The notes under the pieces: generated by a model
What the model was told of the DNA's origin: nothing
Database searches by the model: none
Seen by the model: only the letters and a program-made list of their open reading frames with translations
Part shown: one piece after another, positions 1-64,000 of the stretch
Numbering within the stretch: the stretch's first letter is position 1
Layout: each line of letters starts with the position of its first letter
Source of the DNA: Plazaster borealis
Lineage: Eukaryota; Echinodermata; Asteroidea; Forcipulatida; Labidiasteridae
Reading direction: 5' to 3'
Length of the DNA: 64,000 bases
Assembly (NCBI GenBank): GCA_021014325.1
Contig: CM037473.1
Span: 15,004,696 to 15,068,695 of the forward strand
Made by a program: the position numbers and the translations under genes

Positions 1-65
1 ATATAGGATTAAAACAATTGAACGGTTCCAAAAACCAAAGGTATATTTTGCCTCTAAATACTTAC

Positions 66-184
66 GATTTGAGGGACTGGCTAATTTGCTTGTATTTCTT
101 CTTCTGGTGAGTCACCATTGACATGCAAGTCTTCTGCAGCGAACGCAGTGTATCTAATGTCTTCTTAAACTCTTTGCTTTGCTC
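66..184 (-). CDS. TMEM120: TMEM120 coding exon 2
   Basis: The acceptor is ...TATACAG (complement of 185-191) and the donor GTAAG (complement of 61-65). The 119 bases give 39 codons plus two bases, so the next exon, outside the window, must start in phase 2. The translation is a heptad-like basic helix containing LQKTCMSMVTHQKKK. Confidence 0.72.
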
Positions 185-1275
185 CTGTATAAAAGGATAC
201 ATCCATGGGTAAACTTTAAGCAAAAAGTAACCGATAAAATTAAAAAGCTACACATCAAGGCAGCCAGAGTTGTTTACTTAGCATTTCAAACGAAAGTTGG
301 TCAATATTTAAACTCAATGAAAGATTAAAACATTCCTCCATGCCCCAGTATTATTGTTGCTAAAGTTTTTTACCTTAACCTTGGAAAATTTCCCAAAGTA
401 GAGTACTTCTTTTTTGTTTTTTTTGTTTGTCTATGTCAGTCCTTCTCTGCTGCGGGTCATCATTCAAATGTAGTAAGCAAGTAGAAGGGATAACAATATT
501 GCTCTCCCCTTCATTCAACACATTCAATACTTTGACAACCTGCAGCCCTGCTCTGCTGCTAGCTACCAACCGCAAATGTACAAAAGTTCAAAAAAAAGTT
601 AGTCTGCAGTTTATACCACAACAATAAGTAAATCTAAACTGCACAAATTTAATTACAATGGACATGACGTTTTCCATGTTTTTAAGAATCCAGAATAAAC
701 AGTAGGTATGTGCATCTTCAGAGGTAATAATTACTAATTAATGTTGCATAGTAGCTAAGTAAATGAACTCAGTCATATTTTAAAATATACTATTTTTGAT
801 TAACTCGATGTTTCGACCAAAAAAGCTTTTCTTTTTTTAACATGTTTTAATGGCTTTATTTTTATGCCATTATTTTTTTATTTATTCAGAATTCAGATCA
901 ACAAATCAAGATTGAAATTAAATATTTAGCTTTAAACCTTAAGCATCTTTGCTGCTGGGCCTATTGATTGAGGGTGTTTGTTTGTCTGTCTGTCTGTCTT
1001 TTGGGGAAGAGAGAGGGGAGGCGGGTTATAATCCAATGGCAATAATTCCCTTTGAAACGATCACAGTGAGGGCGCTATCCACAAAGTCTGTTTACTGTTT
1101 ATCACAACACAACAACCTGTCATTTACCCATTATTACGAATCTTAGTTTGAACTCTCCACACCAACAACAGCCATTCCAGCTTAATTATTATGTTCACTT
1201 TACCTTCAAAGAAACGTACTCCACGTTCATGTCGTCGAGCTCTTCAGCTAGCGATGAAATAATGGAATTATCCAT
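66..1275 (-). CDS. TMEM120: TMEM120 family membrane protein, N-terminal part (gene continues beyond window start)
   Basis: Two minus-strand exons splice in frame. Exon 1 (1275 down to 1204, 24 codons, donor GTAAAG) begins MDNSIISSLAEELDDMNVEY. Exon 2 (184 down to 66) continues EQSKEFKKTLDTLRSLQ. Together they give 63 complete codons plus two bases of the next, after which the gene leaves the window. The pattern of a charged coiled coil with LQKTC, then a basic QKKKYKQ stretch, matches the cytoplasmic/nucleoplasmic N-terminus of TMEM120A/B (TMPIT, TACAN), six-pass nuclear envelope/ER proteins implicated in adipocyte differentiation, with an elongase-like fold and a bound CoA in structures. No membrane segment lies in the part seen. 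The family call rests on this helix alone, so A versus B cannot be decided; many invertebrates have one gene. It is transcribed divergently from C1QBP. Confidence 0.72.
185..1203 (-). other. TMEM120 intron 1
   Basis: AT-rich intron of 1019 bases. I see no coding sequence in it beyond short open frames, and no clear mobile element; a short TCTG run lies near 984-998. Confidence 0.55.
1204..1275 (-). CDS. TMEM120: TMEM120 coding exon 1 (start codon to first donor)
   Basis: The ATG is the complement of CAT at 1273-1275. The exon is 72 bases (24 codons, phase 0) and ends TTGAAG before a GTAAAG donor (complement of 1198-1203). It is too short for a simple ORF scan and was recognised from its in-frame join to the next exon. 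Confidence 0.68.
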
Positions 1276-1719
1276 TATTCTGATCGGAAGGAATCTATTT
1301 ATTTGTACACAATTTACTGGTGACACGGCATTTAGTCTGTTGATGTAATACAGCTGTAGTTCATGCTCTATTGATAGTTTACGTGCAATATTTCCGATAA
1401 GCTGGAAACTAGACTACAAAAGGTCACGACCTTTGATTACCTAGATTTCCTCGTGCGCTATTATGAAATACAGATAATGTTTGTAACAAATATATAATAA
1501 TTTGTTCATATTCTGTATTATTAAAAAATAAAATGAGCAATAATAGTAATTAAAAGTTGGAATGATTATGTTTTTGGAGAGTAAATAAATTATTGTGAAG
1601 ACAATTTAAAAACAATTTAGTTGAGAGCCGATCATAGCGCACACACACATGTGCGCATTACCAAATTCAATTTTTAGGGGACTATACTGCACTAAAGCTA
1701 AAAATTAAACAGTCCTAAA
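1276..1719. promoter_or_regulatory. Bidirectional promoter between TMEM120 and C1QBP
   Basis: Only 444 bases separate the two divergent start codons, so both 5' UTRs and both core promoters must fit here. There is no clear TATA box placed for either gene. At 1637-1657 a GCGC-CACA-TGTGCGC segment forms an imperfect inverted repeat that loosely resembles an NRF-1 site (GCGCATGCGC). Such a site would suit a nuclear gene for a mitochondrial protein, but the match is weak. Confidence 0.5.
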
Positions 1720-2008
1720 ATGGCATTTTCCGTCTCAAGAATATTCTCAAGTGTGGCCGGCAGACTGGTTACACATTGTAGACATACCACACCAGCTACC
1801 GTAGCCTCGAAATGTCTACTGTCTATTCAGAAGGAGTGTCAAATGAGTCGTCCTTTTACGAGATCCATTTGGTATCTTTGCAATCACTCCAGCCGGGACA
1901 GCAGCTCGTCATCAGGGGGAGATCTTAGCCACGTACTGGCCAAGGCAACCAGGTTGAGAGAACCGGGAAAACTATGTAGCTGTGGTTGTGCTGGCATGCA
2001 TACAAAGG
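1720..2008 (+). CDS. C1QBP: C1QBP exon 1 (mitochondrial presequence)
   Basis: Starts MAFSVSRIFSSVAGRL and ends in phase 1 before GTAATG at 2009. The predicted targeting peptide and the CSCGCAGMHT motif are in this exon. This ATG is the first with a long open frame, and it places a presequence of the right character before the conserved core. Confidence 0.92.
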
Positions 2009-5000
2009 GTAATGACTAAGACAAGCATTTGAAATATAATTAAGATTAAAAAACAAAAACTTCTTGATTTTTTTTTTTTGGGGGGGGTGCTAGCAAAAAA
2101 AACAAAGTGTGTGTGTACATGGAGGTAATGGTGTGTACCTGTAGGACCATTCTTACCTCCACATGGTAGGACTAGGTAAACTCTGTAACCACTACATGCC
2201 ACTAGCCCTGGTAGGACGTCAGTCAGTGCCACTGCACTGACGTCCTGGGTATAAAGATCCTTTACATTACAAAATTTTGAGTAACATTTTAAAATATTTT
2301 TTACCTAATTTGAGACGCTGAAACCCCATTCACTTATTCTTGGTGCCTTTAATTACACTTTTGCTGAGTTCAAAACCTATCAAATACATCCATGAATGAC
2401 ATTGTTTCCGAAAATAAGTCCAAGTTGTGCACTGGCGCTGTGACTCCGTCGTGTTGCCGCCCGGAAGAAAAAGCGTTCAGTGTTACGGGTTAGACAGCGC
2501 CCTCTTTTGTGGACTTGGTTCCATGTCAGTTGAGGTTGTCGCAACGAATGTGTCAATTTCCATTTTATTTTCACAATAATTTCATCCAAGGATAAAATTG
2601 GCAATTCTGAATAGAGCAGGCGTAAGGTTCAGGACACAAGGAACATGTGAGTCACGTTTCAGCTTCCTCAAAAAGGTAAAAATATGATAAAAAATTGTTA
2701 TAAATTTTGTCGCAATGCCTGAGGACATTTATACCCTGGACTCCGTCGTGTTGTATGCAATGGAGGAGTCCAACCTGGGCTATTCATGCCACCAATTTAT
2801 CTCACTTAATTGACAGAATGTATACAGATGACAGAGGCACAGGCACTTAGAACGGCTACAAAGTTTCAAAATCATGAAAAATTAGCCATTTTCGGGTCTA
2901 TGTATGGTGGTCTTCACAATGCTGCTTACACTCCGTTTTAGTCACTTTGGATTTGGTTCGAGTGCAGTGTGCGCGCGAGAGTTCCGTCCGCGCGATGAAA
3001 TGTGCTCTTGAATTTACCAAATTTTTAAAATTAATGGTCAAAATTTTGGGTTTTAGCTACCAATTCCTCACAAGCACGAGGAATATTACAAAAAGGGAAA
3101 TGAAGTCCGACATCAATTACAAAATCAATTAAATCCCGTAAAAATTGGTGGCATGATACCGCAATTTTTGCTAACCCTCCATTCTCCCAACGTTCGCAGG
3201 ATGGAAGGTTCCGATTATCGCAACTATAAAAAGTGTGACTGAGTCGGTCACTTACTGAGTCAGACTGTGAATCATGATTGCTGCGAGGAGAGGGACCACT
3301 TTTTGAACTTTTTAGTTAAATATTTTGCACTTATTTTTGCCCACAGGGTTTACTTTTCTAGTGAAAAAGTGCTATCGTTGGTTTTTTCATTCATGTTAGC
3401 GACAAAACAAAAAATTTCTTATCTACCCAGATGAAGTTATGTTTTTAGTCATAATGATTGAAAAAGTTACTGTCAGATAATTCCTTAATGAAATATTTAC
3501 ATGTTTGCTCTCCCCCAAACAGGTGATGAGGAGTTGGCAGATTATTTGGAAAACGAGATCAAGTTGGAAAAAGACAGCCGGCAGTTTCCAACCATTCCAA
3601 AAATCCCAGACTTTAAACTGACGCAAGAAGACGCCGTGGCAACCCTGACAAAAGTCAATGATGGAGAAACGTAAGTGAAAAGTACCAATGAGTTAAAGGT
3701 ATCGTACACGTTTGGTAATGACTCAAAACAAATATTAGCATAAAAACTTACTTGGTAACAAGCAACGAAGAGCTGTTGATAGTATAAAACATTGTGAGAA
3801 ATGACTCCCTCTGAAGTGACGTAGTTTTTGAGAATGAGGTCATTTCTCACTAAAATAGTAAAAACTTCTTGCAAGAAGTTTTTATTCCTACCTGAAAGCA
3901 CACAAATTTGTACAACAGGGGTGTTTTTCCTTTAATCATTTTCTTGAAACTTGGATGACCAATTGAGCCCAAATTTTCACAGGCTTGTTATTTTATGCAT
4001 ATGTTGGGATACACCAAGTGAGAACACTGGTCTTTGACAATTACCAAAGTGTTCAGTGCCTGTAAAATAAAATATATTAAATGAAACACGTGTAGTGATA
4101 AATCTTTGTTTTCACTGAGGCCTTGAATGTCACAGGGGAGTCAGGCTTGATACTTCTTTCCTGTAAGGGCAAGGCAGTTTCTCCTTGGTAAAGGGCACCT
4201 CAATGAGGAAAGTGTAGATTTGTACTGGAACATTTCAAGGGGCACCGAGGCAATGACCAATTGCCTCCAAGCCTCATGAGGAATGGGGCCTGTACATAGT
4301 TTTGCTTCCATGTCCTTAGTCATTTTCCTGGTGCCTTGAGCATCGAGGAGGCAGTGACTGGTGATGCCACCATGATCGTCATTGTTTTGTTTTTCACACC
4401 CCTGGACCTGCCAAAAAGATTCAATGACAATCGTGTATTTTTTCATTGGGTTCCCTTGATATACAACAACAACAACAGGACTGCTGGATTCTAGAGTGAA
4501 GTTCAAGACATCTTATGTGTCGCTAAATATTTCTTTTGAACTTTTTTTTTCCCCTGCAGGGTGAAAGTTACCTTTAATTTGAATCATTCTGTTGAAGAAG
4601 AGCCCCAGAACGAAGAGGCAGAGCAAGAAGCTGGTGCAGCATCTCGGGTAATTACATAATTATCCTTCTTTTGGGAATTGGTGCCGGAAGTGGTTTTTTT
4701 GGGGGGGGTTGGTGCCGGAAGTGTGTTTTGGGAATTGGTGCTGGAAGAGTGTTTTGGGAATTGGTGCCGTCGTTGTAGGAGATTCTGTCCCCCCCGGATA
4801 TCTTGTCCCCCCCCAAACGGCAAACTGTGTACAAACTTCTTTTGAATCATCCTCCTTTAGCCCATGTTAATTTCCCATATGGGGGACAGAATATCCGGGG
4901 GACAGATTTCCCTAGAACACCGGAAGTGTGTTTTGGAAATTGATGCCATTAGTGTGTTTTGGGGATTGGTAAAATAAGATGGTTTGTGAGAAATCTTTTT

Positions 5001-8000
5001 TCTTTCTTTGAGGAGTTCTTTTTATTTCTGGTTGGTCAAAACTTGTATTAGTATTGGGCAACTTGTACATTGATCATTTGCTTTCTATTTTTGTAATTTT
5101 TGTAATGTAATTATATTGAACTTTTCCGTAAATATTTCTGTATTGCTTTGACATTGTTTTTCTGTTCTGTTTCTTTTATGAACAAATGGGTGATTTAATT
5201 GAATATATGCAAATGTGTATTAGGAAAATTTTAATTAATTCTGAGCAGATTGTAGACTCACACATCATCCTAAATAATTGTTTTCCCTTAGCCCGGGTCT
5301 ATCCATTATTTCTATCAAATTGTTAAAAAAAAAGCTCATATCTTGTACTGTATATTTTTGTTTACTTGTTTATATTGGATGAAAGAACAGACACGTTATG
5401 CACCTTGTTTGTATTTGCATAATTGTGTAAGTGCATGACAATTTGTCCATTTCTATTCTCAACAATAATTGTAATCTGTCAATGGGACTTGCCAATGAAA
5501 GATCATTTTACTGTTTTCTTTTTGCAAGATTGACAGTTTGTGTTGATGAGTACGAATCTACAAAGTTTAATATGAGGAGTCTATTTTCTTACTTAAACTA
5601 TCCCCCCGAACCATTAATTTCATCTGTTCATTTATGTCCTGTTGATGTACTTTGTAAAATGGCTTTCATACAAACTGATTATTTATCTTACAAAATGTGT
5701 TTTGTATTCCTCACAGTATTCTTGCTTCAAATTTTCCCTTCGCCAAGTAACAAATGTAACAAGTTTCTCGTCCAGACTTTTTTTTTAAAGGAGGAGGCAG
5801 GGCTTTACTAATTTTGCAATTTTTTTGCAATTTTTTTCCAAGATGGCCGCCATGCTAAATATGGCTGGCCAAGGTGTATTTATTCACAGATATTGTGCTA
5901 TTTGAGTATACTGATGCGATGTATGACAAAACACATGATTTGTATCATTTTAGTCCACTTGCTAAGCAAGTTTCAAAATTCAGAAGCGGCTGTTGTATTG
6001 CAAAGGTGAAAAAATAGTCTAAATAAATAGTATTAAAAAAAGGAGGTGGCACCCAAAAAGGAGGCGGGCGGGGACGAGAAACTCGTTACTTTTGTTACTT
6101 GGCCTTATTTAAAAAATAAAAAAAAATTATACAGAATTTTGTTTGCGAAATTCTTAATATTCCAATTGAAAGGTTTTCTGCAAGTTTGTAACAAGTCTAC
6201 ACTATTGAATCTAACAAATCTAATGTTAAATTGGATTAAACAAATAAACCACACAGTCCTCAATCGTGCGACGTCATAGCAATAGATGTAGGCCTAATAA
6301 TTACATCGGCGATAAGGAATATTATTATGGTTTTTACCCTTCACCGTCAGTGCTTATCACACATCGGTGTATGGTCAAAACCAAACTAGCCGCAGATATC
6401 CAGATAGTAGCAGATAATTTGACGGCAGTTAAAGGGTGTGTACAACATTGGTAAGAATGAAAATATAAATGCTCACAGATTTGCACATAACTTACATGGT
6501 ATAAAGATGGTCATGGTAGAAAACTTCCCTTGAAATAGTTTTGCTTGAAATGCCATAGTTTTTACGAAATGAGTAAAATAATAGAATTTATCCTGCAGGA
6601 TAAATTCTGATGTTTGAAAAAAAGTTAAAACACATAAGGGGGTTTTCACTGTTTTCTCATGACTCAGAAGACCGATTTAGCTTAAACTTTCGCAGGTTTG
6701 TTATTTCATGTATATGTTGGGTCACATCGAGTTTGGATACAGGTCTTTGGCAATTACCAATGTTGTACACATCCTTTAACTGGATAGTGATCTTCACAAT
6801 TCGCCTAGGCCTAAAAATAATACTGTCATAGAAATAGTTTAACTATAAAATAAAGATAATCCATCAGGGATGAGAAACTTCAGACGTTTATCGTTAAAAT
6901 GCTGTATTTTTCTCTAAATTAAATAAGTTGTGCTCTTTGATCTAGCAATATGGATACTGTTCCCAAAAGCTCCTTGGAATCTATAACTTCAGGGCTAATC
7001 AAAAGGTGGAAAAAGCTATCATTTCAATGTACCTCCGAAGATCTGGATCCAAGTTTAAGACTTTTTTGACAGCAGTGACTCTGATTTATGTTTACGGATA
7101 ATACAAGTCATGTCTTGGTATTTTTTTTTTCCAGCTACGATCATATCCAGAATTCAATGTGGAGATCACCAAGGATACACAGAGCTCCTTGTGCATCAGT
7201 TGCCGTTTCGATGTGAGCGAGGACCTAGATGAGGAGGGAGGGGAACCAGGGAGCGAGGATCTCTTCATCATCGATGAGGTCAGCATACATGACGGGAAGA
7301 TGGATGAGGGAACATTCAGTGTCGGCTCAGAGGTCATGGATGGTGTAAGTTGTACCTTATTTTATAGAAGTTAAATTTGCATCGGGGATAAAGAATTGGT
7401 TTTACCCGTACACCGATGTCTGTAAAGCACTGTATACTCAGTACTTTCCCGAGTCCTGTGAAAAATATCACAGGCATATTACTCGTGTGGGATTCGAACC
7501 CACGACCTTTGCCATTCTAGAGCAGGGCCCAATTTCATGGCTCTGCTTACCGTAAGCAAAGAATCGGCGCTTACGGAAGCAGGGAATTCCGCGCTAAAGT
7601 CAAGCATATTTCACGGGTTATCAGGGAATTTTTGCTTGTACGCGTGCGCAGTCCACGTTTCTAGGCATTCTACGCTAACACAGCTAGCGCAGAAATTCGG
7701 CGCTTGCTCGGTAAGCGGAGAATGGTGATCGCAAGCGCAGAATTCGGCGGTAAGCAGAGCCATGAAATTGGGCCCAGATGACTTACCAACTGACCACCGA
7801 TATTGCCCGGTTAGCTAGAGGCAGTTCTAATCCTATATTTTAGCAGCGGGGACCGCGACAATTAGTACCTTAGTGTCGCGCGCTGGTCTTCTGCTTAAAG
7901 AAGACACTTTGGCTCAATTTCATGGTACTGCTTACCGCAGAAGTCTGTGCTTGTAGCCCGTAGAATCGCAGGCAGTACAGAGCCCTGTAAGCGCAGAACT

Positions 8001-9568
8001 CTGTGGTAAGCAGTGCTGTGAAATTGGGCCTTAGTGGCACAACTAAATGCCACAAGTACAAACAATGGTATTATTTGGTTTCTTTACCCATACACTGATG
8101 TGTGTGTATGGGTAAATAAGCCAAATAATATTCTCTATCCCCAATGCAAATTTAACATCTATTAAATACAATGGTGATATCATCAGGGTTGTCCCCCTTG
8201 CACAAGCTAGCCTATCACCAACAAAAACATCAAGAGAAAACCATATAGAATGCTCCATATTGCACAGTAGGGCTTTTAAAACCAAGATAAGTACCAAGTA
8301 GAAACCATTCTGAAGAACTTGTTTCAATTCAGCGTGCTTTGGCCAAACATCCAAAAATTTAGGGACCAGAAGGCCCCACAGTTTTGAAAAAAACCTGGGG
8401 AGAACCCTGATCATACTCGTGCCTTGTAAGTACATTGATAAAATATTAACGGTTTCTAGAATCGTTTTTTTTGAAATTGTATTCCTGGATATATTTGTAC
8501 AACTCGTACACATTTGTAATACCAAGATGCTTAACCACTTTGATTTGGTATTAACAAATCTTTACCAAGCCTCTAAGTGATGTTTCTTTTGGGGAAATGA
8601 AGAAAAAAAAATTCTTTGAGAATATAGTCATCGCAAAGAAACCCTGACTGAAACGATGTCAAGACAACAAAGGTTCTTATAGAAAGCACCGGGATTTACT
8701 GTTCTCTTTTGAGAAAATATGAGATTCATTCAGCGTGAATTGCAAAATCTCGGCTGTGAGCCGCGGCCGATAATTGGTCCCATGGCCGGAATCTAGGCTG
8801 GGATCTTGATTCACTTGGGCTTGCCTCCTATTGAGCCGAATACAATTGATAATGGTGGCAGCCTCTGGATCTCCCGTAATCCTCTTCTTATAACAGAGGG
8901 GCAAAGATCTGGAATCGGGGATTACACGGTAACCCCCAGAAACAGGATATTTGGAGTGTGAATTCCAGTACCATCTGGTTCTCTGTGTACAGGAGAAACG
9001 AAGCATGGCAGGGTGAGTGCATGCACTGTGCACACTACACAGTGGAATGTCCAGTGTGTGTACGTTCTGGTATGCCGAGTTTACACAATTGCCCGTTTGT
9101 TAGACCTCCGTTGTGCGTGGCATAAGATTTCTGCCTGTTATTGGATCGCCTGCAGCGACCAGGGCTCAATTTTATACAGCTGCTTAAGCACACAAAGTAG
9201 CTAAGCACAAAATAATTATGCTTACCAGAATAAGGTTAGCAGCCAAAATACCATATCACATGTACAATTTATGACTGGTATCCTGCACCTTTTTGCTTAG
9301 CCGAAAATTGTTAAGCAATTTTTCCTGCTCTATGAAATTGGGCCCTGGTTAAAAATTATGTTTCGCTTATATACTTGTTCTCATTATTTCCTCCTTTGTT
9401 TTTGTTGTTTAATCTCCGCAGAATCTTTATAACTTCCTGTTGAACTCTTTAGAGGAGCGAGGCATCAACGATGAGTTTGTGGAGAAACTCTCCGATCTCG
9501 CCAGCGCCCTGGAACACAAGCTCTACATCGACTTCCTTCAGAAGCTCCAGGGGATCGCCAAATTCTAA
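1720..9568 (+). CDS. C1QBP: Complement C1q-binding protein / mitochondrial p32 (MAM33 family), complete
   Basis: Five exons (1720-2008, 3523-3670, 4560-4647, 7135-7344, 9422-9568) join with consistent phases to 294 codons including the stop (293 aa); human C1QBP is about 282 aa. The N-terminus is basic and rich in Ser, Arg and His with almost no acid, as expected for a mitochondrial presequence. A CSCGCAGMHTKGD motif follows, at the position where the human protein has its Cys-rich site before the mature acidic domain. The mature part has the N-terminal helix DEELADYLENEIK, a beta-rich core (VKVTFNLNHS, SLCISCRFDV, DLFIIDEVSI) and the C-terminal helices (LYNFLLNSLEERGI, LSDLASALEHKLYI) that build the doughnut-shaped trimer. 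Known roles are in the mitochondrial matrix: support of mitochondrial translation and oxidative phosphorylation, plus extracellular C1q binding in vertebrates. Introns 2-4 carry MITEs and SINEs. Confidence 0.95.
2111..2172. mobile_element. Two adjacent micro-inserts with ATGGAGGTA / TACCTCC motif and short direct repeats
   Basis: Insert 1, 2119-2130 (ATGGAGGTAATG), lies between two copies of GTGTGTAC (2111-2118, 2131-2138). Insert 2, 2148-2165 (CATTCTTACCTCCACATG), lies between two copies of GTAGGAC (2141-2147, 2166-2172). Removing both leaves a continuous unremarkable sequence. The first direct repeat abuts a GT run, so it could be chance. Related inserts occur near 31.1, 31.6, 39.5 and 50.0 kb. 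Confidence 0.45.
2213..2243. repeat. Short inverted repeat in C1QBP intron 1
   Basis: AGGACGTCAGT is followed, after a short CAGTG/CACTG-containing loop, by ACTGACGTCCT. The arms are perfect over 11 bases. No function assigned. Confidence 0.6.
2784..3156. mobile_element. MITE with TCATGCCACCAATTT ends in C1QBP intron 1
   Basis: TCATGCCACCAATTT at 2784 recurs as its reverse complement ending at 3156, giving a 373-bp unit. No transposase frame is inside. I could not fix a target duplication, so the superfamily is open. Confidence 0.55.
3523..3670 (+). CDS. C1QBP: C1QBP exon 2
   Basis: Acceptor CCCCCAAACAG, donor GTAAGTG. Translation GDEELADYLENEIKLEKDSR onward: the N-terminal helix of the MAM33 fold, then a Pro-rich linker (FPTIPKIPDF). 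Confidence 0.93.
3693..4064 (-). mobile_element. TTAA-flanked MITE, family A copy 1
   Basis: Begins TTAAAGGTATCGTACACGTT and ends ...TTCAGTGCCTGTAA, with the family-A interior: a hairpin of AAAAACTTCTTGC and GCAAGAAGTTTTT near the middle, and CACTTGGTGTAT near one end (here in reverse). It lies in C1QBP intron 2. About 370 bp, non-coding. Confidence 0.8.
4560..4647 (+). CDS. C1QBP: C1QBP exon 3
   Basis: Acceptor CCCCTGCAG, donor GTAATT. Encodes the strand VKVTFNLNHS followed by an acidic, Glu-rich loop (EEEPQNEEAEQEAG), matching the disordered acidic loop of human p32. Confidence 0.92.
4667..4970 (+). repeat. ~24-bp minisatellite interrupted by a MITE
   Basis: Degenerate copies of TTTTGGGAATTGGTGCCGGA with a following AGTGTG lie at 4667-4770 and resume at 4917-4970. 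The interruption (about 4775-4914) has inverted ends containing GATTCTGTCCCCC and GGGGGACAGA. The interior shares blocks with the element at 51402-51592 (TGTGTAC, TTTTGAATCA, GCCCATGTTAATTTCCC). The array starts 20 bases after the exon 3 donor. Confidence 0.6.
4971..6470 (+). other. C1QBP intron 3, no recognisable gene
   Basis: AT-rich non-coding sequence. Open frames here (for example around 5431-5811) show no family resemblance or coding-like composition. I see no clear mobile-element ends. Confidence 0.5.
6471..6784 (+). mobile_element. Family-B MITE fragment
   Basis: Shares AAGATGGTCATGGTAGAAAA, then TTTTCACTGTTTTCTCATGA and a right end CATCCTTTAA, with the complete relative at 35732-36092. 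The left terminus is degraded. Confidence 0.5.
7135..7344 (+). CDS. C1QBP: C1QBP exon 4
   Basis: Poly-T tract and CCAG acceptor, GTAAGT donor; exactly 70 codons, phase 0 at both ends. Encodes the central strands (PEFNVEIT, SLCISCRFDV) and an acidic EDLDEEGGEPGSEDLF loop. Confidence 0.94.
7375..7850 (-). mobile_element. tRNA-derived SINE family S1, split by a MITE
   Basis: Reverse orientation. The tail (complement of GCATCGGGGATAAAGAATTG...) and the tRNA-like head with B box (GGATTCGAACCCACG, complement) are present. The head is interrupted at 7526-7774. The uninterrupted relative at 19961-20135 shows what the empty site looked like. Confidence 0.7.
7526..7774. mobile_element. Family-C MITE (GGCCCAATTT ends), copy 1
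   Basis: 249 bp with terminal inverted repeats GGCCCAATTTCATGGCTCTG and its complement. It is flanked by CAG on both sides (7523-7525 and 7775-7777). It sits inside a SINE whose empty counterpart reads ...AGAGCAGATG..., which confirms a 3-bp duplication. No coding frame. Copy 2, at 60376-60623, is one base shorter. Confidence 0.85.
7911..8030. mobile_element. Short family-C derivative
   Basis: Ends GGCTCAATTTCATGG and (reverse complement of) GGCCCAATTTCACAG enclose about 90 bases rich in CGCAGAA / TTCTGCG. An internally deleted family-C element. Confidence 0.65.
8060..8170 (+). mobile_element. S1 SINE tail fragment
   Basis: TTTACCCATACACTGATGTG and a following CAAATAATATTCTCTATCCC...TTAACATCTATTAAAT match the 3' part of the SINE near 19.8 kb. 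The tRNA-like head is missing. Confidence 0.5.
9160..9346. mobile_element. Family-C-related MITE (AGAGCTGCTTAAGC type)
   Basis: Ends GGGCTCAATTTTATA and TATGAAATTGGGCCC. The interior is CTTACCAGAATAAGGTTAGC and ATGACTGGTATCCTG. The same interior recurs at 22690-22870, 56580-56762, 57554-57935, 58255-59045, 61632-61785 and 61853-62042, so this is an abundant subfamily. Confidence 0.6.
9422..9568 (+). CDS. C1QBP: C1QBP exon 5 (C-terminus and stop)
   Basis: Acceptor CTCCGCAG. 48 codons and TAA at 9566-9568. Encodes NLYNFLLNSLEERGINDEFV and the final helix LYIDFLQKLQGIAKF. Confidence 0.95.
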   Translation, partial: NLYNFLLNSLEERGINDEFVEKLSDLASALEHKLYIDFLQKLQGIAKF

Positions 9569-10960
9569 GGCAAGCTGACAAGCCTGTGAATCCTTGTGTT
9601 TTTATTATCATCATTGAACAGTTCCCAAGCCAAAGAGACAGTGGTCATGTTTGGAAAGCTTGTCCAATGTTTTATTGTACATTTGAGCATTTACAAAAAA
9701 GAAATTTGGTAGCACCAGCAGCCATTTTGCTGATGGATCCTTGACACTTTGCTCCAGTACTGATCCATACAGAGTCAGTTTTATACATTTGCTGCATACC
9801 AGGCTGGTATATTGCTGTCGAATCAGGAAGATCTTAAAGTTGCAACAAGAAACTCATGAAATTAGACAGGGCTCAAATTTTGGTTTAAAAAAGGTTTTAC
9901 TGGAACAGAATTAAGCAGGCCTGAGAAAAGCTAGTTATACATACACGTCTAATGTAAGGCTGCATTGGAATACAGAAGACCGCCAAACTTGACTGGTAAT
10001 GAGTTTGGCGGCTCAATGCTAAAATCACTGGCCTCGGGACTGCGGTCAAGTGTATAGTTTGAGCCCTGTTGGAATCTGGTGATGCCGATTCATTACCCTT
10101 CTTGCTGTGGTACAGCATAAGTTATGGTTTGCCAAAACGTTTTACAGTCACTGGCCAGCCAGACTAGGGAAACTTGTCCTTCCGCTAGTCTGCTAGAATT
10201 TCCACTGGTCCATGCCTAAAAGGTATCCTTTCAACTGTGTTACTTGTATTGGACTTGATTTCTGAAGGGTTTTTAAACAACCGTTGCTGCCATTGGTTTA
10301 TATGTGACTGTGGAAAGCAATGAACAAGCCAGCAGAACCACTTCGGACCAACTTTCACTGGTCCTCTGTTTTAACTGGTATTTTGTTATTGGATAAAAAC
10401 CCTGTTACTATTGGTGCACTCTCCTGCCCTACTGGCTCTTGCCACAAAATACCACAGGAGACTGTGGAGACTAAGTCTACAGTACCGGGCCATGGGGTTT
10501 CCGCGTACTACCAGATGGAAGGTATGTTACATTGTGGCACTCTGTGGTACCTGTGTATGGGAGGGTTGCTGGCGAACACTATGAATTATTAAACATCAAA
10601 TAACACAAGAGTCAAGTCGTCCTTTGCTTTAACAATAGACCCTTTTAATTTTGTACATCTTATCTTATACAAAAATATTGTTAACTTTTTTTCAAACTCA
10701 GTTTTGTTTCCCAGCAACTTTGAAGTTAAGACAACGAATGTTGTCATCATTTTCATAAAGTGAAATAAGTTTAGCAAGAAAACTTGATAAATACAACACA
10801 CTTGCAATTCTTATTATAGTTAACCATCATTAGATTTGGATCTCAAAATTGTCAAAATAATAATAACAGATTTTAAAATGAGCGGCAAAATGGTTTAACT
10901 TGTAAACATTAATAAATCAGAACTTTTAGTTTCATCGTCAGAATAAAGAAAGAGCAAAAA
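9569..10960 (+). other. Probable C1QBP 3' UTR and flank
   Basis: No coding sequence. AATAAA occurs at 10911-10916 and 10942-10947; either could end the C1QBP transcript, but nothing in the sequence decides. A repeat with ends CAGGGCTCAAATTT / AGTTTGAGCCCTG occupies 9867-10078. Confidence 0.4.
9867..10078. mobile_element. MITE with CAGGGCTC ends (family D)
   Basis: Terminal inverted repeat CAGGGCTCAAATTT / GTTTGAGCCCTG. A larger relative is at 22327-22688, where a 5-bp target duplication is visible. Confidence 0.5.
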
Positions 10961-11834
10961 TATGATTCAAACTTAATGTTATTGCAGAGTTTTTTTTATA
11001 TTTTATTATTTAATTACAGTGACTTCATAAAAGCTTAGTATAATTAAGGTGATTATCCGAAAAACAAATTTGCAACTTTTAAATTTGAAATCTTACATTT
11101 TAATAGTACAGTGGTGGTACTTTACGATACTTTATCTATTTCCATTTTTGTGAAAGCAAGATTGTTTGAAAGATTGTACTCTTCCAAGAACCATTCTTTT
11201 ACAACCATTTTAATATAATTAACCGGTCGTCTTTACAGAACTTACTTAACTCTATAGTCGGCATTCATGTATACTCAAGTTGCATTGAGTATTATACAAG
11301 CACAGCACTCAAATCTAAAGAAAATCTCCTCAAGACCACAGGTCTTTTTAAACTCAACGTTTACACTGGACAGGGAAATAGTTTTACAAGACTATTATTA
11401 AAGATATCTTCGCTGAGGTGGTTTGGACTTGGAATAAGTAAAGTACTAATCGGTTAATCTTTAAAAATATGTTGGGGGGAACACTAGACATTCGCACTTA
11501 AGACCCCGAAAAGAAATTGTGTAATTTTTTTCCGACAGCCGACTTGTTATAAAGATGGTAATGGTAGTAAAGCATCCTGCGAAATGATTTCGTCTGAAGT
11601 GCCCCCAATGATTAGAAATTAATAAAAGTATGTCGAATAATTTGAATCTCCAAAGATTGCCTGCTGGCGAATTTTTGAAGTGTCTGTGGTGTTCGTTTGA
11701 ATGCTGCCCTCAATATGGCCAGAAATGCGGTTGGTACCCACTGCCACCTCGCTAAATGTGGATGGATTCAACGTTCTTCATGAAAATACCTTGACAGTTT
11801 TTTGCTGTTTTCTCAATAAGTAGGTGTTGTATTC

Positions 11835-12371
11835 CAGTGTTCTCCAACTTTGAAAATTAAAGGTTGGTGCTTGGTGTGCTGAAAACTGCGAGGGGGTACG
11901 TACAATGCGAGCGCGAAGCGCGAAGCCCCTACGGCGTGGGGTCCAGGGCCCGCTCAAGGGCCCCGAGAAAAATTTTGATCCTAGATGCTCTGTGGTGCAT
12001 TCTAAGGTGAATCCTGGCCACTTTCCTCAGACTTTTTTTAGGAAATATTTCTACAGTTTTTAAGAACACAAAGTGAAATACTGGTTTTCTAAACTCTTAC
12101 TTGAAATAAAAACCAATTTAATTTAATTTATTGGTACCAATTTATCTTAGGCACCCACTAGAGGAAACGTATGTGTCCGGTAGCCCGACCGCATTTCTTT
12201 TTCTTACCTTGTAATTCCGTGTTACTAGTGTGCTCAAAAAACAAAAAAAACAAAAAATTTTTTTTTTTTTTTTTTTTTTTTTTAAAGCTTGGAGGCGATT
12301 ATAAAAGCGTGGCGCGCGCAGCAGAAAGCGTGGCGGTGCGCCACGTCTTTTCTATAGGTTGGAGAACACTG
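11835..12371. mobile_element. hAT-like MITE (CAGTGTTCTCCAAC ends)
   Basis: 537 bp with perfect 14-bp inverted ends CAGTGTTCTCCAAC. TATTC flanks both sides (11830-11834 and 12372-12376), a 5-bp duplication. CAGNG-type ends suggest a hAT-like origin. The interior has GC-rich GCGCGAAGCGCGAAGCCCC and GGGCCCGCTCAAGGGCCCC motifs and a long poly-T, and no transposase. Confidence 0.7.
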
Positions 12372-13045
12372 TATTCAACTGAAATGTTCACATACATGTG
12401 ACTTTTATTGTATCTTTCTTGAAAACTTTGCCTATAAATCATTACGTAGATAAAAACCAAACTATGACCCTACCTTTAGTGATGGTTACTGGCCCAATGC
12501 TTAAATTACTGGACTGGTCCATTGTCCAGCGGGTATTTTCAAACTCTGCTTTAATATCAACCTCATGGTCTTTTGTTATAAATTCAATATTATACACTTA
12601 AAAAATCTTGCACAATGAAAACCTTTAAAGTTATTATTGTATACGGTATAAAATATATCTGATCAAGTATTCATGAAATACTGTAAACTTTGTGTCTACT
12701 GGTTATTGCACAAAATAATGCGATTGGGGAGAATTTAAAAATGTGAGGTTGATGGACGGATGGGCTGGATAACTGATTGTTCCCTTGCCCCTAAACAGAT
12801 TATCTTGTGAGAGAAAATGCTCAAACAACACAGTAAGCCATAATATGCGAGTTGGATTTTGAATAATGTCTGGTACATTGACTCGATTGGTCACAAGTGA
12901 ACTCTCATGTTGGATTCCCCAGACTAAAGACAGTGTTGCTATGCCACATGAATTGGGTCTAGCTTTTGTGTTTGACCTGGTTCCTCCTTTCAGGATGTTT
13001 GGGTGTAAACCAGGCTTTCTGCTTCTTCTCACCCATACATAGTGA
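12372..13045. other. No recognisable gene
   Basis: The minus-strand frame at 12703-13032 is open but has no family features. I see no repeat boundary. Confidence 0.4.
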
Positions 13046-13135
13046 TTTATTCACTTTCATGTAGATGGAAAGCTATTACAAATTTTAGGTAGAAGGAATT
13101 CCTTTACAAGTTATTATAGGTACATAAATTTGATG

Positions 13136-13336
13136 TTAATTGTTTATAAAATACAAACATGTAGCCAGAGGCACCTTCCTCACCATAGCTTTAAACAGCT
13201 TATCTCTAGTATCAGCATTTTGTGTAGTGATGGCGTAAATGTCCTGAAGTGTGATAAGGTCCAACCTCGTTCCCAGGGGTGATCGATCTCTCCAAGCCAT
13301 TTTTTCCAACCTGCGCTGCTTGCTCATAACCCCTGG
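13136..13336 (-). CDS. Doubtful minus-strand terminal exon
   Basis: A minus-strand frame reads SKQRRLEKMAWRDRSPLGTR, then LDLITLQDIYAITTQNADTR and ends CLYFINN-stop at 13136-13138. AATAAA (complement of 13046-13051) follows 85 bases after the stop, so the arrangement looks like a last exon. The best acceptor-like AG sites (before GGGTTATGAG or before CGCAGG) lack a pyrimidine tract. The CGCAGG option would join in phase 0 to the PAW-gene exon ending at 18087. I do not recognise the protein. It could equally be a decayed mobile-element ORF. Confidence 0.22.
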   Translation of the reverse strand, partial: PGVMSKQRRLEKMAWRDRSPLGTRLDLITLQDIYAITTQNADTRDKLFKAMVRKVPLATCLYFINN

Positions 13337-13343
13337 TATTGGT

Positions 13344-13380
13344 TTATTAAAATGTGCCAGTATATGGCACATTTTAATAA
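13344..13380. repeat. Perfect 16-bp-arm hairpin
   Basis: TTATTAAAATGTGCCA, a 5-base loop GTATA, then the exact reverse complement. It lies just upstream (minus strand) of the doubtful exon at 13136-13336. Confidence 0.8.
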
Positions 13381-13593
13381 GACCTGTGGCCAATCCACTC
13401 TTTGCACGCGCTCAAGTATGGTAGCCCGCAAAGAGGCATCCAGTCATAGACCAACTGGTCCCCTCTCATTCTTCTTTGATCTTGTGACATGTCTAACTGC
13501 ACTTTAGTTTGACGGTGTAAAAACATGATTAATTTGAAATGGAATCCCCTCAAAATACTTGCCTTTTTGACATGCACATACTAAGTGTCCTAC

Positions 13594-15266
13594 AAACGCC
13601 ATACAAGCACTCAAAAGTTGTTAACAAGCATGCGCCCAAAGCAGTCACTTTTGGGAGCCAATCAGCGTTGTTTTTCAACACAACCCTACCAGGGGTTAGT
13701 GACGAGAGGTATCACGTTCGCCCACTATCTCTGGATAAGGTCCCCTTTGAACCAAGATTGTGGCATGGAAACTGATTTGTGGTAAACCACTAGCTTTAAT
13801 GCTGTAAAAAATGTGAACTTGACACCCCACCCCACGCCAAAATCGGGGACTTCTAGGAAATTGCGAACATCAGAATTGTATTGTTACCATAAATGGACAT
13901 ACTGTTGTAGCACAAGTGATCCGTAACATTTCTCGTTCCACCAGTGACGTCCCATGTATTACATCATGAGCAAGGCTAATTTTTTGAAAATCAAAAAACC
14001 GGTGTCAGAAATGTTCACTCGTAAATAACAGATTAAAATCCCTTTCATACAAGACAATTTCTAACAAGAGAACTTGACTAAAATTACATCGATGTTGAAA
14101 AATAGCAAATTCCAGTCGTGTGAAAGCTATCCTTGTTAAATAATAAACAAGGACCCTTGTTATTTTTAACAGAGATCCTGACCTCCAAAAATAGCCACCA
14201 TGTCAAGTTCAGCACGATATGTAGTGTGAAATGATTACTGTGACATAGCGAAGGACCCTCACTATGGTGATACCATTATTCTCATGCACAGAATGTGCCA
14301 CTAGAAGAAGAAAGGGTTCAGTGAGTGAACAATCATGAGCTTTACCCCCCCCCCCCTCCCCACGAAAAAACAAGGGACATTGGAAAATTTGTGTTTGAAG
14401 AAGTCGTGTGAAAGCTTGTTAAATAATCGCAATCAAACGAAATGACAGACAATCGGCACCCATTACCGAGGACATACTGGTGCTCGTGTGAAAGGGCCAA
14501 AAGAAAGTGTTCAGTATAATTTTTCTGGTGATATCTCAGGCAGCAATCTTAATCTTCTTTCAAAATGATTGTTTACAAAAAATATCTCCAATTCTATTAC
14601 TAATGCAGTAACTTTTCTTGAAGTTCGTCAGTAAAACATGCAGAAGGGCTCTTTAAAAAGCCTTTTTAAAAGTAAAACAAACAAATTGTCTTCATAAATT
14701 TTTGCAAAATTTCTGGTGCACCGGAAAGAACTCCGAGTTGCAAAATTGGGGAAAGTATGGGAGAAGGTGCATGGGTCATGCTTTACACACAAACAAGATC
14801 TTTGGAATCGTTGGCAAAATACACAAACGTTTCCTTACACAATGTATTAATAATGTTACCACAGTCCAATAAATGTCTGTTGAGTGCATTCAAGCATAGC
14901 TGTCGTGGTACCCTATTCAGAACTAGTGGCAGTGTATTATTTGAACAACTCTGTGGGGTGTAAGAATTTCAATGTCAACCTTTTTAATAATTTTCCTCAA
15001 ACATGGACCATTGTCAAAAGTTTTAAGAACCTTTCAGCTTGTTGCCATGACAGTGCCAATGTTGTCAACCAGAATACAAAGGGAATGGCCCAATTTGTCA
15101 ACCTGTTGTACTACATGTACTTGATGTCAACTCTTGTGATTTACCAATGCAATAACCAGGGGCAATGGAGGCAAATGCCTCTGTGGCCTCAGTGAAGTAT
15201 CAGGCCTGGATTCATATTGATAACAAAGTTAAGTGTCCAGAAATTATAAGTATTCTGAAATAAGTG
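13594..15266. other. Repeat-derived, no gene seen
   Basis: TCGTGTGAAAG recurs at about 14116, 14403 and 14485, with a local inverted repeat (TTGTTAAATAATAAACAAGG and CCTTGTTATTTTTAACAG) near 14133-14173. This suggests decayed DNA elements. No coding sequence recognised. Confidence 0.4.
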
Positions 15267-15680
15267 GTGTTCGGTGACACAGTATGGCTATGTGTCACCT
15301 CTATGGTGCCACTTTGTGTGGAATACTAACTTGTGTTTGAAACTACCACTCTCAAATGATGAAACTGAAGTGTTGACTCAATTGCCTCTTTGGAGTATCG
15401 GGTCCGTTGGAACTATCTCATTGGCAAATTCAGTCACTGGGCTGAGGTCACCATAGTTTGCTTTTAAGTATTTTCTGGAGTAAATTGTGTTTGATGACTT
15501 AGTATGGCTTTTAGTGTACAAAGGGATGTTGTGTCACTTTTTGTGGAAAACTTGTGTTTGAATCTACCACTCTGCATTGGCTCCATTGCCTTCATGAAGA
15601 CAGTATCGGGCTCGTCGGATTATCCCGTTGGCAAATTCATTCACTGGGCTGAGGTACCGGTAGTTTATGTCCTATTGTGT
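15267..15680 (+). repeat. ~210-bp tandem duplication
   Basis: Copy 1 (about 15267-15460) and copy 2 (about 15480-15672) share TGACACAGTATGGCT/TGACTTAGTATGGCT, CTTGTGTTTGAA-CTACCACTCT, GTATCGGG, and TTGGCAAATTCA-TCACTGGG with CTGAGGT. Divergence is noticeable, so the duplication is old. Confidence 0.65.
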
Positions 15681-15877
15681 CAATTCACGTTACAGAAGTT
15701 TAGTCTGTATTTATGAGTGAAAGACAGCAGAATTGGCCGACTTGGCCAACTATGAGATTGTGCACATGGATCCTTTGCAAAAGCGTCTCCTTGTATTATG
15801 TGTGTCCTCGGCAACCACCTGTGCAAAGAACAAACAATAAAGAGTGTTTAAACAAACAAATATTACCAATAGCAGAG

Positions 15878-16200
15878 CTGCCAATTCTCCCTGATTATTC
15901 AGAAAGTTCCCTGAAAATGAAGCAATCTTTCTCCTGAAGACGATCAGAGCATACTGATCGAAACGTTGAGTCGTTAACCACCGGTTCTTTTCAGACCCAA
16001 CACTACACTACTCAAAAGAGATAATCACATGGTGCTAACGCAAACCTCTCTTAGCAATCTTTCCTTGATGAACAAATTTGAAAACCTCCCTGATTATGGA
16101 AACTTATGTCCCTATTATGTTGAATGTATTTCTAATTATCTCCCTGATTGTTGTTCAAAATCTCCCTGAATACAAGATACAATGGCAGCTCTGCAGTAGT
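15878..16200. mobile_element. MITE with GCAGAGCTGCCA ends carrying an inner insertion
   Basis: GCAGAGCTGCCAATTCTCCC on the left is answered by ATGGCAGCTCTGC at the right end. The middle (about 15935-16060) holds CTGAAGACGATCAGAGCATA-CTGATCGAAACG and ACCACCGGTTCTTTTCAGAC. That block recurs degenerately at 26636-26730, so it is a separate repeat inserted in the first. Confidence 0.55.
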
Positions 16201-16286
16201 GACTTCTTGTACAGCGGTCTAATCCGCCACACAATGACGCTCATGGTGCTGGAACACTATTACCCCTGGACTATTTATTTCATTCC

Positions 16287-16661
16287 TTAAAGGCACTGAA
16301 CGTTTGAAAATTGTCAAAGACCAGTGTTGTCACTTGGTTTATCCCAACATATGCATAAAATAACAAGCCTGTGAAAATTTTGGCTAAATATTGGTCATCG
16401 AAGTTGCAAGAAAATGATGAAAGAAAAAACACCCTTGTTGTACAAATTTGTGTGCTTTCAGATAGGAATAAAAACTTCTTGCAAGAAGTTTTTATTATTT
16501 TAGTGAGAAATTACCTCTTTCTCAAAAAACTACGTTACTTCAGAGGGAGTCGTTTCCTACAATGTTTTATACTATCAACAGCTCTCCTTTGCTTGTTACC
16601 AAGTAAGTTTTTATGCTAATATTTGTTTTGAGTCATTACCAAACGTGTACGATAGGCCTAC
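16287..16661 (+). mobile_element. TTAA-flanked MITE, family A copy 2
   Basis: TTAAAGGCACTGAACGTTTG on the left, AAACGTGTACGATAGGCC and a degraded TTAA on the right. Central hairpin AAAACTTCTTGCAAGAAGTT intact. Confidence 0.75.
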
Positions 16662-16679
16662 TTTTAATTAAAGTTGCAT

Positions 16680-16980
16680 GGCCCGATTTTTTTGCAGCAA
16701 GAATTTGTTAAAGAATTTTTTTAATGATGCTGTTTCCAAATGAAAAACACAGAAACTTTTCCGTATACCATGGACAGGGCACAAAATACATGTACCGAAT
16801 TTTGCTGAAAAGAATTTTTGTTGTTTTTGGTGTTTTTTTTTTATCTTAGGCCGAATTTTGACAAATGATGCTGTTTCCAAACGAAAAACACCAAAACTTT
16901 TGCACTTGCCAAGGACAGTGCACAAATTACATGTAATATGGTTGATGGACGCGAGATAATGTCGGGATCCCGACAATAAT
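16680..16980. repeat. Tandem ~130-bp repeat ending in a palindrome
   Basis: GATGCTGTTTCCAAA-GAAAAACAC occurs twice (about 16727 and 16867), each followed by CTTTT-CC, GGACAG-GCACAAA and TACATGTA. The unit ends at a perfect palindrome TGTCGGGATCCCGACA (16960-16975). A diverged copy with TGTCAGGTCCCGACA lies at 30105-30450. Confidence 0.6.
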
Positions 16981-17139
16981 TTATTTCTTTTTTTTAATTA
17001 TCTACCCACATATCATTAGCGGATTTTTTCGTTCAATACCTTAAATAACGCTAATAACTTTCTTGAATCTATAAAAAATAGCTATTTAAAATTTAAATCT
17101 AAATTTACAGGTCAATACAGCCAAAAATTTGACCTAGCA

Positions 17140-17385
17140 TCTTTAGACCATCTCTGCTCCCTGCGGAGTATACATTCTGTGCTGCTAAGTATGCAGAGCA
17201 CCCAGCTAAATCAATTGCAAGAACCATCTCTGCCCTCGCGTACCAATTTACACCCTGGGTGAAGAGAAGCAATTGTATCTAAGTGTCTCGCTCAAGGACA
17301 CAAGTGTCATAACCGCGATTCGAACCCACACCCTGATGACTTTAGCCACCAGAACTTGAGTCCAGTGCACTAGAATGCACTAGAC
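17140..17385 (-). mobile_element. tRNA-derived SINE family S2, reverse orientation
   Basis: Contains GTGTCATAACCGCGATTCGA and ACCCACACCCTGATG (complement of the B-box region), then CCAGAACTTGAGTCCAGTGC. Matches the S2 copies at 40836-41148 and 61160-61445. Confidence 0.6.
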
Positions 17386-17814
17386 AAATATTATAACCAT
17401 AGGCAGTCTGATGCATTAGAAAACGTTGGTTTACAAAAGGTTTAATCAGGTGTCACGATCTTATGTATTCCAATCATGCGCAGCTCAATACCCCCAAAAA
17501 GCAAACGAAAGATACACCAAGTTTCATCATCTTTCAAATTGTAAGGCAAAAATCTTATGCAGTAATTCAAAAAGTAATCAGTGACAATGCAATATGCAGC
17601 CCGATGCTTCGAACGAAGGAGAAATACAAATATTGTTCAATCAGTTGGCACAATTCTTGCAGTTCAGTGCATTGAAAACAAAACAGAAGGAAAAGCTTGT
17701 TTTATTATGTGGCGCAACGCGGATGAATACAACATGCTCATTAGGTTTGCACAATCCATTGTATCAATCTTAACACTCTCCATAAATTGGACGTTTGTGT
17801 GACTTTTCTCAAGT

Positions 17815-18053
17815 TTTTTGTGATCAACTATGAAATAACAAACCTGTGAAAATTTGTAACAACCAAAATCAGCTGTTGCGGTTTTTTTTTAGGTTTTCAG
17901 ATACAGTTTCCTCGAAAATGACTTCATTTCAGAGAGAAATATTCCAAAGAAAAAATGGTTCTAGTATGAACTTCATAATCAGTAAGCTTTGAGACTAAAA
18001 TTAAACAATGATGTTTTTTCCCCTTACAAGTCCTGTATAATACCTTTAAGACC
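17815..18053. mobile_element. Decayed TTAAAGG-type MITE
   Basis: Shares TATGAACTTCATAATCAGTA, GTTTTCAGATACAGTTT and the terminal TAATACCTTTAA with the reversed copy at 20350-20640. It lies immediately 3' of the PAW-gene exon donor. Confidence 0.5.
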
Positions 18054-18086
18054 GCATTTTTACCATTTCAAATCCAGCATACTTAC

Positions 18087-18656
18087 CGGTGCCTTAATTT
18101 CCTTCCGTCTTCCGTCTGACCAAGCAAGCTTGGACCTCCCTCCCTCCCTCATCCGTAGCATCTCCAAGCTACCCTCCTCCAGCACTCTTAACTCGGGCTC
18201 GCTACCATCCTTCACACTATTGCTTGCGTAAACATCCGTGGGCAAATCCATTCCCGAGTTGTCATAACTAGCTCTGTCCCACGAAGGCGTTATTGCTTTA
18301 GACTGGATCCTGTTCTTCTTGTTTAGTTTGTGACTCCGATGGCTACCCGAGCCTAACTTTCGCCCATAGTGTTTTCTGTGTACCGGGGTACCGGGAAGAC
18401 TGATTTCATGTTTGTCCACAATGCTAAGAGGTGCATCACTGGTGTCCGCATTTTCATATAAACGTGCATTGTCGAGGTGTAGCATTGTTCCCTGTTGACT
18501 CGTACCATCCTGGGTGATATTTGGAGATTGCTGAGGGAAATAGCAAGTGCACTTTTCTATCGTTGCAGTGTGAATCTTGGGAGTGTCTTGTTCTAGTTTC
18601 ACCTGTGAGAATGGCACTGGATTACCTCCGCATGTGCATAGATTTTCATGCAGTGG
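18087..18656 (-). CDS. PAW gene exon 6 (C-terminal extension)
   Basis: 570 bases, 190 codons, phase 0 at both ends; acceptor CTTATTTTCCAG, donor GTAAGT. Begins PLHENLCTCGGNPVPFSQVK and ends EGGRSKLAWSDGRRKEIKAP. A CTC/CTCYF cysteine cluster, a basic HRKHYGRK patch and Ser-rich stretches suggest a mainly disordered tail. NGLY1 normally ends about where exon 5 stops. No homologous domain recognised. If the donor is skipped, the frame stops eight codons later. Confidence 0.7.
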
Positions 18657-21600
18657 CTGGAAAATAAGGAAATAAAGAGTTATGAAAATGCTATTGACAA
18701 AACCTTCTTGTATTTGGAGAACCGTAGGTGAATTGTGACATGATTTTAAACTTGAAACAGATTCATCAGGATTGCTCAAAATCATCAATGTGAAAATAGG
18801 TTCTATTGTACGAATCCAAGAAAATAATACTTGTAGTACTCACTCGAAATATTTCAGTTTCTCTGATCTTATGTTTCTGTTAGAAAGCCACAAATGTTTT
18901 GGTTTTGAATGTACTACCATGAAAAGGCTTGGCAACTTCAAAGGTTTGGCTGTGCTGTTTGGCTGGGATGTTCTTAAACTTAACCCCACAATCCTCCAAA
19001 TTTGAACTGCATGTTTTGTTTTTATTTCTTAAATTCTTTTGGACTGAGGACTGCACTGGTAAATCAATTGACATGGGATCAGGAATACCACCATAATCAG
19101 AGGGTGAGTGTGGATTTTGTTGGAGTGAGGAAGGATCCTAGAATATCACTCAACAAGGGAGACGGTCAGTCCAACAACCTTTTGCAGTTCTTTGTATTGA
19201 ACTGGACCTAATTTCTTAGCACTGCTTACCACAGAATTCCACGCTTACCGTGCCCTGTAAAGCAGAATTGGGTGACAAGCGGAAAAGCAGTGCCCAGGGC
19301 CTAACTGCAAAGAGCTGCCTAAACAAATTTCTTTGCAAAGCAAAATATGAGTGGGGCACTACTTGCAACAATGCAAACTTCATTGAAATTTCGCTGGTAA
19401 CCTGTTTCTTCTAAGCAAGATTTTTCTGCACTTAGTAAGTTTTTGTGCTTACAAGCTTTACAACATTAGGCCCAGATCTGTACATGAAATACTGGAATTT
19501 GTAACCTTACCTTTAGATTAAGGTTCAAAATACCAGTGCTTTAGTGCTGCCAGTGCTTCATGGCTCCAGTGCTTCGTGGGTTTCGAATCAAGGTTTTAGC
19601 CAGGATTTTGTAAAAGGGTGTCCAAATTTGCTGGAAATTTGAAAACTGGGTGTCCAAATTGTTCACTTACAATACAGAACATGTAAATGACAGATAAAAC
19701 AGGGTGTCCAAATTTAAAACAGGGTGTCTAAAAGACACCCAGACACCCCTCTGGCTAACACTATGCTTGGGTTTGAATCCCACCCGAATAATATGCCTAT
19801 GGATTTTTTTTCACATGACTGGGGTATATAGTGCTTTACACACACTGGTGTATGGGTAAAACCAAATTATATTCTTTATCCCAATGTAAATTTAACATCT
19901 ATTAAATCGTTGCGGTACCCGTTGCTAAAATAGATGATTCGGACTGCCTCTACATGTAGCTACTGGGCAATCTCAGTGGTCTAGTGGTAAGACATCTGCT
20001 CTAGAATGGCAAAGGTCGAGGGTTCGAATCCCACGCGAATAATATGCATGTGGATTTTTTTCACAGGACTCGGGAAAGTACTGAGTATACATTGCTGTAA
20101 ACACATCAGTGTATGGGTAAAAACCAAATAATATTGTTACCTTTAGTGTGATTATTATATCTAATGGGAAGGTGTTGTGATCATCAACGACATCAAGGTA
20201 GTCTTGGTAAAGGAGTTGAGTCTGTTCTTGGCAATCGTGGCTGGAATCACCACTCAGATAGGCAATGAGGTAGATTGTCTGCCAGCCGTTGGCCACATAC
20301 CCTGATTGTTAGACAGTTAACAGAAATAATCAGAGTGAAAGTTTGGTATTAAAGGTATTGTACAGGATTTGTAAGGGCAAAAAAACATCCTTGTTTAATT
20401 TGTGTCTGAAAGCTTACTGATTATGAAGTTCATACTAGAACCTTGTTTTTTTCCTGGGAAATATTTCCCTCTGAAATGAAGTCATGCAAGAAAACTGTTT
20501 CTGAAAACCTTTTAGTCTGAAAGCTGACTGATTATGAAGTTCATAGTCGTACTAGAACCTTGTTTTTTCCTGGGAAATATTTTCCTCTGAAATGAAGTCC
20601 TGCATGAAAACTGTATCTGAAAACCATTTTTTAAAAACGCAACCACTGATTTCGGTTGTTCCAACCAAAATTAAGGACAATGTGTTAACATACGGAAAAT
20701 TGTGCAGTTTTTTAAAACTATTTTCTTCTGATTCATACAACGGATAAGCCAAATTTGTTCACAGGTTTGTTATATTTCATTTATATGGTTGATCACACAA
20801 AACATCAACACTGTCTGCTACGATTTTGTCAGCTCTACCAATCCTGTAAAATACCATTAATTGCCATAGTCGAGCCGTCTAGTACACTATATTTAAGTTT
20901 TGTTATTCACAGAGTGTGGGTTCGAATCCCAGCCTGGCTTGTCCATCAATGCTTGTGTCCTTGAGCAATACCCTATAGTTTCTGTGGTCTTTGGTTGGGA
21001 CGTAAAACTGTAGGTCCTGTGTACTAGGATAGGTAATGCACGTCAAAGAACCCAGAACACTTAGCATGGAAGAGTAGGGGTTTATACCTCTGTGCTCCTG
21101 GTTCCCCCCTTGTCTACAGGTTTATTCAGGCTTCTGAGTTAATGGTGATTAAAGGCACTGAACACGTTTGGTAATTGTCAAAGACCAGTGTTCTCACTTG
21201 GTGTATCCCAACATATGCATATAATAACAAGCCTGTGAACATTTTGGCTCAATTGGTCATCTAAGTTGCAAGAAAATGATGAAAGAAAAAACACCCTCTT
21301 TGTACAAATTTGTGTGCTTTCAGATAGGAAAAAAAGGTTTCTTGCAAGAAGTCTTTTATTATTTTAGTGACAAATTACCTCTTTCTCAAAAGCTACGTTA
21401 CTTCAGAGGGAGTCGTTTCTCACAATGTTTTATACTATCAACAGCTCTCTGTTGCTCGTTACCAAGTATGTTTTTATGCTAATATATATTTTGAGTAATT
21501 ACCAAACGTGTACAGTGCCTTTAAGTTCACTTTCTCGGTTTCATTACCAGAAATTAATCATAGTAATAACAATTTACGTGTACACCTATAGCTGCTAGCT

Positions 21601-24600
21601 CCTGTTAAGCATTCACCTTTGCAACACTGCAGCAAAAAAGACAGACAGTTCAACCACGGCCAACCCCTTGTAACTGCTGTCATTACTCTAGTGTGATGCA
21701 CCCATTTGGTAGTCAAATCACGTATCGTGGTCTAGTGATCTACATATAGTTCTAGTGCTAGGTATGGCATAAATTGACAGGCAAAATGATGGTAGGGTAC
21801 TTCAGCGGAAGTCTGCATGGTTTATGTATTGAGGCCCTTTGCTTTTCAGAATCACCAAATTATGCCACTTCAGTTCATACAGTCCAATCTTGTGCAGTGG
21901 ACACTATTAGCCACATGTAAAGTGTAGGATCAGAGGATGGTTTGTTTTCATATTTGTGTTGAAATACATTTTTACTAAATGTATTTTTAAAAGAATTGTA
22001 AGAAAGTACTACAACTTGAAAATGAAGGGTTTAAGAACTTAATGGTCACGTTACTTGAGGCAGTTTGTACAGGCAACACAGAGCCCAATTTCATAGAGCT
22101 GCTTCATAAGCAGGAAATATTGCTTAAACATTTTCTGAAAAAGCTGGACACCAGTCATAGATGGTACATGTGTCATTGTATTTATGCTGGTAACCTTTTT
22201 TCTGGTACTCATAATTTTGCAGTGCTTTCATAGCCACTGTTTGTGCTTAAAGCAGCTCTTTGAAAATGAGCCAAGTCACCATAGTAGGCTGTGTTTAGAG
22301 CCTACACTAGTGCATAATTTCAAAGCCAGGGCTCGAATTTTACACTGGACCACAAGCTCGAGGCCCTCAGGACTTGACAAGCCCGGTGGTCTTGTGGAAT
22401 TTTTTTTCAATTAAATAATAATACCTCACTGTAATAAAAAAAGTAAATGATGTCCAACTGTTGACTTTGAGTCTGGTACCGGTACAATGTATCATGCAAT
22501 TCTGTTGAGTATCAAAGTATAAATAAATCTTCTCTAGTGCTTGTTCAAATAAAAAACAGTTTACATAAACTTTGTAGAATTTCTTTCTCATTTAAATTCT
22601 GGCCTTGTAAAACAAATTCTGGTCCGGTAAACATTTTGAGCGACAAGCCCTGCGGTCTTGTGGAATTTTACCCCAAATTCGAGCCCTGAAAGCGCTCCTT
22701 CAAAGCACAAAAAGTGGTTTAGCACAAAAATGTTGCTTACCAGAATAAGGATACCAGCCAAAATAGCATGTCACAAGCACGATCTGTGACTGGTATCCTG
22801 CTCTTTTTTACTTAGCAGGAAATTGTTAAGCAATTTTGCTCCTTAAGCAGCTCTATGAAAGTGAGCCCAGTCCAGAGAGATTAACAGTTCTACCATGAAT
22901 CTCTTCTAGTGTCTCTCCACAATACAAGGTTTTAATTTCGACTCAACAACATACAGCTTGAAAAAAAATGATGTCCACAAACCTAGGTTTTCAATGTCTG
23001 GTTGGGCATCCGGGCTGACAATGTCGTAGGTGACTATCCCTCCATTCAGAGTTCTGCTAAGTGTGAGCGCTTGGATGGAGTCCACCACTAGACCAGTATC
23101 TATAAGATCAACCTTCCAGCTGATTGATGCCTCACGGTGACCAGACTTTCTTGTCAGATAAACCTGCAGAATTTGAAGCCACAAAGAAAGAAAAAAAGAA
23201 ATCAAGAAAGAGATTCTTCTAGGTTTCGAACTGAAGGCCATCGCCAACCTGGCCATGTTTCAAATTTATAGGAATTTTTCATTTAATGACCTTTTGGTAA
23301 TTACAGATGTGAAATTGCAATTAATGACCTTATAGCACTGAGCGGACAATATGGAACTCTGACAATATCTTCACGTGAGAAACTACCCCTCTCTGATCAT
23401 GATCATCATCATAATAAAAGCTTTTCAACCCTTTGATCTGCCCTGGAGGAAGATGCATTACAAAGATGTGGCTGAATACGTACATAACATCTGAAACATG
23501 GTCAAGGTGAAGACGCTAAATGTATAATCCAATGTGTCCATGCCATTGTGCACCTACAACCTTCAAAGGATGCTTTCATGTTGTATTGCCAGATTCTACG
23601 GTTGAACTGAATCGTGCCACGGCTTTTCACGGAGATTGAACAAAATGCCAAGATAGATATCATCATACGCGCAGTTCTTTTGATGTTTTTAATATTAGTC
23701 TCGGTACTCAGTGACTAGAGAAATACATTCCAGGGGCTTGCAATAATTCCCATGTAGGTTGTCTAGTGTGATCGGACGTAGAATAATGTAGTTTCAATTG
23801 TGGCTTGCTATGACTGCAAATTTAGAATGAGGACATGGATTAGAGTGTTACAGCATTCAGCACAAATCAGTGCATTCCAATAGACCTTGATCACACTGAA
23901 AGCTGGAATTTCATTTTTGAGAGGGCGAGGCAATTTTCATTTTGCAAAGGGCACTTCCATTGAAAAATCTTGAAAGTCTACAGGAAACTTTTAAAGGGGC
24001 ACCAAGGCCAAGACCAGGGGCAACAGAGGCCATCATGGCCGCCGGGGTCTCCGTGTAATTCCAGGCCTGACACTGCAGCCATCTTTGTTAGATTCCCTGT
24101 GTACACAATGACACTGATAGTCTTAAGTCTTCATTTAAAAAGTAACCAGACTGTTTTCCCTTTGAGCCTCAGTTTGGTTACACTGGTTTGAATGGGAGAA
24201 AAACAAGATGGTTACAACATGATAAAGGTCTATAACATTGAAAACTCAAGAAATAAACTGCTGATGGTTAAGGAAGTCGGGGGGGTTGGCAGGGAGGGGG
24301 GTTCATTATGTGCATGGCATGTGTTCAACCTTGACATTTTAACAATGGATCACTTTGATTGTGTTTAGCTTTGACATTATTACATTATACAGCTGTTTCT
24401 GCTGATTATGCTACCAGATAACAGATTATCACACTTTCAATTAACAATAACACACATGATCAACCAACTGTGACATTTTCATCAATTATTTTGTTTTGGG
24501 GGTCAGGGATGTTTTGCACTATTTATGTGTTATTAAAGGGAGTTTATACTTTTGGTAAATTTCAAAGACCAGTATCCTCACTTGGTGTATCCCAACATAA

Positions 24601-27600
24601 ACATGAAAAAACAAACCTTTAAAAGTTTAAGCTCAATCAGTCATTGCAATCACCAGAAAAAAAGTGGGGAAAAACCTTAAGTGTTTTCACTGTTTTCAAA
24701 CATCGAGTTTTCGACTCATGAGATCAAAACTAATTGTTTTACTCATTTCTCAAAAACTACAGCACCTCAGCCAGTAATATTTCAAGGGAAGCTTTCTATC
24801 ATCATTATCTTTAAACCATGTAAGTTTAATGCAAATCTGTGAGCTTTTCTGTTTTGTGTTTTACCAGAAGTAGAGACCCTTTAAGATGAAGGCTCTCACT
24901 AGCTTAGATCCGTATAGTTACTTGTATGCCCGGATGAATATTGTCACATGTTTACATAAGATGTTATTAATGCGTATCCCAATTGAAATGTCCACAAAAC
25001 TGCAGAGCTTCTTCAAATTTATCTCGAATAGGGGGGCATATGATTCAAAGAAGAATCGCTTATAAAATTGCTGTGGGACGAGGGATGATAGGACGTGTGT
25101 GTGTGTGTGTGTGTAATTTCTCCCCACCACTTCAAATTGAGCTTGTGTATGCATTGCTGTGGACTTGGGTATCAATTCATTCTTAGTGATGACATGAGAG
25201 GTATGCTCAAGTGTTCACATAATGACACCTTATCTGCCACTTGAATCTATACGGGTAGATATTACATTCGTTAGTTATCATTGCATTCATAAATTGACCT
25301 GCATACATTTTTTGAAAAGTGAAATCAGTTGTGTAGTGACAGACATACTGTTCCATCTTGATCTACGCATTCACATGGAGTGCTGATCAAGTTGAAAAGC
25401 TTGAACATTATATGTTGCTTAAAAAGTGTTTTGCTAAGCAACAATTAGCCTGGTACCAGTTACGAACAATTATATGTCCCAGGTTTTTTTGGTTGGTAAT
25501 CCGTTTCTGCTAAGCTGAAGTTTTCCAAGCTCAGCAATTTCATGAGCTATAGTTGAAAAATCAGTTGTATAGTTACAGACATACTGTTCTATCTTGGACT
25601 AAACATTCAATTTATGTTTAAACTTCAATTTCCTTTCATTGACTATTCCGCAATGCTGCATAGTCCCCAATTGTATACATTTAATTTTACTTAAACATGT
25701 TTTATCATATTTTTATGAACTTTTATGTTCGCCCATTTACTATCATCATAACCAAATAAAAATTGACTATTCTGCAATGCTGCATAGCTCCCATTTGTAA
25801 AAATTTTATTTTACTTATACATTTTTTCCCCATATTTTTTATGAACTTTTATGTTCACCCATTTACTAACATCATAACCAAATAAACATTGACTATTCCG
25901 CAATGCTGCATAGCTCGCAATAAAATTTGTCAAAAAAAATAATTTTATTTACACCTTTTTTCATATTTTTATGAACATGTTCACCCATTTACTAACATCT
26001 TAACCAAATAAACAAGGGTCTTAATGGAAATTTGCTGATTTCAAATTTTGTATCTTATAAGTCATTGACAATGGCACGTTCACTGTCTACCAAACTCCCT
26101 AAATATTCTTTCTTCATGAGTTAACCACGTATATAGTGACATCAGTCACTGTATATATTTCCCTTGAGGAGATGTTATTTATAATAACATACTTTTTTTT
26201 TCTTTTTTCTTGTGAGGTATTTTTAACAGAATTGCGCAGTGTGGCCATGCAGTCAAATTTAACAATGTTCGTTTACAGTGCATAAAACATGACGTATGCG
26301 TTGGCCATGACAGTGTGAGACAATTATCCACTGACTTAATTGAGTTATAATGATGTATGCTTTTAGTGTATCAAAGAGAGACAGAGCATAAACATGCCGT
26401 CTGCAAAACCTCGCCTCCGGTTAACAAACTATACTCATAGCAAGTGAGTGATAAGTGATCGCGTGTTTCGCTCAATAAATAGTCCATGTTTGCACAAGAC
26501 AAAATTTGTTGCACTTCTCTGGTAATTTTCCCCAAATGTTGTCATCGAACATAGACAAGTGCACTAATGGGAACTCGGATGTGTTAATAATATTATAGAA
26601 TAATTAACTTGCAAACAGAATCTCAGATCGATGTTCTACTGAAGACCAAGAAGAGCATAATTATTAATAAGTAAGATGTTGAGTTGTTAGACAACCACCG
26701 GTTATTTACAGAACCACTACAAAATCATGATTGCTGGACTTTACCTTTAATAAATTTTGAACCTTGATCAAAGAAACTTAAAGGGAGCATCGTTGTTTTT
26801 AAGAGAGGAAATTAATTCCCATCCACTACTTTTAAGAGAGGAAATTAAATCCCATCCACTACTTTTAAGAGAGGAAATTAATTCCCATCCACTACTTTTA
26901 AGAGAGGAAATTAATTCCAATCCATTACTTTTAAGAGAGGAAATTAATTCCCATCCACTACTTTTAAGAGAGGAAATTCATTCCCATCCACTACTTTTAA
27001 GAGAGAAAATTAATTCCCATCCACTACTTTTAAGAGAGGAAATTAATTCTCATCCACTACTTTTAAGAGAGGAAATTAATTCCCATCTACTACTTTTAAG
27101 AGATGAAATTAATTCCCATCCACTACTTTTAAGAGAGGAAGTTAATTCCCATCCACTACTTTTAAGAGAGGAAATTAATTTCCATCCACTACTTTCAAGA
27201 GAGCACCATTGTTTTTAAGAGAGGAAATTAATTCCCATCCACTACTTTTAAGAGAGCACCGTTGTTTTTAAGAGAGGAAATTAATTCCCATCCACTACTT
27301 TTAAGAGGGCACCGTTGTTTTTAAGAGAGGAAATTAATTCCCATCCGCTACTTTTAAGAGAGCACCATTGTTTTTAAGAGAGGAAATTAATTCCCATCCA
27401 CTACTTTTAAGAGAGCACCGTTGTTTTTAAGAGAGGAAATTAATTCCCATCCACTACTTTTAAGAGGGCACCGTTGTTTTTAAGAGAGGAAATTAATTCC
27501 CATCCGCTACTTTTAAGAGAGCACCGTTGTTTTTAAGAGAGGAAATTAATTCCCATCCACTACTTTTAAGAGAGGAAATTAATTCCCATCAGCTACTTTT

Positions 27601-30600
27601 AAGAGAGGAAATTAATTCCCATCCACTACTTTAAAGAGAGGAAGTTAATTCCTATCCACTTCTTTTAAGAGAGGAAATTAATTCCAATCCACTACTTTTA
27701 AGAGAGGAAATTAATTCCCATCCACTACTTTTAAGAGAGGAAATTCATTCTAATCCACTACTTTTAAGAGAGGAAATTAATTACCATCCACTACTTTTAA
27801 GAGAGGAAATTGATTACCATCCACTACTTTTAAGAGAAGAATTTAATTCCCATCAACTTCTTTAAACAGAGGAAGTTAATTCATATCCACTATTTTATGA
27901 GGAAATTAATTCCCATTCACTATTTTTTAAGAGAAGAAATTAATTCCAATCAACTACTTTTATGAGAGCAAATTTAATCCCCATTCACTACTTTTATTAA
28001 AGAGAAGACAATATTTCCCATCCACTACCTTTTGAGAGAGGAAATTAATTCCCACCCACTACTTTTATGAGAGGAAAGTAATTCCCACTCAGCAGGCCTA
28101 CTTTTCAATACAAACACCATTTCTACCCAACTGTTAAAATTTCAACAAACTCAGTAGTTACGTTTTTTATGAAAATAATGGATTTTTAGGGCTTATTTAG
28201 ATTATGACAATCAAAATAAGCAGCGGTGATTTGTAAGTTTTTCAAATGCCATTTCCTTGACTTCTACAGTATTTTAAATTCTTCCCTTGAGGATTAGATG
28301 TCTTGCACTTTATAAAAGTGAGCTTTCAGACTGAAAAAACAATTAACTTGTGTTTAAAGTAACTATCACTCAGTCGTGTTTTCCTGTATACAGTGTTGAA
28401 GATCCAGCACGGCCCTTTCAGTAGAACTTCCTGAACTATAGATGTAAGGGATTTGATGCTGATTGTTATGATGCAGACTACACTATTGTATTAGTCTCCC
28501 ACATAGACCATGTAACCTGTGACATCAGAGCCACAGAGCCTGATGGACATCCTGCAGGCACAATTATTTATACACAGCCCAATGGAAGAACACATACAAT
28601 CTTATATATGGAGATTGCACTGTCTGACTTGTATCAACTTTTGATATGAAGAAAGGGGGCACATCTCAAAACTTGTTCAGCTGTTACTTGTATAACTCTA
28701 AAATTTATGTGGAAATTGTGAATGTGACACAAAATGTAAAATTTCCCATTATGACCAGTGTAGTATTGTCTGCCAGAAAGGCCCTGGATTGTACAAGGTC
28801 AATCCTTTTGAAAAAACGATGGTTACAAGGTATATAGTTACTCCAGTGTGATTCCCCCACCACATGGGCATCTGTGTCCCCCACACTAAGGCATCTGTCC
28901 CCACATCTTTAAAGTTGCCTCTTGAAGTCAAGGAGCTGCAGTGCCAATTCCCAAGAACCCCACCTATGTTCAGTTCACACTCCAAATGCAGTTCACACTG
29001 GAAAAGTGCACACTCAGTATGCTAACCCCGAGTTATCTCGCTTAAACCACCTGCTATTTCGAAGAGAGTGAAAAGAAAGTATAATCGTGTACTCGGGTTT
29101 ACAGCCATTTACTTACTTACTTACTTAGATTGATGGGAATGAATAGGTTAAACCTTTATGACCCCATATCCAATTTCTTTCCAGTATTTATCAATTCGGT
29201 TTTTGAACAGGTTAGTTGAGGCTGCGTTCACCACATGTGAAGGGAGGTTGTTCCATTCGGAAATAACTCTGATGGAGAAGAAGTTTTTCCTGCAGTTCAG
29301 CCCTCTCTTAAGTCCTGGTTTGCAAAGTTTTTGGTTAGGACCCCTGACTTTGAGAAGGTTGTCATGTCTCTGGAAAAGCTTGCTCTCCTCAATTCCTTCC
29401 AAGCCGTTTAAGATTTTGAATACCTCAATCAAATCGCCTCGTAGTCTTCGTGCTTCCAGTCTGTACAAGTTTAAATCTTGCAGTCTTTCTGTGTATGTTT
29501 TGTTTTTCGTTTTTGTTGTTCATGTGTTTTGATAATTCAGTCTGTATTCTCGTATACCTCCTGGTATTTAGGGTATAGCTCCTAATATCCCAAATGATTT
29601 TCCTCAATTGAAACTGAACATTTTCTACACTCGTCTCTCTATACAGATTTCTCTTTCTTTCTTTTGCTGCAGTGACCTTTTGAGAAATTCTTCGGTTTCA
29701 TCAACCGAAAGACATACACAAACAAAATTAACACTGTGGACATTAATTTCCCCCAACCCTTACCATCTCTTCTTCCTGGACATGTCTGTCGATATTGACG
29801 GCGGCGTAGACGCCATTGTCCCATCCTTGAATAGCGGCCGTTGCAGACCCGAGCCTGTAGTACGCATCGTCCCAGGTGTGGTAGCGTAGGTGGAATACTT
29901 GTCGTTCTATCTCACTCGCTGTCAGCGTAAAGACGTGACTCTTTGGCAGCAGCTACAGAAAATAATAGTATTTTCTGTATTTATTAATATAGTGTAATGA
30001 TACATCGTTGTTTAGGGAAGAAGACAAAGTGAATGTTGCATCGCGTGATTTTTCACAGAAAGATTAAAAAAATAGAAAAAAATTCCTCCAATGGAATGTT
30101 GACAGATGATGCTGTTTCAAAACATAAAACATAAAATACATTTGCGTAGTATGCCAGGCACGATGCACAAACGAAAAATTTTAAAAAGGCAAAAACATGT
30201 ATCATTTTATTGATATCAATTTAAGGTCTTTCCTTTGTCCCTCTAACTTAACACTCTCCATAGACTAAGCGCATGAAAAAGGGTGAGGGCAAAACAATAC
30301 AAAGGATTCCAATGTGAGGAAAGCATTGTTCCCTTTGTGTTCCTTTGTTCTACTGTCCCCGCTCTTCTGATAATACCATGACAAAATTATGTACTTGTAT
30401 AAATTGCAATTGCTGGTCGTGAGCTATTGTCAGGTCCCGACAATTATCCATTTCTATATTATTTTAACTGTAATAATCGTTGGCACATTGTTCATTGTCT
30501 CAAATGAAAGTTTACAACTTTCTGAACTATAAAAGAAAACAGCTACCTGCTATTTCAATATAGGCCTACCACTACCACGGCAAAAGAATTGGGCGATGCA

Positions 30601-33600
30601 TTATGCGAGTCTTTCTAATTGTAGTTTTGAAGAAACACCATTCAACCAGAAGCCATGTCTATAAATAGATGAACAGTTCAGGGCTCACTAATTGCCGGTT
30701 TCCACGTACTATGATACTCTCCTTATTTATTTGCCTGTCATGGAGTTTACATGACTTCAGATATTTCAAACACATTTCCCCCCCCCAAAAAAAAAAAAAT
30801 TAAAAAAAAAAAAAATATGTAGGCCTATCAACAAATATAAAACAAATTAATAAAAATAACTATAATAAATAAATAAACAAATAAATAAACAAAATCAATA
30901 TATAAATACCGGTAAACAAATAAATAAACAAATGAATGAATAACTAAATAAATAAATAAATAAATAAATTATAAATTAAAAAAATATACGAATGAAAGTT
31001 AGTATTTGCAGGACTTAAAGGTATCGTACACGTTTGGTAATTACTCAAAATATATGTTAGCATAAAAACTGACTCGGTAACGAGCAACAGAGAGCTGTTG
31101 ATAGTATCAAACATTGTGAGAAACGACTCCCTCTGAACATGGATTCCTACCTCCATGCTCTGAAGTAACGTAGTTTGTTAGAAAGAGGTAATTTCTCACT
31201 AAAATAATAAAAACTTCTTGCAAGAAGTTTTTATTCCTGTATCTGAAAGCACACAAATTTGTACAACAAGGGTGTTTTTTCTTTCATCATTTTCTTGCAA
31301 CTTCGATGACCAATTGAGCCCAAATTTTCACAGGCTTGTTATTTTATGCATATGTCGGGATACACCAAGTGAGAACACTGGTCTTTGATAATTACCAAAC
31401 GTGTACGATGCCTTTAAAACACCCGCCCCTGCATTTTTTTTTCATTTTTTCATTTGTATAATTTTTGACCGAACGCTTCCGGTTTATTTGTACGAATTAT
31501 TAGGATGTAGCCTATTTCTGTTTTTCGATGAATTCTTGAGACACAATACCCAAGAATAAGGAGATGATGTAACCATGGAGGTAGGAATTTAATTCATACC
31601 TCCATGATGTAACCCACCCAAAAATAATCCATGGAAGACCATGGAAGAACCCCGAGACACTGCAGGCACTGTAAAAACGCTCAATGTACGTTCCCATTCA
31701 TTGAATCTAACCATGATGATATAACGCAAATATGTTTCAGCTCTGTCTTAAGTGGTTTGTGGACGTTTCCAATCAACACGGATTAAATTTAAATTAACGA
31801 AAAATCAACTGCAGTTTTACGGCTATGGAATTCCCACAATATTATAGCGCAGTTAATGGAAGGTCTTAAGGTAAAACCATCTCGAGTGTATTATAGGATG
31901 TGGCGTATAAACCAGTGATGAAATCGCATTACTTCTGCATGGATGTATGATCGTTTTTGGCGCACTTTGTAATTCAATAAAATTTTAGCTGGCTGCATGG
32001 AAGGGGGGGTGTTTGCGTGTCACCTTTGATTCGCTTTTATTCTGGATGGAAACACCGGTGAAATCTTCCATTACCGGCTGTGGAAACTCTAGTCGTGTAT
32101 AGATTAAGAGGTAATGCACGGCATAAAGGGGCACACTGCTGGCTGGCAAAAAAAAATCAAACGAGGTTGAATTTCTTATTACCTTTTTTTCCTCTCGAGA
32201 ATAATTATGTGGGCCATACCGTCCTACTCGACAAGTAACTTGCTCATCCATTTGTATGTAATTTGATTTATGGTCGGTTGGTTAGTTGGTTAGTTTAATC
32301 TTGGCCCCAATCCTTGTGAGGTACCGGTAATCATTATGGAAGAGTTCGTTCATAAATAATTGCCCTCTAAATACACCAACGACACTCAATAACTATTGTC
32401 AGGAATTTGAGAGAACACCGGGAACAAACTGTTTAAACATTGTTTGTGCACAATATTACAATAATTTCAGACGGGAATAATTATATTTAGGACAATATTG
32501 GTAGTGTCGTGGTAGTTTTAAAAAGTAAGCTGAATTAAAAAAAATCATAAATTTCATATTTTGTTAAGTCTAAGGCCTACAATTACACATTGCACGGTTA
32601 CAATATTATTACCATCAGCTGATGACAGGCGAGGTTTATATAATAGAGCTGCTTTTAAACAGTAAATATTGAGACAAATTTTTGCTGGTAACCTTCTGGT
32701 AAGTAAAATTATTGTTTGTGCTTCAGCTCTATATGAAATTGGGCCAGACAGCAATTTTGAACATAATATAACATAGTTTAGGTGTTAACTTTGCATCGAG
32801 GATAAAGAACATTGTTTCTTATACCCTTACACCGATCTGTATCTCAGTACTTTTCCGAGTTCTGTGAAAAAATCCACAGGTAAATCACTCATGGTTGCTA
32901 TATTTGTGTATGAGTTAACACTTACTTGGCCCCCGAAGAAGTTTCAATTTGCTGCTTTGATCATGACGACACACCCCTTTAAATTAACCTTTTTTTATAT
33001 CGTGTGCCGTGCACCATCATGTTCTAATCTTTAAGGTCTATTGATCGTTCGCATCGACTAAAGTGTAGAATTAATTATACATTAAACATTTTGTAATTTG
33101 TCTCCCGCACATTAAGGGACACGTAATTGTCTTGGATCGGGCGAGTTGGTCTTAAAAAAAGCATTTGTAACCGTTTAAGTTATAAAATGCATAAGTTAGA
33201 AAGATGTTTTAAAAGTAGAATACAATAATCCACACAAATATGTCTCGAAATTGCGTGGTTTTCCTTTTACATCGTGAACAAACACGGTCGGCCATTTTGT
33301 GGAGTCAAAATTTTGACTCCACAAAATGGCCGACCGTGTTAGTCCCTTTAAGTCACGGGCTGCGGGATTATAAAGTACCGTACTTTCGTCAGCTGACAAA
33401 GCAACCTCCAATATTCTGCAGAGTTGCAATTTTTCAGACTGCATGGCTAAGTGTAATAACAAACGTCAGCAATTTCGTGACATTATCTCATCTATATCTT
33501 ATCCACTCCATCACGATTATGCATAATTCTAGAGATTCATCAATCCTGAACAAGTCAGTGTGGATATTGAGACAGACAATAATTGTTATACGAGGCCCTT

Positions 33601-36199
33601 ATCGCAGCACCGCGGGCTATTGTCTTTTTTAATAATGTCATATTAATGTCCCAATCAATTATTATTAAGTCATAGGCCTATAAAGACCAAATTAATGCAT
33701 GGTTTGTCTCCCATTAAACAAATTAAACGACAGGCACTCGTCTTCATCGATAAGAATAAAAAGGGAGAGCTTAAAAAATGTCAATCATGAAATTTGATGT
33801 ATTTTTTTGTTGGGGGGAAAAATCTTAAAATAATTGATTCGGAAAGCTTGTGACCCTTCTGATAAATAGTCATTTTTGTTTCTCTTCGATGAAATGTGTT
33901 CAACGTGATAATCCCTTTTCTTGCTTTACCATGCAAGGGTGATGTTTTGTAATTCTGTAAGCAAAAAAAGAAAAGCACCCAGAAAATATCTTTGTAATTT
34001 GACAGGGCTGGCTTTGCGAAATAAACTCGTACCATTTTTGGATGGTAACAACATCGAATGTCCATAAAAAAAAACATTTTGAAAGTTCAATCGTTAAAAT
34101 ATAATCCCCTCATGCTTACATACTCATGGGAGCTGGTCCTTCAATTTCTGCTTCACTCTTCGGTAAATGTGAGCTCCATTTTGTAATCATTTTTTTGTTT
34201 TACAAAGTAGCTTATATAATTAAAGACTGAATTTGATCTTTTAAACCTCTCGACAATAATGCATGTAAAATGGTCATCGAAGGATAAACATGCGCGCTAT
34301 TCGTTCCGATCAAGAACGATTTATTTATTATGAAACATGTCAGTAACTCCGAGCATTGACGTATATATACTAAGGGGTACCACCCTTGATGTCCGTGCCC
34401 CCCCCCCCCTCCCCTCGGGTGCACTCCATTGGGAATTTGCACTTTTTGGAGATTAAACATTACAAGAATAAAATACACATATAAGCTTTTATTAAGTAAT
34501 TTCTCTGTTTCGGGCAGACAATGTATTTAATTATACCTCCATGTCGGATTATCTTACAAAAATAAGTAAATGGCATTATAACGATGAAAGGGGGCTTTTA
34601 AAAAAAATGCAAACGGAAACTACAGTTGTAATTGGCCATAAGTGAGCCCCCTTCTGCCCCCCTGAAAGGTTACCCTATATACAGTTTCATCTCTGCCGAA
34701 CATAGCTTTTGGATAGCCCAAACATCAGGGATCTTACGTCACCACTTCAAGGCATAATAAACAGCAGACCGGTCTTATTAAAAAAATAATTTTATACAAA
34801 CGCGTTAACCATTATGATAAGTCAATGACAAACTCACCTCGTCTTCTGCTTTTTTCGAGGAGACAGAATCTGAGCAGAGAAAAAGAGATAGTCTCACAAA
34901 ATTAATTTATGTTTTGAAAACACTTTATATAGCCTACTAAAAGTAACTGCGATCGAAGTTATTATTTGTATCTTATAGTTGTGGAACCCCAGAACTATTT
35001 TATGGTATACGGGGCGGGTGAAATATGATATTTTTCAATACAGGTTATAATTACTGTGTTAATGATTTGTATCGTGTATATCACATCGTAATAAAGGGGA
35101 TATACAGTCTGGTTTAAATCGATCATCACCAGCTGGGGTGGGTGGGAATCAGTGTAGCAGAGGCCAATAGTTTTTGCAATCCACGATTTGTATCCATATT
35201 GGGTAAAGACAACGGGAACAAAATCACAAACGTTCACGGTGGATCAATACAAAAAACATGGTCTAATTCATGGCACTGCTTACCACATGATTTATACGGT
35301 GGCCATAAAGCTCGTCGATCCTGTGGGCTGTAAATTCAGAATTCCACGGTGAGCGTGCCGAGGTCATCACACACTTTGAAAGAAGACTAGGTTTTGATTT
35401 TTTTTTTTTTTTGACTAGGCCTATACCTGTTTAAAAAAATGCCACGGTGTGATGTAGTTTTTTCCCTCCAGCGGCAGGATGGATTTCTTTTTCACACTAT
35501 GCCATTAACAATTTTTTTCTTTCTGCCAAAATGAATCTTTCATGATGTCACTTGTAATTGTTTAGATTTGCAACAATAACATAAGCATTTAGAAACCTGA
35601 TGTGCCAATTTGTTCGGGATATTATTTCATGTCGTTCCGACAAGTATACTATACACTAAGCTTGAATTTCAGAAACGCCAGATTTTACCCATAGTTTTTA
35701 ATTAGCCCTATCAGTTTGGACCTACTTTTAAAGGAACGTTACAGAACTGGTGATTAAAATTTTCTTTAACATCACAGTTTTACATAAAACTTACACGGTC
35801 TAATGATGATGATAGTAGAAAACATCCCTAGAAATATTTCTGTCTGAAATGCCATATTTGATGAGAAATAAATAAAACTAATTTCCGATTGGAGTTTATC
35901 GCTCATGAGCGTTTTATTCATGCATTGTATAACACATGCAAATTAATGTGTAATCGGTTTTTCACTATTTTCTCGTGACCCAGATGGCCGATCGATCTCA
36001 AACTTCTACAGGTTTGTCAGTTTATGTATATGGTGGATTATATAGAGTGCTTACACTGTTTTGTTAGCAAAAACCAATTCTGTAATGTTCCTTTAACTTT
36101 TTTTCTCTCTCTCATTTAAAAGTTACCTCTTGGTCGGAGTTTCATGGAGTCAACACCTGCAGCTCTATTCGGAAAGTCGTTTCTCCTCTTTCCTTTCAT
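18087..36199 (-). CDS. Stand-alone PAW-domain protein with long C-terminal tail (NGLY1 C-terminal domain relative)
   Basis: Six minus-strand exons (36199-36127, 34869-34838, 29952-29764, 23163-22983, 20301-20141, 18656-18087) join with matching phases to 402 codons; a further 3' exon must carry the stop, since the last donor (CCG|GTAAGT) is strong. Residues ~36-212 align by motif with the PAW domain of peptide:N-glycanase: FHLRYHTWDDAYYR, IQGWDNGVY, VYLTRKSGHREASISWK, GLVVDSIQAL, then GDSSHDCQEQTQLLYQ and PLDIIITLK. In NGLY1 this domain binds high-mannose glycan and follows a PUB domain and a transglutaminase-like core. Here an in-frame TAG precedes the ATG in the first exon, so neither is present. 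Residues 1-35 are basic then acidic; residues 213-402 are Ser-, Lys- and Glu-rich, probably disordered. PAW is known to occur outside PNGases, notably in worm proteins. A role in glycan recognition is inference only. Confidence 0.7.
19740..19905 (+). mobile_element. S1 SINE, 5'-truncated
   Basis: Starts near the B-box region (GGGTTTGAATCCCACCCG) and runs through TTACACACACTGGTGTATGG to CAATGTAAATTTAACATCTA and TTAAAT. Confidence 0.6.
19961..20135 (+). mobile_element. tRNA-derived SINE family S1, best copy
   Basis: The tRNA-like head TCAGTGGTCTAGTGGTAAGA (A-box-like) and B box GGTTCGAATCC (20021-20031) are followed by a GATTTTTTTCACAGGACTCG tail. No CCA end and a poor acceptor stem, so this is a SINE and not a tRNA gene. 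Its 3' end abuts the exon 5 splice donor of the PAW gene. Confidence 0.7.
20141..20301 (-). CDS. PAW gene exon 5
   Basis: Acceptor CAATCAG, donor GTAACA. Encodes YVANGWQTIYLIAYLSGDSS, then QEQTQLLYQDYLDVVDDHNT and FPLDIIITLK, the end of the PAW fold, phase 0 at the 3' side. An S1 SINE starts only about five bases into the downstream intron. Confidence 0.82.
20350..20640. mobile_element. Decayed TTAAAGG-type MITE with internal duplication
   Basis: Starts TTAAAGGTATTGTACAGGAT. The block CTGATTATGAAGTTCATA-ACTAGAACCTTGTTTTT, with CCTGGGAAATATTT-CCTCTGAAATGAAGTC, occurs twice (about 20413-20500 and 20522-20605). Related to 17815-18053. Confidence 0.55.
20870..21575 (+). mobile_element. tRNA-derived SINE family S2, split by family-A MITE
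   Basis: B box GGGTTCGAATCCCAGCC near 20928, then CTTGTGTCCTTGAGC, AAAGAACCCAGAACACTTAG, CTACAGGTTTATTCAGGCTT. After the 368-bp insertion it resumes GTTCACTTTCTCGGTTTCAT and TACCAGAAAT. The unsplit relative at 59120-59405 reads GTGATTAAGTTCACTT across the same point. Confidence 0.7.
21153..21520 (+). mobile_element. TTAA-flanked MITE, family A copy 3 (clean insertion)
   Basis: 368 bp, ends AGGCACTG and CAGTGCCT, TTAA on each side (21149-21152 and 21521-21524). The SINE it entered has a single TTAA at this point in other copies, so the duplication is real. TTAA with duplication is typical of piggyBac, but a TA-duplicating origin cannot be excluded since TTAA contains TA. Confidence 0.85.
22075..22250. 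mobile_element. Family-C-related MITE
   Basis: GAGCCCAATTTCATAGAGCT on the left; AAGCAGGAAATATTGCTTAA, GACACCAGTCATAGATGGTA and GCTTAAAGCAGCTCTTTGAA inside. Diverged copy of the 56580-56762 type. Confidence 0.5.
22327..22688. mobile_element. MITE family D (CAGGGCTCGAATTT ends), copy 2
   Basis: 362 bp. Inverted ends CAGGGCTCGAATTT / AAATTCGAGCCCTG, flanked by AAAGC on both sides, a 5-bp duplication as in the hAT-like element at 11835. Subterminal AAGCCC-GTGGTCTTGTGGAATT is present near both ends in inverse sense. Confidence 0.65.
22690..22872. mobile_element. Family-C-related MITE
   Basis: TTACCAGAATAAGGATACCA, GTGACTGGTATCCTGCTC and AAGCAGCTCTATGAAAGTGA with GCCC. Same subfamily as 9160-9346. 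Confidence 0.55.
22983..23163 (-). CDS. PAW gene exon 4
   Basis: Acceptor AATTCTGCAG, donor GTTTGT. 60 codons plus one base: VYLTRKSGHREASISWKVDL, IDTGLVVDSI, then GGIVTYDIVS. The YL-R, ISWK and VDSI positions are the clearest PAW signature. Confidence 0.85.
23164..24536 (-). other. PAW gene intron, repeat-derived
   Basis: About 23910-24075 (GAGGGCGAGGCAATTTTCAT, AAAGGGCACTTCCATTG, AGGGGCACCAAGGCC, TGGCCGCCGGGGTCTCCGTG) recurs in reverse at 42085-42275 and, diverged, at 4104-4270 and near 15140-15260. AACATGATAAAGGTCTATAA at 24216-24235 is an end of the element type at 43887. No gene seen. Confidence 0.45.
24537..24880 (+). mobile_element. TTAA-flanked MITE related to families A and B
   Basis: TTAA (24533-24536), GGGAGTTTATACTTTTGGTA, the family-A block CTCACTTGGTGTATCCCAAC, then TTCACTGTTTTCAAACATCG and a right end GAGACCCTTTAA. 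It combines features of A and B, so the two are subfamilies of one group. Confidence 0.65.
25636..26012 (+). repeat. ~125-bp tandem repeat, three copies
   Basis: TTGACTATTCCGCAATGCTG with CATAG begins at about 25638, 25764 and 25888. Each copy ends with TTCACCCATTTACTAACATC-like sequence and AACCAAATAAA. The second and third copies are more alike than either is to the first. Confidence 0.75.
26786..28092 (+). repeat. 33-bp minisatellite with 53-bp higher-order units
   Basis: About 35 copies of a 33-bp unit (TTTTAAGAGAGGAAATTAAT plus TCCCATCCACTAC). Between about 27190 and 27540, six units carry an extra 20 bases (GAGAGCACCGTTGTTTTTAA), making a 53-bp compound unit. Copies from ~27640 on are increasingly diverged, the usual pattern of array edges. 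Because 33 is divisible by 3, the first dozen units keep a frame open from 26757 to 27218 (LLLREEINSHP repeated). I take this as a by-product, not a gene. Confidence 0.9.
28091..29108. other. No recognisable gene or repeat
   Basis: Intronic to the PAW gene on the opposite strand. Short open frames only, without family features. Confidence 0.4.
29109..29505 (-). mobile_element. LINE 3' end (CR1/Jockey-like reverse transcriptase C-terminus), 5'-truncated
   Basis: The minus-strand frame 29468-29148 reads YRLEARRLRGDLIEVFKILN, then KVRGPNQKLCKPGLKRGLNC and RKNFFSIRVISEWNNLPSHV with VNAAS-NLFKNRIDKYW. This is the conserved tail of non-LTR retrotransposon ORF2 proteins (RRLRGDLIE...FFS-RVI--WN-LP). 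A frameshift near 29465 joins it to TERLQDLNLYRLE. The 3' end runs into a (TAAG)n tail (complement of 29109-29127), as in elements ending in short microsatellites. Dead copy inside the PAW-gene intron. Confidence 0.8.
29764..29952 (-). CDS. PAW gene exon 3
   Basis: Acceptor TTTTCTGTAG, donor GTAAGG, 63 codons in phase 0. Contains FTLTASEIERQVFHLRY and GWDNGVYAAVNIDRHVQEEE, matching the segment at the core-PAW boundary of NGLY1 (HLRY..., GWENGV...). Confidence 0.82.
29953..31014. other. Repeat-derived AT-rich intron
   Basis: 30105-30450 is a diverged copy of the 16680-16980 repeat. 30780-30975 is low-complexity A-rich and (TAAA)n / (AAAT)n sequence. Confidence 0.5.
31019..31413 (-). mobile_element. 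TTAA-flanked MITE, family A copy 4, itself carrying a 20-bp insert
   Basis: TTAA at 31015-31018 and 31414-31417; ends AGGTATCGTACACGTTTGGT / ACCAAACGTGTACGATGCCT; central hairpin intact. At 31138-31157 a 20-bp stretch absent from the other copies interrupts the CCCTCTGAAGT block and is flanked by CTCTGAA on both sides. Confidence 0.85.
31131..31164. mobile_element. 20-bp micro-insert (CATGGATTCCTACCTCCATG)
   Basis: Insert at 31138-31157, nearly palindromic at its ends (CATGGA...TCCATG), with 7-bp direct repeats CTCTGAA (31131-31137, 31158-31164). Six other family-A copies supply the empty site, so this is a true insertion and not divergence. Confidence 0.7.
31566..31614. mobile_element. 31-bp palindromic micro-insert with 9-bp direct repeats
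   Basis: The insert 31575-31605 begins ATGGAGGTAGGAATT and ends AATTCATACCTCCAT, a near-perfect palindrome. GATGTAACC stands on both sides (31566-31574, 31606-31614). Nothing between the two arms could encode a protein. Confidence 0.7.
31615..33280. other. Mostly unassigned intron sequence
   Basis: About 32640-32745 is a family-C-related fragment (GAGCTGCTTTTAAACAG ... GCTCTATATGAAATTGGGCC). 32790-32905 is a truncated S1 SINE in reverse. Otherwise nothing recognised. Confidence 0.45.
33281..33340. repeat. Perfect 60-bp palindrome with no spacer
   Basis: 33281-33310 (AACACGGTCGGCCATTTTGT then GGAGTCAAAA) is followed immediately by its exact reverse complement to 33340. Centre AAAATTTT. Both strands therefore translate to the same peptide here. 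It resembles two fused transposon ends. Lies in PAW-gene intron 2. Confidence 0.95.
33341..34837. other. No recognisable gene or element
   Basis: AT-rich intron of the PAW gene. A short homopolymer C run lies near 34400. A TACCTCCATG motif near 34536 resembles the micro-insert core but lacks direct repeats. Confidence 0.4.
34838..34869 (-). CDS. PAW gene micro-exon 2 (32 bases)
   Basis: Bounded by TCTGCTCAG and GTGAGT. One base from exon 1 plus these 32 gives 11 codons, DSVSSKKAEDE, and keeps the frame into exon 3. Confidence 0.55.
35732..36092 (+). mobile_element. Family-B MITE, complete
   Basis: 361 bp between TTAA (35728-35731) and TTAA (36093-36096). Ends AGGAACGTTACAGAACTGGT / ATTCTGTAATGTTCCT. 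The middle has a hairpin-like GCTCATGAGCG. It sits 30 bases from the donor of PAW coding exon 1. Confidence 0.75.
36127..36199 (-). CDS. PAW gene coding exon 1
   Basis: The start codon is the complement of 36197-36199; translation MKGKRRNDFPNRAAGVDSMK then LRPR, phase 1 at donor GTAACT. The whole exon extends to 36248, behind an acceptor TTATTATTTTCAG, so at least one 5' UTR exon lies upstream. A TAG 15 bases before the ATG, in the same frame and exon, and G at -3 support this start. Another ATG in a different frame upstream would be a short uORF. Confidence 0.55.
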
Positions 36200-36248
36200 T
36201 ACGTGGTTTTTCTAGTAGAAGTCATCCCTAGAGCTCGCTGATAAATGT

Positions 36249-37764
36249 CTGAAAATAATAAAAGCATAACATTTCATGCTCTAAATTAATTATCTTCCGT
36301 GTATAACGTAAAAATACATGCAATAACGAGCTTTAAAGAACGGAAAATAGAAACAGGGTCACTGAAGCTGGTCCCATGCCAAGCTCAAGCTTAACCGTTT
36401 TTTTGTTATGGGTTAAATAGGCCTATTGTGTCGAAAACGTGATAAGCACATACTCTTTACTACTAATTCTATTGGAAATGTTTCTGTCATTGTTGAATTC
36501 GTCTTGGCAACTACGGTGTTGACGTTATATAAATAGGCCGAGGCCTATATATATTTTTTTGTATAATACCCATTTTTAGATCATGCTTTGTGCTATGGGT
36601 CAGAGTGCGTCACGTGATCCTGTTTTATTTTTACTTGGAAAATTAATTCACATTGCACCCCCTTGATGTGGGAGTTTGCTGAGTTCCCTTGACGGGAAGA
36701 TCATGTAAACAAACACACAAACCAAATGTACTAAAAAACCCATAGCAACCAATGTTTATTTACCCAGCCATAACCAGACATTTTTCACTTGGGGGGAGCG
36801 GGGGTAAAGAGATGTTTTTGTGTGTGTTTTCATTTATTTATTGTGTGTGTGTGTGTGTTTGTTTAGTTTTTCACGAGTACCACCTCCCCTAAAATAAACA
36901 ATGAAGATACAATATTATGACTGAGGGGGGAAATATCGAGCACACAATGTGTAGGCCTACGTCTGCTGCGCGGGAACAGCGAATAGCAACAAAAGAGTGT
37001 TGCACGCGAAAATTAGCAGTCGTCACTCCCACCATTACAATAATAATGTACGATCATTGTGTATTGCGTACACAGGTAAAACAAATTTATTGTGTGTCGT
37101 TTGGCAAGCGCTAAACAATTTTAATTGCCCCTTCCTTACGTTTGGTGCACAGCATTCATTTGAAATCTGACTGAAGATTAATACAGGTGCGATGGTAATT
37201 AATTATAATATTAAAACATCATGTGTAATTTGTGTTGCACAAAACGATGAAAGTGCTGGCACACAAAGAACGCCTAGTTTCCTCGCGTGTGTTTTTTTAA
37301 TTGAGTGGCAAGTTTAATTATTGAATCGAATTAAAAATTTGCGGAAACATGTCTTTTTCATTTTCACTTGGTCCTTGGGACAACTTTTAGAAAGTTCAAT
37401 GCCTGGATGTTCATACAGAATAGATTTGTAGGTTTTTTCAGCAGGATGTGTTACTATTTTTCTTCAATTTTCTTTCATAATAAATTAGCAAGAGTATTTA
37501 GGCCTACCTGTTTTTTAGTAAAAATAAAGGGGGGCTTGCTGAAATTAAACGGAATCGGATGCAATCAGATCAGATGAAACACCGAAAAAGTTGTAGAAAA
37601 AATAAGTTTGAGTCCCCAACATTAATAAAATTTGTGATAGGCCTAATTGTTAACAGGTTTAACAAAGTTGATATATTATTGGCATAGACACAAACTTATA
37701 ATATTAATTGCATATCAAACTTGAATGAATTTGAAACCTAAAATTACAAAACAGACAGCAGTAA
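36249..37764. other. No recognisable gene
   Basis: AT-rich sequence with a GT microsatellite near 36840-36860 and several TAGGCCTA octamers. No coding exon found on either strand. Confidence 0.4.
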
Positions 37765-37801
37765 TCTCTTTTTGTAAGATTTGTTGGCTCTGAAAAGAGC
37801 C
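37765..37801 (-). terminator. Histone H2B 3' processing signals (stem-loop and purine box)
   Basis: On the minus strand the stem-loop GGCTCTTTTCAGAGCC (complement of 37786-37801) lies 30 bases after the stop codon, followed by the purine-rich AAAAAGAGA (complement of 37765-37773) that pairs with U7 snRNA. This marks a replication-dependent, non-polyadenylated histone mRNA. Confidence 0.93.
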
Positions 37802-37831
37802 GGTTGGTTTGGTGGCGTACAAATACACCGT

Positions 37832-38209
37832 CTATTTGGAGGTGGTGTACTTGGTGACAGCCTTGGTTCCTTCGCTGACGGCGTGCTTGGCCAGCTCACC
37901 GGGCAGGAGGAGACGGACTGCGGTCTGGACTTCGCGGCTGGTGATGGTGGACTTCTTGTTGTAGTGGGCCAGGCGGGAAGCCTCGGCGGCAATACGCTCG
38001 AAGATGTCGTTGACGAAGCTGTTCATTATGCTCATGGCACGGCTGGAGATGCCGGTGTCGGGGTGAACCTGCTTCATCACCTTGTAGATGTAGATGCCAT
38101 AGCTCTCCTTTCTCTTTCTGCGTCTCTTCTTGTTGCCGCCTGGCGGTGCTCCCTTAGCCTTACCGGCCTTCTTCTGTCCCTTTCCACTTGCACCTGGTTT
38201 AGGAGGCAT
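37832..38209 (-). CDS. H2B: Histone H2B
   Basis: Intronless, 125 aa. The start [20 protein letters not shown] is chosen over an in-frame ATG 29 codons upstream, because that one lies at the TATA box. Basic tail with [18 protein letters not shown], then the histone fold ([40 protein letters not shown]) and the C-terminal helix [20 protein letters not shown] ending KYTTSK. The ubiquitination-site lysine region AVTKYTTSK is intact. It pairs with H2A in the nucleosome and is transcribed divergently from the H2A gene 416 bases away. Confidence 0.98.
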
Positions 38210-38625
38210 GATGCTTGCTTGTCGATTAAATATCGGAATGGTGGGTCTTGAAATTTCGCAGTATTTATAGTTTTCAATATGCAAATGATTATCCAAAACG
38301 GGCTTACCTACTCTACACCTCTGCCCGCCTTAAATGTACCGCTCTAAAGGACCCACAATGATTGGCTATTCGTTGCACACGGCACTTCAGCTCCTGGCTG
38401 AAAACGTAAGATCATTGGCTACGCGTTGCACACTGAGTAAAATGTATAGATATTAGTGCGGACGTCGTACAGATCACTTTCCAAACAGACACGAATTGAT
38501 TTCATTGGTTGACAGAAAATCCGGTGAAACCACGGCTGAAACCATTGGTGAAACCTATAAAAGCCAGCAAACCGCGGATAATTCAATTTTCTTGTTGCGT
38601 TTCAACATCAACAACACTAACAATC
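38210..38625. promoter_or_regulatory. Divergent H2B/H2A promoter
   Basis: H2B side: TATA-type CTATAAATAC (complement of 38261-38270) and, nine bases further upstream, the octamer ATTTGCAT (complement of 38279-38286), the classic H2B element bound by Oct-1. ATTGG (inverted CCAAT) at 38361 and 38414 lies in two similar modules (ATTGGCTA-CGTTGCACAC). H2A side: TATAAAA at 38556-38562 with ATTGG at 38504 and 38544. Spacing suits coordinated S-phase expression of both genes. Confidence 0.85.
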
Positions 38626-39003
38626 ATGTCTGGACGTGGAAAGGGAGGAAAGGCACGCGCTAAGGCCAAGAGCCGATCTGCAAGAGCTGGTCTGCAGTTC
38701 CCCGTAGGCCGTGTCCACCGCTTCCTGCGCAAGGGTAACTACGCCCAGCGAGTTGGAGCCGGTGCCCCGGTCTACTTGGCTGCCGTCATGGAGTACTTGG
38801 CCGCTGAGATCCTCGAGTTGGCCGGTAACGCCGCCCGTGACAACAAGAAGACAAGAATCAACCCCCGTCATTTGCAGCTTGCCATCCGCAACGACGAAGA
38901 GTTGAACAAGCTTCTCAGTGGAGTCACCATCGCACAGGGTGGTGTACTGCCCAACATCCAGGCCGTTCTTCTGCCTAAGAAGACCGCCAAGGCTGCCAAA
39001 TAA
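38626..39003 (+). CDS. H2A: Histone H2A
   Basis: Intronless, 125 aa, starting [20 protein letters not shown]. Shows the histone fold [20 protein letters not shown], the acidic-patch residues within [26 protein letters not shown], and the docking region [15 protein letters not shown] ending TAKAAK. The short C-terminus without an SQ motif or macro domain marks canonical H2A and not H2A.X, H2A.Z or macroH2A. Confidence 0.98.
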
Positions 39004-39031
39004 GCGCTGAATTCTCAGCTTCAAACCAACC

Positions 39032-39068
39032 GGCTCTTTTCAGAGCCACCACATCTTCAAAAAAGAGA
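39032..39068 (+). terminator. Histone H2A 3' stem-loop and purine box
   Basis: GGCTCTTTTCAGAGCC at 39032-39047, identical to the H2B stem-loop and 28 bases after the stop, in ACC...ACCACA context, followed by CAAAAAAGAGA as the downstream element. Confidence 0.93.
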
Positions 39069-39367
39069 TACATTCCTATGTCTGTAGTGCAGATTGTATT
39101 ACTATAATAATGTCGGTGTTACAGTAGGCCTACTTACTAAAATTGAATGGAAATCCGTAAAATTATAAATTAAGAAGAGTAGTATAAATAATTATCTAGG
39201 GATAATAAAGGGAATGTTCAGGGTTTTTAAAGTTATGACAATAAATTCAATTCAGGAACGATACAACTATAAATAATACATTTTTTGAATCCACATCATA
39301 GCACCAGTACAGTAGGGGGTTATTCTAATGCTTGATATGTCTATGATTATTTTATTTAGCCTTTTAA

Positions 39368-39769
39368 AGGCAGTGGACACTATTGGTAATTACTCAAAAT
39401 AATTATTAGCACAAAACCTTACTTCGTATCAAGTAATGGGGAGAGGTTGGTAGTATCATGGAGGAAGATATGGTAGCATAAAACATTGTGAGAAACGGCT
39501 CCCTCTGAAGTGGAGTAGTTTTCGAGAAAGAAGTAATTTTCCACGAATTTGATTTCGAGACCTCAAGTTTAGAACTTGAGGTCTCGAAATCAAGCATCTG
39601 AAAGCACACAACTTCGTGTGACAAGGGTGTTTTTTCTTTCATAGTTATCTTGCAACTCCGACGACCGATCGAGCTCAAATTTTCACAGGTTTGTTATTTT
39701 ATGCATTATGTTGAGATACACCAAGTGAGAAGACTGGTCTTTGACAATTACCAATAGTGTACACTGTCT
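39368..39769 (-). mobile_element. TTAA-flanked MITE, family A copy 5 (variant centre)
   Basis: TTAA at 39364-39367 and 39770-39773; ends AGGCAGTGGACACTATTGGT / ACCAATAGTGTACACTGTCT. The central hairpin is a different one, GATTTCGAGACCTCAAGTT with its complement (39549-39596). Carries a micro-insert at 39457-39470. Confidence 0.8.
39448..39479. mobile_element. 14-bp micro-insert CATGGAGGAAGATA
   Basis: Relative to the sister element at 43180-43563, 39457-39470 is extra. It is flanked by TGGTAGTAT and TGGTAGCAT, a 9-bp direct repeat with one mismatch. Confidence 0.55.
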
Positions 39770-40835
39770 TTAATTATTTTCTTTGAAGTCAGTTGATATT
39801 TTAAAACCTTGAATTCTTGCTCACACGCGGCAGTCTACTGAGTTTAGGTTGGGGTTTGGGGTGGGGGGTTTTTTTTTTTGTTTTTTTTTTGTTTTTTTTG
39901 TTGTTGTTTTTTTTTTGGGGGGGGGGTAATTTACGGCACAGCTGTCATCATGTCGATGATTTGGGGCCCTCACATTCATGGCATTATGAAGTAAAACAAA
40001 TACATTAAAGAAGTACATGTACATTACTACAAGGAATGGTATTTCTAATTCTACCTGCATGTTGTGGTGGTGACGTTTCGCACATTCAAACTCGAGTGTT
40101 CGATTTGCAAAACCACCGGAATGGACGCTCACAAACACCCTCACAAAATACAATTTTCTATATTATCTTTGATTTAGTTATACGTGACCATTTAATTTGA
40201 CAAACTTCATAGTATTTTTTAGAGGATTTATGCCTTACTTAGCCTACTCTTTCCAAAAATCGTTGTAAATCAATCAGGTGTAGTCTCAGTAGTCTCAGTG
40301 TGAAGTGAATATCAACACTGCGACTGAGAGTCCCATAATCCCGCCGTTGGAGCAAAACTATACATTAAAAAGCTCTAACATTTTCTTTCCTGTTTTGTTT
40401 TATCATTACATCGCCCATTCCTCAATGCTTCATCATTAGAACAAAATAGCCTGTGTTGTTTAGAATCCATGGTTGAAAGATTGGGCTTTATGCTATTTGA
40501 CAAACGTTGAAAGATCGGGCTTTAGATGCAAACGAGCAACCTTGGTTCTGGTGAGCCAGTCAAATTAAATGCTAATTAGTGCTGGCCGGACTACCTGCTG
40601 ATGGCCAGTCCACTACCTGGCACTACTCATTAGTTACCGCTATACTGAAGTCAATAGCCTAACAAGAGTGACCACAGCAACAGTTCTGGTTGATTGACCC
40701 ATTTGAATTTTGTTCAGGGGGATGCGTTTTTTTATCGACTCGCTGCAAGTGCACCATGTTGGTGCGGTGGCTATACATGGCTGTAACTTTGCAATTAATA
40801 CACTCAGGTACACATTACATTTCTTGATACATTAT

Positions 40836-41148
40836 AATTACCGGACTCAAGCTCTGGTGGTGTTTCTGCTCAGCAGAGTGCGGGTTCAAGTCCCGGTCAT
40901 GACACTGTCCTGATGCTTTACCATGAGTTTATTTGTCCTTCTGCGGCGGATGGGACATTATGAGTCCCGTGTTTACTACTAGGATTGTAGTACACGTAAA
41001 AATAACCCAGAACACTTATAATCCTGGAAGAGTATGGGTTAGGCCTAACCCCGGTGTTTCTTGTTCACACACCAAGCACCCTTGTATACAGGTTTCCCTG
41101 GGCTTGCGAGCATAAGTTCACTTAATGAAGCATCCTTGGTTTTATTAC
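40836..41148 (+). mobile_element. tRNA-derived SINE family S2
   Basis: B box GGTTCAAGTCC (40883-40893) in a tRNA-like head beginning near CTCAAGCTCTGGTGG, then GGATGGGACATTATGAGTCC, AATAACCCAGAACACTTATA, CCCTTGTATACAGGTTTCCC, TGGGCTTGCGAGC and a tail TTTTATTACCAGAAATAATA. Confidence 0.7.
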
Positions 41149-41574
41149 CAGAAATAATAATGTAAAGACTACAAACTAAATTCAATATCGAAGTCACCTT
41201 TTGTTTATGATTCAGACATCAATAACTTTTACCATTATTTTACATTGTCCTAAATTTTTCTTGGCGAAAAATGAGAGAGAAATTAAATGCTTAAGATCCT
41301 TTATCTTGAACGTCGTCTGCATCAGCCAATATTGTCATTCTCAAGTAGGCTATACTAAATAGGTAACGCAAAACTTCCATGACATCTTATTACGGATTCT
41401 AATACAACATGGCAACATCGCAATTTCAAAATTAACTGAAATCTGTGATGCCAAACTAAGGGGCCATTGAGAATAGTCAATGTTTAAAAAAAATCGAAAT
41501 TGTGGGTGGATGGGGGTCAAAAGAAATAACTGAAAACCGAAATTCAGTTTTTGTTTAAACAAATTATATTAACA

Positions 41575-41835
41575 AACGAAAAAGAAGAAGAAAAAAACAC
41601 CCAGCTGGCAAAGATCGTCAATTTCATTCCTGATTAAACTAAAGTTGTTTGTTTAATCCATGGAAAAGCCATTGAAAACTACTGATGTTGGATACCTTTG
41701 ATCTCAAATATATTACATACAAACGAAAAAGAGAAAAAAATACCCAGCTGGCAAAGATCGTCAATTTCATTCCTGATTAAACTACAAAGTTGTCTGTTTA
41801 ATCCAGGAAAAGCCATTGAAAACTACTGATGTATA
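41575..41835 (+). repeat. ~140-bp tandem duplication
   Basis: CACCCAGCTGGCAAAGATCG, TCAATTTCATTCCTGATTAA and AAGCCATTGAAAACTACTGA occur in both copies (from about 41577 and 41722). The two copies are nearly identical, so the duplication is recent. Confidence 0.8.
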
Positions 41836-42084
41836 CCTTAAATTTGATCTAAAATATCTGGTTCATTTGAGGCATTTATACTTTGTTCTTCAGTGTATAG
41901 AATATTATGAAGCCGTTCAATATTTAAAAGTCGAAATTTGGGGTGGGTGGGTGGGTGGGTCAAAACAAAATCGAATTTATTTAACATTGACTATTCTGAA
42001 TGGCCCCTTATCTCTTTAATTTTGTATGGTTTAACACAGCACATCACTCGTTTCCGTGCGAAGTGATTTTTGGCTGAAATTACA

Positions 42085-42275
42085 TCACGGATTCCTTGGA
42101 GGCCATGGTCTCCGTTGCCCTGCTCCTAGACTTGATACCCCTTCAAAAGTTTCCCACAGACTTGGAGATTTTCCAATGGAAGTGCCCTTTACAAAATGAA
42201 AATGGCCTTGCCCTCTCAAAGATGAAATTCCATCATGATGGAAACAGCCTACAACGTGCAAAATAAAGGCCTGAT
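42085..42275 (-). repeat. Dispersed repeat copy
   Basis: GAGGCCATGGTCTCCGTTGC, AAGTGCCCTTTACAAAATGA and CCTTGCCCTCTCAAAGATGA match, in reverse, the stretch at 23910-24075. Boundaries uncertain. Confidence 0.5.
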
Positions 42276-43179
42276 ATGATACGACCATGGACAACGATTC
42301 TAACATCGTTAGAAAATGGCAGATTAAATTTGTAAAAGTAAAAGTAACATTTAAGTAATAAGGATAATTCAATCTATTTCGTGGTCACTAATATTGAATG
42401 GCAACTTACCTACGCCAAGGAATGTAAAGTAGGCTTTTTCTTTTTTTTTTGTTCGGTGATTATGCACAGTACGACAATATTATTTCCTCTTTGTTTATTG
42501 TTTAGTCCTATTTACATTATTCTTTTTCCCAGGCCTTAAATGAGTTGGACCTTGGACCTTGGACCAACCATGGGGGCTGTCATGTTAATAATCGATTTAT
42601 CAAGAATCATATATACCACAGATGATCCACATCGCATGCATGGACATCATCGAGGGTTAAATATAAGGAGATATCGATTCATCCCACAATGATATGACAA
42701 TGGTGTTGTGTGAACAATCCACATCAGAGCATGTGTGTGATGGATTTCTTTCTGAACTAAAACCCACCCGAACTTATGGTTCGTTTATCTCAATCAAAGA
42801 ACATGGGCAATTTGACGATGGAGCATTAAACTAAAACACATACAAGAAGTTTAAATGGCACATTGCCTTCAAATCTGGTAAAATGTTGCTCTTTGGAATC
42901 GCCTCTTATCATTTTTTAAGAGTTGTTCATGCACAGGAAAACAAAAATATGAATTTGTCTCTGGAAATACAACCGGCGGAACGTACTGTCCGCCACTTTT
43001 TTAGTCGAAAATTTGTCCATATGGCGGACTGTTGTGTTCTGTCAGAAAATTAACAATGACCATACAATTTCAAGGGATATTTATGTGAATCATTATATTC
43101 TATACTAAAATTTTATTTCCAACCACCATATTCGTTAATAAACGCTTTGTATAGCCCACAGTATACGCATACCCCTTAA

Positions 43180-43563
43180 AGACACTGGACAATATTGGTA
43201 AATGTCAAAGACCAGTCTTCTCACTTGGTGTATCTCAACATATTATGCATAAAATAACAAACCTGTGAAAATTTGAGCTCAATTGGTCGTCGAAGTTGCG
43301 AGATAATAATGCAAGAAAAAACACCCTTGTCACACGAAGTTGTGTGCTTTCAGATGCTTGATTTTGAGACCTCAAAATCTAATTCCGAGGTCTCGAAATC
43401 AAATTCGTGGAAAATTACTTCTTTCTCGAAAACTACGTTACTTCAGAGGGAGCCGTTTCTCACAATGTTTTATACTGTCAACAGCTCCCCATTACTCGTT
43501 ACCAAGTAAGGTTTTATGCCAATAATTATTTTGAGTAATTACCAATAATAGTGTCCACTGGAT
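43180..43563 (+). mobile_element. TTAA-flanked MITE, family A copy 6
   Basis: TTAA at 43176-43179 and 43564-43567; begins AGACACTGGACAATATTGGT. Shares the GAGGTCTCGAAATC centre with copy 5. Together they form a subfamily. Confidence 0.8.
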
Positions 43564-43886
43564 TTAACTGACGAAAAGACAATAGCCTTTTTAAAAGAAT
43601 ACAAGCTTGACCCCACACCCCTCCCGGTCACACCTTATTGAGACATTGCCGGTGTGATGCAACACTTCATTTACATCAAATGAGCTGAAATTCGGTTTGG
43701 TGAACGCTAATGAAAAATGGTTCATAAAATTACATAAAATATCTCCAACATAAGGCCTGTATACAACCAGATCGCAGGAGCCAAGAACATCACCCCAAAA
43801 TTCACTGATGGGGGACCAGTGTTGTACGGTAGTCAACTAAAGTCGAATATCAAGTATAGCCTACTGCCGAGAGAAGGGGCAGCCGA

Positions 43887-44062
43887 TAGACCTTTATCAT
43901 GGTGCGGCCATTTTGATTTTCTTCCGTTCAAATCAATGTAACCAAACCGAGGCTGAAAGGAGAAATAGTCTGGTTCCGTTGTGTACAATGAATATTAGCA
44001 TTCATTGCTGTTATTTGATACAAGGAACATGACCAACATGGTGGCAGCATGATAATGGTCTA
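43887..44062. mobile_element. MITE with TAGACC-TTATCATG ends
   Basis: Left TAGACCTTTATCATGGTGCG, right ...GCATGATAATGGTCTA. ~176 bp, with CCAAACCGAGGCTGAAAGGA inside, shared with 24140-24190. A probable TA-type element. Confidence 0.6.
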
Positions 44063-44065
44063 TTG

Positions 44066-46620
44066 TATTCGAGGGACGAGTATAGGCCTACTGAGTACCG
44101 GTATATAAAGGCTATACTCAACAATGTGGAGGACCATGGGAGGACAAACAAAAAAGATTTTGAAATTCATTTTGGAAAAAATTACAGCCTTGTCAAGTAA
44201 CGCTACTCAGTGCATTTAAATCATCAGAGTATATATGGACACGATGTTTTAATGGAAAAATATTATAAAAGTTGCATTGGTGATAAACCCTTCATCCTCA
44301 AATGTCATTGTCTGCTGTGATGGGAAGACGACATCCATCCGACGTTCTTGTCTTATAAGATGCTTTCCATCAAATCTGTCATAAAGTTTGAAATTAGCGT
44401 TTTGTCTTTTCCGCTGTGAGCTCTGATGGATCAGGCTATTGGATTTTGAACTTCGAAGAAAAACGCAAAGACCTTTTCTATTGCAACGTCACAGCCCGAG
44501 TTTTTGCCAACCCAAGGTTGGAAAACTATGGGAATTGCCTTTATGGCTTCCCATAGCACAGCCACAGTTTGTAACAATGTTACACAATTTCAAAAATAAG
44601 GGGTTGAATTTTTGGGAAACAAGGCAACATGCAGTCATGGGTTTCTTGTTAGTTTTTTTCTTTTTTTTAAAGTTTGCAGTAATGTTGAATTTGGTCACAT
44701 TATAAATGATGAGATGGACTTTCTTTGAAGCCTGCACGTTCGATCAAATTGAAGCAAAATTTATAATCAAAAATAATGTATGTGACTGTATGTCAAGTTT
44801 ATATCCATGCATTCAGTGAAATAATAAGAAAAATCCTTGATGACTCTGTCAAAATCATTTACCGTACGTCAAGAAACGGGTTGCCTTTATAATGAGCAAT
44901 GAGTTTTGAGATCAAATAATGTTTGCATGACGTTCGACCATTTTTTTTCCTTCGTGATGTACTGAATGGTCATTATGCATTACGAGCTGATGGGCTGGGC
45001 ATGGTCAGAGGCACACCTATAGTAGTATAGGCCCTAACGATGCCGCGGGGTTTTTGCTCTATACAGCACTCACGAACAGGAAACAATGGAAATTCCGATC
45101 GCTTTCCTTCCAAAGTTCACAGACTGATTTGAGAGTGTTGCCTTATAGAATTTTATTACACATCATTCATGATATTCACTGTATTATTTGTTTCCTTCGG
45201 TCCCATGGGGGTGGGGAGCTGAAGGGGTTGTCGATGGTTTTGAGCAGGGGGCTCAGCGATTCCCCCCACCCCATCGACGGACACCCAACACGGATAATCG
45301 TATTCAATCGGGGAGTCAACCCTGCATGCATGCACCTGAGAATGAGATAATGTTTAGAGTCGTCCACCCTCGAAATTCCTATCTCCACCGGAGCACCACG
45401 GTGATCGTATCAACCATTGGGCTTAATAGTTGATGATGTATATTTATTTTTGAGAAATCATTTTTGTAAATCATGAAATGAACAAGTCAATTCGGCTGAG
45501 CAATTCGAATGACAGCTTTAAGAGAAATCGGTAATCCGTATCATCCGAGGTTTTCAATTAGGCCCAACCTCGAGCCCATTCCCAGGTTCCTTGCTGGACT
45601 GCAGACGGGAATCGAACCATTGAGCATTTTCCCCTTTATTCGTGCGGAGAGCGTGTGTGTTAAGCACTGTAATAAATGTATTTATGTCATTTTTTTGCCA
45701 TGTCAGGCAGATTATGATTGGACTCAAAAGACTTAATTCTGCGAACACTTTCCTTTTGAAATTGCCGATGAGGCCGCAATGCCTGACACGTTGCCAAGGT
45801 TGCGTACGATACAAAATAATTGTCATTTAAAGCATGTGACTCTTCTAATTTGGCGTTGTGCCGCGTTTTCACAAATTGCTTCTTCGACAGTGAAGGAAAT
45901 GAAGAGCAAAAATGGAGGATCGAAGTGAACATCATGGGTGTAGAAAGCACATGAGACAATCACATGAAAGACTGTCTGGTGTTTGTAGACTGTGTGACGA
46001 ACATTCCGTGAACCTTTTACAAATCAGAATCGGAGGCCCAAGGAGGGGATTTTGTTTATTGAAATGTCATGTATAGCTATTGTTTTTCGCAAGAAATATA
46101 ATAAGAATACATGAACAAAATGTCATCAAAATAAAGGCGGACACGTTTTTCAGAAACGAGTATGGACGTGGGCCTCCAATGGCACACGTTTTGAGTGTAA
46201 TTTTGCACGTGGAAGTTTTCTCTGTCAGACAGGGGACATTTTAAAGTACGATGGTTCAAATGAAATGTCTCAAAGGTTACAGCTATCCTTTCACTTTCAA
46301 GACAGTCAGCTGGACACAGCTTTCAAATAATGACAGCTGCCGCATTTCACTTTTAATTTATCTCAAGACGGTGAATCCCTGATGGATGACCACTGTACTG
46401 TAACACCATTTTCTGAAACTCTAATACTTCTCCGAATTAAATAAGCCGTAAGGAGCTTTGAATTGTGAGTCAAAAGTTGCTAACAAAATAATCAAACAGT
46501 GGGTTTGTGACGCATCAATGTTGCTCTGCAATGCGCGGCTATGGGTGGCGATCCGTTAGCAGAGGACACACCTATTATACCTATACGAATGTAAATCAAA
46601 ACAATTACGAAAGTCTGTTT
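44066..46620. other. No recognisable gene
   Basis: Several frames of 60-98 codons are open but none shows family features. Near 45600 a GGGAATCGAACCATTGA (complement of a B box) hints at one more decayed tRNA-derived SINE. Confidence 0.4.
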
Positions 46621-46621
46621 T

Positions 46622-47160
46622 TTAGTAACTTTCGGTAGAGCAGTTATTATTTATTTTCAAGTGCAGTTTTTTTTTTATATTCAGGAGCAGCTGGAAAAAA
46701 AATGCTGCTTTTGAAAATAAAAATAACTGCTCTTCAAAATAAAAATAACTGCTCTCCAAAATAAAAATAACTGCCCTCCAAAATAAAATTTAAAAAACTG
46801 TTCTCCAAAATAAAAAATAAAAATAACTGCTCCCCAAAATTAAAATAACTGCTCTACCGATAGTAAAACTGCGCGTCCAACCTTTAGAAAACGAGGCCAT
46901 GTCAATCATTCACCCCATCAGAAGCTCACTGGTAATCGACCACCTGAGCTGCTCTTGGAAATAAAAAATAGCTGCTCTTAAAAATAAAAAGTATCTGCTC
47001 TCCAAAATAAAAATGACTGCCATTCAAAATAAAATAAAAAACTGCTCTCCAAAATAAAATCAACTGCCCTCCAAAATAAAATAAAAATCTGTTCTCCAAA
47101 ATAAAAATCTGCTCTCCAAAATAAAATATAACTGCTTTCCAAAATAAAATGGTCTTCAGT
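46622..47160. repeat. Degenerate ~22-bp tandem repeats in two blocks
   Basis: Units of CTGCTCTCCAAAATAAAAAT with AA fill 46690-46860 and 46950-47155. The first block is enclosed by inverted AGTAACTTTCGGTAGAGCAG / CTGCTCTACCGATAGTAAAA. The frames across these repeats (FWRA, FYFGEQ) are artefacts of the repeat. Confidence 0.75.
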
Positions 47161-48520
47161 ACAAAATGGACGTCTAACAAGTTTGAAAGCCGTCTCGGGA
47201 TTCACCCACAAAATAACCCTTCATTTTGTTTTCTTAAAATCAGTTGTTCTTGTTCGATTCATAATCATGAAACAGTATAGTTGACTTATCTTCCTTCGTC
47301 CGCCGTTTCATTCGGATTACGGAAAAATCATGCACTCTGAAGGGTTATATGTGACATTTTCACTATTGAGTATTTTTATTTTGTCCTTTCCTCTCGTCGT
47401 ATAAAATCCAAGAGAAAGTTCAGTTTATATTGAATTTAAAAACCAGCTCATTTGAAAACTGCTTAACTGGTGCTCATTTGGGGTGTTTTCTTTTCAAGGT
47501 CATGACGGGTTGAAAGAATTAATTCAGTCGATGTATGTTGAACCATGGTTGAAAACATCCTTCATGGGTTGAACTTTTATTTTGTTTAAAGTTACACACA
47601 AATTACAATCCACCGTTCTCATTATTGTTTCTGAATGCAACTTTTGTTTAATGCTACATCACTGTACCTTTGAAGTTGTGGCACATAATGCACATTACTT
47701 TGATCTTAATACATAAAAAAATTCATATACAATGGATACAACAAGCAATTATCGTGACTTCGAGAAGTGCGCGCGTGTGTAACCAAAGCTTGATTGTGAC
47801 ACTTGGCGGATCAAACGTAGACAATCTCACCACACTATACGCGGTTGCACTATAGGGCTGTTGTTCTTCATTGACCACCGGTCACCCCTAAGTACGGTAA
47901 AAGGTATCGTTGTACAGTTTAATCCGGTATCCATGGCAACACCCTCGCCAGCGCAAAAAGAAAATTCTGCAATAGCTGTGTGATTAATAAGGGGGAATCA
48001 TCATCAATTTATCTTTGCTTTGTTAGAATAATAATAAGCATTAGTTCGAGCGAAAAAGAAAATATCAGGTCAAGGTAAAGTAGTGGCTCTAATTAATAGA
48101 TGAAAAGCTGTTGTCTTGTGACTTTTCCCGATCCCAGGAAACAATGACTGACAGGTTCATCTTGTGTGGTTGCCTCATGTGAATCTTTTACCTCCCGCTT
48201 ACAAAAGGCATAGTCTTGAATTACCTGGCTGTGGGGAAAGGGCACAATAGCAATCATCAGCCGGTGTGACGCGTGAACATCATTGTATTAATATGCAGCA
48301 GAAATTCATATTGATATGAAACTTCCTGATATTTGGCTTGTGTTTTTTTAATAAATCCTTCGTTGGATGTAGGCCATATTATATTCAAAAACTAGTGTTT
48401 TTGTTTTAAGTTTGAGTACAAACGAATCCGAAAAAAATATATAACTTAAACCTAAACAATGTTATGTTATATTTACTGTCTATGGATTATTTACACCAAA
48501 AAGACTTATTATATTATATG
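47161..48520. other. No recognisable gene or element
   Basis: Non-coding by inspection, with no repeated blocks that match the rest of the window. Confidence 0.4.
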
Positions 48521-48645
48521 CCGCGTCCGAAGCGACTTCGGCCACAGCAAATGACCGTCGGCTGCAGCGACAACTTTCAATGGAAAGTATGACTTTTAGA
48601 AGCCATCGACAGCCGAATCCATCAAGTTAGGACACGGCCTTACTA
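48521..48645. mobile_element. Short MITE with GCCG-GTCC ends
   Basis: GCCGCGTCCGAAGCGA on the left, TTAGGACACGGC on the right, and an internal GTCGGCTGCAGCGAC / GCCATCGACAGCCGA partial symmetry. Confidence 0.45.
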
Positions 48646-48689
48646 CAAGTTGTAGGCCTATAGTCCTTTGTGAACATACACCCATCTTG

Positions 48690-49002
48690 TACATAAAATA
48701 ACAAGCCTGTAATGTGAAAATTTGGGCTCAATATTGGTCATCGAAGTTGCAAGAAAATGATGAAAGAAAAAACACCCTTGTTGTACAAATTTGTGATGTG
48801 CTTATAGATAAGAATAAAAACTTCTTGCAAGAAGTTTTTATTATTGTAGTTAGAAATTACCTCTTTCTCAAAAACTACGTTACTTCAGAGGGAGTCGTTT
48901 CCTACAATGTTGTATACTATCAACAGCTCTCCGTTGCTTGTTACCAAGTAAGTTTTTATGCTAATATTTGTTTTGAGTCATTACCAAACGTGTACGATAC
49001 CT
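48690..49002 (+). mobile_element. Family A MITE copy 7, 5'-truncated
   Basis: Begins within the family at ACATAAAATAACAAGCCTG and ends AAACGTGTACGATACC before TTAA (49003-49006). Central hairpin intact. Confidence 0.75.
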
Positions 49003-49363
49003 TTAACTTCACAAATGGTTGTCACTCACCGAGTCTTTAAAGTGTTTAACAACTCGTTTTTAGGGTGTATGTTCCACAACACTCGATTTAGACACAATTT
49101 GCCAAGAGAAATATTTATGAACGATGGTGTGTTACGCAGTCCGAAATGGACCACTATACGCGAACAGACACCTTCAACCAAAACCGTAATTCTATATGAG
49201 TACCAAATTTGAACACAGGTTGATTGTGTGCTGTTTTAATTGAAAACTGGAATAAAGGAATATTAATAAATTAAATCATATGTATACTCGTTAAAAAAAA
49301 ACATTGATGCATCTTCTTACAAAATATACAAGTCTTTTTTACTTGATAAAGCCAATAGACGTA

Positions 49364-49730
49364 CACTGTAAAAACAGTGTTTAGAGTATAAACACTTTTC
49401 TAAACATTTTCTTGCTATCACTTTGTAAACACGTCCTAATGATTAACATGTTTAATAGCTAAACGTCTAATGCACTCGACGTTTAGCTATTAACATTTTA
49501 ATGTTTAATTTCTAAAATCTAATGTTTTAATCTAAACTTCTAATGTTTAATGTCTAAACATATAATGTTTAATGTCTAAACATATAATGTTTAATATCTA
49601 AACACCAAGTGTCCTATACTGCTAAACACTAAACATGTCTAAACATGTTAATCATTAGGACGTGTTTACAAAGTGATAGCAAGAAAGCGTTTAGAAAAGT
49701 GTTCATACTCTAAACACTGTTTTTACAGTG
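49364..49730. mobile_element. Foldback mariner-like MITE (CACTGTAAAAACAGTG ends)
   Basis: About 110 bases at the left end recur, almost without change, as the reverse complement at the right end (CACTGTAAAAACAGTGTTTA, then TTGCTATCACTTTGTAAAC and CGTCCTAATGATTAACATG). TA flanks both sides. The centre is a ~19-bp tandem repeat (TAATGTTTAATGTCTAAACA). The terminal 16 bases are themselves palindromic. Confidence 0.85.
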
Positions 49731-50017
49731 TAATGCTTACTGACGTTTGCAACGGCCATGCGACACAGTGGAAGTCATCATTCATTCAAAAAAAAAACTC
49801 TAAATTTTAATATTTCCTCCATGAAATATAAATCCTATATCAGTGGAGGCGAAATGAAGATGTTTCCGTGTCATCAATTACGGAAGATAATGTGTCGATC
49901 GATCAGCAGGCAAGAAGTGACAGGTGTTCGGGTAAACACCTCCGCAATATAACCAGCGGCAAAAAACCCAGTGCCTGTATTAGTGACGCTTGATTCGTGA
50001 TTAGTATCTTTGCTAGT

Positions 50018-50048
50018 TTTTACCATTCCTACCTCCATGCTTTTACCA
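50018..50048. mobile_element. 15-bp micro-insert TTCCTACCTCCATGC
   Basis: Insert 50026-50040 lies between perfect 8-bp direct repeats TTTTACCA (50018-50025, 50041-50048). The core TACCTCCATG is the same as in the inserts near 31 kb. Confidence 0.6.
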
Positions 50049-50170
50049 AAACCAAAATATTACATAGGCTACCTTTCACTAAAATAAATTTCAAATTGTA
50101 ACAATATTGTAGAAAATTACCGCGTATACAAATCATCGAGCAAATAAAGAAGGATTCAGATTTGACTTAC

Positions 50171-50300
50171 TCATTAGTTGAAAGTTGAGTCTCGTAATCG
50201 CCATATAATGGTCCCTGTTCTCCAGGACCAGAGGAAGGTAAATTTAGGATAGATGAAGTCACGATCATGTTCGTTGATGACAATACTGCACGAGAGTTGC
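50171..50300 (-). other. Candidate 5' non-coding exon with GTAAGT donor
   Basis: On the minus strand GGCGATTACGAGACTCAACT, then TTCAACTAATGA, is followed by a consensus donor GTAAGTC (complement of 50164-50170). The next plausible acceptor on this strand is the one at 36248, which carries 5' UTR sequence of the PAW gene. Joining the two gives only a 27-codon uORF before the PAW start. The 5' limit is unknown and is set here arbitrarily. Confidence 0.3.
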
Positions 50301-50469
50301 AGCAGCGCGCTGTGTGTCGTCAGTCTGTACTGTGTACGATCCTAAACTGCGTATCGGGCTGCGAGGGACACACTGTCAATGAAAAGTGGACTCGTCGTAA
50401 TGCTGTCACACAGCATGCAAGCCAGGCGTACAAAACCTGGTTTAATTTGTAAAATCGATTTTTCTCTCT

Positions 50470-51401
50470 TCTAAATTTGTGTCCAGATAAACAAAGGTCG
50501 CCGTATATTGCTACAGCATGTTAGAGCAGTATCACCATTACTCAGTATGCCCTTGTAAGTTTTTTACGAAACGAATTAATGCACATCGTGCATGATGGTT
50601 TGTTTTTTAAATTGGTGGGAATTGAATTCTATATCCGTTTGTTTGATCGTTGAAGCATTATACTGCTGCGGCCTCACGAATTATTTGCGCGCGTGTGTTG
50701 TGAGAGCACTTTATTCGGAACAAGCGGTCAAATAATGCATGAGTGCAAATTTCTTGTAAATTAATCATGATGACTACATTAATAATTACTTAGTAAGCTT
50801 GATAGAGTCGTCTGTGTGGTACATAAACGCGCTCACGCTTGGACTGAAGATCAGGGAGTTTAATTTATGTTCTCGAATTGACTGATGGAGGGCACAGTTA
50901 CAAGGAGGGGGGGGGGGCGGGTGCACCACACTAAATAAACTCCCAAAGCAACTAATACTAAATGCTAAATATTCAAAAATGCCCCCAATATACTTTTAAG
51001 TCTCTCAGCCTCTTGAAAACCAATCAAATATATTTTTTCGGACAACTAAACTTCAGATTTCCTTTCAATTTTTGGCAGGTCAGCCGTTTGTAATTTTTAC
51101 TAATTACGCCAGAAAGTAACACCCTCGAAAATTAGCTTTTTCCCAAACCGACTTGCTGCCAGTTTTCATGGAGCATTCCTCCACTTCCCCAGCCAAATGA
51201 GACCTAAATGTATCATGTCTCCTCAAAAGTTGAAGCACTCCCATCATGTTGTGAACTTGTCATAATTACACAATCTATTAATTGCACGACCCCCCCCCCC
51301 CAAAAAAAAAAAAAGATTAGTCAAAATAAAGTTGTGGGTTTACAAATCATTATCATGCAATTTAAATCAGTTTGGAGCGCGAATTAATTTGCCTATTAAT
51401 A
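50470..51401. other. No recognisable gene
   Basis: G-run near 50905, C/A-run near 51290-51314. No element ends identified. Confidence 0.4.
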
Positions 51402-51592
51402 GTGCACCCGTGGCAGAGGACGGAGGGGCCGGTGAAGCAGGAGATTCTGTCCTCCCAACATACGGCAAAATGTGTACTAACTTCTTATGATAGCGCCCTC
51501 TTTTGAATCAAACTCATCATTCCGCCCATGTTAATTTCCCTTCCATTGGAAAAATGCATCACCGGCCCCTCCGTCCTCTACCAAGGGTGCAC
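51402..51592. mobile_element. MITE with ~33-bp inverted ends (GGACGGAGGGGCCGGTG)
   Basis: Left GTGCACCCGTGGCAGAGGAC and GGAGGGGCCGGTG, mirrored on the right with three mismatches. The interior (AGGAGATTCTGTCC, TGTGTACTAACTTCTT, GCCCATGTTAATTTCCC) is shared with the element inside the minisatellite at 4775-4914. Confidence 0.7.
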
Positions 51593-53120
51593 CACGGTTG
51601 GGCTCTTTGCTCCAAGTACACATTGTCAATAAAGGATGATGGGGATGTGTGGGTGGCTGGACAGATCATTTACTGCCCCTTTGGGCTGTCCCATCCACTC
51701 TTCAGGGCGGGAGTGGGGTGGGGAACATTTCACACACCCCTTGCCCGGAGTAGTCTCCTTCACAAGGCAATGTCTACTCTCTAAATGATTCCTTGTTCTT
51801 TTCTCCATGCCGGTGTCATTATGGAAATCTGTCCCCGGAGATACGGTCCCCCATATGGGAAAATAACATGAGCTGAAGGTTGGTGCAGAAGAAATGTGTA
51901 GGCCCTACACCAGTCATCAGTGGTTGGTTGACAGGGGGGGGGGGGGACACGACATTAGACCTGTCTAAATTAATATTGTATGTAATGCCTTACCAAAACT
52001 TGCATGCATGATGAATAAAGTTTAGCATAAACTGGCAAAACTTTGTCTGCGAATTAACGGCTTCTGTTTATTCGAATTTTTGTAATAATGTAACTGAGAC
52101 TTTAATATTTCTGTGCACGTGTTGCACGTATTCGAACATGGGACCAGTTAAAGTGCGCGTGTTTGTTTCCTTCACGCGTTAAAGAATTAACGTGTAAATG
52201 TTCGAATACGTGCGAGACTTGCCACGGTCTAGTAATCATTATTTTACACGTTTTATGAAGATTTTCCACAGGAGGACGACCCCATCAACCCCACACCACG
52301 GGTTACGTTTTTTGGGGTGTTTTTTTCTTCTCGTGGACTTGTCGGCACGCAAAATGAACTGTATAATAAAGAAAACCATAACAAAGCATTGGTATAACCA
52401 GTGGTGGTGTTAGAGACGAGATTTTGCCAGGCGGGGACCGCGCCCTTTCGTTGGCCTCATTAATGTGACGACAACACAGCCGAATTACATTATTTGTCAG
52501 TCAGGCAACACACAGACAAACACGTGTCAGATTGAAATTAAACGATTTTTGAAAGAATGCAATTTTGTGAAAAATTATAACCAAGTTTTCAACTACACTG
52601 TTGAGGTGTCTGTAGTGGGAGTTGGGAGGGGTGGAGTTCTGGGCGCTCTTTAAAATATTGTTCCCATTCGATCTTGATAATGAAGTATTTCATTAAATTA
52701 TTAATAAACTATTCCACGGTTAAACCATGGTTTTTAAATTGTTGTTCCAAGCCGAATGTTTTGATTTTTTTAGCATAGTTTTAGTCAACATTTTTGGTTA
52801 CGATAATTAAACAATAAAACTTCCGAAGCAGCTTGTTGGGTGGGCGGGGCATGGGGGCCTTTGTAAGAATGGCGAGATTTCCTCCGTAGAGGGCGGTTAT
52901 CACCATTTTACAATGTAAAAACATAAACTGTGCGTTTATTTATGGTGATTTTATAATGACATTGATAATCATCTCGGTTCTTACACTTTTTTCTTCCAGA
53001 CAAAAAGTTTTCCAACCAGTAGTAGTAGGCCTAAAACTAGTGGTGTGTGTCGTGTGACGCATGAATGATTGAGCTGCGGTCGGCAGATCGGTCACACGTA
53101 CATCATCACTGCATGGTATT
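51593..53120. other. No recognisable gene
   Basis: Sequence upstream of UBE2G1. Open frames are short. A G-run near 51930 is followed by unremarkable AT-rich sequence. Confidence 0.4.
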
Positions 53121-53212
53121 TGCGCATGCGTTTTTAGCACTACGACGTAGACGGCCATTTTTCGTTCCTTGTCTTTTCCGGTTACTTTGTTCTACATTTT
53201 CATTTGCTGACA
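53121..53212 (+). promoter_or_regulatory. UBE2G1 proximal promoter / 5' UTR
   Basis: TGCGCATGCG (53121-53130) matches the NRF-1 core (GCGCATGCGC). ACGGCCATTTT (53151-53161) resembles a YY1-type site. Both are typical of TATA-less housekeeping promoters and lie within 92 bases of the start codon. Confidence 0.5.
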
Positions 53213-53258
53213 ATGGCAACCTCTGCTGCTGCAATGTTACTGAAGAAGCAGTTAAAAG
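53213..53258 (+). CDS. UBE2G1: UBE2G1 exon 1
   Basis: ATG at 53213, translation [15 protein letters not shown], phase 1 at GTAAAT. The length up to GFSAGL equals that of human UBE2G1 plus one residue, which supports this start. Confidence 0.88.
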
Positions 53259-56200
53259 GTAAATCCAAGACGTTATTTTATATTTGACGGTTCTGTTCAA
53301 CCGTGAGTGTCCTGACTTGTGATTTAACCATGAAAATGGGACGCCTTGTTTGCTTCCAGTTTCGTGACTACGTTTGTGTTGAATGTGTTCATGATCATGC
53401 ATGCCCATGCATACGAACAGTATCCAAAAGTGGTTCACTCGTGACGTTGTCATCATTGATCGTCATAATAACGTCACCAATGAATTCACGTGGTAATATT
53501 TATGGGTTCTCGGTGTTGGTTATTCATTAAAATACTTATTATCAATACTATGCTTGAAATTAATTAATTAAAGAAAGGGGTTGGGTTTATGTAAAAATGT
53601 AATGTTCGAAAATTGAGGGGGGGGGGGGGTGCGCTCAACATTATTTTGTCTTTTGATGACATACCGTAGGAGGTCCTGTTTTCAGGGCGTCCCTGAAATC
53701 GATGCAAATCTTTTACCTCTCTGCGCGCGATGTAAACAGTCCCTAGATACAATTTTTGTGGTTTGACTTGCCAAGCAAAGAGTCTCCTCTCCTTTGACCA
53801 AAACTTAGAATTATGTGAGGCTCCACTGGCAAGTTGCACTTGTATTGCAAAAATTTGTGGTATTTTAGGCATTTCTACAAGGTACAAAAATATGTCATAC
53901 TGTCGGGCCCATAAAAAAAATTTTGCCCGCTGAAAAAGTTTCATCGAACAATTTTTCAATTCACAATTCACGATGATAAAATCATGTGACTTAAAATTCT
54001 GCTGAGCATTCTGGGGAAAAAAATACAGAGGCTTAAAGAAGCCATGTGCCTTATATCATTTTCCAACAGTCTGGAGAATTTTTTTTTAAACCCTCATATC
54101 ATTTATTATTAATAAGGGTCATTAATAACATTAAAATTTAAACATTGGCTTGGTGATTCAAATATCACTGTTTATTGATATGCTTTATTATAAATGTTAA
54201 GAAACATAAAAAGATTCAAAACTTTTTAAAAAATCAGATTTGAAAGCCAAGACTTATTGACACTTTTTTTTATTATTTTTTTTTAATAGTTTTTGCAAAT
54301 TACCATCGTAATTTTTAAAATTAAATAAAAAATATTTTGAATAAAATGAAGACAACTGCTGGCTATAGAGTCATACACAACGTCTCACAGAACACTTGAA
54401 GTCACTGCAGATGTTTCTTCTGCGTATGGCTTCACCAGGGCACCATACTTTCTTGTTTGCCTCGAAAACAGGTAAAACTCAAAACAAATGGGACGCTATT
54501 GAAGTCATCGAAGATCGGTGCGTGGTGTGAAAGTTTCAATGTCTATCAAGTTTTAATATATTTTTACATACTTCTTATAAACAAAGGAAGGTAATTAGGG
54601 CATCAGTTGATATATGGCATCATTATTTTTTTTTAAATTTAAAGAAAAAGGCATAGTACATCGAAAACCGGACACGGGAGGATATATTGTGCATGCTGGT
54701 CGAGCCTGAGTTAGAGAGTAATTAATGGGGAAAAAAATTGGGATGAATGTAACAATAACCTTACAGTAACACTAAAAGTGAAATTGTCGATGTGTGCGAT
54801 CAGTTGATTGCGTTGACGGTCGATCCAGCTGCTCTCTATATAAAGCCTGGTTCATACTTCCTGCGAATGCAAAGCGAATTTGGACGTCACTTTGACGTCA
54901 CAGCTCTGTTTTTCGCTGCGAATGTTCGCAGGAGTTGAGTACAGCTCAACTCCTGCGAATTGCTCGTTGTGAATTTGTAACGTCAACATTCGTATCGCAT
55001 TCGCATTCGCAGGAAGTATGAACCGGGCTTAATTCACAGAATGGACCTATCGCGCAAAGTTATCGACCGATAGCACACATTGACCGAATGCGCCCAACAC
55101 AATAACTTGGTATTAATTTACTCATCCGTGATTCATCCATCATTAATGGATCCATATTCATATCATGGAGGTAGAAATAAGAGAGTTAAAAACAGAACAA
55201 ATAAACCATCAGCCCATTATTAATTAACCTCATTAAAACCTCTGGCTATTCTATACAAAATCATTGTTGCCATCAGCAGGGCTGTTTGCAGCAGATTAAA
55301 GCTCATTTTGTCGTGTTTGTGAACGGGGATTATCGTCAGACAAACAGGCCGTCCCATGCACATTCCTCAATACTGAAGTAAAGATCTCTGCTTACCTTGT
55401 ATGATACACAAATTGACAACTGGGAAATTATGTGGTATTTTGAAGGGATGTTTTAAAATACTCGGAGTCATTTCCAAAACAACTTAAAACAAAAAAAACA
55501 GAATCAAGTGGAGCATTATTTCCCCTTATACAATGTGTGTATAGCCAATTTTGTCCTCAAAATATTTTTAATATAAAATATTGCTTTTATCCAAAGTTTT
55601 TCACCAGATTGGTAAAGGGTCATTTGTGCTTGCGTAACCGTAAGCCATTCCACAAAACAATGTGGCTCCTGCCGAGGGCCTTGCTGCTGATTTATAATTA
55701 CATTCCTATTTAGCCATTGTAAGACTTTAAAATTCAACATTAACAGAGCACCCACGGCTTGAGAGTTCAATAACTGAAGTGGAGTTTTTATGTGCAATCA
55801 GTTCAAAATAGTTTGTAAGACTAAGATATGTTAAATTTGCATTGGGGATAAAGAATATTATTTGGTTTTACCTATACACCCAAGTGTGTAAAGCACTGTA
55901 TACTCGGTACTTTCCCTGAGTCCTCTGAAAACAAAATAGGCATATTACTCGGGTGGGATTAGAACCCACAACCTTTGCCATTCTTGAGCAGATGCCTTAC
56001 CAGTACCACAAGACCACCGAGATTGCCTGGTAACCAGAGGCAGTACAAATCCCATATTTTCGCTCTTGAATGGCATAGGTCATGGGTTCGAATCTCACCC
56101 GAGTTATTTGTAAGATGTAAAGGCAAACCCTGACGTCAAATTTTCATGTTTTGTCATTTCAGAGATGGAAAGTAAAGGAGGGACAGACGGCTTTTCAGCG

Positions 56201-59200
56201 GGATTGAGTGAAGATGATAACCTGTTCAGATGGGAAGTAATTATCTACGGTCCCTCCGAAACCTTCTTGTAAGTTGGAAACAAGAGAACAGGAGCATTAT
56301 ATTTTATAACTTTGGCGACAGATCCAGATCTAAAGCATGATCTTAATTTAATTTGATTTTTTCATATCTCTTTGTTTTACTGTAACTGTCACCCTGAGCA
56401 CCTTGTAATCAGGCATGATATTCATTCTACTTTAGTCTGATTTACAATTTTTTAGCCCTTGGAAAGATCTGCAAAATTGTGATTAAATAGCCTTTAAAGT
56501 CTATTAAAGCCTACACCTTGTGTACATGTTGGTCAGCCCTTGTACTCGTTAAAATTTTACTACTTTTTTTTCCAAGGACTAGGGCCCAATTTCATAGAGC
56601 TGCTTAAGCAGGAAATATTGCTAAGCAGAAATGAGCAGGATACCAGTCACAATTTGTACATGTGACATGGTAGTTTGGCTGGTAACCTTATTCTGGTAAG
56701 CATAATTTTGTTGTGCCCAGCTACTTTTTGTGCTTAAGCAGCTCTATGAAATTGAGCCCAGATCTCATGCCTGTATAATGTGGATTCGTGTGCTTTATAA
56801 AACTTTGTCATAATATTATTTTTTATTAATTCATCTGATATTCTCTAATTGATCAGTCATGGTATTCTAAAAAGGTTCTTCAAGGCCTGAACTGTATATA
56901 TGTTGGACCTTGTACTCCATAACAAAATTTCAAGGGTTAAATATCATGCCTTTTAATCATCATTTAATTCTTTTTTGAAGTATGCATTGCATTTGTATTT
57001 TACATGTATCTTGCCAATATTGTTTTTATTTTTTATGTGTTAAAATGTTATAACTTTCCTTTTCTTTTGACATTTCATTGATATCGTGATTTGTTTATTC
57101 ATATTTTACTTTTAATTATCATTTTAATTTGTTTATCATTGTGATTTTTTCAGTATTTTCATTTCCTTTTCTGCCCAATTTTCCTTTTCTGCCCTTACTG
57201 TAGTCAAGTTGCCACAGTTTCAGCTGTCCTTCCGACATTAGTAATATTGACAAATGACATTTTTAAGGAAGTTACAAATTCATGTCTGTGTGATTAAGCC
57301 ACGTGGCTGCTGTCAATAGCCTGTAGTGCAAATAAGCTAATTAACATTTAATTAATTTAATTCTTAAGTAAATACATTTATTAGAGAATATTTCTTTAAG
57401 ATGTAAGAAGCTTTGTAGAATAGGACCAAGTGATTAAATGCACCAATGCTGTAAAATGTGTTTGAAGAATGAGTTGCCAAGACTAAAAGGCGATCAATTT
57501 CCAGTGCAAACTCCTCAAAAAAACTATCTTGGCTTTTGGGGAAATCGTAGCACAGGGCCCAATTTCATAGAGCTGCTTACAAGCACAAAAAACTAACTAA
57601 GCACAGCAAAACAATTATGTTTACCAGACAAAGACTACCAGCAAAATTCTATGATGTAACCTCTGTGACTGGTATCCTGCTTATTTTTGCTCAGCAGAAA
57701 CTTGTTCAGCAATATTTTCTGCTTAAGTGCAGCTCTATGAAATGGGGCCCTGCTTTCATAGAGCTGTTTAAGCACAAAAAGTAACTAAGCACAGAAAAAA
57801 AATTTATGCTTACCAGAATAAGGTTACCGGCCAAAACACCACATGTACCCTTTGTGACTGGTTTCCTGTTTATTTGTGCCCAGCAGAAAGTTGTAGAGCA
57901 CTATTGTTTGCTTTAACAGATTTGAATTTGGGCCTTGATCTTGACCCTTTTAGGTTGGTAACATATCCAGTTGTGTAATTGTTATGATTTATTGTTGCAG
58001 AATATGGAACAGGTGGTTGGGGGGGGGCTTTTTGTTATACTTCACTATCCTACTAAAGGGTATACTTTCCAAGTCTCTGGTCGATGCCATATTAATATAA
58101 TAAAGCCTCAAATACCTTATTTTTCTTTCCACAGTGAGGGAGGTTTCTTCAAGGCAGAGTTGGTTTTTCCTGAGAACTTCCCGAACAGACCACCCAAGAT
58201 GAAGTTCATGACTGAAATGTGGCATCCAAACAGTTAGTACACAACAGGGTCCAATTTCATAGAGCTTATTAAGCAGAACATTTTGCTTTACAATTTTCTG
58301 GTTAGCAGGAAAGCAGTCGCAAATATGCGATTTAATTTTTTGGCTGTTAACCCTTTCAGCCCCAATGGCGACTTTAGTCGACTGTGCACTATACCCTGCT
58401 TGAGCCCCAATGGCGACTATAGTCGCCCAAGATTACACACAAAAAAGCACTCAAGCCTGAGCACAAAGGCCATTTTTAAAAAGCTGTAGTTTTGTCCATC
58501 TTCACCTTCCATACCAAAGCTTACCATCATTGGAAAGAGAAAGATCGGATCTTTCCAACGGTGGTTAAATATAATAGGGTTGCTATTATGCAATCACTTC
58601 AAATTGGAGTGGAAAGATCTGAAATGACAAACACCTACAGAGCGCCATATGGTTGTGTGCAAAAAAGTGTTTGGATTTACAGAACACACTTGGGAAACAA
58701 TTGGGAAACAAACACCCAGAACTTGGACAAATATTGGCTGATTTCAATGATTTTTAAATTGTATGAAAGGAAATTCAATGAGTAAGACAATTTTTATTAC
58801 TTATTATGCTCTAAAATGAAATCTTCTAGGTAATAATAGAGTTTGTAAAATCGAACTTAGAACACAAGCGTCCTGTTGTGTGAGAATGTGTGCTTCACGC
58901 TTGAGTGGTCAAACAACGTGGGCCACAGCGGTTGTTTATGTCAAAAGAACTTGGGGCTGAAAGGGTTAACCTTATTCTGGTAAGCCAAATGTTGTGCTAA
59001 GCTACTTTGTGTGCTTATCGTAGCAGCTCTATGAAATTGGGCCAAAATCTGATTGATTTACAAAAGAACCACATAGCTTTACATGTAGCTTCCAGCAGGG
59101 ACATGAGGGAGAATAATGTGGTGTTTCTGATCAGCCGAATGTGGGTTTGAGTCCAGGGCCCAATTTCATAGAGCTGCTAAGCACAAAAATTTGCTTAGCA

Positions 59201-60911
59201 TGAAATTTCTTCCTTGATAGGTTCTTTTACTAGGATTGGTAGTGCAAATAAAAGAACCCAGAACACTTATCTATTACGAGTAGGGGTTAGCCCCAGTGTT
59301 TCTGGGTCAAATAGCAAGTGCCCTTGTTTATAGGTTTCCTCAGGCTTGCGAGCTACAGTGATTAAGTTCACTTATGAATATGAGTCATCCTTGATTTCAT
59401 TATTAGAAATATATAATAATTATAATAATACAATTATTATGTTATGAATATGGCAGTGCACTTTTTTCCAGACTTTTGAAATGCAGAAAAGTGGGGCTCA
59501 TTGATACAATACTTGGTTTTATCTAGAAATTAACATTCAAAATTTGTGAAATTTCTCACATGAAAACAGCAGTGGAAAACAAAACAAAATACATATTTTA
59601 TTAGAAATGTCTGTTAATTAAATTGATTGTCTGGATTTGTTTTATTTGTAGTTGCAAAGAACGGTGACGTATGTATTTCAATCCTCCACGAGCCAGGAGA
59701 CGACAAGTGGGGATACGAGTCGGCATCGGAACGCTGGCGCCCTGTACACAGCATAGAATCCATCCTCATTAGTGTAATATCAATGCTATCGAATCCCAAT
59801 GACGAGTCACCGGCTAACGTTGATGCAGGGGTGAGTTCCACTTTGTATGTAGGGCTTTGAAGTAGACTCGGGAACCCTGCTATCCACTGATTTCAAAGCC
59901 CTTGCCCCTCCCCCTCTTGCCGCCCCCCCTCCAAACAAAATGAGATAAAAAAAAAAACATTGAATGGTTCAATACATTAAATACCCCCCCCCACAATGAT
60001 ATCTTTGTCCCCGCTTGCCCCCGCCCCCGAAAACTACATGACCCAAAACACTGAAATTTGGGTCTTGGAATATTTACACATGACCAACTAATTTTAGCAA
60101 AATGAAAGAATATCTGTGTGGTTGTTCACGGATGTTGATTTGACACAGAATGACTGATATGATTATTGATTCATAAATAAGGATAAATACATTTATAATG
60201 TTACATTTTAATAACCAACCCCTTTCCTCTAGTGTCGTGACTGACCAGGCCAGGATTCAAACCCACATTCTGTAAATTACAGAACTTGAGTCCACTTCCC
60301 TGGACCCCTCAACCACGACACCTCACTATTTTTATGTCTTGCCAATTGACTGCTTTTGTTACACCAGTACACCTGGGCCCAATTTCATGGCTCTGCTTAC
60401 CGTAAGCAAAGAATCGGCGCTTACGGAAGCAGGGAATTCTGCACTTACGTCAAGCGTATTTCACGGGTTAGCGGGGAATTTTTGCTTGTGCGCATGCGTA
60501 CTCCACGTTACTAGGCATTCTTCGCTTACACAGCTAGCGCAGAAATTCGGCGCTTGCACGTAAGCAGGGAATGGTGATCGCAAGCGCAGAATTCGGCGGT
60601 AAGCAGAGCCATGAAATTGGGCCCTGTTTACGAGTTGCGTTGAGAAAGACTCTGATAGAGTCACTCCAGGCCAGTAACTGTTTTTTGCATTTATACCAAA
60701 GGTCGTTTTTGGCTGGTAAGCAGTTTGCAACAGCTGAGTCTATTTTCTCCTTTACTAATTGTATACAATGTTATTTCCCAAACCTTGTTCTTTACCATAC
60801 TCCCATACTTAATTTTTTCTCACCATTCAGAAAGAATGGAGGGAAGACTACAGTGGCGCCTTTAAGAGGAGTGTTCTTCAGACAGTCAAAAAAAGCCAGC
60901 AGTTATTATAG
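53213..60911 (+). CDS. UBE2G1: Ubiquitin-conjugating enzyme E2 G1 (UBC7-type), complete
   Basis: Five exons (53213-53258, 56163-56268, 58135-58232, 59652-59830, 60831-60911) give 169 aa; human UBE2G1 has 170. The UBC fold is complete: N-terminal helix ([14 protein letters not shown]), [45 protein letters not shown], the HPN motif at residues 81-83, the catalytic cysteine Cys91 in [11 protein letters not shown], and the acidic insertion after it ([14 protein letters not shown]) that marks the UBC7/UBE2G/CDC34 group. C-terminal helices [20 protein letters not shown] and [18 protein letters not shown]. It takes ubiquitin from E1 and builds mainly Lys48-linked chains with RING E3s. KEWRED and TEMWHPN favour G1 over the ERAD enzyme UBE2G2. 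Confidence 0.96.
53259..54843 (+). other. UBE2G1 intron 1, unassigned part
   Basis: AT-rich with a G-run near 53620. No exon or element ends recognised before the MITE at 54844. Confidence 0.45.
54844..55029. mobile_element. Harbinger-like MITE (AGCCTGGTTCATACTT ends, TAA duplication)
   Basis: 186 bp. The ends AGCCTGGTTCATACTTCCTG and CAGGAAGTATGAACCGGGCT are inverted repeats extending through CGAATGC. TAA flanks both sides (54841-54843, 55030-55032), the 3-bp TWA duplication of PIF/Harbinger elements. The centre is a second hairpin, AGGAGTTGAG-TAC-AGCTCAACTCCT. Confidence 0.85.
55829..56065 (-). mobile_element. tRNA-derived SINE family S1, nearly complete
   Basis: Reverse orientation: TTTGCATTGGGGATAAAGAA, TTTACCTATACACCCAAGTG, GTGGGATTAGAACCCACAAC (decayed B box), then ACCACAAGACCACCGAGATT with GCC. 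Ends about 95 bases before UBE2G1 exon 2. Confidence 0.65.
56163..56268 (+). CDS. UBE2G1: UBE2G1 exon 2
   Basis: Acceptor TTGTCATTTCAG, donor GTAAGT. Encodes [20 protein letters not shown] and [15 protein letters not shown]. Confidence 0.95.
56580..56762. mobile_element. Family-C-related MITE, well preserved
   Basis: Ends GGGCCCAATTTCATAGAGCT and AGCTCTATGAAATTGAGCCC. Interior AAGCAGGAAATATTGCTAAG, GGATACCAGTCACAATTTGT and GCTGGTAACCTTATTCTGGT. Confidence 0.7.
57554..57935. mobile_element. Two tandem family-C-related MITEs
   Basis: Copy one ends GGGCCCAATTTCATAGAGCT ... GCTCTATGAAATGGGGCCC (57554-57750). Copy two starts within a few bases (TGCTTTCATAGAGCTG) and runs to GAATTTGGGCC. Both are in UBE2G1 intron 2. 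Confidence 0.65.
58135..58232 (+). CDS. UBE2G1: UBE2G1 exon 3
   Basis: Acceptor CTTTCCACAG, donor GTTAGT (non-consensus at +3). Encodes [20 protein letters not shown] and [12 protein letters not shown]. Confidence 0.95.
58255..59043. mobile_element. Family-C-related MITE split by a piggyBac-type element
   Basis: Left part AATTTCATAGAGCTTATTAA to TTTTTGGCTG (58346); right part CTTATTCTGGTAAGCC to CTCTATGAAATTGGGCC. In intact relatives these halves join as GGCTGGTAACCTTATTCTGG. Confidence 0.75.
58351..58965. mobile_element. piggyBac-type element, non-autonomous, nested
   Basis: 615 bp with 15-bp perfect inverted ends CCCTTTCAGCCCCAA and TTAA on each side (58347-58350, 58966-58969). TTAA plus CCCTTT is the piggyBac signature. 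A subterminal AGCCCCAATGGCGACTATAG repeats the terminal motif. No DDD transposase frame is present: the interior frame at 58492-58785 is short and not recognisable. Confidence 0.88.
59120..59405 (+). mobile_element. tRNA-derived SINE family S2, with short family-C insert in the head
   Basis: GTGGGTTTGAGTCCA (B-box region), then a short GGGCCCAATTTCATAGAGCT ... GCATGAAATTTC segment (59157-59210), then GGTTCTTTTACTAGGATTGG, AAAGAACCCAGAACACTTAT, TTATAGGTTTCCTCAGGCTT and GTGATTAAGTTCACTTATGA. Confidence 0.6.
59652..59830 (+). CDS. UBE2G1: UBE2G1 exon 4 (active site)
   Basis: Acceptor TTATTTGTAG, donor GTGAGT. 60 codons from [20 protein letters not shown] to [11 protein letters not shown], including catalytic Cys91 and the acidic loop. 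Confidence 0.96.
60235..60330 (-). mobile_element. tRNA-like SINE head fragment
   Basis: GGCCAGGATTCAAACCCACA (complement of a B box) and AGAACTTGAGTCCACTTCCC, as in the reverse S2 copies. Truncated. Confidence 0.45.
60376..60623. mobile_element. Family-C MITE (GGCCCAATTT ends), copy 2
   Basis: 248 bp with the same interior as 7526-7774 (AAGCAAAGAATCGGCGCTTA, TTTCACGGGTTA, CGCAGAAATTCGGCGCTTGC). Flanked by CTG on both sides (60373-60375, 60624-60626). It ends 207 bases before UBE2G1 exon 5. Confidence 0.88.
60831..60911 (+). CDS. UBE2G1: UBE2G1 exon 5 (C-terminus)
   Basis: Acceptor [31 protein letters not shown] then KSQQLL and TAG at 60909-60911. Confidence 0.94.
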   Translation, partial: KEWREDYSGAFKRSVLQTVKKSQQLL

Positions 60912-61159
60912 TGGGTCTGTGGAAAGATGCAGTGTGGTGAGTCTATTAGCACCATATCATATCGTCGCGTCAGTGCAAAAACGTTTATCTCAATTTTGCA
61001 AAAATGTTGTATCACTCACGAAGATAATAATAATAATAATACGCAGTTCTTATATGGCAGTTTATACTCCCGATGGGTGTCTCAAAGCGCTCAGTATTTT
61101 TCCTACAAGGTATAAGTGGAGTTACGTGTTGAAGTATAAGACCTATTCCTTTACATAGC

Positions 61160-61445
61160 ACCATGTAATGGTCAACAAGGTGCTGTGGCGCAATCTGCAG
61201 CCAATCAAACCAGGAACACCTGGGCGAACCCTTTCTCTTTACAATAAGTGCACTGGGTTATTTTACGTGCATTACACAACACATGGGACCTACGGCTTAA
61301 CGTCCAATCCGAAGGACAAAGCATGTGGTTAAGTGTCTTGCTTAAAGATACAAGTGTCATGACTGGGATTCGAACCCATACTCTGCTGATCAGAAACACC
61401 AGAGCTTGAGTTCGGTGATCTTATCCGCTCGCCCACGACATGCCA
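61160..61445 (-). mobile_element. tRNA-derived SINE family S2, reverse orientation
   Basis: ACTGGGTTATTTTACGTGCA, GTCCAATCCGAAGGACAAAG, CAAGTGTCATGACTGGGATT with CGAACCCA, and CCAGAGCTTGAGTTCGGTG. Complement of the plus-strand copies. Downstream of the UBE2G1 stop, possibly within its 3' UTR. Confidence 0.65.
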
Positions 61446-61631
61446 CAAGATGCTACGTGCAAAAAAGTTGTGTCTCGGCGCCTACTTGTTTTGTGTGTAC
61501 ATCCGGGCTTTTTTAAGCGAGATACGACGTTCTGACTATTTCAAACTCGCGCGGAACATAAGTGCTATTTTAGGGGATACAACATTTTTGCACTGACACA
61601 ATGATATTAACCCTCACTCCCATGGTGTTCT

Positions 61632-61785
61632 GGGCCCAATTTCATAGAGCTGATAATAAGCAGAAAGTAATGCTTAACAATTTTCTGCTAAGCAACAATG
61701 AGCAGGAACTCAGCCACAGATGGTAAATCTAACATAGCATTTTGTCTGCTATTTTTTGTGCTTCTGCAGCTCTGTGAAATTCGGC
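61632..61785. mobile_element. Family-C-related MITE with CTG duplication
   Basis: Ends GGCCCAATTTCATAGAGCTG and CAGCTCTGTGAAATTCGGCC, flanked by CTG on both sides. Confidence 0.65.
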
Positions 61786-61852
61786 CCTGGCCAGGAGACA
61801 TCCCAAATCCATTAAAATTCTCCACTTGAATTTTGTGAACATCTCCACCTGG

Positions 61853-62042
61853 GCCCAATTTCATAAAGCCTGTAAGCACAAAAACTTGCTAAGCACAGAA
61901 AAATCTTGCTTAACAGAAACGGGTTACCAGCCAACATTCCATAAAGTTTATACTGTTGCTACCGGTGCCGCACTCATTTTTTGTTTAGCAAAGAAATTTG
62001 GTAAGCAGCATTTTCTGCTAAACAGCTTTATGAAATTAGGCC
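61853..62042. mobile_element. Family-C-related MITE
   Basis: GGCCCAATTTCATAAAGCCT ... CAGCTTTATGAAATTAGGCC. Interior AACGGGTTACCAGCCAACAT. Confidence 0.6.
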
Positions 62043-62287
62043 TAGGACACAGATCTTATAGCTATTTTCACCAGACTGAAAAAGAAATACTTAATGATAT
62101 AAACCAAAATAACAACAATAAAAAGTAAATGCAAAATACAAAATTTAAATAAATTATAATTACTTACAATATACTTTCACTACCTCTTCCAGTAGCTTTG
62201 AGAACTATGGTATTTTAATTATGTTTTCCCTTCACTATATTTAAAATGTCAACAATTTCTGACTGTATTTTTTATTTTATTTTTCAG

Positions 62288-62523
62288 ATTTAAGAGGGCC
62301 CTTTTTATGTGGATGTTTGATCTGAGCAACAATGTTACATCCAAGGACGTCGTTCTTGAAAGAAAGAAAAAAGCTGCTCAAGATTTGAAACATTCTATGC
62401 AAAGTGAGCGAAAGAAAGAAACATACAGACTCACGCACGACTCGATCAGGATTTGTCTCGATCGACGAAAAGAGTTTACAACTCTCAACTCTTGTAGTAA
62501 AAGGAAGAAAAATAAACTGACGT

Positions 62524-62557
<34 letters not shown>
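62288..62557 (+). pseudogene. Possible retroposed mRNA 3' end (signal plus A-tract)
   Basis: AATAAA at 62511-62516 is followed 13 bases later by 28 uninterrupted A residues (62530-62557), the layout of a polyadenylated transcript copied into DNA. A 74-codon frame precedes it (MWMFDLSNNVTSKDVVLERK, Lys- and Arg-rich, unrecognised). A TTATTTTTCAG acceptor-like sequence at 62277-62287 offers the alternative that this is a real last exon beside a chance A-tract. Source gene unknown. Confidence 0.3.
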
Positions 62558-63109
62558 TGCAAGATTGAGAGTCTTCAAATCATGTCTGAGATGTTTGTGA
62601 GGTAAGTGGTCATGACAGTAGTTTGACACGATGTACCAGCAAGAGATCGTCGCTCCAGAGGAACGGCGGTGTTGTAAATATTGGCAAGATGCCAGGAGGC
62701 TAACGCGTCATCGATGATGTCATCGTTGTAAATCAAGCAATTCCAGAGAGATGGCCAGATCAATGTGAGGATGTACAAGAGCTATCGAATTTTGTTCGCT
62801 CTGATGTCAAGGTCGGAAAATTTGCCGTCAAAAGAGCGGAAATATGCGTGTCGTAGAGGATGTGTGTGTGTTTGAGCAACAGCAGAGGGAAATGCAGCAA
62901 TCATGACTACAAGACGGTTTCTCATCCCAGCATTGGTGAGGGGGGGGGGGAGTAGAAGTCGGGGCCCGACTTCAAAAAAACTGAAACAAAAAATGTTGCA
63001 GGAAACCAGTTTTGAGTGTTGTATGTTACGTGCTATTTTTATATTTTCAATATTGATTATTCTGATTGGCCCCCATAGGGTTAACTCACTTAGTAGCAGC
63101 AAATCAGCG
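62558..63109. other. No recognisable gene
   Basis: Moderately GC-richer than its surroundings, with open frames on the minus strand (62575-62778, 62782-63123) that I cannot assign. Could be UBE2G1 3' flank or part of an unknown gene. Confidence 0.35.
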
Positions 63110-63229
63110 GAGCCTAATTTCATGGCTTTGCTTACCGTGGAATTCTGCGCTTACAGCCCATAGATCACGCACTTTACAGGGTGCCATGAGCGCAGAGTGC
63201 TGTGGTAAGCAGAGCCATGAAATTTGACC
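63110..63229. mobile_element. Short family-C MITE
   Basis: Ends GAGCCTAATTTCATGGCTTT and AGAGCCATGAAATTTGACCC, same design as 7911-8030. Confidence 0.65.
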
Positions 63230-63432
63230 CAGATTATAGGGGAACACTTACAAAAGCATAGCACAGTTCAATTTATGCCTATCCTTTGCAAATGCTTTGT
63301 ATGAAACATTGTTTTGAATTTACATTTGGCTTACAGTTGCATCGTCTGATTTTTCGCTGAAAGACTGAAGAAAACCAAAGAATTCTTTTCTGCAAAATAA
63401 TTTTTTACTATAATGCTATTGCTCTTTCAGTA

Positions 63433-63618
63433 CAGTCGACTCTAGTTAAAACAAGATCACTGGGACTGGCCAAATCACCTCTTTATAACAGGAACGTTGT
63501 TATAAGAGGACAGCAAAACAAAGAAACACAAAGCAGAAATGAGATTCGGGACTTCAGAATGTACTCTTTATAAGCAGAACCTCTTTATAACGGTGCTCTT
63601 TATAAGAAGGTTTGACTG
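63433..63618. mobile_element. Mariner-like MITE (CAGTCGACTCTAGTTA end)
   Basis: CAGTCGACTC on the left and GGTTTGACTG on the right form imperfect inverted ends. Repeated CTCTTTATAA / TTATAAGAGG motifs inside match the widespread CAGTC-type elements. TA is clear only on the left. Confidence 0.55.
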
Positions 63619-64000
63619 TGCATGGAAACATAAAATAATTTTATTTTTACCACGTACATGATGCACATTGTTTGTATATGGCAGCAGGTAGCTTGAGATG
63701 ATATCAGGTTGTGACAAAACTCATTTGCATTTTTCAACTAACTTACTATAACTCAATTATTTATTGACGGTTTGTTCAGTATCTCAAACTTTATAACTTC
63801 CTGGACTGCAAAAAAATAACTGTTTAATTTTTTAAATAAATTGTTTTGACCTTAAAATTGGCGAATAAATCGGATGATGCATCTTTAACCAGGCACTGGG
63901 TTTAAAATGTAACCCATGAGAAAAAAAAATCTTCACTGCTAGACCACGGAGCTTGCTCTAAGTATGCATTGAAGGTAAGACCAAGATTCATGTTAACAAT

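Follow-up and report, generated by a model that had tools for sequence, protein, structure and literature searches.

The window, the whole 64-kb stretch of Plazaster borealis DNA analysed here, contains a divergent H2A/H2B gene pair (37762-39073) in which each gene carries a histone 3' stem-loop; these two stem-loops were the only RNA families found in the window at the gathering threshold. Among 120 of 7,989 matches listed for the H2B frame (37835-38329), the best named full-length one was from Patiria miniata (94%), next to Asterias rubens (90%) and an unnamed protein (97%), matches that point to an asteroid as the likely source. A reading frame at 57962-58234 resembles an exon of a ubiquitin-conjugating enzyme, with a UQ_con match that was placed there by eye. 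Repetitive DNA includes a tandem array at 26797-28087, in which the 33-bp unit TTTTAAGAGAGGAAATTAATTCCCATCCACTAC is interrupted by a variant unit of 53 bp, and a repeat containing GGGCCCAATTTCATAGAGCTGCTTAAGC, of which numerous short copies, dispersed and inverted, lie between 56582 and 63237. The same stretch holds six very short inserts, each lying between two copies of a short direct repeat; they are listed below with the target copies written on either side of the insert proper, and no strand is assigned to any of them.

2111..2137, unstranded: insert 1, GTGTGTA + CATGGAGGTAATG + GTGTGTA; insert proper 2118-2130, 13 bp
2141..2172, unstranded: insert 2, GTAGGAC + CATTCTTACCTCCACATG + GTAGGAC; insert proper 2148-2165, 18 bp
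31131..31164, unstranded: insert 3, CTCTGAA + CATGGATTCCTACCTCCATG + CTCTGAA; insert proper 31138-31157, 20 bp
31567..31613, unstranded: insert 4, ATGTAAC + CATGGAGGTAGGAATTTAATTCATACCTCCATG + ATGTAAC; insert proper 31574-31606, 33 bp
39450..39479, unstranded: insert 5, GTAGTAT + CATGGAGGAAGATATG + GTAGCAT; insert proper 39457-39472, 16 bp
50017..50046, unstranded: insert 6, TTTTTAC + CATTCCTACCTCCATG + CTTTTAC; insert proper 50024-50039, 16 bp

All six inserts obey one common rule: a 7-bp target is followed by CAT, 7-27 more bases, ATG and the second copy of the target. The inserts proper measure 13-33 bp (n = 6) and share the core GGAGGTA/TACCTCC, which is altered by one base in one of them. 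The two target copies are exact at four of the six sites and differ by one mismatch at the remaining two (inserts 5 and 6). Insert 4 is a near-perfect palindrome that carries both ends. An earlier, sequence-only reading of the window had named two inserts, at 31138 and in the region of 31575, and had pointed to four related sites with direct repeats at 2119, 2148, 39457 and 50026; all of them were found in the sequence, the direct repeats included.

When read in the CAT...ATG register, the repeats are 7 bp long at all six inserts. With the register ignored, the longest exact repeat is 8 bp at insert 1 (GTGTGTAC), 7 bp at both insert 2 and insert 3, 11 bp at insert 4 (ATGATGTAACC), 6 bp at insert 5 (TGGTAG) and 8 bp at insert 6 (TTTTACCA, reached by a two-base slide). 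The boundary is fixed without sliding only at 2148 and 31138, where the repeat is exactly 7 bp; because sliding is possible at the four other inserts, 7 bp is the reading common to all rather than one forced site by site. The direct repeats previously described as 7-9 bp long are all 7 bp in the CAT...ATG register and 6-11 bp as longest exact matches without it. The 9-bp repeat GATGTAACC described at insert 4 is present, as part of the longer 11-bp repeat.

Inserts 3 and 5 sit in two copies of one interspersed repeat that occurs seven times (BLAST matches, E up to 1e-15). At the site of insert 3, the six other copies show CTCTGAA once and no insert, in line with the earlier description of an insert that duplicated CTCTGAA inside a repeat whose other copies are empty. 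The site of insert 5 is likewise empty in six other copies, where a single target position reads ATAGTAT or ACAGTAT; the two sets of empty copies overlap, as both belong to the same seven-copy family. At the base that differs between the two targets of insert 5, the left copy matches the paralogues, which indicates that the right copy changed later. The empty-site comparison that the earlier reading had asked for in relatives was made on paralogous repeat copies, for two of the six inserts (3 and 5), and came out in its favour there; no paralogous copy of the surroundings of inserts 1, 2, 4 and 6 was found in the window.

We compared the inserts with shuffled and with real-sequence controls. 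The string TACCTCCAT occurs seven times in the window, 0.37 occurrences being expected, and the 15-base end CATGGAGGTAGGAAT, itself derived from the window in which it was counted, gave five matches with at most one mismatch, as compared with 0.02 in shuffles. A scan that made no use of the core and asked for X7 CAT...ATG X7 around inserts of 10-34 bp returned four exact cases, each of which contains the core (mean of 0.07 and maximum of 1 in 60 shuffles); when inserts of 10-60 bp were admitted, the result was again four exact cases versus 0.16 (100 shuffles). With one mismatch permitted, eight cases were obtained, six of them with the core, and the shuffles yielded 1.15 overall and 0.03 with the core. 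In the real-sequence control, the 64 complementary end triplets gave 21 matches (TCC 6, CAT 4, AAA 4, six others 7); once the matches in tandem arrays had been removed by hand, CAT still accounted for four and the other 63 triplets combined for five. When the ends themselves were required, with two mismatches tolerated in the ends and one in the targets, a scan of insert lengths between 10 and 300 bp recovered only the six inserts and one 145-bp row that reuses the left end of insert 4. The scans require both target copies, and a scar that had lost one of them would go uncounted. The observation of the six inserts is confirmed.

Four of the inserts can be assembled from a prefix and a suffix of the inverted repeat CATGGAGGTAGGAAT(TT) with 0-1 mismatch, and the other two fit poorly. 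In inserts 1, 3 and 6, a prefix of the end CATGGAGGTAGGAATTT is followed directly by a suffix of the complement of this end, with zero mismatches; since this end was drawn from the inserts themselves, the decomposition is a description more than a test. Insert 1 combines 10 nt from one end with 3 nt from the other, and insert 4 combines 17 + 16 nt with one mismatch or, alternatively, 17 + 17 nt with a one-base overlap and two mismatches. In ungapped comparison with the end, insert 5 shows three mismatches and insert 2 is poor (nine mismatches), fitting by eye if a 2-base extra stretch and one change are allowed. The internal junctions are of five different kinds among the six inserts, CATTC-TACCTCC being shared by inserts 2 and 6. 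No insert retains more than 17 + 17 nt of end sequence: all six are at most 34 bp long, the longest being 33 bp. End positions 16-17 are present only in insert 4, which alone comes near the 17-nt limit, so that the stagger deduced from this limit rests on one case. The inverted repeat starts with CA, and insert 4 has CATGGAGGTAGGAAT at each of its two ends, apart from one difference. Termini beginning with CA also occur in other superfamilies, and this start is therefore weakly diagnostic for the P superfamily.

It is likely that the six inserts are excision scars of an unseen cut-and-paste transposon of the P superfamily, an assignment to superfamily that we infer from the anatomy of the scars and from the target. 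An element with this inverted repeat would have inserted and duplicated 7 bp. Its transposase would then have cut one strand at the 3' ends of the element and the opposite strand about 17 nt further in, so that each flank kept a 3' tail of 17 nt of end sequence, and end joining would have trimmed and fused these tails, with both target copies and at most 17 nt per end being kept. The scars produced in this way would be inert and immobile. The five different junctions, the shortest insert of 13 bp and a build equal to that of published P-element repair junctions favour such scars over elements that move at their present size. The target duplication, the shared core and the empty paralogous sites, in which the sequence-only reading had recognized the signature of mobile DNA, hold as such, whereas mobility at the present size is disfavoured. 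Its suggestion that the ends of a larger element became fused once internal sequence was lost comes close, with cutting out plus end joining favoured as the route; a new class of minimal mobile sequence, which it had also proposed, is not needed.

According to PMC7776569, P transposase cuts one strand at the 3' end of the element and the opposite strand 17 nt further in, giving 17-nt 3' tails; the closest known system is the set of Drosophila P-element excision junctions, in which such tails are repaired by alternative end joining with polymerase theta. In flies lacking Rad51, both 8-bp targets were retained in 44 of 66 sequenced junctions (PMC2895639, Table 1) and part of a target was lost in 22 of the 66. 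The length between the targets, as excerpted from the same paper, was 17-32 bp in 26 junctions without added bases and 7-44 bp in 18 with added bases, and a similar table of P-excision junctions appears in the excerpts of PMC5466332. Like the inserts, the Drosophila junctions keep both targets, hold remnants of both ends and show short junction overlaps. The sizes overlap as well (13-33 bp here, 17-32 bp in the 26 isolates that retain both targets and lack added bases), and the junction CATGATGAAATAACATG, found between both targets in three isolates, is built like insert 1, in which one end is largely kept and the other reduced to a stub. The element end in the window begins with CATG, as does the Drosophila P end, and differs after CATG; the targets are 7 bp here and 8 bp in the Drosophila P element. 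Furthermore, the inserts are known from genome sequence with their parent unseen, whereas the Drosophila junctions were made by assay in Rad51-lacking flies.

The target duplications, 7 bp in register (four exact, two with one mismatch), fall within the 7-8 bp of the P superfamily. Galileo, a member of this superfamily in Drosophila, has 7-bp targets (7-8 bp are given) with the consensus GTANTAC in the excerpts of PMC4168063. Scored against GTANTAC, the six targets reach 21 of 36, compared with a mean of 9.7 for random 7-mers, a value attained in 1 of 200,000 draws. The test was chosen after the targets had been seen and took the left-hand target wherever the two copies differ; of 64 palindromic motifs, GTANTAC and GTCNGAC share the top score. 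The inserts have 7-bp duplications in common with Galileo, and their targets score high on its GTANTAC preference. Galileo is known from elements with long inverted repeats, not from scars, the word 'footprint' being absent from PMC4168063, and it is likened to the inserts by targets alone. Zebrafish Pdre2/THAP9, in its excerpted descriptions, represents the P superfamily outside insects and has short, 13-bp inverted repeats; its targets are 8 bp rather than the 7 bp seen here, and excision by zebrafish THAP9 in fly cells gave larger flanking deletions. THAP9-like genes with a P-element transposase domain are reported from a sea cucumber, and genes of this class from the other echinoderms compared (PMC13228809).

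Excision by another cut-and-paste superfamily that likewise leaves end sequence behind, such as a hAT with 7-bp targets, a Mutator-like element or Dada, is an unlikely source of the inserts. A 7-bp target alone is compatible with hAT, families of which with 7-bp targets are cited as a query example in the excerpt from Repbase, and the left-copy targets, with T at position 2 in all six and A at position 6 in five, are compatible with the excerpted hAT motif nTnnnnAn. However, hAT excision is described in the excerpts by hairpins on the flanks and a random footprint, cut-and-paste footprints in general amounting to a few nucleotides; a short footprint of this type would be free of 10-17 nt of end, whereas inserts 1, 3, 4 and 6 keep 10-17 nt of at least one end. 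Excision of the Mutator-like Muta1, as excerpted, is mostly precise with donor targets, and 1-4-bp deletions predominate without them; the 8-9-bp targets and mostly precise excision of Mutator-like elements contrast with the 7-bp targets and imprecise scars in the window. Retention of 10-17 nt of an end is absent from the excerpted descriptions of both hAT and Muta1.

We consider it improbable that the inserts are mobile units that insert and transpose at their present length, whether as ultra-short internal-deletion derivatives of a transposon or as a palindromic mini-element of ~33 bp. Target duplications, the shared core and empty paralogous sites would suit such an element, as would the near-perfect palindrome with both ends in insert 4 and the junction CATTC-TACCTCC common to inserts 2 and 6; against it stand the five different junctions in six inserts and the shortest insert, which at 13 bp is without most of one end. 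In P elements, internal transposase-binding sites are needed for movement. That P elements carry such sites besides their ends (excerpts of PMC7776569) is a further point against the mini-element. Quite improbable, too, is gap repair after excision in which copying of the template stopped early and left very short, internally deleted elements: partial copying plus end joining yields most P products in wild-type Drosophila (excerpts of PMC2895639), but a broad range of retained lengths would be expected, and none of the six inserts exceeds 34 bp, no further insert appeared up to 300 bp, and nothing longer was convincing in a looser scan to 9 kb. An origin without any transposon, through chance resemblance or template switching, is hardly credible; single short palindromes between repeats are found elsewhere in the window, yet the target rule combined with the shared end exceeds both the shuffles and the real-sequence triplet control.

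No parent transposon with the ends seen in the putative P-type scars was found in the 64-kb window. The scan paired near-matches (at most two mismatches) to CATGGAGG and CCTCCATG that were less than 9 kb apart and had 7-bp targets with at most one mismatch; it gave 15 rows, none of which, besides insert 4, was convincing when judged by eye. The nearest candidate, at 23751-24055 (305 bp), has an exact TAATTCC on both sides, and its two ends mismatch each other. A Pfam scan of 60 of the 64 stop-to-stop fragments of at least 90 aa detected no transposase domain, including no THAP or RNase H-like domain. Another of the 60 fragments, not placed on the window, matched PAW. The string CATGGAGGTAGGAATTTAATTC gave 0 matches in viral contigs, and three matches to CATGGAGGTAGGAATTT outside the window, each a single end (at most two mismatches in the retrieved stretch), were read as chance. 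Other scar families, sought as inserts whose 4-base ends are complementary and which lie between repeats of 6-9 bp, were represented in the window by isolated cases only.

Tentatively, the scars may constitute a major, overlooked dispersed class here, with P-type excision and end joining being so frequent that scars far outnumber copies. Repeat annotation normally detects the elements that remain in a genome, and common repeat finders miss inserts as short as 13-33 bp. The majority of P-excision products recovered from wild-type flies arise by partial copying and subsequent end joining rather than by simple joining (PMC2895639), so that simple scars could fill a genome only where joining is common. 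Titles and abstract openings in a partial coverage of the literature contained no description of natural genome-wide P-type scars. If the scar-rich reading were true, the six scars in 64 kb, with no intact copy found, would form a dense fossil record of departures, from which the cut position of the transposase and the repair habits of the host could be read. Provided that six scars per 64 kb, observed in one window here, are typical, they would amount to a natural record of echinoderm transposon departures and of germline end joining, and the predicted sharp edge at 17 + 17 nt would make a staggered cut measurable from sequence alone, outside Drosophila.

Two further sites carry one end only:

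34527..34543, minus strand: one-sided end TTAATTATACCTCCATG, then TCGGATT; best left target match within 100 bp has 2 mismatches
55164..55178, plus strand: one-sided end CATGGAGGTAGAAAT, with TTCATAT before it; best right target match within 100 bp has 3 mismatches

The end at 34527 is a possible candidate for a scar minus its left flank, and that at 55164 a possible candidate for a scar minus its right flank. By eye, the 34527 end has three further bases in common with insert 4, internal to the 17-nt limit; if these are not due to chance, 20 nt would have been kept, beyond that limit. At 30039-30093 lies a 55-bp CAT...ATG insert with exact 8-bp repeats, GAATGTTG, on both sides and the right end AAATTCCTCCAATG (0.03 per shuffle for this type, in one of ten tests); it may be a related scar or short element, or a product of chance. 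In addition, a 16-bp palindrome, AGTGACATCAGTCACT, flanked by two copies of GTATAT, is located at 26129-26156.
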